Origin: Pagrus major
Lineage: Eukaryota > Chordata > Actinopteri > Spariformes > Sparidae
Length of the DNA: 64,000 nt
Assembly: GCF_040436345.1 (NCBI RefSeq)
Contig: NC_133236.1
Span: forward strand, 16,137,466-16,201,465
Direction of reading: 5' to 3'
The notes under the pieces are model-generated. The model made no database searches and was not told the origin of the DNA. It worked only from the letters and a program-made list of their open reading frames with translations. The translations under genes were made by a program, and so were the position numbers. Shown piece after piece: positions 1-64,000 of this stretch. Within the stretch, counting starts at the first letter, position 1. Each line of letters starts with the position of its first letter.

Positions 1-664
1 ATGATGGCCTCCTTTTTTTTGTATGTAAAATGTATCATCAGAATCTGCTGTAAAACTGAATTGTGTGCAACTCAGGAAAACTGCAAAAAAAACGTCACAA
101 AAAGCAGCATCATTTGCTGTTATTTTAATGAGTGTTCACATATCTGAGGGTGGATTATCTTTTAAAAACCTTAGATGGTAAAATTTCCAAATGTGAGGTC
201 GTAGAATGACTATGATGAGGAAATAAGGCACCCAAAAATGACTAACTGAGTCACTGCTTGAACTGCTGAGTCTTTACTTCAGATGTTTCCTTTTGACAGT
301 TCTGTCAGTTTTTTCTGTCTTCTGTCTCAGGTCTGACATATTAAAGGACTGGAACAATTCCTCCACCCACATCCACACAAGGATGGACTCCACAGCTCCC
401 TGTGGTTCTATTTCTAACAGGAGGTAGAGGAGGGGAGTTTCCATTCAAAGTCCCTTATGAGCTAACCCTGGAACCACCCACAGTGACGTCCCTGTGAGAG
501 GACAGACTGCAAATAAAGAGGAACAACAGTTCTCTGGAAGTACATAAATAATGCCACTGTTTCCACGATCGAGATACTGATGAAGAGGAAGTCACTTTGG
601 ATCGAAAAATTCCAGCAGAAGCTGCAGAGTGCTTGTGTAGCGGAAAGAGTCATGTTGCACTTAC

Positions 665-3600
665 CTGGTATAAATTATTTTGAATGTCCAGGACTTCTTT
701 TGGGAATAGCTGTATCAACTGTTGAGCGATGAATTCTTCTTCATGGATGATCGCTAAGTGCAGGATTCTGCAGGAGTGGCAAAGGAAAATGAAGATCTTT
801 ATCCATCATGCTTGCAAAAACTTGCAGGCTCACTCTAGCTTGACTTCTTCTAACAACTTCTAACATTGAGCAATCGACACCCAAAAAAAGACTGCATTTC
901 AACAAGTGGCGAAAATGTTGCTTCATAATTTTCCTCGGTATTCGTCTCAAGAGACTACTATGAAATGTAACACTTGATGGGCAGAATGACAAGAGTTAGT
1001 GGCTGGGGGGTATTGAGCAATACAAACCTCCAGAGAAAAGATACTATAGCTCGTTGTTACAGGAAAGAGGGACATGTTAAAACCACCTGACAGTCAACAC
1101 TTAGCTTAAACACTTAAAGCAAATGACAAAACAAAACCAAAACACACTAACCTCAAAACCTGCGTGGGAAGTTGTAGCAAACAAATGTGTGCAAAAAGCA
1201 GGAAATGGAAGGAGACATTAGTGCTTAATTTAGAATAACCTAGAACAACACAAAGAGGGCTCAATTGTGAAAGGATTTTAGCAGATTTGTATCATCATTC
1301 AGCTTCAAGCTGCGTTAAATTTTTATACATCGAAACTGATTTCTAGAGGATGACATTTCATTGACGCATATAGGCCCAGTGTATTGTGTAATGTGTGTCA
1401 CTGCAGTAACTTTGCGCTCTCTTAAAGTTCAGAAACACGTTTTTTTTCTGCAGTTCAGACTAAATGTCATTGAACTATTCAGCGACAGACAGTGTGGGAT
1501 CAAACGTTCCCACAAAATCTCACAGTGCACATTTCACTCAGCTGTCTACTGCAAGCAAGTCAATCACAAGCCTCATGTTCAATATTCTCCAGATTAGTTT
1601 GATATGAACATCAAAAACTAAATTGATTTTAGTAATTCATTGTGAAATTATTTGTACTGACATTTAAGCCATTGAATGCAGCTACTGGATGATATATTAC
1701 TTGTGCATTTTAACTGGTTGATCAATAAAATCTATTTATATTATCATTGCATTATAGTTTCCATTAATTTTTGTTGTCACAGCCAGAAGGATTTCTTTGG
1801 TTTTTGTTTAATAAATTAATCTAAAAAGAACTGGGACTCATCAATCAATGAAATCTTTTTTAAAAAGTTTCATTTTCTAATTAAAACCTGCAAATATTCA
1901 TGTGTATACTTTTTAGCTAGACTTATTTTTAAGCTAGATAAAGCCAACTACTGTTAATGATTCAAAATGTGTTTAAAAAGATTTCATTGGGCCACAAGAT
2001 ATCATATTATGATATGACACAATCACATTATGTTGACAAACAGGGCTGCAACTAATAATATTTTTATGCAGGAAATTTTCGATTAATCTGATGATTATTT
2101 TCACGATTAATCAACAAACCATTTGGTATATCAAATGTCCAAACATGTGAAAAATGCTCATCACAATCTCCCAGAGCCCAAAGTGACATCTTCAAATTGC
2201 TTCTTTTGTCCAACCAACAGTCCAAAACCCAAAGACTCTTAATTTACTATGATAAATGACAAAGAAGAGCAGCAAATCCTCACATTTAAAGAGCTGGAAC
2301 CAACTAATGTTAAAGATTTTTTTTTTTTTCTGGAAAAAGTCATTTTTCCAGCAAAAATAAAAAGGTCACATTATGGCACAAAGGAAACACGTGCAAATGA
2401 ACGTTGTAGTAATCACTCAATGGAGAGCACTGGTGTTGTGTCAAAGTCTGTTACCTCGCTGATATGCGTTTCCCCTTACCCCCAGGACCTGAGACGGTTC
2501 AGAACCGGCATTCTTTCCACTAGATCAGCAAGTAAGAAAACCTGCTTATGTATTAATACATCCAGGTTTTCATAGCACTGAAATCTGGATTTCTAGGTAA
2601 AATTGGGATTTTTACAGTTGTTGTTTTTTTTTTGCTTTGGACAGCAGCCAGGCCATTAGCTGTTGCCATGATGACACAAGGTAACACTAGGAGGGGGAAT
2701 TTAAACTTAACATTAGCCAATTCATTTTTTATTAGTGGATGGACAAAGAATTGATCATTTAGGTCATTTTTCATGCAAAAAAAGCCAAACATTAGATTTG
2801 AACGTCTCAAATGTGAGGGTTTGCTGCTTTTCCTTGTTAGTTTTGATTCTAGTACTATAAGTGGTTGAAGCCCTAATATCGTTCATAGTAGTTTACTTGA
2901 TTATGACTGAAGGGCTGTGTCTGTTTTACAGACCAAACAGTTAATCAATTAAGCAAAAATAAATAATAAATAACAAATAAAACTGCACCAGTATGCAACC
3001 AAGTACATAAAATCTTTTCATAAAATATATGTGATAAATGGAAATCACTCCACCAATAAATTATACCTACATTGGTATGATAATGTGTCTCACAGGAAAA
3101 TGTAGCGATGTGTAGCTAAATCACTTTTCAGTCCCTCCCAAAAATGTCTCCAGATTAAGGGATCTACTCGAGTCAACCCTGTGAGCAAACATTTTAGTGT
3201 GAAAGGGACTTCCTGGTTTGAGTAAAACTTGAATGAATAAGAACTAAAAAATCCCACGGGGGAAAAAAAAAATAATGTTTGCATGATTCTCTCAGAGTAA
3301 GCAGCAGCAGTGTGGTGTTTCAGGTGTTCCTTTCCATCGCAGGTATCTATAGTTGGGTCGTGATAATGAAACCATGTGGCCCTAACAATCAGCGAGCGGA
3401 AATGAAAAGAGGTCAGAGACACAACAACACCTCTTCAACACTGTGTGAATACATCAATCTGTGGATTACGCTAGTGGCTGCAGCTGTCATTAGTAGGCCT
3501 GCTTTCACGTCAAAACAGACTGATGACAGAGCGACACAAGATGAGTCTACATGTGCTGATAAGGCTGTGTGTGTGGAGGCTGGTGTGTGGACTGTGTGCA

Positions 3601-5263
3601 AAAAGGCAGCACTTTCATCGAGTCAAACTGAGAAATGAAAAGCAGCAAACAGCCACTGTGGCTGCAGGTTTACTGACATTGCTAAGAAGAAGAAAAAGAA
3701 GAAGACAGCAGCTTTGTGGGATCCACCAATAAAAACATGCAGCACACACTGTCCCATCCTGATCAACAAGTTTCTTGGATCAAAAGCCAGTCTGCAGCGC
3801 TGCCTCACAGCATGTGCTTTGTCTTTGCTGTGTGGGGAAGTCCAGACCTATCTGTTTCACTTCTGTTTTCTGACTGAGAGACGCCGTCCACATTCATGAC
3901 AAGGACAAAGTTCATTAAAAAAGTCTGCAGTATCACACCGCCATGAAATCCCCTTGTAAACCAGCATCATGGGAAGAACTGTGCCTCAAATTCATTATGA
4001 TTTACAGACTGGGATTTACAAATGTTTAAATAAAAAAAAGGTTTTAATTAGCTGCATGCAGCACCAGTAGAGCTGAATTACTGATTAGTGCAGCAACAGA
4101 AATAAACCAGAAACTGTTCTGATAATTGTGTCTTCTTTTAGGGACATTTTTCAAGCAAAACTGCTAAATATTCTCTGGTTCTAGTTTTGGTTCTGGTTCT
4201 CTCAAATGTGAGGATTTTATTCTTTTCTCTGTTTTATAGCATTGTAAACTTAATTTCTTTGGATTTTGACATTTTTCCAGGTGCCCCATTGGACTTTGGG
4301 AACTTGTGATGAGCATTTTTCCCTATTTTCATACACTTTTTGGACCAAGCTGCTTTTAAATCACTGTAGACTGAGTATCTTTGGATTTTGGACAAGCTAA
4401 AATGCTAAATATTTTCTGGTTCTAGCTCTCAAATGTGTGGCTTTTCTCTGTTTTATATCACTGTAAACTGAAAATCTTTGGGTTTTGGACATCTTAAAGT
4501 GTCCCCTTGGACTGTTGGAACTTGTGATTTTTCTTTTCTTTTGTATTTTCTGCCACTTCATAGACACATTATTATAATCAATGATCAATAAATTATTTGT
4601 TGCAGCCCTACCCATCAAAGCTACAGACCATCTGTGTGCCTACAGACATAGGTAATTAAATACAACATAATTATGCACAAAGAGAAAGGGGGTGGGGGAT
4701 TTGGGAAGTAAAGCTAATAAAAGCTAATTAAAACTGATTAAATTGTCTCTCCCCCAAACTCTATTAAATTCTGGGATACTGCAGACTATCTCATGGGAGA
4801 TTTAGCAAACATTAATGGTGAAAAAGTTGGTCAGAGAAACAGTTAAAATGCAAGGCACCATTTTTAAACTGAAACCACCATGTATGCAACAGTGAACACC
4901 AGGCCTTTTAGCAAGAAACTGAGAAAATAGACTAAAAACCTACGTGTCTCCATCTTCAGTGATAGTTGTGAGCAAGTTCTCCTCCTGTTCAGAGAGTTCA
5001 GAGATCTGTGCTTGCTCCTCCTTGGCGCTGGACAGCGTGCAATCCCCAACTATTTCTGTCAGACTCTCCACCGTGATGGACGAGGAGCCGTACGCCGAGT
5101 CCAGGCGCTCCTCCACGGTGGAGAACTTGTCCCTCGGCCCGCTGAAGTCGGCGCTCGGCTCCCGGGGCTCCTCTGACTTCAGTATGGAGCGGTACGAGTC
5201 GATGCCCGAGTCTGTGCGGCTGTCCTCCAGCAAGTCATCTTTCCTACAGTCGTCGCTCGCCAT
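665..5263 (-). CDS. nfkbie: NF-kappa-B inhibitor epsilon (IkB-epsilon), exons 1-2, partial gene
   Basis: Cytoplasmic inhibitor that masks Rel/NF-kB dimers until IKK phosphorylates it. Exon 1 coding is 4944-5263 (106 codons plus 2 nt): the ATG at 5263 has a strong Kozak context and the donor is GTAGGT. Exon 2 is 665-767, with acceptor ..CCTGCAG and donor GTAAGT. Joined, the frame runs through EDGDT into ILHLAIIHEEEF and QLFPKEVLDIQNNLYQ, the canonical first ankyrin repeat of IkB proteins. The N-terminus carries the phosphodegron DSGIDS (residues 18-23), whose serines are IKK targets read by beta-TrCP. Further ankyrin exons are not in the window and must lie left of base 1. Epsilon rather than alpha or beta is chosen from the N-terminal sequence and the tmem151b/tcte1 neighbours. 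Intron 1 is 4.2 kb and full of dispersed repeats. Confidence 0.9.
2042..2350 (+). repeat. Dispersed fish repeat, family A (GCTGCAACTAAT type)
   Basis: It opens with a gctgcaactaat / cgattaatc motif and continues through blocks such as cccagagcccaaagtgac, accaacagtccaaaaccc and ttaatttactatgat. I recognise this as a very abundant percomorph interspersed repeat. Other copies or fragments occur at about 2755-2845 (-), 4140-4330 (-), 4395-4610 (-), 23755-23915 (-), 27345-27475 (+), 42515-42830 and 53940-54265. The small ORF at 2249-2575 is repeat sequence, not a gene. Confidence 0.7.
4140..4610 (-). repeat. Family A dispersed repeat, two overlapping reverse copies
   Basis: The block with gaggatttt, ctgttttatagcattgtaaac and gacatttttc appears twice in succession (about 4140-4330 and 4395-4610). 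This looks like an internally duplicated or nested insertion inside nfkbie intron 1. Confidence 0.6.
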
Positions 5264-5720
5264 GGTGGTGGTGGTGTTGGTGGTGGCTTCACTGGGTTTC
5301 CCCCTCCCGCCTTCCCCGAGGACTCTACAGGCTAGAAGCGCGCTGCCGCCGCTCGGTGCTCGGCGAGGATGTGACCGGACTCCGGGGATAGCCGACTGAC
5401 ACCTGAGGAAACCACCGCTCCTTTGTGAAACCAGAGGAATGAGCCGCCGCGTTTCATGCCACTTACAGACAATAAACTCCCTCACAGCGACAGGCCTTCA
5501 CTTTTTAACGATTATTTGTGTTTTGAAAAGTTTTAAAATGAAGTACGGTCATCACAGACTTCGTGAAAAGGGTTAAAAACGAGGCTAACTGAGGCGAAAA
5601 CGGCCGCTGGTCGTCTACATATCCGGTAACAGCATGAGCTCCAGGCGGAGAGCATATGAGCAGAGAGAAGCGATAAGGGGAAGCGCTGACATGTGAAAGG
5701 CGAAGCTGTTTTTGTCACGC

Positions 5721-5730
5721 GGGGATTCCC
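5721..5730. promoter_or_regulatory. Perfect kappaB site upstream of nfkbie
   Basis: The decamer GGGGATTCCC fits the kappaB consensus GGGRNNYYCC on both strands. It lies about 460 bp upstream of the nfkbie ATG in a GC-richer promoter region. IkB genes are classic NF-kB feedback targets, so a functional site is plausible; binding is inferred. Confidence 0.5.
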
Positions 5731-5744
5731 CAGTGCGCGTGAGG

Positions 5745-5798
5745 GAACACACACACACATTACACATGCGCGCGCACACAAACACACAGACACACACT
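5745..5798. repeat. Imperfect (CA)n microsatellite
   Basis: A CA-rich tract interrupted by ..catgcgcgcgcacac.., in the 5' flank of nfkbie. Confidence 0.8.
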
Positions 5799-6184
5799 TC
5801 AACTGGAAGCGTCAACGTTCAGTAGTCACAAGTAACGGAAGGGGAAGTGATATTTTCAAAATAAAACCGTACTAGAATTACAATGTAGCTGGTTTCCTCT
5901 TCATATATGTGTTTAAAGAACCACACAACTGTTTTTTTTGGTTTTAGTAACATTTACGTACATTTTAAAACAAATATTTTTGCCAGGGATTGATTTCCAA
6001 ACATTTCTATACAGTATGAAAATCAATTAGCAGGGGCTTAAAGGATAAGTTCACCCAAAAATTTAAATTCAGTCGTAGAGAGCCTCCGTAGAGAGTAACT
6101 TTTTACATTACTGCGTTATCTACTGGGAAAAGTACCAAGTTACCCCCAACACTGGTGGTGAATGGAGATTTGAATTGTGTCATG

Positions 6185-6350
6185 AATCACACATATGTTT
6201 GTGAATTTAAAAGATAATTTTTCAAGTCAAGAAAGTAATTTAAGTCAAATACCATCTAGTTTTGTGTTAAACCACTCAGTGAACTACATCATCTCACTCA
6301 ATGCACCTCACCAATACCAACATGGCCTCCAACTCGGCACAGAAAAGGTA
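6185..6350 (-). repeat. Dispersed repeat, family C
   Basis: Reverse-complement relative of 52018-52200. Shared blocks include cacaaacatatgt/acatatgtttgtg, tagttttgtgttaaac, and catggc flanked by an accaacac-type motif. It gives a spurious 70-codon ORF at 6195-6407. Likely a non-autonomous transposon. Confidence 0.6.
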
Positions 6351-6589
6351 CTAAAAAAGATGAAAATCACAATAAATCTGTCCATATTGACAACTGCAGT
6401 TATGTGACAAGGTAGTTCATCAGTACTGTCCAGTCCAGTTTATTTTAGAAATATATTTTAATTATGCAGGGTTGGGGTTTCAATTGCCTAAAATTAAGAA
6501 TCATTGTGTTTTCATTACCTTGGAATGAGTCTTTTATACCTACAGAGGGAGCTTTTAACAGCTTTTGAAGATTTTAACAGCTACCATAG

Positions 6590-6676
6590 GGGAGGGCGAG
6601 GTGAACTGTATTCAGTTGGTTGCAATCTGCAACCTCACCACTAGATGCCACTAAATCCTACGCACTGCACCTTTAA
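6590..6676 (-). repeat. Short fish MITE ending in TGCACCTTTAAA
   Basis: In reverse complement it begins TTTAAAGGTGCAGTGCGTAG, then GATTTAGTGGCATCTAGTGG and a GAGGTTGCAGATTGCAACC block. I recognise this as a frequent teleost miniature element. Confidence 0.65.
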
Positions 6677-6679
6677 ATT

Positions 6680-8800
6680 ATTGTTATGAGGTCACTCAGT
6701 GCCTATATCTCAAGTCAGTCTATACTTAAACTGCATTACCAAGTGACAATAATGTAACATTGATGTTAATTTCTTAACTCCTGCTCAAAATGGTTCGCAA
6801 AAAAGCTATATGCGATTTGTAGTTAAAGAGCTCACACACAGAACACAGTGTATGACCCTGTAAATCTTCTGGGGTGAAGCCAAGTCTTCATAAATAAATT
6901 ACAAGTCAACTACAAGTGTTTCAAATCACTGAACGCTGACTATTAAACTTGACATGACATTTAGTATTCATTTCCTTTATAGTTTTATTTTTAGACAGCT
7001 TACACAAAGTAATTTTAATGCATATTCCTGAATTATTAAATGCTCAGCCCACAAGTTTTATTTTCTCAAGTCATAACCGGAAGTCCAAACCTTTACAGTA
7101 GCAGGCTTGTCACTGGTTGCAGCATGAGACTACAAACACTTTATCCTTCAAGGGATTTTACGCCTTTTTTCTGAGAAGCTGAAGAACCTGAATTTGATTT
7201 ACATAAATCTTACAACACATCCTCAAATCTTATGCAAGTAAATTTGACAGCGACATTGAAAAATTGTTAGTGCTGCGTTGTGTGCTATTTGCTGGTGACT
7301 AGGAGCAACTGCAATGTCAATCTGCACTTTGACATACAGTCTTATGTAACTCACCATATGAAGAGTTGTTTTGCATACTTGCGTGGGAGCTCTTTCCACT
7401 GATGCATTCAAACAATATCTAAACCAACCTCAAACAATGAGGAACTAAATATTTGTCCAGTATTTTCTGTCTTGGGTCAAGGCTTGTATAGAGAGTAAGA
7501 TAATACATGGAAGCAGAGTTTAAAGTTGCATTTGTTGACCTCCCAAAAGTTCAGGAATAACCCAGCAATCATTTCTTGTTTCCTTTACCATCATGAAAAT
7601 GCTTGCTGTGGTTTGGCCATCAGAGGGCTCACTTCCACAGTAACTGATGTCTGCTCAGAGAAGGCCAGATTCATCATAAATATAGTCCAGAAAACAATAG
7701 CGACTGTCAAAGAGAAACATTTACTGCTGCCAAGAGCCGCCATCTGTTTTCATGTCATCCTCTGTCATGTTTACTTATTCCAGCAGCAGTCCAGTCCAAT
7801 GTCCATACTGTGTGCTATGATAAACAAGGGCTGGTGTGCCAGGATTACAGGAAAAAAGCTTCCTGTGTAAATAAAGAGAAACTGAAACAAAATGAATATA
7901 GTCTTATGTCCATTATTAATCTTATTTTGTGTTCTTGTATTTTGCATTTGAAAATGTTAGTGGCGCCCCCAGAAATCTTCAACAGGGTTGGCCAGATGAC
8001 ACCACTGAAAATCTTGGGGTGGCAACAACCCAATGAACAGAATAAATGTTTGCATAAGTATAGAGATGGTTAAACTTTATATTTATTCATGTTTCTTTAG
8101 GTTCGGTTTTATGTTGTGACAAAGCTGGGTTATGATCTGGTTAGGTTTAGGCAGAAAAAACACTTGGATAGCATCAAGAAAACATCATGTTTTGGCTTAA
8201 AATATTTGTGTTGGTCGCCACAAACATGGCTGGAGATGTCCCAACTTCTCATCAAAACTATCAGATTTTCATCGCCATAAACACAGGTGGAAATTGTCAC
8301 GAGGTCTCCTGAAAATTATCCAGTGGCTTCAGGCTTACAAATGTTGAAACACAGTCTTGAACTGTGGTCACTGGCTTGGTAGACTTTTCACCTAGCTGTA
8401 ACTCCACCATCATCATCTCCAACTCTGAGGGTCAGGTCATAAACATGTAATGTGAACGTGATATGACACATATTGTAAAAATGTCAATATCGTTTGCATG
8501 ACACGTACAAATTTCAGCGTAGCAGTGGTTTGCAGAGACGTTAACTGCATACGAAGTCTGTTGAGGTGTTCCAATCTTAATATAAAAGACGAACGGCTTA
8601 AACAATTCTGTCTATGGAAAATGTTTAAGCTCTGTCAGTACTGAATATAGCAAGACGAAACGAGTTTATGTGGTCTGCTCATCCTTTAACAGCATGACAC
8701 TGCCAAGCATGAATCATTAAACTACATATTTCTGCAGTAAGGAAATCTTCTAATGATCTGTCACTGTATCACAGCCTAATATTTTGTTAAAGGGGATATC
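6680..8800. other. Intergenic, nfkbie-tmem151b
   Basis: Short random ORFs only, with no splice-bounded conserved reading frame. About 7940-8330 looks repeat-derived (ggcgcccccagaaatctt and ggttaggtttaggcagaaa type blocks). Nothing else could be supported. Confidence 0.5.
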
Positions 8801-9351
8801 ATTATCTTAATTGGTCCATACAGACATGGTCATGCATCTAATGGGACGCAGGGGGGGTGGGGGTGGGGGCTCCTCTCTGCAGCACCGCCTCTGTACGCTG
8901 TCGGGCTGCGATGTGTGTGTGTGTTATTTACATTGTGGTGTCGGGGTGGCTGCTCACACGTGCCGCTGCCTGTCGTCTTTGTCCTGCTTCACAGCTTCAC
9001 TGGCTGCCATGGGCACTGCCTACAGGGAGAGGAGCTGACTGCCGCCTCTTGCCATCTCCTAACATTGCATCCCTTGCAGCAGCAGTGTTCGCCAGCATCG
9101 AGTCTCAGCCTATTTTTGCGCGTCTTCCGAGGCACAATGAGCGGACGTCTGCCCACCTGGAGGATGCTGCTGTTGCTGCTGCTGCTGGGATGATGATGGA
9201 TCTTATGCGCGTTTCCATTTCGGGTCCAGTTGGATTGGTTTCTTCTGGATAATGCGCACAGGGCTTCACGGCGCTTTTATATTTCACCCTGATTTGGAAA
9301 CCCCCCATCCCATCAGGAGATCCATGCCCCGGTTTCTGCACCGTTGTCACC

Positions 9352-14999
<5,648 letters not shown>

Positions 15000-17900
15000 C
15001 CCACAGCTGATCAAGGGATATAATGATACATAAAGAGAAACACAGCGAGAAACCTCTCGGGCTAAAATTGACTTCTGCTTCTCCCTTTTACAACAGACGT
15101 AACTTGATCACCCACGTGTTACCACAAACAAGGATGTGTTCTAGTTTCTAGACACTGTAGCCTCAAACAAACAGGAAACAAAGTATATCTGGGAAAGTCC
15201 TCACAGTTCAGTCAGTAAGTCAGGGAAAAACAGACTTGATGCCATTGATGAGACTGTTGTTTATAACACAATGCGGCTTTAAAGGACCAAATAACCAAGG
15301 AATACCAAGAGGAGTCACATCCTACTGTAAATGCCATATTTGTAGATCCTCATCACAGACATTTTACAAGGACATGAGTAATACTTTGTAGTATGTGAAG
15401 CCGAATATAGGTTTTGACTCAGCGGTAGTCTAAGAAATTGCCAGGACATGAAAGGAATATGACAATTAATGGGGGCCTTAATGAGAAATTAAGAAAAATT
15501 GTGAGTCATGTGAATTAAGAGGGAGAATACAAAGATATCAGCCTCCTTGTCAAAGCATAATCAACAAGGCTATTTGGTTTTCCTAAAATAAAATGTCTCA
15601 TGGCTCTTTAACCTAAGCTAAAATCTCAAATCTAAACATCTGCATGTGAAGCTTTTTGATACTGAGGGATTGAAATCTCCTCATGCAAAGTCAACGTTCA
15701 TGGAAATACATAAAAAATGGAATACATTTCCTTGGTATAAAAATAAATGTCTGATGTGGATGCTGAAATATCAAGTTAGCTGAAATCGGCTCAGTTGCTA
15801 TGACATCATACTTCCCGTCTCGCTAAATATGGCAACACAGTGGATGAATAATTTAGCAGAGGTGGGCTAAAGGACACGAGAACTTCAAACTGAATCAACA
15901 ACATGTCTTCAAACTGTTTCTTAATTACTGTAAACTGTACATTTTGTATAACGGCCAACTACATACTAAATAACCTCACTGTAATATGAATAGATCAGTG
16001 TCAGTTCAGCTAAGTTGAGAATCTCAAAGATCCTTTTGATTTCATATTTGGCAATATTTGTATTCAGCCTACCTCTTTATTTAAGTGCCTAGCGATCAAC
16101 TGTTACTGACAAGCATAAGCTATTATAAATAAAGTCATCTCATCTCAACATTTTCACATTTAAACAAGTCAAATTTACACTCATAATAGCACAGTGCACT
16201 GGAGAAACCCAGTCTCATCGTTGTTTAAAATACACAAGGCTTTAAAAATCCGGCCCTAAGATGATTTTCCTCCTAATATAACAGCTCTGGTTTAGCTGAC
16301 TGATGGTGCTGCTGATGCATATCAGAGAGACAGCCGGAGACTTGGCCATCAAAGACACTCGAAATAGGCAGAGGCCTGGATTCACTACTGATAGTGTCAG
16401 ATTTAATAATATGACAGGATTACTTTAAAGGACTAAAAAAAGAATACTTCCTCTCAAATGAGTGCATGTTGTATCTTAGTCATGGTGAATTTCATTTTAC
16501 AGCCAAGCCATGCAAAAAAAAAGTCAAGTTTTAGTGGAAACAGGCACGCCACAAGGAATGTAGGAATAACTCCCTAAATTCAAACAATTTAGTTCCTTTT
16601 AACTGTAAAATCCCACAGCATGACTCATCACTCAAAGTGTGCTTCATTTCTTCTTTGTTTCTTAATCTTAAGGGATGAAAATAAGCACAGTTATTTGTGT
16701 GTAAACCAGCCTTCATCTCATGAGACCTGCAGTGAGACACACCGGCACGGATCAGTTTCCACCACAGAGACCTTTTAAAACATCTAAGAATAGTGTATAT
16801 CACAATCTCGCCTGTGGTCGGACATATTGTGTTACTTCCTGTTACAACATGTCTTCACAATAATGAGCCTTTACTGTAAATTGTGACCAATTAGCCATAC
16901 TCATTACATTCCATGTGTGGTGTTACGTTTGGAGTCGCGGACTATCTTTAAAGCAATACTAGAGAATACACTGAAAATAGTCAAAGAGGTTGTGGCATGA
17001 TAAAACATCCTGTAAATTGTTTTGAGCTCTTTTTTTTTTCACAACTCACAGGTTATTCTATGCAAGCCCCTAGAACTCAGGATAGTATCCAGTGCAAAGA
17101 TTCTTCTTTGCAGCAACATCTAAACATGGTCATCCCTCCGTTATCTAAACTTTAGGTTTAGGAGGAAGTTATGCAGACATTTAATTGTGCTTTTCAAAGG
17201 ATAAGCTGCATTATAATCAGACTGTTTTAAATGAGGGGTTTGCAAACACAGGATGTTGAACTAAACTGACATAACATTACTAGTATTCCCATTCAAAAGG
17301 GAAAGGTACAGATAGATATGTTTCCACTAGAGTTTTGGTTGCACCAGCTTTTTATTAATCAAGTTTTTTTGTCTAAGTTCTTACTAACTACAAGCTAGTT
17401 TCAAACCAGGCTTTTACTCACTTGGGTTGCACCATTAGAACTAAAAGGGGCACTGTGTAGTTTTGGAGAAAAAATTCAAACTTTACAATATTAATGAAGT
17501 AATAATACAAACTCAGAAATATGTTTTTTTTTTCAAAATCAAATAAACAAGCTGTTCTCAGAGGAAAATAAGGTCCACAGTACACTGTTTGAAGCTAGAA
17601 AGGTGGCAGGGTCCACCAAATATAAACAAAGGTTTGTTTGTTCAGTTTATTCAGTCATAAAAAAGGATGACTTTTTCTCTTCTGATTCAAATTTCTTCCC
17701 TAAAACTACCACAGTGCACCTTTAAGAAATGTCTTAACAAATAAAGACCTCTGTAATGTTTAAATTGGTTTCTAAATGTTACAGGTTTATCGGGCAGAGC
17801 ACAATATTACATTGAATTGCTAATCTTCTGTACATGTAGGTATGACTTTTATTTATATCACCATCTGTGCAGAAATACACAGTATGTGTTTCAGAGTAGG

Positions 17901-19700
17901 TAGTATCAAGGCAATTTAGATCAAAATGTTGAAATATAATTACATATTTTTCAATACATCATTATTGAACTGCATTTCAATCATGTACCAGGTCATACAT
18001 GTTGTTGACCTTATCAATATCAATATAAATAGATGTATTAGAAAGTTAGTTCAGTCAGTTGGTTCAGTTACACTCACAGGACAAAAAAACAAATAGCAAA
18101 GTAAAAACGTATCGCTACTTAAGAATTAGTTTCTTTGGTGCAAGCTATTCTAATTAAGTGATGAGTAAATCACTACTTAATAAACAGCTGGTGCAACCAA
18201 CTCTAGGTCCTGGTGTTCATGGTCTCCAAGAATGTTTAAGAGATTGTTTGTGAGTAGGCATCTTTGAATACACTTTGTCAGTTTCTTGCCCGGTGTTAAT
18301 TCAGGAGATAAATACCACTCTGATGTCTGTATGATAAATATAAAGCAGCCACCAGCAGCCAGTTCGCTTAAGCTCAGCACAAAGACTGGAACCACGGGGA
18401 AACCAACCCAGTCGCCAGAATAAAATGTTGGCTCAAATTCAAATTCAATGGTTTTCAAGTTCAAATTTGTATGTGTCATACGTATCATATCACATTACAA
18501 GTATATGAGCTGAGTTTCATGTCGGGAGGTGAAGGGTATGTTGACAGTGTGACGGCTGCACAAGATGGCTGCCATGCCAGAGACCACCGAAGCTCATATT
18601 TCAACATCTTTAAGCATGAAACCACTGGATATTTTTCATGTCAGGACATTGTGCAGCCGTGTTTGTGGCAGCAAAACCGGATACTTTTAACAATATGTCA
18701 CAACAATGTCCAGCTTTAAGGTGTTGAGCAAGATATGTAAGGTTTCACCATATCGATGGTTTGCAGAAATGTTTATTCTGCAGTTGGGTTTGGACATAGC
18801 TAACTTGGCTCTGTCTAAACAAAATCCAACTATCAGCATCTCTCAAATTGATAATTAGGCCCTTTTTGTGTCACCCTGCTTCCAGTCTAAGCTATGCAAA
18901 CTAACAGACTGCTGGTTGTAGCCTGATATTTACCAAACTTTACAAAAAGAAAAAAAAGAAAAGCATATTTCCTAAAATGTCAAACTATCCTCTTAATGTT
19001 TTATTGGTGGTGTACAACCTTTTTAAGTGACATGAACAGCATTGTTGTTTTTCAACTAGCAGGAAACCAAATGAGTAGCAGGGATTGAAATTGAAATTCA
19101 TTCATGAATTTATTAAAATTTCTTTTGCCAGTTATTTATGATTCTGAGTCGTGACGGGCTGGAACGTATCCAAGCACGCATTGGCCAGAAGGCAGGGAAT
19201 CATGGACTGTCCATGTACCGTGGGGTAAAGTGTAAGAAACTACAAGGAAGAGCATGCAAACTCCATGATCTGGTACATCATTTTGAAGTTTAGTCACTGT
19301 TTTTCACTGAAGTCATCACATTCTCTCATTCATCATTAGCCTCTCAGATGGCTTCACTGTGATATCCATATGTGTAAGAACAGAAAAATGTGTTTACCAG
19401 TGCAATGTTTACGCTACAGCAGTGACAAAAAACGTATATTTGGGGTTTTCCAAACGCTTTTACATCTAACTGAAAGGTTCATAACAAGACATTTTTCCTC
19501 CATAGGTGACTGTTAGCATAAAGGCTTGTGTCATGCAAAGCACTGAACCCTTTATCATGTGTTAAGTAGATTAGTTTGTTTTCTTATGTACTCTTTCACT
19601 GAAGAATGCTCTGGGGTTCGTCTTTTTATATTTAAATGATTTTGTGGATTTTCAAGACTGTAGAGGCAGAAAGGATTTGTACTGTAAATAAAGTAGAGGC
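15000..19700 (+). other. Probable long 3' UTR / flank of tmem151b
   Basis: Noncoding region downstream of the stop. AATAAA motifs at 16128-16133 and 19687-19692 are candidate polyadenylation signals. A family B MITE interrupts at 17443-17726. Which signal is used cannot be decided from sequence. Confidence 0.4.
17443..17726 (+). repeat. MITE, family B
   Basis: The ends are near-inverted (AAAGGGGCACTGTGTAG ... acagtgcacctttaa). Internal blocks aacaagctgttctcagagga and gtttgaagctagaaaggtgg are shared with a second copy at 42008-42285 in the same orientation. Confidence 0.75.
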
Positions 19701-20559
19701 GAGAGGTTAGAATGACTGTCGAAGTGGATCTTGTGCTTAGCTGAATGTGTCATGCACACTTAGAGGTAAAAGAAGCAGGGAAGTTTCTGACGTGTTTGTT
19801 GAGTCACAAATGGCAATACAATCCATGTAAAATGTTTCAGGCAACAGCATCTTTGTGCTACTTTTTATTTACAATTTTGGATTATTTTCTCTCCCCTTAA
19901 AACCCATTTTTACATTTTTTAAATCATATTTGATACACTTTTATTTAACTGAAAATGTCAGAATGATTCGACTGATTTAGGATCAGGTGCACACACACAT
20001 AAACACAAACACGGGTGGTTAATGATAGCTAATACTGATCTGAAGAATATCAGGATTCTATCATATGTGGATTACTTTATGTACTTGTCCACCATCAATT
20101 TACTGAATAGCTTTGTCTCTTTTTCTATTATTCTAGAAAACAACTAGTTATTTTGCAAGACTAAAAACTAGGAAAATGTTACATTAATTACACTAGCAAA
20201 GGTGTTACTACTATACTATTAGCAAGTAGATATAGCTAAAAAAAACACGAGTCTGTATGTATTTCAACAACACCACAACCACAACGATGCCTTGATGTTA
20301 CATAAGGACTGAATACCAAATCTGTGTATCAAAAATGGTTAAAAGGCTCCTCAATAAACTGAAATGCTCACTAAAATATGTGTCAAAAATTACTTTATGA
20401 CAACTGTTGCCACATTGCAAAAGATTTCAGCATGCAATGCTTTGTGTATTGTAAATTTCTTCATCTTAAATGCTGATGAAATGTATCGTCACAGATTTTT
20501 GTCTCTGGTTTATATGCATGTTGTTTTGTTTAAAGTTGTGTTTGTAGCATTCACTGTAT

Positions 20560-20660
20560 AAAATATAGATGAAGCTTCCAGGTCTGAAAAGTGAGGCTCA
20601 CGCAAGAGCCATAACCTGCATTCTCTCTAATGGCCAGCAGGGGGCAACTCCACTACTTGC
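20560..20660. repeat. Short dispersed fish repeat
   Basis: The blocks tcactgtataaaatatagat and taatggccagcagggggcaa are typical of a common teleost interspersed element. Sequence between 19700 and 21310 is otherwise noncoding, with no supported gene. Confidence 0.45.
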
Positions 20661-21312
20661 CAAAACAAGTCTGATTGTATGTAAGCTTATAAGAAAATGA
20701 CCCTACTTCTCATTTGATTTATTACCTTAGTAAACAGTTTCCTAATGAGTTTATGTTCCCAATCGCTAGTTTCAGGTCTACTTCAACAAAGCAGGATGTT
20801 CATTTAGTAAATTATGGTCCCATTTAGAATAAAATAGAGTATGCTGTACAGCATGGCTACCTTGTGATTACCTCCTTAAGGGTCTCAGTATGATCCAATC
20901 AGGATAGAGGCTTAGTAATGCTTATCCTACCAAGCTCCACTCTCTGGTCCAAATATGGTCACTTCTGGCTCCAAAAAACAAGATGGTGATAGCCATTATC
21001 CCAAACTCGAGGCTTCAAAACACTAGTCCACAATTATCGGTCAGATATATCAGAATATATACCATCAAATATCAGAATGGACACAAAATGTGAAGCTGAC
21101 AAAGACAACGTGTCATAAGATAGATTTTTCCTTTCATGGAAACATGTTTAACAAATGGTCTATTGCGTGTTTTTTGTGCGTGTGTGATAAAATTGTGTTG
21201 AAAATTAGCTACATTAATTTAACATGCAAGGCTGGCATTTACTGCAACATGGCTAAATGAATACAGTGACAGTGCAATCAGTGATTTACCAGAATGGCAC
21301 TCAGTAGAGAGC

Positions 21313-21762
21313 ATACCTCTGCCAAGGCCCAACAGTCCCCTTTAGTTAACACAAACCTAATCCTATAAATAAGGCTTGATAGCCCTGTATCACTTTATAT
21401 ATTAGACCATCATGCTTAACCATGATATAAGATCACCAAATCTAGGATCTGAAACAAAAATGTACTCACTGATAGATACCAGCCAACTAAATATGCCTGA
21501 TTTCTTTGATCGACAGCCCTGACAAATTAACATAAGCGTTGAAAAACGTCCTGGCAATGTTAAAGAAAGTGAGAAAAAATTCCTGGTTATGTCCCTTTAT
21601 CTGAATCTGCAACAAGAGTTAATGGGATCTATTGTGGGCCAAGACCCATCCTATAGCCAAGTTTCATGGATATCTGTTCCGTCGGTTTTGTGTAAACCTG
21701 CTGACAAACCAACAAACAAACAGACATGGGTGAAAAGATCACCTCCTTGGTGGAGGTAATAA
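21313..21762. mobile_element. Non-autonomous element with CCTCTGCCAAGG / CCTTGGTGGAGG ends
   Basis: The left end catacctctgccaagg is inverted at the right end as ccttggtggaggtaat. The right part has the phrase tttcatggatatctgttccg and a run of aacaaac repeats, familiar from an abundant teleost element. It ends just before the tcte1 stop codon. Confidence 0.6.
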
Positions 21763-21796
21763 AGATGGGTTTGTATTCAAAAGGAGCTGCTGAGGT

Positions 21797-24700
21797 CTAC
21801 TTGGTTTTACTTTCTTGAGCAGGTCTCTTTTGCTCCAACTCCTGGTTGGTCCAAACCACCTGGTTTATGAAGGCAAGGCTCTGCTCATCAACCTCTGTCA
21901 GACGGATGTCACACTCTGTAATGCTGCTGTTGTGAGACATCGCCTCCTCCAGAGCTTTACCTCCATCCTGCACACACACAGGTAGGGAGAGAGAGAAATA
22001 AAACAAACACAGTTGGCAATGATGCATGCCCATGTTGAACACATCACAGGATGCCGTTCTGGGAAGGTCTGATGAGAGTCTTGACAACCTTGAAAAATCA
22101 CCCCTCAGCAAATCTCTCTGTCCCAAATAGCCCGCAATATCTGAGCTGCTTATTGTGAGTGTCACCAGTGTTTTATTATTGTGTCTGAAACAGGCGTTTC
22201 TATTTTTGTGGAGAGCAGACCAAGGTCACAGATATTGATTGAACTGAACGTTGCATTTCGGCTATGTGGGTGATTTTTGATCCTCCGCAGTATATTCCAA
22301 CGGAGATACATACTGTACAGTGAAATCTTGAAGAGCAGAGAGCATGAGAAGGAGAAAAATCTGATCTACCTCTCCTGGGGAAACAACACTTACTCAGCTT
22401 TCCATTATAGCATGTTTTCCACACATCTATGAATAATTGAAACTCCTTGTACTTTGTGTCTGCTACCTTCGCTAACTATGTCTACACAGGCACTAGCATG
22501 GTTTGGGAATGAAGAAAATCCAGCATCCACACACAGAAGGTTCATCTGCTGAGGAAATTTGATAATTTTTATACGAGAACTAGTTGCCATGTACATTGTT
22601 ATTGTAAAAACAAAACCTTTAAGGATTTTAAAGTTTTTGTTCACATTTCTTTTATACACTTTTTGGAAAAACAGATATTTCTATTTCCATACCATATCTT
22701 GAGAATATGATATCTGTCGATATATCACCAAATTCTGCTCTGTTTCCTCCATTATAAGGCAGTCAGGCTTTGAGGCGTGATAATAGATTTTCTACAGTTA
22801 GTTTGACGTTCTTTTCCAGATTTAATGCAGCTCAAAGTGCATCTAAGTGCAAGTATAGCTGAAGTTAAGGAAATACACATAGTCTCATGAAATTTATCCT
22901 AAATTGAGCTTGACAAGCTGGCACTGCAATATAACAAATCTGACTGTTAAGACTTTTAACCCTTTTTGATTTGAGTAACAACATGGTCTTTTCTCTGGCA
23001 CCCCCCTCAGGTAAAACTCACCACACCCAGGTTGTTGCAGGAGAGATTGATGCTCCTCAGGGTGCTATTCTGAAACAGCACTTTAGACAGTGCAATAGCA
23101 GTAGGTGCTGTCGCCTCATTGCCTTCCAGGTGCAGGCGACGCAGGACGTTGTTGCTCAGCAAGGCCTTGCCAATTGCCTCACCCCCTTCGTCTCGCAGAC
23201 GGTTGAGACGCAGGTTCAGTGACAAAAGGGTGGAGTTCTTGGACAAAGCATTTGCTATAGCTTTGGCTCCCGGGCCTGTAATATTGTTGTCACACATGTT
23301 CAGGATCTCCAGTTTACTCCTATTGAGCAGTTTGCCGATGGCCCTGGCTCCTTTGTCTCCGATCAAGTTGTGAGAAAAGTTGAGCTCCCTCAGGGACGGG
23401 TGGTCCAAAAGGTGTTTCACCAGCACCCTGCACTGTTTGTCTTCAATGTGGCTTTGATGGAGCCTTAGAAGCTGTAGAAACAGGTTTTGCGAAGATTAGC
23501 AAGGTTATGTGATGTATTGCAGAAAGAATTTGATCACTAAGAGTACAGATAAGTATGAAAGCACATTTCCACCAGTTAAAGAGAAAAAAATTAACGAAAA
23601 AAAACAACATAATTATGGGATGGAAATTTGGAATAATGATAAAAAGTCAAATTATGAGATAAATGTTGACTTTAGTCTCATCATTTTGACTTTCTAATGT
23701 AATAATTATGACTTTAATTTTATAGTTACGACTTTCTTTCTTCAGTGTGCACTGTGTTTCTTCAACTGTTGGTTTGGCAAAAGAAGCAGTCTAAATTATC
23801 GCATGGGAGATTCTGGAGGGCATTTTTTCATTATTTTCTGCTATATTATAGACGATTCATCAAAACAATTATCAACCGTTTAATCAATCATAAGTTGCTG
23901 CCCTACAATCAACTGCAATAATCTTGTTTACTGTTCCCATATCATGCACAGAAACCAGTAGCAGATATATGCCATGTTCTCCAGCAGTGATAAATTACTG
24001 TGACAAAAATGTTGTGGCAAATAGTGACTTATTTAGGTTGCAGCCAGAGGCTCTGCTGTCTTTTCTTTGACATTAATCAAGCATGAATTTAATGCTTGGG
24101 TACTGCCAACAACAATTTCCCTGTTTCATGTCATCCGGGACTGTAAAATGTCTGTAAATGATGCTTTGTTACTGGCAAGAAAGTCAGAAGTGCTGAATTA
24201 CAACAAACAAACATCCTCCAGACAATCGGAGCTACAAAATGCTGCATTTTATCAGCAGGAATCAATATTCACCTTTAGAGTCTTACAGGACTTCAGGGCC
24301 TTGGCGAGGGACTCACAATCTCTGTCGGTCATCTCAAACATCTTCCATTCAAAGTTCATACCGCATTGTTTGACCCTGTACACCAAATGGAGCTCTTCCA
24401 GGTTCGTCAGCTTGTTGAGCAGGATGTTAAAGTCAAAGTGGTCCATAGACGGGCCATCATACTCATTGTCACTCGCCAACTCTGAGCCATATTCCTCTTC
24501 CTCCTCCTCCTCCTGGGGCTCCTTGACAGGCGGCAGGAGTTGGGAGATGTCCAGCCTCTTCACATAGTTCTTACAAAGAGGCACCATCGCGAGAACTGTC
24601 TTTGTCTCTGTAACATCTGGGATAAAAAGCTCAATAATGTTCTCCAAGTATCTCTCAAAGAACATTCGTTTCCAGCTGTGGCCATAATGAGAGACGTCAC

Positions 24701-25092
24701 AAAGGTCCCACCGCTGCTCGCAGCATCGCTTCCAGTAAACACCGTCGCTGATCAGGTTGGATGTCACCCGCAGTGGCAGGGAAGTAGGCAACCTCTCCTG
24801 CACAAAGTCTTTCTGGATGGGTGTGAGATCTTCAAATATGGGCTTTTCTGTAACAGGTTTGCATAAAGTTCAATTCATATTATGAGTGAGTGTGTAAAAG
24901 TGGGGATGATAATGGCACTAGAAACAAAAGCATACCCTCAAAGTTTTTCACGATGCTCTGCAGGCAGAGGTTTGATAAAAAGGGTACTATAGCCAGGGAC
25001 CAGTTTGGATCCTCGGCAATGATCCTCCTCATCTTACTGTAGTCTTCAGCTGGGTTGAGTTTGGATCCTGGAGAATAAGTGGACCTGGGCAT
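21797..25092 (-). CDS. tcte1: T-complex-associated testis-expressed 1 / dynein regulatory complex subunit 5
   Basis: LRR subunit of the nexin-dynein regulatory complex of motile cilia and sperm flagella. Coding exons on the minus strand are 24936-25092 (ATG at 25092), 24273-24847, 23022-23471 and 21797-21967 (TAG). All junctions are GT/AG and the phases agree, giving 450 residues (human about 500; the N-terminus is shorter here). Family landmarks are MRRIIAEDPNWSLAIVPFL near the N-terminus, HSWKRMFFERYLEN, and a Glu run at residues ~163-170. A tandem RNI-type LRR block lies at residues ~245-395 (LRELNFSHNLIGDKGARAIG, LLSLNLRLNRLRDEGGEAIG, LRSINLSCNNLG). A noncoding first exon probably ends at 25466 (donor GTAAGTATA) and joins at 25112. 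That join would create a four-codon upstream ORF (ATG AAA ATA GGA TAG) before the main ATG. Confidence 0.93.
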
Positions 25093-25844
25093 TGTTGTTT
25101 GCAGTCTATCCTCTGCTTAAAAAGAAGACACATAAAATAACACATTAAACATTCCAGAGATTGTTGATGGGTTCTTGATTATTTTCTGGCTTGGATATGT
25201 GGTGACAGTTTGCTTGAGTACATTCAACGCCAAAATAAATTGTTACTGAATATTTATGAACAATAGCCACTAAGCTAACTTTAGCCGCTAGCTAAAACGG
25301 TGCCGAAAGTAAGTTAGCTAAGAGTAACATTTAGCTCAACAGACCCTCATATATTTAGTTTAACGTCCTTGACCCTCATGTTAGCTTAAATGCCACTATT
25401 TTACAACTATGAAAACCAATGAAAAACATCTTAAAAGTGATAAATATATAGAAACATATACTTACATTTTCATACCGTTTAGCCACACACACGTTCAAAC
25501 GTCGTAGTACGCTGCTCTAGCCTTCACCTGTCTCCTTGGTAACAGAACGCTCTGTGCTTACTTCTCTTAACCCGGGAAATTTGAGAACTCAGCCCTGAAC
25601 GCTACCTAACGGCCAGTGTGCTGTACGGTACGTCGAGGATAAACATGCTGTGACTATCAAACGCTTTTATTTTATCAGAGTTTGCCACTTTTGAAAACAA
25701 AAGATGGAGAAATCGTGAGTTTCCTTGTCAGGACTTTGACTCAACGGGATCTTTGTATACATTTAACTGTCAGGAAAGCGGAATTTCCGACGTCCGTGGA
25801 AGGTATCATACGTTTTCCTCACCTTACTCGCTGTGTGTTATACA

Positions 25845-26060
25845 GTGATGGAGTGTAACTAAGTACATTTACTTAAGTACAATTTTGAGGTACTTGTACT
25901 TTACTTGAGTGTTTCTGTTTTCTGATACATAATACTTCCACTCTACCACATTTCAGAAGGTAGCCTACATATTGTACTTTTTACTCCACTAAATTAATTT
26001 AATAACTTTAATTACTAGTTACTTTTCAGATTGCATGCTGCATCAGAGCCAAAGTAGAGG
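25845..26060. repeat. Dispersed fish repeat (TAACTAAGTACATTTACT type)
   Basis: The string gtgatggagtgtaactaagt followed by acttaagtac / gtacttgtactttacttgag and ttactccactaaattaattt is a hallmark of a very common percomorph element. A more degenerate relative lies at about 50440-50760. Confidence 0.7.
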
Positions 26061-26309
26061 GTTTTTAAATTAGTGTATTTTATCTGCAATTGGATAAAAA
26101 CAATGGTGAATCCAAAACTCGGAAAAATGCTAAATATTGGATGGATAATCAACCAACTCACAGTATACAGTAAAAACATACATGTAAATATATGTATAAT
26201 TTAATTTTACTTGTAGATTTATCGCTTAAAACTTACTTAACTTTTTTTAACTTTGCTTTTCAGAAATACTATTCTAACACTGAATATCCCAGTGGTAAAT
26301 ATGTATACG

Positions 26310-26524
26310 TACACTACTCAAAATTAGTCAAGGATATTGGAATGTGGGTGCATATATGCATGTGCATGGATATGCAATAAAAGTCAAGTGAAATGTGCTG
26401 CATTATTTTTGGGGGCCAAATATATTACCAAAACACAAAATAAAATTTAAGATGTGTTACAAAATAAACAATCAATTGAAAAACAAAAATATCCCATTAT
26501 CCCTGACTAATTTTGAGTAGTGTA
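26310..26524. mobile_element. Tc1/mariner-type MITE with TA target duplication
   Basis: The ends are TA-CACTACTCAAAATTAGTCA and its inverted match TGACTAATTTTGAGTAGTG-TA. The inverted repeats run about 30-35 bp with a few mismatches, and the element is 215 bp including both TA dinucleotides. No coding capacity. Confidence 0.75.
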
Positions 26525-29400
26525 CAATTGAATGTGCATAAAGCTTAAAGTTGCATATTATATGGCAGGTATTTGACAACATTAAGAAACTAACTTAACA
26601 CTATTTTTTTATAGTGCAGCAGACATATAAGATTCATTAATTAACTTATTCAAAGTTGAAATATAATGTCGAAAACTGATGCATTTTTAAATGCTAGACA
26701 GATGTCTGTCCATATGCTGATTTGAATACGACACAACTTCCCCACAAACACAAGAATAAAATACAGAATTTGAACATTTTGCAAAAATGAATTCATTCTT
26801 GAACGTAAAGGCAGTGTTATGTAAATGCAGGAATAAAAGAGAGTTGCCTGCAGATGAGCACAAAATTAACATTAGACTGCTAATTATTTAATCACAGTAT
26901 ATATCTCATCAGTTGGACATAAAAAGAGATGTTATATGAGTGTGTGTTTTGAGGTCTGTGTGACATCACTGTTTACAAGAGGCTGCTGGGTAGAGCCTGA
27001 TCATGCTGTGAAGAACATTTGGAGTCCACAAAACTGACAGATGGACCACGGATATGGATCATGGGCCTTTTGGACACGAGCACGCTGTGAATCCATCTTT
27101 CTTACAAAACAACAACACAGAACAGGTGCACGGTGACAGTGTAGCGGGTCAGAAATCAGTAGAGACTGCATGAAAAACAAGCAAAAAAGTACAGTAAATA
27201 TGATTTTCCCCATTCCCCAATCAAATCTGCTGTGAAGATAAATTAAAATTCTGCTTGCTGGTTGCTTGTTCAAGCTTTAACATATCAGAAAATAATTTAA
27301 AATGTCCACAACTTCCCAAATCCCAAGGCAATCTATTCCAATTTATTTTCAAAAAACAGCACAAAAACCCAAAGATATTTGGTTTACTATAATATGTCAA
27401 AGAAAAACATCAAATCTACACATTTAAGAAACTGGAACCAGTACATTTTGGGCATTTTTTGCTCTAAAACACGTCTGAAACCATCAATAGTTGCAGCTTA
27501 TTTTGCTGCCTATCAGTATTGTAATTTCAGCTTGAGCTACTTTCATGCATCATTCATAGGTAACTCGTTCACATGTGGATGGAGGCAGGGAGGTGATGCA
27601 GCAAAAAAATGACTCCTATGAAGGGCTGGCCAAGAGAGAGGGAGGGAGGGAGGGATGGCTGTAACTGGCATCATAAGGTTGCATCAAGAGTGGGATGGAG
27701 GGTCGGACGGAGGAATGAGAGGCTCCAACTGTAGCCCCGAGGCAGTCCATCACTGTCGTCCTCGTGTAATACGTCCTGACAGACACACGCTTCCTTCGTA
27801 CTCTGGCTTTAATGGACTGGCGTGACATCAGCCATCCCCAGCACAGGAGGCAAACTCTCTCTGTGAGCTGTTGTTCCAGTGCACTCGAGTCAGTGTGGGA
27901 TGAATCACCGTGTTGGGTGTCCCTGAATATGCAAAAAACAATAATAAAAAGAACTGTACAGGTTCACTGATCAGCTCAATAATCATTGAACACATAATAA
28001 TGATTGACTTATTGATTGATCGGTGAACTTATAAATGAATCCCCAAAAATACAGTGTGTGTGGAAATTTGTTTGCATTTCTGTTCGCAATTAATCAATCA
28101 AACTTTATTTATATAGCACCTTTCAAACAAATCAAAATGCATTTCAAAGTGCTTTACAAGTGACAGAAAAAAGAACATGGATTCTTACATCACAAGTGCT
28201 TTTTCTAGCACAATGTAACAACCATGTTGACAGTTTCAGAGTACTTCTTCAGTGAATTTTCATCTTTTTAGTCAGTAATGAAAAGGGAGTAATCTCTCAC
28301 AAGTCATATAGTAAAATCCTGGTAATACCCTGCAAACAGACAAGAGAGAAAGTGCTCCGGTGGTGTGCGTTACCAGGTAAGGATTGATGTCATTTTTCAA
28401 CTTAAATAGAAACATTGCCATAGTTTCCAAAGTAAATCAAGGTACATTTTGTGGCACTTTGAGCACAACAAGCGGAGTGTCCCATTTAGTTCCATTACTT
28501 TAAGAGAAGGCAGACATCTCTACAGCTGATATCTCCAAAGCTCAAACCAAAACAATCTAGATGAATAAATCGCACTACAGGTAAGAGGAAAAATGTGTAT
28601 TTTTGATTTTGGGATGAACTGACCCCATGATCATTATGAAGTAGTAGTATTGTGTACGTTCAAACCTTTTTAAATGTATAATGTGCTCATTCATTAGAGG
28701 CATATCAGGAAAAGAAAAAGTGTTACTGACAGCATCAATAATGGCTGTTCTTCAAGTGCCCCAGTAAACCATGACAATGAAGCAGCAAGAACAACATCGG
28801 GACCCAGAAGCTGAAGCAGCTAAATGGAATTCAGCCATGATCATGTCTTTTATTTATTTACATCTTTGTGATTTCTACTCTTACAAGTCAAAATGTCTTT
28901 TAAGTAAAATGCTAATCTATTATCTGCCCAAGAACTGTGACTGAAAAGGTGTAGCTGGATCCTCTGTCAATATTTGAGAGAAGCATCTGCAGGTGCTTGT
29001 CATCTCCTCCTGGTGTCAGCAGGTGGAGCTGGGGCCTTGTTGATGTGACATCACATGAAGACCATAAGTTTCTGTGCTGCTCCATAAAACCTCCAGGTCT
29101 GATTTCACAGAGGCACAAAGACTGAAGAAAGCCTCAGAGTGGAACAACCGTGAGAACGTATCTGAAAAATAAGAATTTTAGGCTAATTTTATTTGTTTAT
29201 TGTTTATTTTCTTAATTTATGTTTGTGTGAGACATCATATGATTATTTAACAATCGGTTGATAATAAATAATAGAAAATAAATAACCAGGAAATGACTGA
29301 ATGTGAAGCTGAATGTATGTAATTTTGTTTCCATTATTATGACATACTTAAAGCATGATTGTAAAACATCTGCAGGGATTTTCTTGCTGAAATAGTTTCA
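26525..29400. other. Intergenic, tcte1 to tandem unit A
   Basis: No exon could be supported. A SINE/LINE-tail-like block (caaactttatttatatagca.. to ..aaagtgctttacaa) lies at 28091-28170, a family A fragment at 27345-27475, and GGGA-rich low-complexity DNA at 27630-27655. Small ORFs at 27616-27828 and 28912-29118 have no recognisable features. Confidence 0.5.
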
Positions 29401-30249
29401 GATACTCATCAATTATTTTATCAGAACAACCTGTATACATTTGTCATTTTAAAAGTCTAAATGGACTTTTCATGGCTGTTTTCGCCTAGTTATATCCAAT
29501 CCAACACTGCTGTCATGTCCACTAACCCAGAGGGACAAGAACTCTTGTTAGCTTAAAGTCATCAACTTTTTTTTTCTTAATTTCTTTAACAAAATCAAGT
29601 AATCTGCGTTATTATTAGCCTTGATTTCTTTATTTCGCCTGTGTTTCTTTGCAGAACTGTGTGGACCGTCATATTGAAATGTTATCAAGACATAGGCCTA
29701 CATCAAGCACACTAATAGGGCAAACACATTTATATACAACAATGGGATTAATATATAAACAACATTAATACAGAGCCCCTGGAGTCCCAAAAGCTTATAT
29801 TTTGTGACAGGATTCATCTTTTGTGCGCACAAGTAAAATCAATATTGTGCTCGAAATGTGTAGCCTAGATTTTTTCTTCCCAACCCCGAAATAAACTGAA
29901 ATAGCAACAATGATCAAGTCGAGATAATTTGGCCAGGACGGCCGAAAATGCAGGTTATGTCCTGTGTGTGTGTGTGTGTGTGTGTGTGTTTATCTACAGC
30001 TGTGCTTAAAGGGCGCACTGAATTTACCCTGGCATTAATAGTGACGTGACAGACGCGCCAGGACAATGACATGAATTCACCTCTTCTATTTTTTGAATAT
30101 GAACATACGTTATTGATCCTATTAGACTGATTGATTTATTGATTGATTGATTGGTTGATCAGTGTGAGTGGAAATTGTTCGCATTTTCTGTTTGCTATCT
30201 GTAACTATTTGGTGGTATTACTGCAACTTCACTTCCGCCAAAATGTGTA

Positions 30250-30420
30250 TGTGCCGCACGTGTCCGTGTGCGCATGCGCGTGTTTGTGTGTGTCCGGTGC
30301 GCGCTTTGATTTGCTTTGATGTGCTTTGATGTGCTTTGATGATGTGCTTTGATCAAAGCTAAATAGTGACGTCATAGAATCTTGGATGCATAAATACTAA
30401 TGCAGGTTCATAAAAGCTAC
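30250..30420 (+). promoter_or_regulatory. Compact promoter of long ORF A: E-box, NRF1, six TCF/LEF-type sites, CRE, TATA-like boxes
   Basis: In order: CACGTG at 30257-30262; GCGCATGCGC (NRF1-type) at 30270-30279; CTTTGAT at 30304, 30314, 30324, 30334 and 30347 plus the inverted ATCAAAG at 30352; a perfect CRE TGACGTCA at 30367-30374; TATA-like CATAAATA at 30389 and CATAAAAG at 30409. The translation start follows at 30545. Site identities are consensus matches; use in vivo is inferred. Confidence 0.6.
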
Positions 30421-30544
30421 TTTTAGTTTTTACTAAAAACAGGTGCTGACCAGAACAGACCACACGCAGGAACCACAGCTAGAAACTACACATAACTGGA
30501 CAATTTTTAGCAAGTTTCAAACCAACTTAACGAAAGAAAAAGAC

Positions 30545-33427
30545 ATGTACGCAGTGGAGCAGTCCGCATTCCCGATGGATAACAGTATCGTTATCTATCC
30601 AGAAGCTGTGAAGCCCATCGTGAACAGACATTTTGATCAAATCTCTGAAGCACAGTGGAGCCTGTTAGCTGATGGGATTTGTGAACCAGGAGTCGACACA
30701 ATACTGACTAATATGCTGTGTGAAATCATACAGACACTCTCTGCATCAGCTGTGAGCATAATCTTACCAATGTTTCAGGAGCGTCTACTGAGGAATGATT
30801 CACAGGCTGAAATAAGTACAGCTTTGGAAAACCTCAACACGCAGCTGGGAGACTCCCTCATTGGTACTTTTGCTGAAGTTCTTCACGTCTCACCGGAAAA
30901 ATGTGAGAGTGCAGAAAAGCTGACAGAGCTGGTCGAGGAGGAAGTTCTACAAAAGGTAACCTCTGCTGTATCTCTGGCCATCAACAGCCCTACACAGCAG
31001 GCAGGGTCTGCCATTTTTGTATCTGGCTCCATGTCTAGCACACCGTCTCTTTGTCAAATGGTGAGTCATGCTACCACATGTCTGAAAAGATTTACAAGTA
31101 TGCTGCACTCCAGTTGCCTATGCTGTTCGGGGTTCGAGTCCACAACACCGACCTTTGAACCAGAGAGATGTGAATCGTCTCAGAGCACGAAATCCAAGAT
31201 TTCTGTTCCCTACGTGAGACTTGAATCTTCTCAGAGCACGAAATCCAAGATCTCTGTTCCCTCAGAGAGATGTGAATCGTCTCAGAGCACGAAATCCAAG
31301 ATCTCTGTTCCCTCAGAGAGATGTGAATCGTCTCAGAGCACAAACTCCAAGATCTCTGTTCCCTCAGAGAGATGTGAATCGTCTCAGAGCACGACATCCA
31401 AGATCTCTGTTCCCTCAGAGAGATGTGAATCGTCTCAGAGCACGAAATCCAAGATCTCTGTTCCCTCAGAGAGATGTGAATCGTCTCAGAGCACAAAATC
31501 CAAGATCTCTGTTCCCTCAGAGAGATGTGAATCGTCTCAGAGCACGAAATCCAAGATCTCTGTTCCCTCAGAGAGATGTGAATCGTCTCAGAGCACGAAA
31601 TCCAAGATCTCTGTTCCCTCAGAGAGATGTGAATCTTCTCAGAGCATGAAATCCAAGATCTCTGCCCTTTCTGTGACTCAAGAAGTGGCTAAAATCCTTG
31701 ACAAATGGTCCACTGAAACACTGGATATCCGAGAAGAGGCTGACTCTGCTCTCCAGCCTCCCAGCCCCTCTTTGGATGCTTGTGATGCAGCGTTTGAAAT
31801 TGTCTCCATTATAAAGAATGACCTTCACTATTCGGATGGCGGAGATGATGGATGCAATGAGAAGAGTAGCTCATCCAAACATCATTTCAATTTGAGATTA
31901 ATACTTAAAAATGTGAGAGACTTTTTTGCCTCACGGGCCACACTTTCAAATGACACCGCAAACCAAGAAAAGTGCAAAAGCAGATGTTTTAAGTTTGCAC
32001 GAAAACAATTTAAGAAACTGACATCAGAGCTGAAAACATCGCTTGAGAAAGAAGACCTTGACTTTATTGTGCCTCTCAGTCGGGATTCAGGGTCCTCTCA
32101 GCCAACACTCAAAAAAGAGGATGCATCTGATGAAGGTTTTAATTTACCGGGAGCTGTTCCAGAGTCTCCAAGACCAAAATATGAGACTTGCATTCAGACC
32201 AGGACGACGCCATTCATCAGTGTAGAACGGACGCTGTCCTCTTCACTAGTTTATGATTGGATCAAATATGCTGTTGAGGCTTTGTTTAATATTTTAAACC
32301 TGCCAAAGAAATCTGCACCACACGCCAAGAAAAACCTGAAAACCTTGGCCAACCAGCTTTCAAAAGACTTGTCTGATGAATTATATGGTCATGACATGGC
32401 TATCAGCACATATCAAAATCCCTTAAATACAGTGAGAGGAAGTTTAGCTGACCCTGTCATCATTCGTCTTGGGCGGTGGGTGAACTCAAGTGGGTTCAGC
32501 CCTTCTCTTAAAAGCATCATGATTGAGGATTCAGTGGGAAAGTTCTTGCAGCGGATGTGTCTCTGGGTAGAGAAGGAGCAATCAAACCAGGCAAGTCACA
32601 GTGAGAAAGTGTCTGGTGCGCTAGGCGACATCGAAGACCTAATCCAAAAAATAGTGACCCCACCAGAAGAAAAGGACGCCATCACACCAGAGCCCCTTGA
32701 AGCCAGCGACAGACACGCTACAACACCCTATTGTTCAACTCCAGTCTTACCTTTCAACGATTTCTGCAATGACGATGACAGTGATGACAGGGAGTTGAAT
32801 GTGACGACTGATGATAGTCTGATCTTGGAGGAGAACAATGTCAGAGTGGCTTCAGGAGATATATCTCCTAAAGTAACTTCTGAGAGTAGACTGGTGTCTT
32901 CCCGCTGTCCTTCAGTGTCTCAAAACTACAACGTGACAAGCACTGAAAAGTCAGACAGGGGATTCTCATTAGAGTCAGCTGACACCTCATCTTGTATGTC
33001 AGAGAGGACAACCAACAACATTATCACGGTTCTGCTCATGAGACTCATCATGACTGCCTCTCAGAAAACCAGAAAGTCCACTCAGGCAAAAGACATCGAC
33101 AACATCGTGAAGCGTCTCTCAGAAATGGCGCGGGATAACATCAACATTGCTGACTCGGATGTCAAAAAAACTAGAAACAACATGAAAAAAATCAACAAAG
33201 CAGTGATCAAGGACCTTAAGAAGGAGTTCGGCTCTTCTGAAAAGCTACTGGAGGCTGCAATGGAAACAAACAATTCATCTTTTGATGAAGCTGTAATTAA
33301 GTATCTGAAAATCCATCTGGATGGCCTCCAGAGACTAAAAAGGTCTGTAGTTGCCAGATTCTTTTCAAGGGTGCGAAAAGCTTTCACCAAACCCTTTAGG
33401 TGCATCACTGTGTGCAGCGACGTCTAA
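30545..33427 (+). CDS. Unrecognised long intronless ORF, copy A (960 residues)
   Basis: I do not recognise this protein. A single uninterrupted ORF of 960 codons starts at the first in-frame ATG (30545, gacATGtac); 34 open codons precede it back to a stop. No signal peptide or clear membrane span is seen. The N-terminal ~200 residues look helical (SEAQWSLLADGICEPGVDTI, LVEEEVLQKVTSAVSLAI). Residues 206-375 are ten 17-residue repeats (SERCESSQSTKSKISVP type). Residues 376-960 alternate predicted amphipathic helices with Ser/Asp-rich linkers, for example YDWIKYAVEALFNIL, KKNLKTLANQLSKDLSDELY and VGKFLQRMCLWVEKE. The C-terminus is basic (VARFFSRVRKAFTKPFR). Near-identity to copy B with few replacement changes argues that it is translated. 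The compact CRE/TATA promoter and lack of introns would fit a germ-cell gene, but that is inference. An upstream noncoding exon joining at the CAG before 30443 is possible. Confidence 0.75.
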   Translation: MYAVEQSAFPMDNSIVIYPEAVKPIVNRHFDQISEAQWSLLADGICEPGVDTILTNMLCEIIQTLSASAVSIILPMFQERLLRNDSQAEISTALENLNTQLGDSLIGTFAEVLHVSPEKCESAEKLTELVEEEVLQKVTSAVSLAINSPTQQAGSAIFVSGSMSSTPSLCQMVSHATTCLKRFTSMLHSSCLCCSGFESTTPTFEPERCESSQSTKSKISVPYVRLESSQSTKSKISVPSERCESSQSTKSKISVPSERCESSQSTNSKISVPSERCESSQSTTSKISVPSERCESSQSTKSKISVPSERCESSQSTKSKISVPSERCESSQSTKSKISVPSERCESSQSTKSKISVPSERCESSQSMKSKISALSVTQEVAKILDKWSTETLDIREEADSALQPPSPSLDACDAAFEIVSIIKNDLHYSDGGDDGCNEKSSSSKHHFNLRLILKNVRDFFASRATLSNDTANQEKCKSRCFKFARKQFKKLTSELKTSLEKEDLDFIVPLSRDSGSSQPTLKKEDASDEGFNLPGAVPESPRPKYETCIQTRTTPFISVERTLSSSLVYDWIKYAVEALFNILNLPKKSAPHAKKNLKTLANQLSKDLSDELYGHDMAISTYQNPLNTVRGSLADPVIIRLGRWVNSSGFSPSLKSIMIEDSVGKFLQRMCLWVEKEQSNQASHSEKVSGALGDIEDLIQKIVTPPEEKDAITPEPLEASDRHATTPYCSTPVLPFNDFCNDDDSDDRELNVTTDDSLILEENNVRVASGDISPKVTSESRLVSSRCPSVSQNYNVTSTEKSDRGFSLESADTSSCMSERTTNNIITVLLMRLIMTASQKTRKSTQAKDIDNIVKRLSEMARDNINIADSDVKKTRNNMKKINKAVIKDLKKEFGSSEKLLEAAMETNNSSFDEAVIKYLKIHLDGLQRLKRSVVARFFSRVRKAFTKPFRCITVCSDV
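31160..31669 (+). repeat. Ten 51-bp coding repeats in ORF A
   Basis: Each unit encodes a 17-residue Ser-rich motif of the form (S/P)ERCESSQSTKSKISVP. Unit 2 reads YVRLESS.., units 4 and 5 have N or T for the first K, and unit 10 ends ..MKSKISAL. The period is a multiple of three, so copy changes keep the frame. Long ORFs in other frames here (31092-31496 -, 31221-31649 +) are by-products. Confidence 0.95.
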
Positions 33428-33485
33428 ATAACCATCTCGACCTTTTTCACCGCCCCCCACTTCTTTTAACATCTCGAAGCCTTCA

Positions 33486-33611
33486 GCATTCATCTTGAAG
33501 GAAACAGGTTCACAAACTATCACACCTTCCGTCTCACCTGAGTTGTAGTAGGTCAGGTGAAGTGGAAATTAGCTGTGGAACTAGAGAACTTCTTTCCTTC
33601 AAGATGAATGC
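33486..33611. repeat. Fold-back element 3' of ORF A
   Basis: The 19-mer at 33486-33504 (gcattcatcttgaaggaaa) is perfectly inverted at 33593-33611. An inner pair CACCTGA/TCAGGTG sits at the apex and the sequence between is partly self-complementary. It lies 59 bp after the stop codon, so it may form a hairpin in the 3' UTR. Confidence 0.8.
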
Positions 33612-33629
33612 CATCAATGGACCTTTCTC

Positions 33630-34035
33630 ACAGCAATGGTCAGGGTTGGATTCCCAGCCTCCATCGTAGCTTTGTGGAGTTTCTTGACTCCCTGGGTTAG
33701 TACGGTTTCCTCCGAGTCGCTTCGGTTCCCCAACATTACATTCGTAATATAAAAAAAAAACGCTAACCAGGCCATTCAGGCAGTGGTCAGGGTTGGATTT
33801 CCTACCTCGATAGTTGCTGTGTGGAGTGTCTTGACTCCCTGGATTAGTACGGTTTCCTCCGAGTTACTTCGGTTCCCCGACATTACATTCGTAATGTAAA
33901 AAAAACATACGCTAACCAGGCCATTCAGGCAGTGGTCAGGGTTGGATTTCCTGCCTCGATCATTGCTGTGTGGAGCTTCAAGACTTGCCATGTTGCGCGG
34001 GTTTACCCCGGGAAATCCGGTTTCCTCCCACATAG
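33630..34035. repeat. ~135-bp tandem repeat, three units, behind ORF A
   Basis: Each unit contains ggtcagggttggatt, a tgtggag..cttgac block, tacggtttcctccgag, cattacattcgtaat and an A-run. The last unit ends gggaaatccggtttcctccc, resembling a motif widespread in animal interspersed repeats. A possible AATAAA signal follows at 34068-34073. Confidence 0.75.
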
Positions 34036-35134
34036 AAAATAATTCAAATCCGATATAACAATATTAAAATAAAAGAATCAAAATTGAAAAATAAAAGTAA
34101 ATGTTTGTGTTTTTATAATGTATACTCAAGCTGATTCAAAAAAAATAAACAATGTGTACGTTTATATAAACTTATTTTATTTCAATTACTTTTTAGATAC
34201 TCATCAATTATTTTATCAGAACAAACTGTATGCATCTGACATTTTAAAAGTCTAAATAGACTTTTCATGGCTGTTTTCACCAAGTTATATACAATCCAAT
34301 ACTGCTGTCATGTCCACTAACCCAGGGGGACAAGGACTCTTGTTAGCTTGAAGTCATCAGACTTTCTTCTTTCTTAATTTCTTTAACAAAATCAAGTAAT
34401 CTGCATTATTATTATCTTTGAATTCTTTATTTCGCCAGTGTTTCTTTGCAGAACCGTGTGGAGATGAATATTTAAAAAGACATAGCAGGCTTTGTGACAG
34501 TTTTGCCTGCCTATTTGTCCAATTTAACCTCCAAATATCTATAAACTGCAAATGAATAAAGTTATTACCATTATTATCTTGGAATCTTTTCATTTTCTGC
34601 AAGGATTCAGTTTTTTTATGAATTGGTTATAGTTCACTATAACCGCAAACCTGGTTATAGTTGATTCACAGTCGTGTCCTGTCACATAGGTGGAGGGAAG
34701 TTGCAAAACTCAAGGTACGTTATGTTTTCAGAAAGTACAGATGTTTGGGGTTTTTTGCACTGTCTCGATGGTGTCTGTGATATCCAGTCCACTCTGGTTC
34801 GTTAAAGAGCCAGGCATGGTGACTGACTCACTTTTGTTCAAGTATATTCAGTAAAAACGGATGACTCATATTTAATGGCAATGCCGTCCAGAGCTTGACA
34901 CTAAATGTTAAAAACATACCATAATTAAAGAGAAAACCAATGATTCTTTTTCTACTATTTTTTGAATATGAACATACATCTTAGTCATTGATCCTATTAG
35001 ACAGACTGATTGATTTATTGATTGATTGGTTGATCAGTGTGAATGGAAATTATTCGCATTTTCTGTTTGCTATCTGTAACTATTTGGTCGTATTACTGCA
35101 ACTTCACTTCCGCCAAAATGTGTATGTGCCGCAC

Positions 35135-35315
35135 GTGTCCGTGTGCGCATGCGCATGTTTGTGTGTGTGCGCATGCGCGTGTTTGTGTGTGTCCGGTGCG
35201 CGCTTTGATTTGCTTTGATGTGCTTTGATGTGCTTTGATGATGTGCTTTGATCAAAGCTAAATAGTGACGTCATAGAATCTTGGATGCATAAATACTAAT
35301 GCAGGTTCATAAAAG
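35135..35315 (+). promoter_or_regulatory. Compact promoter of long ORF B
   Basis: Same arrangement as copy A but with two NRF1-type sites (GCGCATGCGC at 35145-35154 and 35169-35178) instead of one. CTTTGAT occurs at 35203, 35213, 35223, 35233 and 35246 with inverted ATCAAAG at 35251. The CRE TGACGTCA is at 35266-35273, followed by the same TATA-like boxes. The extra NRF1 site lies in a locally duplicated gtgtgcgcatgcgc segment. Confidence 0.6.
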
Positions 35316-35443
35316 CTACTTTTAGTTTTTACTAAAAACAGGTGCTGACCAGAACAGACCACACGCAGGAACCACAGCTAGAAACTACACATAACTGGAC
35401 AATTTTTAGCAAGTTTCAAACCAACTTAACGAAAGAAAAAGAC

Positions 35444-38122
35444 ATGTACGCAGTGGAGCAGTCCGCATTCCCGATGGATAACAGTATCGTTATCTATCCA
35501 GAAGCTGTGAAGCCCATCGTGAACAGACATTTTGATCAAATCTCTGAAGCACAGTGGAGCCTGTTAGCTGATGGGATTTGTGAACCAGGAGTCGACACAA
35601 TACTGACTAATATGCTGTGTGAAATCATACAGACACTCTCTGCATCAGCTGTGAGCATAATCTTACCAATGTTTCAGGAGCGTCTACTGAGGAATGATTC
35701 ACAGGCTGAAATAAGTACAGCTTTGGAAAACCTCAACACGCAGCTGGGAGACTCCCTCATTGGTACTTTTGCTGAAGTTCTTCACGTCTCACCGGAAAAA
35801 TGTGAGAGTGCAGAAAAGCTGACAGAGCTGGTCGAGGAGGAAGTTCTACAAAAGGTAACCTCTGCTGTATCTCTGGCCATCAACAGCCCTACACAGCAGG
35901 CAGGGTCTGCCATTTTTGTATCTGGCTCCATGTCTAGCACACCGTCTCTTTGTCAAATGGTGAGTCATGCTACCACATGTCTGAAAAGATTTACAAGTAT
36001 GCTGCACTCCAGTTGCCTATGCTGTTCGGGGTTCGAGTCCACAACACCGACCTTTGAACCAGAGAGATGTGAATCGTCTGAGAGCACGACATCCAAGATT
36101 TCTGTTCCCTACGTGAGACTTGAATCTTCTCAGAGCACGAAATCCAAGATTTCTGCTCCCTCAGAGAGATGTGAATCGTCTCAGAGCACGAAATCCAAGA
36201 TCTCTGTTCCCTCAGAGAGATGTGAATCGTCTCAGAGCACGAAATCCAAGATCTCTGTTCCCTCAGAGAGATGTGAATCGTCTCAGAGCACGAAATCCAA
36301 GATCTCTGTTCCCTCAGAGAGATGTGAATCTTCTCAGAGCATGAAATCCAAGATCTCTGCCCTTTCTGTGACTCAAGAAGTGGCTAAAATCCTTGACAAA
36401 TGGTCCACTGAAACACTGGATATCCAAGAAGAGGCTGACTCTGCTCTCCAGCCTCCCAGCCCCTCTTTGGATGCTTGTGACGCAGCATTTGAAATTGTCT
36501 CCATTATAAAGAATGACCTTCACTATTCGGACGGCGGAGATGATGGATGCAATGAGAAGAGTAGCTCATCCAAACATCATTTCAATTTGAGATTAATACT
36601 TAAAAATGTGAGAGACTTTTTTGCCTCACGGGCCACACTTTCAAATGACACCGCAAACCAAGAAAAGCGCAAAAGCAGATGTTTTAAGTTTGCACGAAAA
36701 CAATTTAAGAAACTGACATCAGAGCTGAAAACATCGCTTGAGAAAGAAGACCTTGACTTTATCGTGCCTCTCAGTCGGGATTCAGGGTCCTCTCAGCCAA
36801 CACTCAAAAAAGAGGATGCATCTGATGAAGGTTTTAATTTACCGGGAGCTGTTCCAGAGTCTCCAAGACCAAAATATGAGACTTGCATTCAGACCAGGAC
36901 GACGCCATTCATCAGTGTAGAACGGACGCTGTCCTCTTCACTAGGGTATGATTGGATCAAATATGCTGTTGAGGCCTTGTTTAATATTTTAAACCTGCCA
37001 AAGAAATCTGCACCACACGCCAAGAAAAACCTGAAAACCTTGGCCAACCAGCTTTCAAAAGACTTGTCTGATGAATTATATGGTCATGACATGGCTATCA
37101 GCACATATCAAAATCCCTTAAATACAGTGAGAGGAAGTTTAGCTGACCCTGTCATTATTCGTCTTGGGCGGTGGGTGAACTCAAGTTGGTTCAGCCCTTC
37201 TCTTAAAAGCATCATGATTGAGGATTCAGTGGGAAAGTTCTTGCAGCGGATGTGTCTCTGGGTAGAGAAGGAGCAATCAAACCAGGCAAGTCACAGTGAG
37301 AAAGTGTCTGGTGCGCTAGGCGACATCGAAGACCTAATCCAAAAAATAGTGACCCCACCAGAAGAAAAGGACGCCATCGCACCAGAGCCCCTTGAAGCCA
37401 GCGACAGACACACTACAACACCCTATTGTTCAACTCCAGTCTTACCTTTCAACGATTTCTGCAATGACGATGACAGTGATGACAGGGAGTTGAATGTGAC
37501 GACTGATGATAGTCTGATCTTGGAGGAGAACAATGTCAGAGTGGCTTCAGGAGATATATCTCCTAAAGTAACTTCTGAGAGTAGACTGGTGTCTTCCCGC
37601 TGTCCTTCAGTGTCTCAAAACTACAACGTGACAAGCACTGAAAAGTCAGACAGGGGATTCTCATTAGAGTCAGCTGACACCTCATCTTGTATGTCAGAGA
37701 GGACAACCAACAACATTATCACGGTTCTGCTCATGAGACTCATCATGACTGCCTCTCAGAAAACCAGAAAGTCCACTCAGGCAAAAGACATCGACAACAT
37801 CGTGAAGCGTCTCTCAGAAATGGCGCGGGATAACATCAACATTGCTGACTCGGATGTCAAAAAAACTAGAAACAACATGAAAAAAATCAACAAAGCAGTG
37901 ATCAAGGACCTTAAGAAGGAGTTCGGCTCTTCTGAAAAGCTACTGGAGGCTGCAATGGAAACAAACAATTCATCTTTTGATGAAGCTGTAATTAAGTATC
38001 TGAAAATCCATCTGGATGGCCTCCAGAGACTAAAAAGGTCTGTAGTTGCCAGATTCTTTTCAAGGGTGCGAAAAGCTTTCACTAAACCCTTTAGGTGCAT
38101 CACTGTGTGCAGCGACGTCTAA
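35444..38122 (+). CDS. Unrecognised long intronless ORF, copy B (892 residues)
   Basis: Tandem paralogue of the ORF at 30545, with the same start context and same C-terminus (RCITVCSDV). It is 68 residues shorter, exactly four 17-residue repeats (6 units at 36059-36364 against 10). Outside the repeat block I count six replacements by eye: (A numbering) R396Q, C477R, V569G, G650W, T714A and A725T, with about seven silent changes. Such a low replacement load in a ~790-residue region suggests either a very recent event, gene conversion or purifying selection. Function unknown; both copies are intact and could be co-expressed from their near-identical promoters. Confidence 0.75.
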   Translation: MYAVEQSAFPMDNSIVIYPEAVKPIVNRHFDQISEAQWSLLADGICEPGVDTILTNMLCEIIQTLSASAVSIILPMFQERLLRNDSQAEISTALENLNTQLGDSLIGTFAEVLHVSPEKCESAEKLTELVEEEVLQKVTSAVSLAINSPTQQAGSAIFVSGSMSSTPSLCQMVSHATTCLKRFTSMLHSSCLCCSGFESTTPTFEPERCESSESTTSKISVPYVRLESSQSTKSKISAPSERCESSQSTKSKISVPSERCESSQSTKSKISVPSERCESSQSTKSKISVPSERCESSQSMKSKISALSVTQEVAKILDKWSTETLDIQEEADSALQPPSPSLDACDAAFEIVSIIKNDLHYSDGGDDGCNEKSSSSKHHFNLRLILKNVRDFFASRATLSNDTANQEKRKSRCFKFARKQFKKLTSELKTSLEKEDLDFIVPLSRDSGSSQPTLKKEDASDEGFNLPGAVPESPRPKYETCIQTRTTPFISVERTLSSSLGYDWIKYAVEALFNILNLPKKSAPHAKKNLKTLANQLSKDLSDELYGHDMAISTYQNPLNTVRGSLADPVIIRLGRWVNSSWFSPSLKSIMIEDSVGKFLQRMCLWVEKEQSNQASHSEKVSGALGDIEDLIQKIVTPPEEKDAIAPEPLEASDRHTTTPYCSTPVLPFNDFCNDDDSDDRELNVTTDDSLILEENNVRVASGDISPKVTSESRLVSSRCPSVSQNYNVTSTEKSDRGFSLESADTSSCMSERTTNNIITVLLMRLIMTASQKTRKSTQAKDIDNIVKRLSEMARDNINIADSDVKKTRNNMKKINKAVIKDLKKEFGSSEKLLEAAMETNNSSFDEAVIKYLKIHLDGLQRLKRSVVARFFSRVRKAFTKPFRCITVCSDV
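36059..36364 (+). repeat. Six 51-bp coding repeats in ORF B
   Basis: Same 17-residue unit as in copy A. Unit 1 reads PERCESSESTTSKISVP and unit 2 ends KISAP; the last unit ends KSKISAL as in A. The first two and last units are position-matched between copies, so gain or loss occurred in the middle. Confidence 0.95.
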
Positions 38123-38180
38123 ATAACCATCTCGACCTTTTTCACCGCCCCCCGCTTCTTTTAACATCTCGAAGCCTTCA

Positions 38181-38306
38181 GCATTCATCTTGAAGGAAAC
38201 AGGTTCACAAACTATCACACCTTCCATCTCACCTGAGTTGTAGTAGGTCAGGTGAAGTGGAAATTAGCTGTGGAACTAGAGAACTTCTTTCCTTCAAGAT
38301 GAATGC
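38181..38306. repeat. Fold-back element 3' of ORF B
   Basis: Copy of 33486-33611, with both 19-nt arms (38181-38199 and 38288-38306) and the inner CACCTGA/TCAGGTG pair preserved. Confidence 0.8.
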
Positions 38307-38324
38307 CATCAATGGACCTTTCTC

Positions 38325-38730
38325 ACAGCAATGGTCAGGGTTGGATTCCCAGCCTCCATCGTAGCTTTGTGGAGTTTCTTGACTCCCTGGGTTAGTACGG
38401 TTTCCTCCGAGTCGCTTCGGTTCCCCAACATTACATTCGTAATATAAAAAAAAAACGCTAACCAGGCCATTCAGGCAGTGGTCAGGGTTGGATTTCCTGC
38501 CTCGATAGTTGCTGTGTGGAGTGTCTTGACTCCCTGAATTAGTACGGTTTCCTCCGAGTTACTTCGGTTCCCCGACATTACATTCGTAATATAAAAAAAA
38601 CATACGCTAACCAGGCCATTCAGGCAGTGGTCAGGGTTGGATTTCCTGCCTCGATCATTGCTGTGTGGAGTTTCAAGACTTGCCGTGTTGCGTGGGTTTA
38701 CCCCGGGAAATCCGGTTTCCTCCCACATAG
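38325..38730. repeat. ~135-bp tandem repeat, three units, behind ORF B
   Basis: Copy of 33630-34035, with only scattered substitutions by eye. Confidence 0.75.
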
Positions 38731-38890
38731 AAAATAATTCAAATCCGATATAACAATATTAAAATAAAAGAATCAAAATTGAAAAATAAAAGTAAATGTT
38801 TGTGTTTTTATAATGTATACTCAAGCTGATTTAAAAGAAAATAAATCATGTGTGCATTTATATAAACTTATTTTATTTCGATTACTTTTT

Positions 38891-41465
38891 ATTTATTTAT
38901 TTACATGGTAACAACACTTGTTTTGTTGGTACATGTTGTTCCATTGAAAAAGAGATTTTTGTCATGTTATTATAGGCTACATTATAGAAGGTATATTGTG
39001 TTTCATATGACTAAACCTACAAGTAAAAATATTTATTCCTATCTCATATCAGACTTTGATCCTTTGTCTGCTCATCCCTATGTTCAAGGCCATTCATTTA
39101 TTTAAAAAAGATCTAGGCTATCTAATTGTTCTATATAGGTTATTTGGGCATTTTGTTGAAAGGACCTAAAAGGTAGTGTAATAGGTAATATATTACTCTA
39201 TGTAGACAGTAATAATGTAATGTAATATACTACTTTAAAATGAAGGTAACTAGTAATATGTATTATATATTGGAGCAGTTGGCACTTGGTCTTCTCACAT
39301 AGCTATCTTAACCGGGAACCTCTGCAGATCATTTTTTAAATTAATTTTTGATATTAATTAAACTAAAATTCAAACATAATGCGCCCTTCGAGGAATTATC
39401 TAAGGCTTGTTTTGTACTGGAAAACAATACTTCCTAGTTCAGGATAACCCTGTTGAGTTTAATTAGAGCAGCTTTTTCACAGCAGACATTTTGACTTGTC
39501 ATCGCAGGAGAAGCACATGCATTACAAATCATATTTGCAATGGCTCCATTATATTACAAGTAAGTCAATATAATGTGACAGTGAGCCTGAACCCTGAATC
39601 TGAAGCTACTAAATGGAATTCAACCATCATTGATTTGCATCGTTCTTCTTATATATTCCTACATTATAATGATCTGTTCCTGTGGATATCATCAACTGCT
39701 CAAAACACAACTTTAAAAGTTTAAAATTGTCCTGTATGACACCAGGAATACTCCTTAAAAAGAATGCCAGCATAAAACCTGACAGTGCAGCAGGATACTG
39801 GCTCACACATCTCAGTGTGTGCAGGCCATTTCATATGGATATTAGAGTATTGAATACATGCAGTGATTATTTATGGTACAATTAACACCCCTAGCCCTCT
39901 TGTTGGAAAACGCAGCATCAGCACTACCTATCTCCAGCATGAGAAACGCATGCTTCACACTTTCATTTGCTTTCACAGCCCAGGGAGCTGTCAGCTGCTA
40001 GGCAACACTGCCTGCATGTGATTACCAAAAGATGGAAGGATTTAGCAGTTTCTTTCCAAGAAAAAGTATCATTTTTTTTTAAATGTGACACCCACTTCAG
40101 TACCGTTAACAGAGAAGACTGAGAAAGCACAATGAAATACCCTTACATAAAATAATAAAGGCGAACATGACAGCTTTTGCTTATTAGTGAACTTTCTCAA
40201 CATTTCTCACATTATGTTGTGAGGTGGAAGCATTCAGTCGTTTATGTAACTAAGGACCAGTGAGATATGAGATAAACTCTGGAGAGTTGCCGGTGGAAGT
40301 GATTAATGCTATTCCTTTTTTTTTTATTTAGCAATGCACCGCACAGCTTGTGTGCAAGGCGAGGCAACTCCCAGGTGGGCATGTGGATGAATAGAAAGTA
40401 GGGCATCGCTGAATGAAACATAAAATAACAACAATGTGAAAAATGTGAACCGTTTTGGTGATTCAGTGACTTTCAGGAATTATTCACACTTAACGGTTCA
40501 TTTTGCTTACACTGTTGATGTTCTATAAGTTGTATTTGACATGAGACTTCACATTTTTGCAAACCACATACACCCTTGTATCAATATCCAGCCCCGAAGA
40601 TTAAGTATCAGTCAGGCTGAGTTTGGAAAATGATGATACTAACCACTGACTGACAGCTCAGAAAACACTTTAAAGCCATGGAAAATGGTCTGCAGTGATG
40701 TACTGTATGAGAGTTCAAGAGTCTGCAGCCTTTCGAAGGTTGTACTTAGTCACAGGAGTGCTTTGAGCTAAATGCTAATACCTGTCAGCTCGGCATGTTA
40801 ATATGACATCAAATTATGATTAGCACTAAACACAAAGTACAGCCAAGGCTGATGGGGATGCCATTAGCTGTGCAGGTATTTGGTTTCAAAGCAAACGACG
40901 GGAAAATGTTGTTTGTTTAAATCTTGTAGATATTGCAATAGTTCACAGGATAAAAGAAAACTTGGACCTACTGGTGGCACAAGAACAAAAGTCAGAGTAT
41001 CAACAAAGTTATTTGGATTTTTTTCCCCCTCTTGAGATATTTCAGTCTGAATGTGGTGGACCATGTGTTAAGCCACGCCACTAACATGCCTGAAAACAAA
41101 AACACTGGTCTGGTCCTTTCAATCCCAGCAGGTTGTTTTCCAAAAGTCAAGATTTAAACCCACCATCACAAATTATAAAGTCAGGCAGCATCAAAGAACA
41201 CTTAAAAGTACTCTGATTTAATAAGATTTACTATTTCCTTAGAACCATAAACACAATGAAAGTCAACATGTACATCAGAACATACAGGCAGGAGTGACTG
41301 TGAAAATGCATAGGAAGAAACTTTATTCCTTTTATAGTTGAAAATAAGGACAATAAGACAACATATCATTTTACAAAAAGAAAAACATACCTTGACTGAA
41401 TTCTGGACTGATGATGAGACCTTCTTATCAACACCAAAAAGTCCAATTTATGTTACAGACCCATC
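38891..41465. other. Intergenic, unit B to rnf8
   Basis: AT-rich sequence with no supported exon. The adjoining segment to the left of 41466 should hold the rnf8 3' UTR (minus strand). The short ORFs at 38905-39105, 39491-39724, 39682-39885 and 40864-41064 show no recognisable domain. Confidence 0.5.
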
Positions 41466-44400
41466 CTAATCCTCAAACTCATCAACACTTTCATCAGAGT
41501 AACCACTGTAGGGCGGACTGGAGTCCAAGTGAATGCTACTGTCTGTGTCCACGGAGACAACAGAGCTGAGGCTACTGTCTATGGACACCATACTGCCGTC
41601 ACTGACATCACTGTCACTACTGCTGCTGCTGCTGCTGCTGTCATCATCATGGATCACCATCACCTGAGCAGAGTCAGCTGCTGGAAAACAGAAAAAGAAA
41701 ACAGCTTCTTTTAACACACTTTGAAAGAGCAGCATCTACACATGACTTTTTAAAGAAAAAAAACTTGCAATATTCTAGATTTTGCTTTAATGTCAACAAA
41801 TCCAACAATGAGTTAGTCTCTCAATACTTTTTAGGTGGTATTTGTTTATTTATTTACCTACCTTCTTTTCTCCTGTTTTTTTCCCTTGACTTCCTCTTCT
41901 GTTTGTGAATACTCTGATTTTCCAAACATATTAAATATCTTTTCATCTGCTAGTTTATCTATATAGTACTCTATGTGCTAAGTTTAAGGTTGCTGCATAC
42001 ATTTTTGTTAAAGGGGCACTATCTAGTTTTGGAGAAGAAATTCAAACTCATAATTTCAATATTTACAATATTAGTGAGTCACTTATACAAACTCAGAAAT
42101 ATTTATCTTTTCCATAACTGCAGAAACAAGCTGTTCTCAGAGGAAAGTAAGTTCCCCAGAACACTGTTTGAAGCTAGAAGGGTGGCAGGGTCCGCCACAT
42201 ATAAACAAAGTGAAACAGTATGAAATTGTGTCAATTAAATCTGATAAAAATGTCTTGGCCAAAACTACATAGTGCACCTTTAAGAAAACAATACAAATCA
42301 GGTTTGAGAAGAAAAAGCTGTTCTGGCACTGAAGTTGTAAATCTTTGAAAACAGGTCACAGATACATGAAGTTTCATTTTTAAAGAAGGCTCAGGGATTT
42401 TCTATAACAGCTGGACACTAGTTTTTACAAAACATTACTCACCAAGGAGTAAATAGGGTATTTATTATACATCTTTCTGCTTTTGTGAGTATTTACAGCA
42501 GCACTGTGAAAAGAGCTGCAACAATTTGTCAATTAATCGATTAGTTGAACGAAAGAAAATCAGAGCTGAATGTCAAGCTGTTTTGACATTTATTTAATTG
42601 TTGCAGTCATTTTTCAAGCAAAAACATCAAACACTTGCTGGTTCCAGCTTCTTAAATGTGAGGATTTGCTGCTTTTCTTTGTCATTCATGACAGTAAATT
42701 AAGAATCTTTGGGCTTTTGAACTGTTGGTTGGACAACTGTAATGAGCATTTTTCACATTTTCAACAATATTTTATTGACCAATTGATTAATCGTGAAAAT
42801 AATCAGCAAATAAATCAATAAATAATTAATAAGTAAGTCTCAGTCATAACTGTGTATGTGGGAATGACCCTGTTTGTGGTAATGAAGGAGCATGTAATCC
42901 AGTGCAAGTCGCTCTTAGACTTGTTTTTCATTTTTGGACAACAATGGCATTCTACACTACAGAAATATAAGCTGTGCCAGGCTTTGGCTACATGGACAGT
43001 ACTTGTTAGCAGAACTAATTCATGGTTGGTTTAGTCTTTTATTTTAGACTGATCCTTTAAAAGCAAACTGGGCATCCTTCAGGCTTTTATCATGGTTAGA
43101 CTTTTTAATTTAAGTGAGAGAACATGTGCCTAATCCTCAAAGATGATGATTTTTTGCTTTAACTATCATTAAATCAAAATTTCCCACTATGTTTTGAAAA
43201 TCAATTTAACACAGTCAGGAACAATCAGCATGTGTCTCATGACTGAGATCAATCAGACCACACTGCTTGCTGTTTTTGATTAGAAATCACGTTGAAGCAT
43301 TGACAAAATAACATGTGTCTTTTAAGTGAATTCCTCGAGCAAGTCTGGCAACCAAATCTAGATAAAGAAGTTCCACGATCAAGGCTCAGGGTGAACTACC
43401 GTCACGCTTTTACCGTTTTTGCTCAAACAATGTTGTAAAACAATATTCCCCTCAGTATATCAACTGAAACAGTGCCACATTTTAAAAATCTTTAAAAAAC
43501 TTCCCCTAAAGATAACATTTTATGTTAGATCTTGCTTCATTTTAATTCCCTGTGTTTTACCTTGTTATCATTATTGTACTTTTTTGCATTTATATTGTAA
43601 GAAGCATGATGTAACTGTGGTTGTGAAAGTTGCTGCGGACCTTAAATTCACTTACAACTGAACCATTTAGTATCTGTATTCTGATCAATAACCTTGATTA
43701 TATCTGTTAAGTGCAGCACATGCATGTTATTTTAATGTTATTTTATTTTCATAGTAGGAGTATTTCGATGCTGCATGCTTCTTTTTATGTAGAATTTAAT
43801 TGTATTTTAGCTGTAATTTGACCATTTCTAAAATGACATCATACAAAAGAAAGACAAGACATGAATCAGCCTCATTGTGCTGCCACCTTGTGGTTTAAAT
43901 GTTCACTGTGCTCTATACTCTGGACCACCCACCCCCAGCCCTCCTTCCCTCGCTCCACATCTATCAAGCCAACAAAGGCTGAAGCAGCGAGTCCGTAAAC
44001 AGCTTGTAAACATAATTTCTTCACATTTCCGAGCAGCTTCACCACACCAGCTCAGGGTCGAGCACTTTGCTCAAGGACACTTGAGTGGTTGCTGCTGAGG
44101 GCGAGAGTCACTGAGCTCACCCACACATGTCAAGGCTCTCCAGTCATTTGATCTGATGAATGTGGCATTACACACCATTGCTAGTAAGTAGACTGTCAGG
44201 CAGATATTAATGCTGTATGCCGGGTCATGCGTGTGGGTAGCTTGTGCATGAGTGTGATCCTGACTGTCACACACTGTAGTTTGATGGTTTTTTGAGGGTT
44301 ATAGATACACTTCGTGTCTATCTGAGTAAATTTACCACTGTTTTCAAACAAACCCTAATGTTTTTCAAAATGACAGCAGATGTTGAGTCGAGTATTTAAG

Positions 44401-47400
44401 ACCGCCGACTGGGACAATTGTTAACTGGTCCAATTTCACTTGATATGCTTCCCTTTGGTGGAAGAAAAGTAAATTAAGCTAGAGTGTGTTTTGTACAATA
44501 GCCGTTTTTTTTTTGAGCCGATACTGATAACCAATGATTTCACATTTTTGTATTTTAAAAAGAAGCTGGTGAACTGTAGTTTATGCACAACTGAGGTTAA
44601 GAAATGCCAACATGTAGTGAGCAAAGACAGGTAACTCAATATCGCCTTCTCTTCTCCTCCTCTGTGTTTATTGGTGGATTGCAAACTCACTTCCAAGGTG
44701 CAAACAGTCACCTACTGTATCTAGGTTTGTAAATGCTGCTCTTGTTAATTCAGTGAAAGCAGTTTGGCTTCATATTATGGGCTTTATTTATTGGCTAGAA
44801 TTTCATCAAAACCAATAAATAGCCAATAACAGAGCTTTCTCCATATAGGGCCATATATAATTTATTGGTCTGATCTATATTGTGGAGACAAATGGAGAGA
44901 AAAAACATCGAAAGAACCTTCATGCAGGATTATTTCCAGTCTTTGCTGCAAGGACAAGTTCTATCATCTGTGTTTGAATATAATCCACACACCACCCCAA
45001 AAGGATATGTTATTAAACCTCACCCTGTTTAACGGTCAGACTGACTCTTATCTGTTCCTTAACTCATTGTTTACCACTCCCGAGGACATTTCAAGGCTTC
45101 CCACTGACCTGACCTGCTGACATCATGGTCACAAGCCATGGTCTCTAAAACAAGGAAAACTCACCTTGATCAGTTTATGTTACCTATTTTTTCTGTAAAA
45201 ATTGGAAAGGTAAATATTATGTATGACATAATGTCTTGCCTCAATTGGGTTCATGTTCACATTTCTCTTAAAAACAAAATCAATCTAACTCTAGGATATG
45301 GCACTACTGGTAACGCACCTCTCACCTTTCCTCTCAGTGATGAGCGTCTGCCGCCTCGCCTTCATGTCCAGGCTCAGGTTTTCCACCATGCTGTTGATGC
45401 AGTTGTCCAGGGCCAGGCAGCGGGTCTGGGACTGGATGGCTTGACGGCAGATGGGACATTCGTCTTTCTTTTTACGCCACTGCTTGATGCAGTGACAGCA
45501 GAAGCTGTGGGCGCAGTTCAGGATGACTGCCTGCAGACGATATCAATGCAGAGTCAATAGTTTATTTCATTGTAGATGTGTTCTGAAACTTCTGAAGTAC
45601 CTCACAGAGGTACAAGTTTTTTTTTCTGATAGCTGTAAATATTTTCATTGCTGTCAAACACAGTCAAAGATTTGTACAGAGAAATCAAATACAGCACTTA
45701 TTGTATTAGTAAAAGCTAAATTGACTCTTAATCTGACCTCGATGAAGAGCTCTGAGCAGATGATGCACTGAAGCTCGTTCTCCAGAACTTCAGTCACTTG
45801 TGTGACTACTTCCTCTTTTTGGGCCCTTGCCTTTTCTTTCTCCTCCTACAAAAATAGACAAAATAATTAATGAAGCTGTGTTGATGCCATGTCCAACTAT
45901 GCAGAAAGCATGCTTATAGGACTGTGAATATATAGTCATACCTTTGTCACTTCCAGCTCTTTGTTTTTGGCCGAGAGAATCTCTTCAAAGGCTTCCCGAG
46001 AAAGAGAAAGTTCGCCTATAACTTTCTTTTGCTGAAGACATTGAAAACAGATAAAAATTAACCAACGTATTAAGAATTTTAGTCCAATTTATGTTTTTTT
46101 ACATCACATTTTAACACTTAATTCATGAGTTGCTTGTACTTGTGCTGTAACTATTCATAAATGTTCCAGTTTAATGCTGCGTACCTCTTGCAGTGCATCT
46201 TCCAGCTGTTTTTTCAACAGTTCCTCTTGTTGCTGTGTTTTCTGTGCCTAAACACATAAAAAAAAAAAGTTTTGATTTAAGAGTTTCGGGATTAGCAGTC
46301 GTTCATACAAAATTTGTGCTCTTTTTATATGCGTCCACATCTTTATGACTATCTGTTGGCCCACACCACATACATAAGTAAAACATTGGAAAAAATGACT
46401 TATTATACATTATTAACACATAAATGAGAGAAAAACAACTTTTTACTATTAGATTGCATATTATGATAAAAGAAATCAAACATTTTGGCATCAAAATAAA
46501 AGACAGAATTCTCTGCAGTAAAGAAGAGTAAACTGAGATCACCAAAAACACATTGTCTTACGCACTGCAGGAACTGTTTGGCCATGCAGATAAGTGTAAG
46601 TTTTAAGTGAAAAGGTTTCAAGGCATTAATCTCTCTAAAATGTGCCACCACACTAATACAATTTGTGCTAAACATAATTGCATGTGTGTTGCTCAAAACA
46701 CTGAACAAAATGAAACCTGAATTTCAGAATCGCAGCACATGTATCCAAAACTATGCGCAGGGCCAGCTATCACGATTTGAGTGAACTGGCCCTTTAAATG
46801 ATCCTGACTTCTTCACTGCTCTGTAATTTAATGTGTTATATGAGGCTGTTTTTATTTTCCAGCAAATCTACATAAAAACTAACATACGACTGAAGAGGAA
46901 AGAAAAGAAAAAGAAGAAGAAGAAGAAGAAGAAGAAGAAGAAGAAGAAGAAGAAGAAGCTACTGAAACACCTCTCACCTCAAGCTGCCTCTTAGTTTCAC
47001 TGAAGGACTTCTCCAACGTCTCCATCCGGTGCATCTTGGCTCTGAGCGTCTCCAGCTGACCTTGCAGCTCCTTGACCTGCTCCTCCCTGAGCGGGTCCGT
47101 CTTCTGGGGCTCTCCCCCTAGTGATGCTACCTGCCTCTGGGTGTCGTCCACCTGCTCCCTCAGCATCAGAATGTTCTGGCTGTACCTGCAAACGTAAACA
47201 AATTTTAACAAAAACATACGGAAAATCAAACTGAGCATCATTAACTCTTTCATTTAATTTGTACAACATCTAAACAACATAAAATATTATGTTGTTTAGA
47301 TGCATGACAAGCACAAACTGAGGCTTACATCTGCAAGTTATCCATGTCGCATGGAGTGCTGGAGCCATCTGAGGGCCGGTCTACTTCCTGGACTTGTCTA

Positions 47401-49905
47401 CTGGTTCCAGTTTCCTCCGGCTGGCTGTGACTAGGCCGCTGCTGGCGTTTCACTGGTGACAGAGGACAGGGCTTTGCAAATGACTTGTCTGCAGAAGAGC
47501 AGCGGTAGAGCTTGGGCTTTGAGGTAGACGGCTCAACTTCATCCACGGCCAACTTCCTCTTGGGCTTCTTGGAAACGTGGGCTGCCTTAGCCCCCTGTCC
47601 ATGTCCCTTTGCCAGGTACAGTTTAATGTCTTTGAGCGGCCGCTGGACGAGGATGTAGTCAAACTCTGCTTTGGTTCCGATTACAGCAACCCCAAGTTGT
47701 ATGGAGTCACCGAGCCTCAGCTGATGGGCTTCTTCCGCAGGAATGCGGTTTCCATTCACCCACACACCGTTCAGACTCTGGAAGAAAGAAGCAAGATGTC
47801 TTTTTCGGATGGTGATACAATACAAAGAATATTTAAAAAAATACATTCTGTGACTTCATTAGGTCAACCTGTTAAATCGAAATGCAATCTAACACAACAG
47901 CCCAGCCTCTACAAAGATAATAAAATTAATTTCACACTATACAGCAGTATTAGTTTAACTAATAATTGATGAGCCATAACATTTAAACCTCTTACAGGGG
48001 GTCTACATGTTGTTGATGATCATCTCAATACAATGTTCTGCTAGGAAACCTTGGATCCTGATCCATGGTTGGGTCTCTGTGGATCAGACTTGTTCCGGCA
48101 TGTCCCCATGGGTGCTTGATCTGATTGATAGTTTGAAAGTGTCCTTATCAATTAACATAAAGTTGAATTTAAAGAACTCAGACAGTTTTATCGGCACTGA
48201 AAATTATCATCTTCATATATATAGATTTTGGGGCAGATATGTTGTATTGGATTGTCTTGTTACCTTGTATCTCATAAGAGGGCCAGGGAGTGTATCATTG
48301 AACTTAAAAAAACAAAGTGATTTGGTTCAAATTTACGCTTCGAAACACCCTTTTGTTTTAATTCTGATTTCAATACTAGATTAAGTATATTAAGTGACCC
48401 ACTCAGTATAGTGGACTGTAACGACTTAGTTCTTTTTGTGCTATAACCTGCAATTACATAAGTAATGAATGGGAGATGTTCGGTATCCAGAGGAGGAAGT
48501 CTCCAGTTCAGAGCTAATTGCCCATCGTCCTCTGGTGATATGCTGAGAGCTCAGGATTTTGTTAAGGCGGTGGACAGCTTTGCACAGAAACCGGATTTAC
48601 CACAAAATTGTGGTTTAAGGTAGGATGTTCCTAATGACTATTTACCCTCATGTTTACACAGAATTTTAAACTTAGACTAGTCGACTAGCCTAAAGGTTAG
48701 AAAACACTCAAAAATTTAGCACAGTTCAAACATTTAAAGTTTAGACATTATCCCCAACTACATGTGTATTTTTTATCTTTAACGCAACAGTTAACCGGTG
48801 TTAACATCAATAATGAGGCTCTTTTTTCTATAATGCAACATGTGACTAGGTAGACATGACATTTCAGTGCAAATTATGTGGATATGTAATTTAAATGTGT
48901 GCATTATTAAAAAATTGAGCATTTAACTGATCGCACCCATGCCTTCTGAGGTAAGAAAGATCACAATGTTTTGCATGTTTATGGATGTCTCATGAAAACG
49001 GCAAAGATTTATCAGGCTAAATGATCAATTCTTAGTTTGACTCAGCGGCCTGACATGTATTTGGGATGGTTGACAGGTGCAGACCGGCTTTTGATTGAGA
49101 AAGCATTGTTTGATTGTAATGTTTCATAGCATATTTTAATGATCTTGTGTGGCTGATAATCGAATTCTGCTGATGTTAAAAATATATTATACAGAACCAC
49201 AGGGCTTCTGTCTACAAAATCATACAGAAACACAAAGGAAAACATATAGAAAAGAATGGTTCGTCGTTGTTTGTTGCCATTTTCCACATCAGTTATAATA
49301 TCTTATTAGAGAATAGTCGTCAGGATTTGTTTGTATAGTAAAATCATTAAAATGTAAATAATAAAAGACAATGCAATACTCATAGGTGAGCAAATAATAA
49401 ACCTGGCTACCTTCCTATCTGTCACTGTCCACTGGCCATCTTCCCTTTGCTTGAAAGTGCAGTGCAGTCTGGAGATCATCAGAGGACAACTTGGAGACAA
49501 CAGCTGGTAGGTTACATCCACACCACGTCCAATGGTGATCTGGACAGCCACAAAACAAACATGTCAACAGTTAGCAAGCTTTCTAGCCTACTGTGCAGCT
49601 CTTTACCCCATTAAGACACACGAATACTCTTATACAACCACAAGCTGAAGAAATAAATAAACACTGAATGCAGAGTTCATTTTGTAAGAAAATCTGAATC
49701 TACTGAGAACTTAAAAAGTTTTATGGTTATGAGTGCAAGGCTAATTTAGCTAAGTTAGTTAGCTAGCATTAGCAGACTGCACCTCAGTATTGTCGAACAA
49801 GCGGAGCCAGTCTGAGTTTCTCCCGACTCTCATCAAACATAAAACCTCTGAGTCCGAACATTCATCCTCCTCGGCCGCAGACGAGTCTGCCGTAACAGTC
49901 TCCAT
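41466..49905 (-). CDS. rnf8: E3 ubiquitin-protein ligase RNF8 (FHA-RING)
   Basis: Nuclear ligase recruited by phospho-MDC1 to DNA breaks, where it starts histone and linker-histone ubiquitination. Nine coding exons: 49783-49905 (ATG 49905), 49411-49539, 47329-47777, 46978-47185, 46185-46247, 45942-46031, 45738-45845, 45326-45530 and 41466-41680 (stop). Phases agree and give 529 residues. The FHA domain (residues ~25-110) shows ITIGRGVDVTYQL, PLMISRLHC and SLNGVWVNGNRI, so the phosphopeptide-binding G-R, S-R-x-H and N-G residues are present. A coiled coil spans residues ~235-390 (YSQNILMLREQ.., AQKTQQQEELLKKQLEDALQ). The C3HC4 RING follows at ~385-425 (QCIICSELFIE, LNCAHSFCCHCIKQW, CPICRQ). 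After ..TERKA, where human RNF8 ends within a few residues, this protein continues about 70 residues as a Ser/Asp-rich tail. Exon 1's donor (GTGCAG) is weak. Confidence 0.94.
42008..42285 (+). repeat. MITE, family B (second copy), in rnf8 intron 8
   Basis: Matches 17443-17726: starts AAAGGGGCACTATCTAG, has aacaagctgttctcagagga and gtttgaagctagaagggtgg, and ends tagtgcacctttaag. Intron 8 (41681-45325) also carries a family A repeat at 42515-42830 and no other supported gene. Confidence 0.75.
46911..46958. repeat. (AAG)n microsatellite beside the rnf8 exon 4 donor
   Basis: A pure AAG run on the plus strand (CTT on the transcribed rnf8 strand) begins about 19 nt inside the intron after the exon 4 donor (GTGAGA at 46977). 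Confidence 0.95.
47778..49410 (-). other. rnf8 intron 2
   Basis: A 1.6-kb intron between the two FHA exons. No other gene is supported; the ORFs at 47577-47969 and 48007-48384 (+) are antisense or random. Confidence 0.7.
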
Positions 49906-51100
49906 CTTATCTCATTCTGTCAGCGGCTAATATCGACCCGAAACACTTGCTATGTTGTTCCTCCGTCCATAGCTAACGTAGTAGCACAAGTGTCAAGATG
50001 GACACTGACAGGGAAGAACCGGAAAACGATTTGCTTGTTTTCAAAATAAAGGCGTCAGACGAGTTGAGCTGACAATTAACTGGCGTTAAAATGAACATTT
50101 TTAATAAGAATACAAATAAAAATAAAAAACACGAGGTGAAACGGCTTTTGAACTGTTTTGTACTGTCCCACAGCCCTCTTGCAATAAGGATGTGCTCCAA
50201 TTAAGACTTTTAATTTAATTTTCAATTAATTTCATTTGATAATTTTACATGAAAAACAAAATAAAATGATAACTAAATAAATATATAAAGCATATTAATC
50301 AAATATAAAATATTTAACAGTGCTTAATTATAGCGAGACATTTTGTTATTTTGTAATCTTAATCCATTTATCAATAAATACATATTTTTTTGGGGGGAAG
50401 ATGCATCATTTTAAATGCATGACTTTGTAATATGTTACACAGGGATGAAAAGTAAATAATTATCCTACAGTTACATGAGTATATATCCTTTCGTATCCAT
50501 TTTGGATTTCATTTTGTGCTACTTGATATTTCTACTCCATTACATTTCAGAGGGAAATATTGTACTTATTTACTACATTTATTATTTGACTTTATAAAAT
50601 GCTGCTTACATATCAATGCATCTGTAATTAAAAAATCCAACGGTATATTAGTGGTAGAAGGAGCATTCAGATAATTTACTGAAGAAGAAGTATCAATATA
50701 TTACTATTAAAGTACTATATGTATGTACTGTATACTTGAGTAAATATAGGCTACTTATTTTTTTTCCACAACCGACATTAAAATGCATTTTAATCATGTT
50801 AATTTGGTACACACTCATACGGAAGTCCTAAAGGGCCATGCATTCATACATTTTATTTCCTCTGTTTTCCTGTGATAACAAGTTAATTTCATTTGTTTTC
50901 TCGAGATCTCGAGTTATTATCTCGAAATAACAACTACCGTTTTCCCAAGATAAAGGGATAATTTTCTTGAGATCTCGAGATAACGAAACTTTGTTTTCCC
51001 AAGATAACGATATAATTAATTCGAGATCTTGAGAAAACAAAACGGTAGTGTATCATCAATGTATTATCAATCATTGCAGGAAACATCATTCAGTGTAGCA

Positions 51101-51322
51101 ATGTCAGAGGAGCAGGAGCATATCGATCACCACGTCACATATGTTTTCAATCAAGGCCTGACACAGGCTGAAATAGCATTATGCCTTGCTATTACAGATA
51201 ATATACACATTAGTGTGCGTAATCTAATAAGACGGTTAGAAAGGCTTCAGCTATATCGGCGGCGCAATCTAAGTGAACCTGATGTCGTCATTAACTACAT
51301 AGCTGACCAGCTATGTAGTTAA
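51101..51322 (+). pseudogene. HTH-like fragment of a transposase/integrase ORF
   Basis: A 73-codon ORF from the ATG at 51101. The stretch NQGLTQAEIALCLAITDNIH followed by ISVRNLIRRLERLQLYRRRN resembles the N-terminal DNA-binding region seen in eukaryotic rve-domain transposase-like proteins (x-G-x-T-x-x-E-I .. S-x-R-x-L-x-R .. L-x-R-R-x-N). No catalytic DDE core follows; the frame ends at the right inverted arm. Most likely a decayed or internally deleted transposase. The family match is from memory of general patterns, not a search. Confidence 0.5.
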
Positions 51323-51324
51323 TG
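51289..51324. repeat. 36-bp near-perfect palindrome
   Basis: Left arm cattaactacatagctg and right arm cagctatgtagttaatg (17 bp each) are exact inverted copies separated by AC. It lies at the junction of the HTH ORF and the right inverted arm of the element at 50817-51591. Confidence 0.95.
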
Positions 51325-51602
51325 AGGAGATCTCGAATTAATTATATCATTATCTCGGGAAAACAAAGTTTCGTTATCTCGAGATCTCGGGAAAACGAAG
51401 TTTCGTTATCTCGAGATCTCGAGAAAATTATCTCGTTATCTCGGGAAAACAGCAGTTGTTATTTCGAGATAATAACTCGAGATCTCGAGAAAACAAATGA
51501 AATTAACTCGTTATCACGGGAAAACGGAGGAAATAAAATGTATGAATGCATGGCCCTTTAGGGCTTCCGTACTTTAGGGTTTCCGTACATTCACACTCTT
51601 AT

Positions 51603-51840
51603 ATTTCATTCATTTTATGACAAACTGCGACTTATTGAAGTTGAAAAATTAACTTTAAAATTGACAAACATCAGAAGGGCGTGACTTCGTCACACTCTCC
51701 TTTCAGTGGACCTCATTCCCAAAAAACTTTTTAGATCCTATTTGACCACACATGTGATGTTTGTCAATTTAAAAAATCATTTTCCAAGTCAATATCATCG
51801 CATTTTGTCATAAAATCAATGAAATATAAGCCTGTGATAA
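51603..51840. repeat. Fold-back MITE
   Basis: The arms attttatgacaaactgcga .. aaattgacaaacatc on the left and gatgtttgtcaattt .. tcgcattttgtcataaaat on the right are imperfect inverted copies. The motif is related to family C at 52018-52200. Confidence 0.6.
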
Positions 51841-52017
51841 TACATAATAATAAAGACGACACAGCTAACAGTCAAGTTAGTGACATTGTCTCCTTGAACG
51901 GTCACCAAAACCTGTAACTTAAACATTGTAGAGCTGCTCCTGTATATTAGCAGCTCACATAACTGACAAACTCTCTCTTCACATAACTGCGGTTGACAAT
52001 ATGAGCAGATTTACTTC

Positions 52018-52200
52018 TTTAGTCCCGCTCTGTGCCAAGCTGGCAGCCATGTTGGTGTTGGTGACGTATGTTGAGCGAGACAATGTAGTTCACTGAGCAG
52101 TTTAACACAAAACTGGATGGTATTTTACTTTTTCTACGACAAACGGCAACTTTCTTGACTTGGGAAATTATCTTTGAAATTCACAAACATATGTAATTCA
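52018..52200 (+). repeat. Dispersed repeat, family C (second copy)
   Basis: Forward relative of 6185-6350: gccatgttggtgttggtgac, gtagttcactgagcagttta, acacaaaactggatggtatt, then aaattcacaaacatatgt. It sits just upstream of aida. Confidence 0.6.
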
Positions 52201-52729
52201 TGGCACAACTCAAACGGGATCCGACAGCATCATCGTCTTGCTCGACAGACGTCACCAACACCAACAAGCCCGCGACCTTGGCACAGAGCGGTACAAAAAA
52301 GTACTTTATCTGTACTGGATACTCCTTTCAGCCGAGTACTCACTCAACCCTAATGTAAACTCTAGCTCATTTATATGGTGATAAAAAAAAAAATCCGTCT
52401 GCACCTTTAAATTAAACCCCACTTGACCACTTTGTTTCCCCGCTGCAGCGCTGTACACCACCGACATCCTGTTGCCGTCCACCCGGGCGACCCCACGTAC
52501 CAAAACACGCGCACCCCGAGCTCCGGGCGGGACTTCCTCTGTATTGCGGATGCGATATTAGGGTGAGCAGGCAGAAAGGGCTTGGTCGGGGTGTCACTGG
52601 TCTATCTGTGCGCCTTTGGACAGCAGATAACCGGGCTGACGACGCCGCCGCCGCCGCCGAAGCCCCGTAGATGAATCTCCTCCTCGGCTATGCTGCCCTG
52701 AGAGCGCCGCGAGTACCCGCCCTGCCAAC

Positions 52730-52885
52730 ATGTCTGATGTCAACAAGACTATTCAGAAATGGCACGCCAGTTTTAGGAAAGGCACAGACTTTGACTCGTG
52801 GGGACAATTAGTGGAGGCTATAGATGAGTACCAAATGTAAGTTGCATTCAACATGTGTGTCCTCTCTCTCTCTCTCTCTCTCTCT

Positions 52886-52923
<38 letters not shown>

Positions 52924-55900
52924 CTGCAGCAGCATGTTTCTCTTTCCTCTTAATCCACCCCTGTCCTGGAGGTGACCAGCATGTGGGTTGCATGGTGCTT
53001 CACAAGAAGAAGTTGTCGCCTCTCTCTGAGCTGTCAGTCAGTAAACAAACCCTAACCCATCCATGACGTGATGTGGCAGTTGTTGCAGAGGGAGCAGTGT
53101 GCATGTTGCATCCCAGATCCATCCACCTCCACCTCCACCTCCACCACCACCACCACCAGCTATAGTTCAAGGAGTCCTTCCCCTGATCCTGTCATGGAAA
53201 ACCATCCCGAGCTGAATGTTACATTATGTGTCATGCAGTGCAGAAAATGGGCCAGTATTCCTCAAGAGTGTTGGGAAATAGTGAGCCACACCCTCTCATT
53301 GTTAAGGGTGGGTGTCATCTGTGCAGTGAGGAATGTTTCCTGCGTTTCATCACCGTCTCTGCAGATGTTTCAACACCTGATCTGCTGTGTCACCTAATTA
53401 AAACCTTGATCTGAAATTAGACAAGACTAATAATACAAAGATAATCTAGATCCTGACATCTTATTTTTCTTGACCGCCAGGGGGCGCAAACCTACATGAT
53501 GTAGCCACCTTACAGTACAAGTTTTTTACTGCAGAGCTTTAACGCACTTCTCTGTTGTTGTTGTTGTTATTGTTGTTGTTCAGTCTGGCGAGACAGCTGC
53601 AGAAAGAGGTCCAGTCTACAAATTCAACAGACTTCACAGAGGAGCAGAAGGTAATCATTACATCTGGATTCAACCTTTTGTACAGAAAAGTAAAGTTCTG
53701 CATAAACTAAGAAGTGTTTTTGTTCCTGTTTTAAAGAAAACTTTAGGAAAGATTGCAACATGCCTGGAGATGAGAAGTGCCAGTTTGCAGGTTTGTGTTT
53801 TGTGTCATAAATGCACATTGTCATATCTGGGAGCAAGTTGATTTATTTATAGAGCACAAATGTTGCCAAAGTGCTTTAAATAGAGATAAAGATTACAATC
53901 AAATAAGATGAAGTGTGGTGTCAGTATGTAAAATCGTGAGGCCGTTAGAGCTGCAGCGATTAAGCGATTACATGTCAACTATTTAATATAACTATTTTGA
54001 CAATTGATTTATCAGTTGGAGAAATTTTTATAAGAAAAAAGGTAAAAAATTCTCAGTTTCCAGCTTCTTAAATGTGAAATCTCTCTGGTTTCTTTACTCC
54101 TCTATGACAATAAACTGAATATCGCTGGTTTGTTGACAAAACAAGACATTTGAGAATCACTGATTTTGAAATTTTAAAGACCGAACAACTAATCGATTAA
54201 TCGAGAAAGATTATCAACTGATTAAAGAGCAGTGAAAATAATCGTTAGCTGCCGCACTAGAGGTCAAAGGTCCAAACCTTTTTGGTGCTCCCCTCAGAAA
54301 GTGATTTTTAAAATATGTTGCACAACAAGTCTTCTCCAGGACACCAAACTTTATTCAAATTTTAAGCTATTTAGTGTCCATCAACCATCGTGATAAAGAT
54401 GTGAGGAAGTATCCTCAAAGTTATCTAGATTTTTTTATGTAACTGTGTAGTTAGTTCATTTTCTGTACATTTTTATCCTCCTGGTTGAAATCCTGATCAG
54501 AACCTGTCAAGGATATAATTTTGTTTGAAGAAATTTCTACCTTTTATTTTATTGAAATTGTAATGATTAATATTATTATTATTAGTGCAAGAAATGTCAC
54601 TGAACTGGGAGGAGAGGTGAGATTATTATTAATGGTCCAGTTTACTCATTGCTTTGGTGTCTGTTTCTCTATCAGCCATTGCAAAGGCATATTTTCTTAT
54701 GAATTTTGTAAAGACGTAAATAATAATCATTGATCTCCTCCTCTGTAGTGCACACAGTCAAAGGAGGATTTCAAGTTAGAAGAACTGAAGAAACTGGAAA
54801 CCAGTAAGTATCAGGTGTTGTACTTTCAGACCTATAAAGCTGTAAAAGGACGAGCTCCCTCATATTTTTACAGCTTTATTTCTGACTCTCTGGGTGATGT
54901 GCACTTTAATTAAACTGAAGTAGAGGTTACTTGTAATCCTGCTGTCATGACTGGGTATTCTGATCTACTAACACCTCACCTTTCTCCTTTTCTTGACAGT
55001 AATTCAAAATATACTGACCTACAACAAAGAATTCCCCTTTGATGTGCAGCCAGTGCCCTCAAGGTAAATATCAGAAGACAAAAACACTCTTTAGTCAAAT
55101 TGTTCTCAACCTGTAACAATGCTTAATTTTGCAGGAAGTGATCACAAGCTAAAAAGATACTAAACTGCTAGTCTGAAACGCTCTCTCGTCTTCTGGCATG
55201 GTTTGATTTAATCACAGGAATGTTTGAAGTTTTATCTAATCTGCAGATGAAGTGATCAAACTTGCCGTTTCTCTCTGCCAGGAAAATCCTCGCTCCAGGC
55301 GAGGAGGAGAACCTGGAGCTGGAGGAGGAGGAGGATGCTGCGGCAGGAGCTGGTTCTACAGAAGCCTTCCCCCCACGAGCCCCCGGTACTGTTCACATGT
55401 CGATAACAGTTAATCAAACGCTTGATCCGTTGTGTCATGTCGTCGCGTTGTCCTGTCTTTGGAGGGCTGTTTGACTGTGTGTCTTTTTGTTCTCTCCATC
55501 GGTGCTGTGCATGGCTTCATCGCTCATTCCTGCCTGCTTCATTTGCAGCTTCGCAAGGTACGGCGTTATCGACCGGCAGCATCTGAATTAGTTCTCTACT
55601 GAATGAGAGTCAAACCTTTCAGTGGGAATAAGCAGCCTGTTGCTGCATTGACAAAAATGTGAATGGATGATATGTAAAGTTAGTGACAAAGCATCATTTG
55701 TTTGATTTGTTTAAATTGTCTTGGGAGTGGGATTTTTTTTGGCTGGATTCTTAAAAAATCTGGCTCGCTCTTACTAGTTTCTCTAATGTAACGGCAGCTT
55801 TAAAGAGTCAGATATTTTCCTTTGGTGGAAGTTGGTGGAGACCAAAAACAGCTAAAAGCAGAGTAAATATTCATCAGGTGTACAGAAACATGAATCCAGT

Positions 55901-57651
55901 GCTCAGGTTGTTTCATGTCTGCATGATGTGGTAACAGGCAACTGCCAGCTCACAGGTCTGACAGAACATCTTTATGTGGTCATTACATGTCTGTATTTTG
56001 ACTTAAAAATAAATGACTGCGACCTAATGTCTGGTCAGAAAACCTCATTATCATGTAAGAAAGAAAACTTCAATGGGAAAATACATCGAAAGCTAGCAGA
56101 CTAGAAGCTAATAGAAGCTAACCCTCACACTGAAAATGATCTGCTATTGGCTAATCTTTGGTCCCAGGTGATGTCATCACTTATTGTTATGGTAACTGTT
56201 AATGTCTGTACCCTTTGTCCTCTACAGGTACCTTGTTGCCACGGTTACCCTCAGAGCCTGGGATGTCACTACTTACTATAAAGATTGAAAAAATTGGGTT
56301 GAAGGATGCCGGCCAGTGCATCGATCCTTACATGACCATTAGTGTCAAAGGTAATGATCTCAGACCGTCCGGCACATTTCATATGTGTGTGTTGTTTGGG
56401 TTAAAGTGAGCAGTTTTGTGACGGCTGCTGGTCTCAGATTACGGCCACACCCTTTTCTCTGCTGTGGTGGTTCCTCAGCTCTCTCACTGTCTTTTTTAAG
56501 AAAAGTTACTCAAATGCCAAGACAGTTCTTGTTACCGTTGTGCAAAAGCAAGAGCGTGTTCTGTGTTTTTGTGCCTGCAGATTTAAATGGTATAGACTTG
56601 AACCCAGTGCAGGACACCCCTGTAGCCACCAGGAAGGAAGATACCTACATTCATTTCAGTGTGGACGTGGAGATCCAGAGACATGTGGAGAAATTACCAA
56701 AAGGTAATAAATGACATTGAATTTCGACATTTCTAACATCACAAAAGATCTTACATAATTTAAAGGAGCGATTTGTAAGATGTGGTCAGAATTTAAGTTT
56801 AAAACATATTAAAAAAACAAAAAAAAGGTGTAGAGGTGTAAAGAAACAACAGTGGTGACATTATGTTTATGCTGATGCCTGACTCACTCTTCCGCTGCTT
56901 TACACCTCTCCTGTTCCTGCCTGCCGCGTCTTTTCGTCCTCTGAGTCATAGTCAGAGCCGCTGTAAATCGCCTCCATACTGTATCCCCTGTCTTCAAACT
57001 GGCATCTGTCGGTCTCAGAGGCCATGTTCAGTCCAAGTCCGGCGATCCACGGATAACTGAGCTACTTGCAAACAGCAGCTTGTTACTCCAGCCACAGATA
57101 GCTACAGCAAAGAGTGTAGTGAGCAGCAGTAAGTGATATGCTGCCCCCCAGAGTTTTCTGGCCATTTCACCTTTAAACCATAAACTGACTATCTTCCACA
57201 GGTTTCTTATGGTTTACTGCCCAGAAGTCTTAGGAAATTACTACTTTGAAAAATGAATTTGTCGACTGTATGATGATGATGACTGTGTCTCAAAACCAAC
57301 GTTAATCCTCCTATTTATGTTGTTAAACCTGCTGTACATTCTTCCAGGAGCAGCTATATTCTTTGAATTCAAGCACTACAAACCTAAAAAGAGGTTTACC
57401 AGCACAAAATGTTTTGCCTTCATGGAAATGGACGAGATCAAACCCGGCCCCATCGTCATTGAACTGTGAGTCGACTGTATTTGTCTGAATGATTTGAGCG
57501 ATACCTTTGTTGTGAAACATGAAGTATTCACTGTACCTTCTCGAATTCCAGCTACAAGAAGCCAACAGACTTCAAGAGGAAGAAACTGCAGCTTCTAACA
57601 AAGAAACAACTCTATCTCCATCTTCATCAGACGTTACACAAGGACAGCTAA
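52730..57651 (+). CDS. aida: Axin interactor, dorsalization-associated protein
   Basis: Known to bind Axin, disrupt Axin dimers and limit Axin-driven JNK signalling in dorsoventral patterning. Ten coding exons: 52730-52836, 53584-53650, 53737-53790, 54749-54803, 55000-55063, 55282-55385, 56228-56350, 56581-56703, 57348-57465 and 57552-57651. All phases agree, giving 304 residues (human about 306). The N-terminal helical domain shows ASFRKGTDFDSWGQLVEAID and TLGKIATCLEMRSASLQ. A Glu-rich linker follows LAPGEEENLELEEEED. The C-terminal C2 domain (~residue 155 onward) shows TLLPRLPSEPGMSLL, GLKDAGQCIDPYMTISVKDL, IFFEFKHYKPKKRFTSTKCF and DEIKPGPIVIELYKKPTDFK, and the protein ends HLHQTLHKDS. The ATG is in a caacATG context just after a CpG-rich leader with a (CCG)n run. 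A possible 9-nt extra exon lies in intron 6. Confidence 0.96.
52862..52922. repeat. (TC)n(CA)n microsatellite in aida intron 1
   Basis: A TC run at 52862-52886 passes into a CA run to 52922, starting 25 nt after the exon 1 donor (GTAAGT). A (CCACCT)n/(CCA)n tract follows at about 53118-53158. Confidence 0.95.
55549..55557 (+). other. aida: Candidate 9-nt microexon of aida
   Basis: CTTCGCAAG is bounded by a pyrimidine-rich acceptor (..cctgcttcatttgcag) and a GTACGG donor. Joined between exon 6 (ends CCC G) and exon 7 (starts GT ACC) it keeps frame and inserts Ala-Ser-Gln before Gly-Thr-Leu-Leu. Three TGC motifs lie within about 20 nt upstream, as in SRRM4-dependent neural microexons. Confidence 0.45.
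56763..57178. repeat. Dispersed element with TTAAAGG / CCTTTAAA ends in aida intron 8
   Basis: It begins taaaggagcgatttgtaaga and ends tggccatttcacctttaaac. The interior has gctacttgcaaacagcagct and a gagtgtagtgagcagcag block familiar from teleost repeats. Confidence 0.55.
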
Positions 57652-59680
57652 GTCAGAGCACGCCTCGAACTTTGAACCACCTCGTTTAATCTGTCTCTTG
57701 AATCCACATCCAGCAAAATGTGGTGCTCCACCTCATCACATCCAGCAATACTAAAACAAGGTTGTAGTCATTTTTTCCCATGAGTATATGAAGAAAGTAA
57801 AGAGAACTGAGCCAAACAGTCACATCCGCTCAGACTGCCACATTAGTTTTACATTTTTGTATTCTTTGATTTTGTTTTCGATGTCTGTTGCAGGAAACGG
57901 TTCTCAAAACCTTTAAATTCATTTTCATTTCACTAGTCAGAGATACAGGAATTTCATACTACAGCAGGGTTATGTTAAGAAAGTCAAACCACCTCATCTC
58001 CAGTCTTCCTTAGCTCGCTGATTTTGGGAAACGGGACACAATGTGAGTTATTGCAAGTGCTTAATTTGAGTCTTGATGGAATTTGACTCACTCTGATTCG
58101 GGTTTGTGCTGTCGGACTTTGGACTCCCAAGTTAAATTTAGCAAAACATTAAAAGCAACTGAAGTTGCTAAACTGCAATGCAAAGCCATTGAATAAATAA
58201 CACGCAAACAGAGACGACAGTGTTTGCTACATCGAGCTACCAGAAGTCACTAAGTTCTGTCATAGTCCAGAAGGGTTTCAGGAGTTTGGAGTGTGCCATA
58301 ATTATAGACTTTTATAGTGTTTAATTATTACCAATTAAATCAGTTAATTAAAAAAGTTATTAAAACTATTAATGTGTCCGCCTACATAAACATCTCACAA
58401 TTTGTTTGTTTTCTGCTTTAACATTCTCAGTTTCCATTTTGTGATTTCTTTAACATTAACCAACGTTAACTGATTTTACTTTTGGCCACTTGGTGGCAGC
58501 GGATACCAGCTGTAAATACAACACTGACATATCACCACCTTTTTAAAGCCCTCTTGCCCTTGTGGGCTACTGTAGAAACAAGAAGGCGCGACATGGCAGA
58601 AGAGGTCCTGCATCCTCTGTAGCTATAAAAGACTGGATGACTGGTACTCGTAGGTAGCGTACAAATCTCTAAATAAAGAGTTGCGTTTACATTATGGCGA
58701 TCATGAAATGGAAACTGTAAATTGATTATAATTACACATAATAATCATAAGAAGAATATTTAAACGCTAAAAAAAGTTAATAATTGCCCTGGTGGCACAC
58801 TCAGACTCTATAAAGAGGTGTTAAGTCATAGACAGTATTCAACTCAGCAGTGGCATTTATATTTTAAATAAACAGTGGGTTTAATTTTTATTGGCTTTGT
58901 CAGAATATTTCACAAGTTGTATTTTAAAGCCAGCAATTAAGCAAATGTTTGTTTAAGCCCAGAATTAATACCATTATGAGCCAGTAACAATTAAATGCCC
59001 CCATATTTCTGATGGCCTTCACATGCCAGTGTTCAAGCTTCAGTATGTATTGGATAAAGTATGTTTAAATACGAGCAGTATGTTTTAAATAAGAGTAAAT
59101 TGGATGCAGCATGGGTTGCATGCTGTGGACGTGTATCCTGTATTCAGTGTGAGCGGCCCAGATGTTTAACACCCACTAGGATGTGTTTTTTAATCGAGTG
59201 TTACTTCACAGATCAGATGTTTTATATGCGGTTAAACTTGATCAGTGCTCACATGCAGGATGCAGGAACTGTGCTTTTGGTCTGACTTTTTAAGAAGCGA
59301 GAGAGATTTCTCTTAAATTGCTACCCAGAAAAGCCCACTACTTTTATTTTGAAATGACACGTCACCCTGTTATAAAGGGCTGTTAAGGATGAAGTTGCAT
59401 GTAGCTTTATGTTTCCGTTCTAACTTTGCAGATTCACTAAAACATCTACATTGTAATATTTGATTTCAGATTTTTATTTTTGTAACGTCACAATATTCAG
59501 GACTGTAAATTAACTGTAAGATACACTAACCGATGAGTATATACAGTAACTGTGTATGTATGAAGCACTATGATGTGGTAGGACTGAGACCTGTGGAGCG
59601 TTTTAGTTTTGATGACAGACTGAGGGGAATTGTATCAAACATTTACAATGCTTTTAATTTCTAATAAACTACAAATGAAG
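57652..59680 (+). other. Probable aida 3' UTR
   Basis: About 2 kb of noncoding sequence follows the stop. An AATAAA at 59663-59668 followed by GT-rich sequence is a good candidate polyadenylation signal. No other ORF here is supported. Confidence 0.5.
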
Positions 59681-60328
59681 CAGTTCGGTGGATGATTTCA
59701 TCGTTTTATTTGGATTCATTTAAATAAAATGCAGTGGATTCAGCAATATTATAAGCCCCTCGAACTTGTTGTATTTCTCTATCAAGGACTGAGGATTGTA
59801 AATATGAATTCAAGGCTTTAAACAATCCTCTATGTCTAAAACTATGACTTTTGTTTTTCATTCTCTCTAAAAGGCTTCAGTTTACTTTATTTCTCAATCT
59901 GATGTACTTCTTTCTCAAAATAATGATATTGTTGATTGGCAGGCCAGGCTGTTTCTTCAGGCTTGCTAATACTAGTATTTTTTATTGGTTTAAATGTCAT
60001 GAGCTCTTAAGAAACACACCCTCTAATGGCAGTATTAAAAGGTAAGTTCACTCAAACTACAAAAAACCCCAAGCAATCGTATTTTTTTACTTGCCTCTTG
60101 TTGCAGCTAGCCAGGCAAACAACCAACACTGCTCACAGAACACAAATAAATACTAAATCCCGTTAAAATTAAATCATAAAACAACATAAGGATGTAATTT
60201 CCTAACAGTTTTTATTGTGCAATATAGTTTTATGTTGTGTTCTATGGCTTTATTTTACGAGCCATGTTCTGCCGCTGGTGTTGGTGTATTAGGAAAGAGC
60301 TGTAGAACGCTGTAATTTACAGAAGCAC

Positions 60329-60673
60329 TAAGGAGCAAGTGAAGGTTTTTTTCTGGTGATCCGTTTTCTAAGTCTGATCTCTCCTGTGTTTATGACTTTA
60401 GAACGGGTGAAAAGAAAGTTTTGCCAGGATAATGTTTAAGTTAAGTTCCTTACAAATTGAGTGGAAAAAAATTCCGGAGGAGAAAAAAACGTGAACGTGG
60501 CTTCACACATGAAAAAAAGATTCTGAAAATATTTTCGTCACGTTTTCACAGATCAAAAGAAATTAAGGAACTTGAAAAGACAAATTATCCTGGCAAAACT
60601 TGACATGACACAGGACAGAAAACACTTCGAAAAAGGATCACTATAAAAGTAATTTCGTCACTTGCTCCTCAGG
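60329..60673. repeat. Fold-back element with ~150-bp imperfect inverted arms
   Basis: The left end taaggagcaagtgaagg is inverted at the right as gtcacttgctcctcag. The arms share gttttgccaggataat / attatcctggcaaaac and aagttccttac / ttaaggaacttg. It lies between the convergent aida and mia3 genes. The rest of 59680-61960 shows only short random ORFs plus the likely mia3 3' UTR. Confidence 0.7.
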
Positions 60674-61959
60674 GCTTCAACATTAATTTCCAGTAATTTA
60701 AGTATAAATAAATTGAACTTTGAGGAAGTTCTGAAATTCCCCTCTCCCCTTTGACCTTCACCTCAACCCAACTGGAGCTGGATGGAATTTCATTAGTGGT
60801 GCTTAATAACATTAAAATAATTTAGCAGTAACACATCGCTACAAAACAAGGCAGAAATCTTTGATCTTAAAATCTGGCCAAGTTAAACCAGTTGTCTGCA
60901 TGGCTCAGTGGAAGAAAAGAGACAAGATTTTTTTGGGTTATTTGGGTAAACTGATCCTTTGAGCCTCTTACATCTATCTATCTATCGTAATCTATCTAAA
61001 TATAGCTTCACTCAGTGTTTTGGTCATGCGACAATGTGCCCTAATGCCCCAGATTTGATGTAATCGCTCACAATGCCAGACAAGGAAATGTCCGACCTTT
61101 TAAGTACTACAATAGACCCGTCCATGGGAGCTGTATCTCTTTGAGCTATGGGACCATGGTTCCACGTGTTTGGATCAAAGTGATAGATTATCTTAAACAA
61201 AAAAGCCAAATAGATGGACAGATATCTCAAATTATTACTGATATTCTACCAGTGTTTGTTTCTGCTTCTCACGAAACTCAATGATGATCATGAGCAGAAC
61301 TGAAGTTGGTGTATGAGCACAGATGTATGCCTTATTTTTTCAAATAAAGCAAAAGCCTTAAGACACGTTGAAAAATAGAGCCTGTGTGAAAAGCATCTTG
61401 TGAACTGCACCCACTTGATAACATAACACTGACAGCTTTTACATTCTTTATTATTAAAAGTTCTACCAACATAGTAAAATAAGTTATACATCTGGCCATC
61501 AAATTACACATTTTGCTTTACAGTCGGTTCTAGCGCAACAGCTTTGGGAAATGATGGTATTCCTGAAATGCTCGAAGCTAAACCTCCCTCCTGTTTCTCC
61601 TTTTTTAAAATAATTTCCACAGGAAATGACATTAAAAAATTCGCCCCTTAAAAATCATTGCTATATAATTTTTTTAAAAGATCAACAGAAATGAAAATCC
61701 TCTGGCTTATAATGAATTATTATTGCACAATAAGCTGTTTATAAAAGTGGTAACCCTCTTTAACTCATATTCATTCAGACACAATTATTGATGATGCTTT
61801 AATTAAGGACCATGTTTTTTTTTTGTTTTTTTTTAATAAACATAATTTGCGTTTTTTCTTTTATAACTGAAATAATCATGACCTATGTCTCTGGATCTTG
61901 GTTGTTAATGTGATGCTTTCGGGGTAAGTTCAAGTCCTCTGCCGTAGCTGGCGGCATTT

Positions 61960-63583
61960 TTAAGGCTTGACCATGGCTGGCCTCGCTGAGTCCTGAGGGG
62001 CCTCCTGCTTCACATGCAGGTCCTGTCCGGGGCCGCTGTGAGCTCCTGCTGAGTTCTGGAGGGCATCGTGTGCAGGCTGACCGTAAGCATCACCATGTGC
62101 AGGATGGGGAGGGACACCTGGAGGCAGGTTCATTGGTGGGCCCGTGTGGTCACGCGGTCCTTGGTAGCGCATGTCAGGAGGGATGGGTGGACGTGGTCCC
62201 ATAGGTCCACGGACAACTGGACGGAACAATTGTGAAGAGAAATATTAATGATATGATGGGGATAGACGGGCCGAAAAACGTTGACAGCAAAAATTAACCA
62301 ACAGACTTTTCTTAGTTCATTTGTAACCTATATTTGGGTCTTAGCACTCAAACTAACCAGCACTACTCAGTGGTGTGATGATGTGTTGGAAAGAAAGAGC
62401 AGAACGCACCGTGTGGCGGAGGCACCGGTCCAAAGTGATGAGGCGGAGGGGGACGGAAGTGTGGCATTGGTGGACCCCTTGGATCAATGACATGTCCAGG
62501 GCCTGGCCTGGGGTGGAAGGCATGTCCATTGGCAGGTCGAGGCCCAAACTCTCCTCCCATTGGTCCAGGCAGGGGCATGCCTGGGTGTCCGTTGGCTGGA
62601 AGTGGAGGCCCATGAGGACCAGGCGGGAAGTGATAGAGGCCGGGTCGTGGAGGTCTGTAAGGTCCAGGAGGTGGCAGACGGCCGTGGGGTCCAGGAGGGG
62701 GGAGCTGGTCATGGGGCCCAGGGCCGGGTGGAGGTCCTTGGACCATGGGGCCTGGCGAGTCCCTGATCGGAGATGCTAGGAAGGATCCAGGGCCCTGAAG
62801 AAGACAGATGAAAGCAAAAAAAGGGAATTTGTTAGTCCTGTGAGTGATGGATTAAAATATCAGTCATGCAGTGAAGATCCACAAACCAATTTACTCCCAA
62901 CAAATAGTGCATTTTGCCAGGGCTCAATCACGTGACCAGTAACCACACACCATGATTATTTGGATGAAAAAAACAAACCACACACATTTATTTAACCTCT
63001 GACACACATACTTGCAACATTCACAGTTCCTAAAAATTTCCAAGACACATTTCATCTTAAGTTTAGACCCATTCAGTGCTGTGAGGAGAGGTGAAACCAC
63101 ACGCTCAGCCCAAAAAGTTAAGTCATCCCCAGTGAAGCAAAAACGCCTTGAACCTCCTCCCAGATGCAGCTTTAGGGAAGAGGGGGTGCTGGCATACACC
63201 TCCACACCTGGACTGAACAGCCTCTATACTCACTGGCTCTGGACTCTCTGTGGAGGCCTCAGCCTGTGTCTCTGCTTTTATCTGTGGATCTACTGCTTGT
63301 GTCTGTTTTAGAGCAAGGACATACATAACGGACATGTAGGTAGGCAAATATAAAAATGAGTCTGATCAGGTTAGAAAAACACTTACAGATATGTCCATGT
63401 TGGCAGGTGAGGAGCTACGGGGGCCCATCATGTCTGAAAGAGGAGAAACAGCACAGTGTTGGAGGTAGGTACAAAGGAAAAGGTGAACTCTTTAGAAAAC
63501 AGAGACTGCAGAAGACATACCCATCCCAGACATGTGTTTGTTGTCAGGGTAACGGCCATGTGGGTCTGATGGAGGTCGTGGAC
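61960..63583 (-). CDS. mia3: MIA SH3-domain ER export factor 3 (TANGO1), last five exons, partial
   Basis: TANGO1 spans the ER membrane at exit sites and loads procollagen and other bulky cargo into COPII carriers. Only the cytosolic C-terminal proline-rich region is here. Exons on the minus strand: 63521-63583, 63387-63433, 63234-63302, 62410-62794 and 61960-62216 (TAA at 61960-61962). All junctions are GT/AG with consistent phase. The translation runs RPPSDPHGRYPDNKHMSGM, then MMGPRSSSPANMDIS, TQAVDPQIKAETQAEA, then a Pro/Gly-rich block (QLPPPGPHGRLPPPGPY, MPHFRPPPPHHFGPVPPP) and the tail GPGQDLHVKQEAPQDS..MVKP. Repeated PPP motifs are what binds Sec23 in this family. The assignment to mia3 rather than mia2/cTAGE5 rests on the tail-to-tail aida neighbour. 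The SH3, membrane and coiled-coil exons lie beyond the right edge. Confidence 0.82.
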
Positions 63584-64000
63584 CTGAGGGGAGAGGAAAA
63601 CAAGATTCAATGAAGAAGGACATCTCTCAATACTAGAGCACTTTTCCAGGAAAGACGCAGATGTAAAAGAGAAATGCAGAGGAAACTAAAGGGAAAATGT
63701 TGGTCATCTCTACTCGAGGACAATCTGAGAGGAACGAAGTGTTCTGGATGAGTTTAAAGCCCCTGAAAACTTTTGAAATTTAATTTTCTTTAATTCATTG
63801 CTACAAAAGCCAGGATCAAAAGGTTATACCTGAAAAAGAAAAACCCAACCACTTTGGCTAATCTGCTTCATCAGGACGCTTATGCTTAGACTAAGAAGCT
63901 GAATGAGAAAACATGTTTTTAGGGGCTTTAAAAGAACTAAAAGGTGAAGCAAATTTGAACAGCAACACAAGAAAAGATCCTCCACAATACACACATTTCT

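Follow-up and report, generated by a model that had tools for sequence, protein, structure and literature searches.

Two long single-frame genes in tandem are members of a dispersed, fast-evolving gene family

Two long open reading frames lie head to tail in the 64-kb stretch of DNA analysed here (the window), where the first-pass annotation had seen a tandem pair of unknown family. The locus raises two questions: are these reading frames protein-coding genes, and do they stand alone as a pair or belong to something larger? We found that both are genes and that they are intact members of a larger, fast-evolving, dispersed family.

The tandem units and their neighbourhood

The window does contain the two head-to-tail units that had been claimed, with the approximate limits given in Table 1. 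Each unit holds one of the intact frames reported earlier, of 960 and 892 codons, and the two share the same promoter layout (CTTTGAT clusters, CRE palindrome, TATA-like boxes) and the same 3′ elements (both parts of a 3′ tail), as had also been stated.

Table 1. Positions of the features of units A and B in the window
Feature	Unit	Position	Strand	Remark
Tandem unit	A	29396..34190	+	approximate limits
Tandem unit	B	34191..38890	+	approximate limits; head to tail with unit A
144-bp upstream block	A	29721..29864	+	found beside other members; unit B without the block
TGCGCATGCGC, NRF1-like site	A	30269..30279	+	three in the window (30269, 35144, 35168), all in promoters A/B
Six CTTTGAT/ATCAAAG sites (TCF/LEF-like)	A	30304..30358	+	promoter
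Six CTTTGAT/ATCAAAG sites (TCF/LEF-like)	B	35203..35257	+	promoter
TGACGTCA (CRE palindrome)	A	30367..30374	+	promoter
TGACGTCA (CRE palindrome)	B	35266..35273	+	promoter
Two TATA-like boxes	A	30390..30416	+	promoter
Two TATA-like boxes	B	35289..35315	+	promoter
Gene, single-frame ORF of 960 codons	A	30545..33427	+	ATG at 30545
Gene, single-frame ORF of 892 codons	B	35444..38122	+	ATG at 35444
51-bp array, ten 17-aa repeats (SERCESSQSTKSKISVP)	A	31161..31664	+
51-bp array, six 17-aa repeats	B	36060..36359	+
3′ tail part 1, self-complementary element	A	33480..33620	+
3′ tail part 1, self-complementary element	B	38175..38315	+
3′ tail part 2, 147-bp repeat	A	33633..33985	+
3′ tail part 2, 147-bp repeat	B	38328..38680	+
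Candidate polyadenylation signal AATAAA	A	34144..34149	+	one of four in the 3′ region
Candidate polyadenylation signal AATAAA	B	38840..38845	+	one of four in the 3′ region

Genes A and B are protein-coding and, judged from the open frame, intronless. The frame of gene A, which is found with 100% identity in the genome at C22:16168010-16170889, contains no stop codon as against 32-75 in the five other frames, and its codon-position bias is pronounced (P=8e-14, compared with 0.44 for a single intergenic control stretch of the same length). The difference in length between the two genes is due to the in-frame 51-bp repeat, present in 10 copies in A and in 6 copies in B. Outside these repeats A and B differ at 7 of 531 synonymous sites and at 7 of 1842 nonsynonymous ones (P=0.02).

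The near-identity of the two copies, noted before, varies along the units. The first 284 bp are 90% identical, and the part of unit A from 29680 to 30093 has no counterpart in unit B, being unrelated to 34477-34962 of that unit. Identity is 100% over the 860 bp from 30301 to 31160, made up of 244 bp upstream of the ATG and 616 bp from the start of the coding sequence. For the coding sequence downstream of the repeats it is 99.2%, and for the 3′ region 98.2%. This pattern would fit an older duplication that was later partly overwritten through gene conversion. Upstream of unit A (27985-28090) lies a short remnant that resembles the unit's 5′ flank (80-85%). No inverted repeat of at least 60 nt was found between 27000 and 42000.

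The pair is flanked by TMEM151 (13524-14996), an LRR exon (23010-23495), RING and FHA exons (within 45294-49563) and Aida domains (52640-52837 and 56358-56711). These domains fit tmem151b, tcte1, rnf8 and aida, in agreement with the location near tmem151b/tcte1 and rnf8 given by the first-pass annotation. What looks like a small DNA transposon lies between rnf8 and aida: two 198-nt arms that are 92% complementary enclose a short ORF (50818-51571), and a similar ORF occurs elsewhere in the genome (stretch L033, 7338-7796).

Open and broken members of a dispersed family

When protein A was searched in six frames against the genome of the window (786 Mb, 25 contigs), 54 matches were obtained; with a subfamily II protein there were 23, and with the C16b protein 41. 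As 48 of 107 candidates were scored in the search with protein A, these match counts are lower bounds. At least 14 members are open in a single frame, with 512-960 aa from the Met, and are distributed over seven contigs: A and B on C22, four members on C19, two on C16, an inverted pair about 11 kb apart on C4, one on C8, a repeat-expanded form on C1 and one subfamily II member each on C4 and C2. The description as a tandem pair consequently falls far short of the number of members in the genome. Two subfamilies with about 25% identity (24-26%) can be distinguished, subfamily I with 12 open members and subfamily II with two.

About 11 further copies, again a lower bound, are broken or partial. 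Those of subfamily I are located on C8 (three), C5, C6 and C7 (19.4M), and those of subfamily II on C18 (three), at C2:3.7M and at C7:3.5M; a match at C7:0.804M was set aside as low-complexity. Many disabled copies had been named beforehand as an argument against the genes. Half of this objection holds for the present genome, in which such copies do exist, alongside 14 open members. No relative was found in phage, viral-contig and prokaryote collections.

The alignment used below comprises 13 members; it excludes, like the omega table, the broken and partial copies as well as the C1 member, because repeats replace the middle of the latter. Within subfamily I, A, B and nine other open members were aligned, with 53-99% identity to B. 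Homology extends across N-terminal, middle and C-terminal blocks, with much of the middle missing from C8a.

The earlier statement that the protein matches no known family was borne out. Pfam (A and B) and NCBIfam (A) gave no match above the curated cut-off, a PDB search with protein A returned nothing below E 0.04, and the 13-member profile found no convincing PDB match (best E 0.099). A Pfam scan of the 13 members at E 0.01 yielded a single stray match in one member (E 0.0022), and the C1 member reached 19.2 bits with DUF6411, below the cut-off of 25. These searches support the view that the gene family is without a known domain.

Conservation among the 13 members is found in the N-terminal block, in parts of the middle and above all in the C-terminal segment RFFxxVxKxxxKPF, which is kept across the subfamilies despite their 24-26% identity. 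V875, K877, K881 and F883 (numbering of B) are invariant; F871, F872 and P882 are nearly so. The hydrophobic moment of protein A has its maximum at this segment, a value reached by 1 of 200 shuffles, and by 15 of 2000 shuffles confined to the last 30 residues. Residues 1-192 come out as all helical in a single-sequence structure model (mean pLDDT 60.8); for residues 375-960 the model is poor (39.0). The SDV end occurs in A and B only, among 14 members, and as it is not conserved a reading as PDZ ligand was rejected.

How fast the proteins change was assessed from 78 pairs, 55 of them within subfamily I. For these 55 pairs, with dS up to 0.47, omega ranges from 0.23 (A versus B) to 1.15 and lies between 0.66 and 0.94 in 50 of them; average constraint is therefore weak. 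The two subfamily II members give 0.73; for comparisons across the subfamilies dS is saturated or nearly so. When regions were considered separately, with at most nine of ten chosen pairs out of the 78 pooled, the lowest omega values were those of the linker 506-560 (0.53), of the repeats (0.57) and of the N-terminal block (0.66); the highest was that of the linker 701-815 (1.06). The C-terminal tail 936-960 reaches 0.93, as there is variation at the residues that separate the invariant positions. In a neutral simulation of one branch with 0.19 substitutions per site, stops numbered 21 on average and at least 11 (50 runs), whereas the 14 open members contain none. The frames are therefore kept while the residues change fast.

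These data bear on two alternatives. First, the copies could be decaying, non-expressed duplicates. Broken copies are indeed present, but noncoding blocks are conserved and 14 frames are open although neutrality would predict about 20 stops in each of them, which renders this very improbable. Second, an immune or conflict family could be involved whose diversity is kept by selection; fast evolution, the value of 1.06 in the linker 701-815, changes in copy number and homogenised tandem copies would agree with that. However, no immune domain was found by Pfam in the 13 members, and only three of the 55 pairwise values in subfamily I reach 1.0 (1.15, 1.01 and 1.00). We consider this second alternative improbable.

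Sequences that accompany the genes

CTTTGAT/ATCAAAG, TGACGTCA and TGCGCATGCGC are predicted sites which we take to be TCF/LEF-like, CRE and NRF1-like, respectively. At least two CTTTGAT/ATCAAAG sites are present within 330 bp of the ATG in 13 of the 14 open members, the promoter of C8a having none; among control stretches, two or more were present in 0 of 164 from elsewhere in the window and in 0 of 56 downstream of members. The clusters are in part short tandem repeats, for which A and B count as a single observation. In subfamily II the sites are kept although the repeats are built in another way, an argument for function. The full CRE palindrome is found within 600 bp in 8 of the 14 members (A, B, the four on C19, C16a and C1); the two copies of TGACGTCA in promoters A and B are the only ones in the window, with 0.57 expected. 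TGCGC(A/G)TGCGC occurs within 330 bp of the ATG in 8 of 14 members, and a TATA-like box within 200 bp in only 9 of 14.

The 144-bp upstream block of unit A has ten matches in the genome, each of them next to a family member, namely eight open ones (A, C19b, C19d, C16a, C4a, C4b, C1 and, inverted, C8a) and two partial copies on C8. The open subfamily I members B, C19a, C19c and C16b lack it. The block of A differs by 11-13% from those of C4a, C16a and C8a, compared with 25-30% at synonymous sites; against C19b the difference of 12% is hardly below that at synonymous sites (16%). When the ten loci were aligned, no sharp common boundary was evident at the upstream edge.

Since the promoter and often the 144-bp block accompany the copies, the family would more likely have spread by DNA, with its regulation attached, than by retrocopying of a message. 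This bears on a further alternative, a testis family perhaps born as retrocopies and similar to the FSIP2 and AKAP proteins, which are large helical sperm scaffolds. The single-frame, helical ORFs and the CRE palindromes would suit such a family, and young zebrafish genes are reported to lean to reproductive tissue (PMC3599513). On the other hand, no Pfam match of that kind was obtained, AKAP-type RII-binding helix motifs in the protein are not beyond chance (3, compared with a mean of 1.3 and a maximum of 8 in 500 shuffles), and plain retrocopies would lose both the promoter and the upstream block that many copies have. A sperm scaffold is unlikely in our view, even as the foremost of the alternatives.

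A domesticated or still mobile element, that is a transposon-like unit with an ORF serving its own spread, could also have carried flanks along. The dispersal of copies over many contigs in company with the upstream block and the 3′ tail would be in line with it, as would the rapid evolution, the broken copies and the inverted pair on C4. Against it, no transposase, integrase or reverse transcriptase domain was found in the 13 members (Pfam, E 0.01), the copies occupy about 25 places (a lower bound), and the ten aligned loci show no evident sharp common edge upstream. We regard a mobile unit as doubtful.

The 3′ tail starts 52 nt downstream of the stop codon of gene A and consists of a 141-bp self-complementary element followed by the 147-bp repeat. 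Their 33 and 51 genome matches, respectively, were grouped by hand into 23 places, 13 at family loci and 10 elsewhere; nine of the latter were read (C23:21.97M was left out). All 12 open subfamily I members have a copy of the tail; it was not found at the subfamily II members. At two places on C17 the tail follows, after about 80 and 97 nt, an unlike, coiled-coil-like ORF of about 200 codons. It begins about 40 nt behind an ORF ending in ESAAR at C16:6.65M, and related ORFs ending in ESAVR lie about 445 nt upstream of it at C6:36.86M and C1:28.83M. A kinase fragment is located about 1.8 kb upstream of the tail at C3:22.52M, and another directly abuts it at C23:22.30M. Both have Pfam scores below the cut-off and HIPK2 as best PDB match, followed by HIPK3 for the former and by ribosomal S6 kinase for the latter. 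One might guess that the ESA(V/A)R ORFs are kinase genes as well. No recognisable ORF was seen at C1:22.62M and C7:3.86M.

From these matches the tail is a low-copy sequence common to genes with unlike proteins, namely the gene-A family, the C17 coiled-coil ORFs, the HIPK-like fragments and the ESA(V/A)R ORFs. The HIPK-like fragments lie near copies of the same tail as that of gene A, but the proteins are unrelated. The tail could, and we put this forward with low confidence, be a common 3′ UTR control module that groups unlike families post-transcriptionally and forms part of the spreading unit; alternatively, it may be an old low-copy repeat that landed near unlike genes. Covariation gave no support to a reading of the tail as an RNA hairpin.

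Proposed explanation and known systems

The explanation that we prefer, with a probability of about 0.5, places A and B as functional genes in an intronless family that is dispersed, evolves by birth and death, encodes an adaptor protein and spread as DNA together with its flanks. Among its rivals we rank the sperm scaffold first, followed by the immune or conflict family, the domesticated mobile unit and, last, the decaying duplicates.

According to the preferred explanation a copy would spread as DNA comprising the promoter, one exon, the 3′ tail and often the upstream block, and would arrive with its regulation attached. Tandem or nearby copies would be made uniform via gene conversion or recent duplication. 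The protein would be a soluble, modular intracellular adaptor with helical blocks, Ser-rich linkers and a 17-residue repeat array of variable length. This modular reading is tentative because the structure models are weak, and the function of the protein is a guess. Its C-terminal basic amphipathic segment RFFxxVxKxxxKPF could dock the protein on a membrane or a partner. Transcription might start from a signal-responsive promoter with the TCF/LEF-like and CRE sites, plausibly in the germ line or the early embryo.

Hatching enzymes, clustered protocadherins and fish TRIMs are likewise multigene families, tandem or dispersed, with single or large exons. Unlike these, the gene-A family has no known domain and a 3′ tail in common with unlike genes. 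Zebrafish orphan genes encode 131 aa and teleost-specific genes 168 aa on average, and nearly 28% of the zebrafish orphans are single-exon (PMC3599513). The present genes resemble them in being putatively lineage-type and single-exon but form a multi-locus family with shared flanks; with 960 and 892 aa the proteins are therefore outliers by those means (PMC3599513).

A lineage-type intronless family is of a known kind, and spread with regulation, together with a tail on unlike genes, would be a variant of it. If the preferred explanation is true, a sizeable vertebrate family without a named domain spreads with its promoter and 3′ end, in contrast to ordinary retrocopies, and its frame stays open even as the protein evolves fast. 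The presence of the tail near coding sequences that differ from each other would allow a direct test of the idea that gene families can be tied together through a shared regulatory end and not through their proteins.

Further observations concern repeats within and behind the genes. At C16:8574000-8583000 the terminal ~270 nt of the coding sequence are repeated four times downstream of the gene with a spacing of ~405 nt, and similar 3′ arrays are present at the subfamily II members on C4 and C2. The member at C1:7.58M (L042:2574-4868) has a single open frame in which the repeat array is expanded and the C-terminal signature occurs three times. In residues 206-374 of protein A each 17-aa repeat has one SQ dipeptide; numbering 10 in A and 5 in the six repeats of B, these dipeptides may form a kinase-target cluster of variable length.
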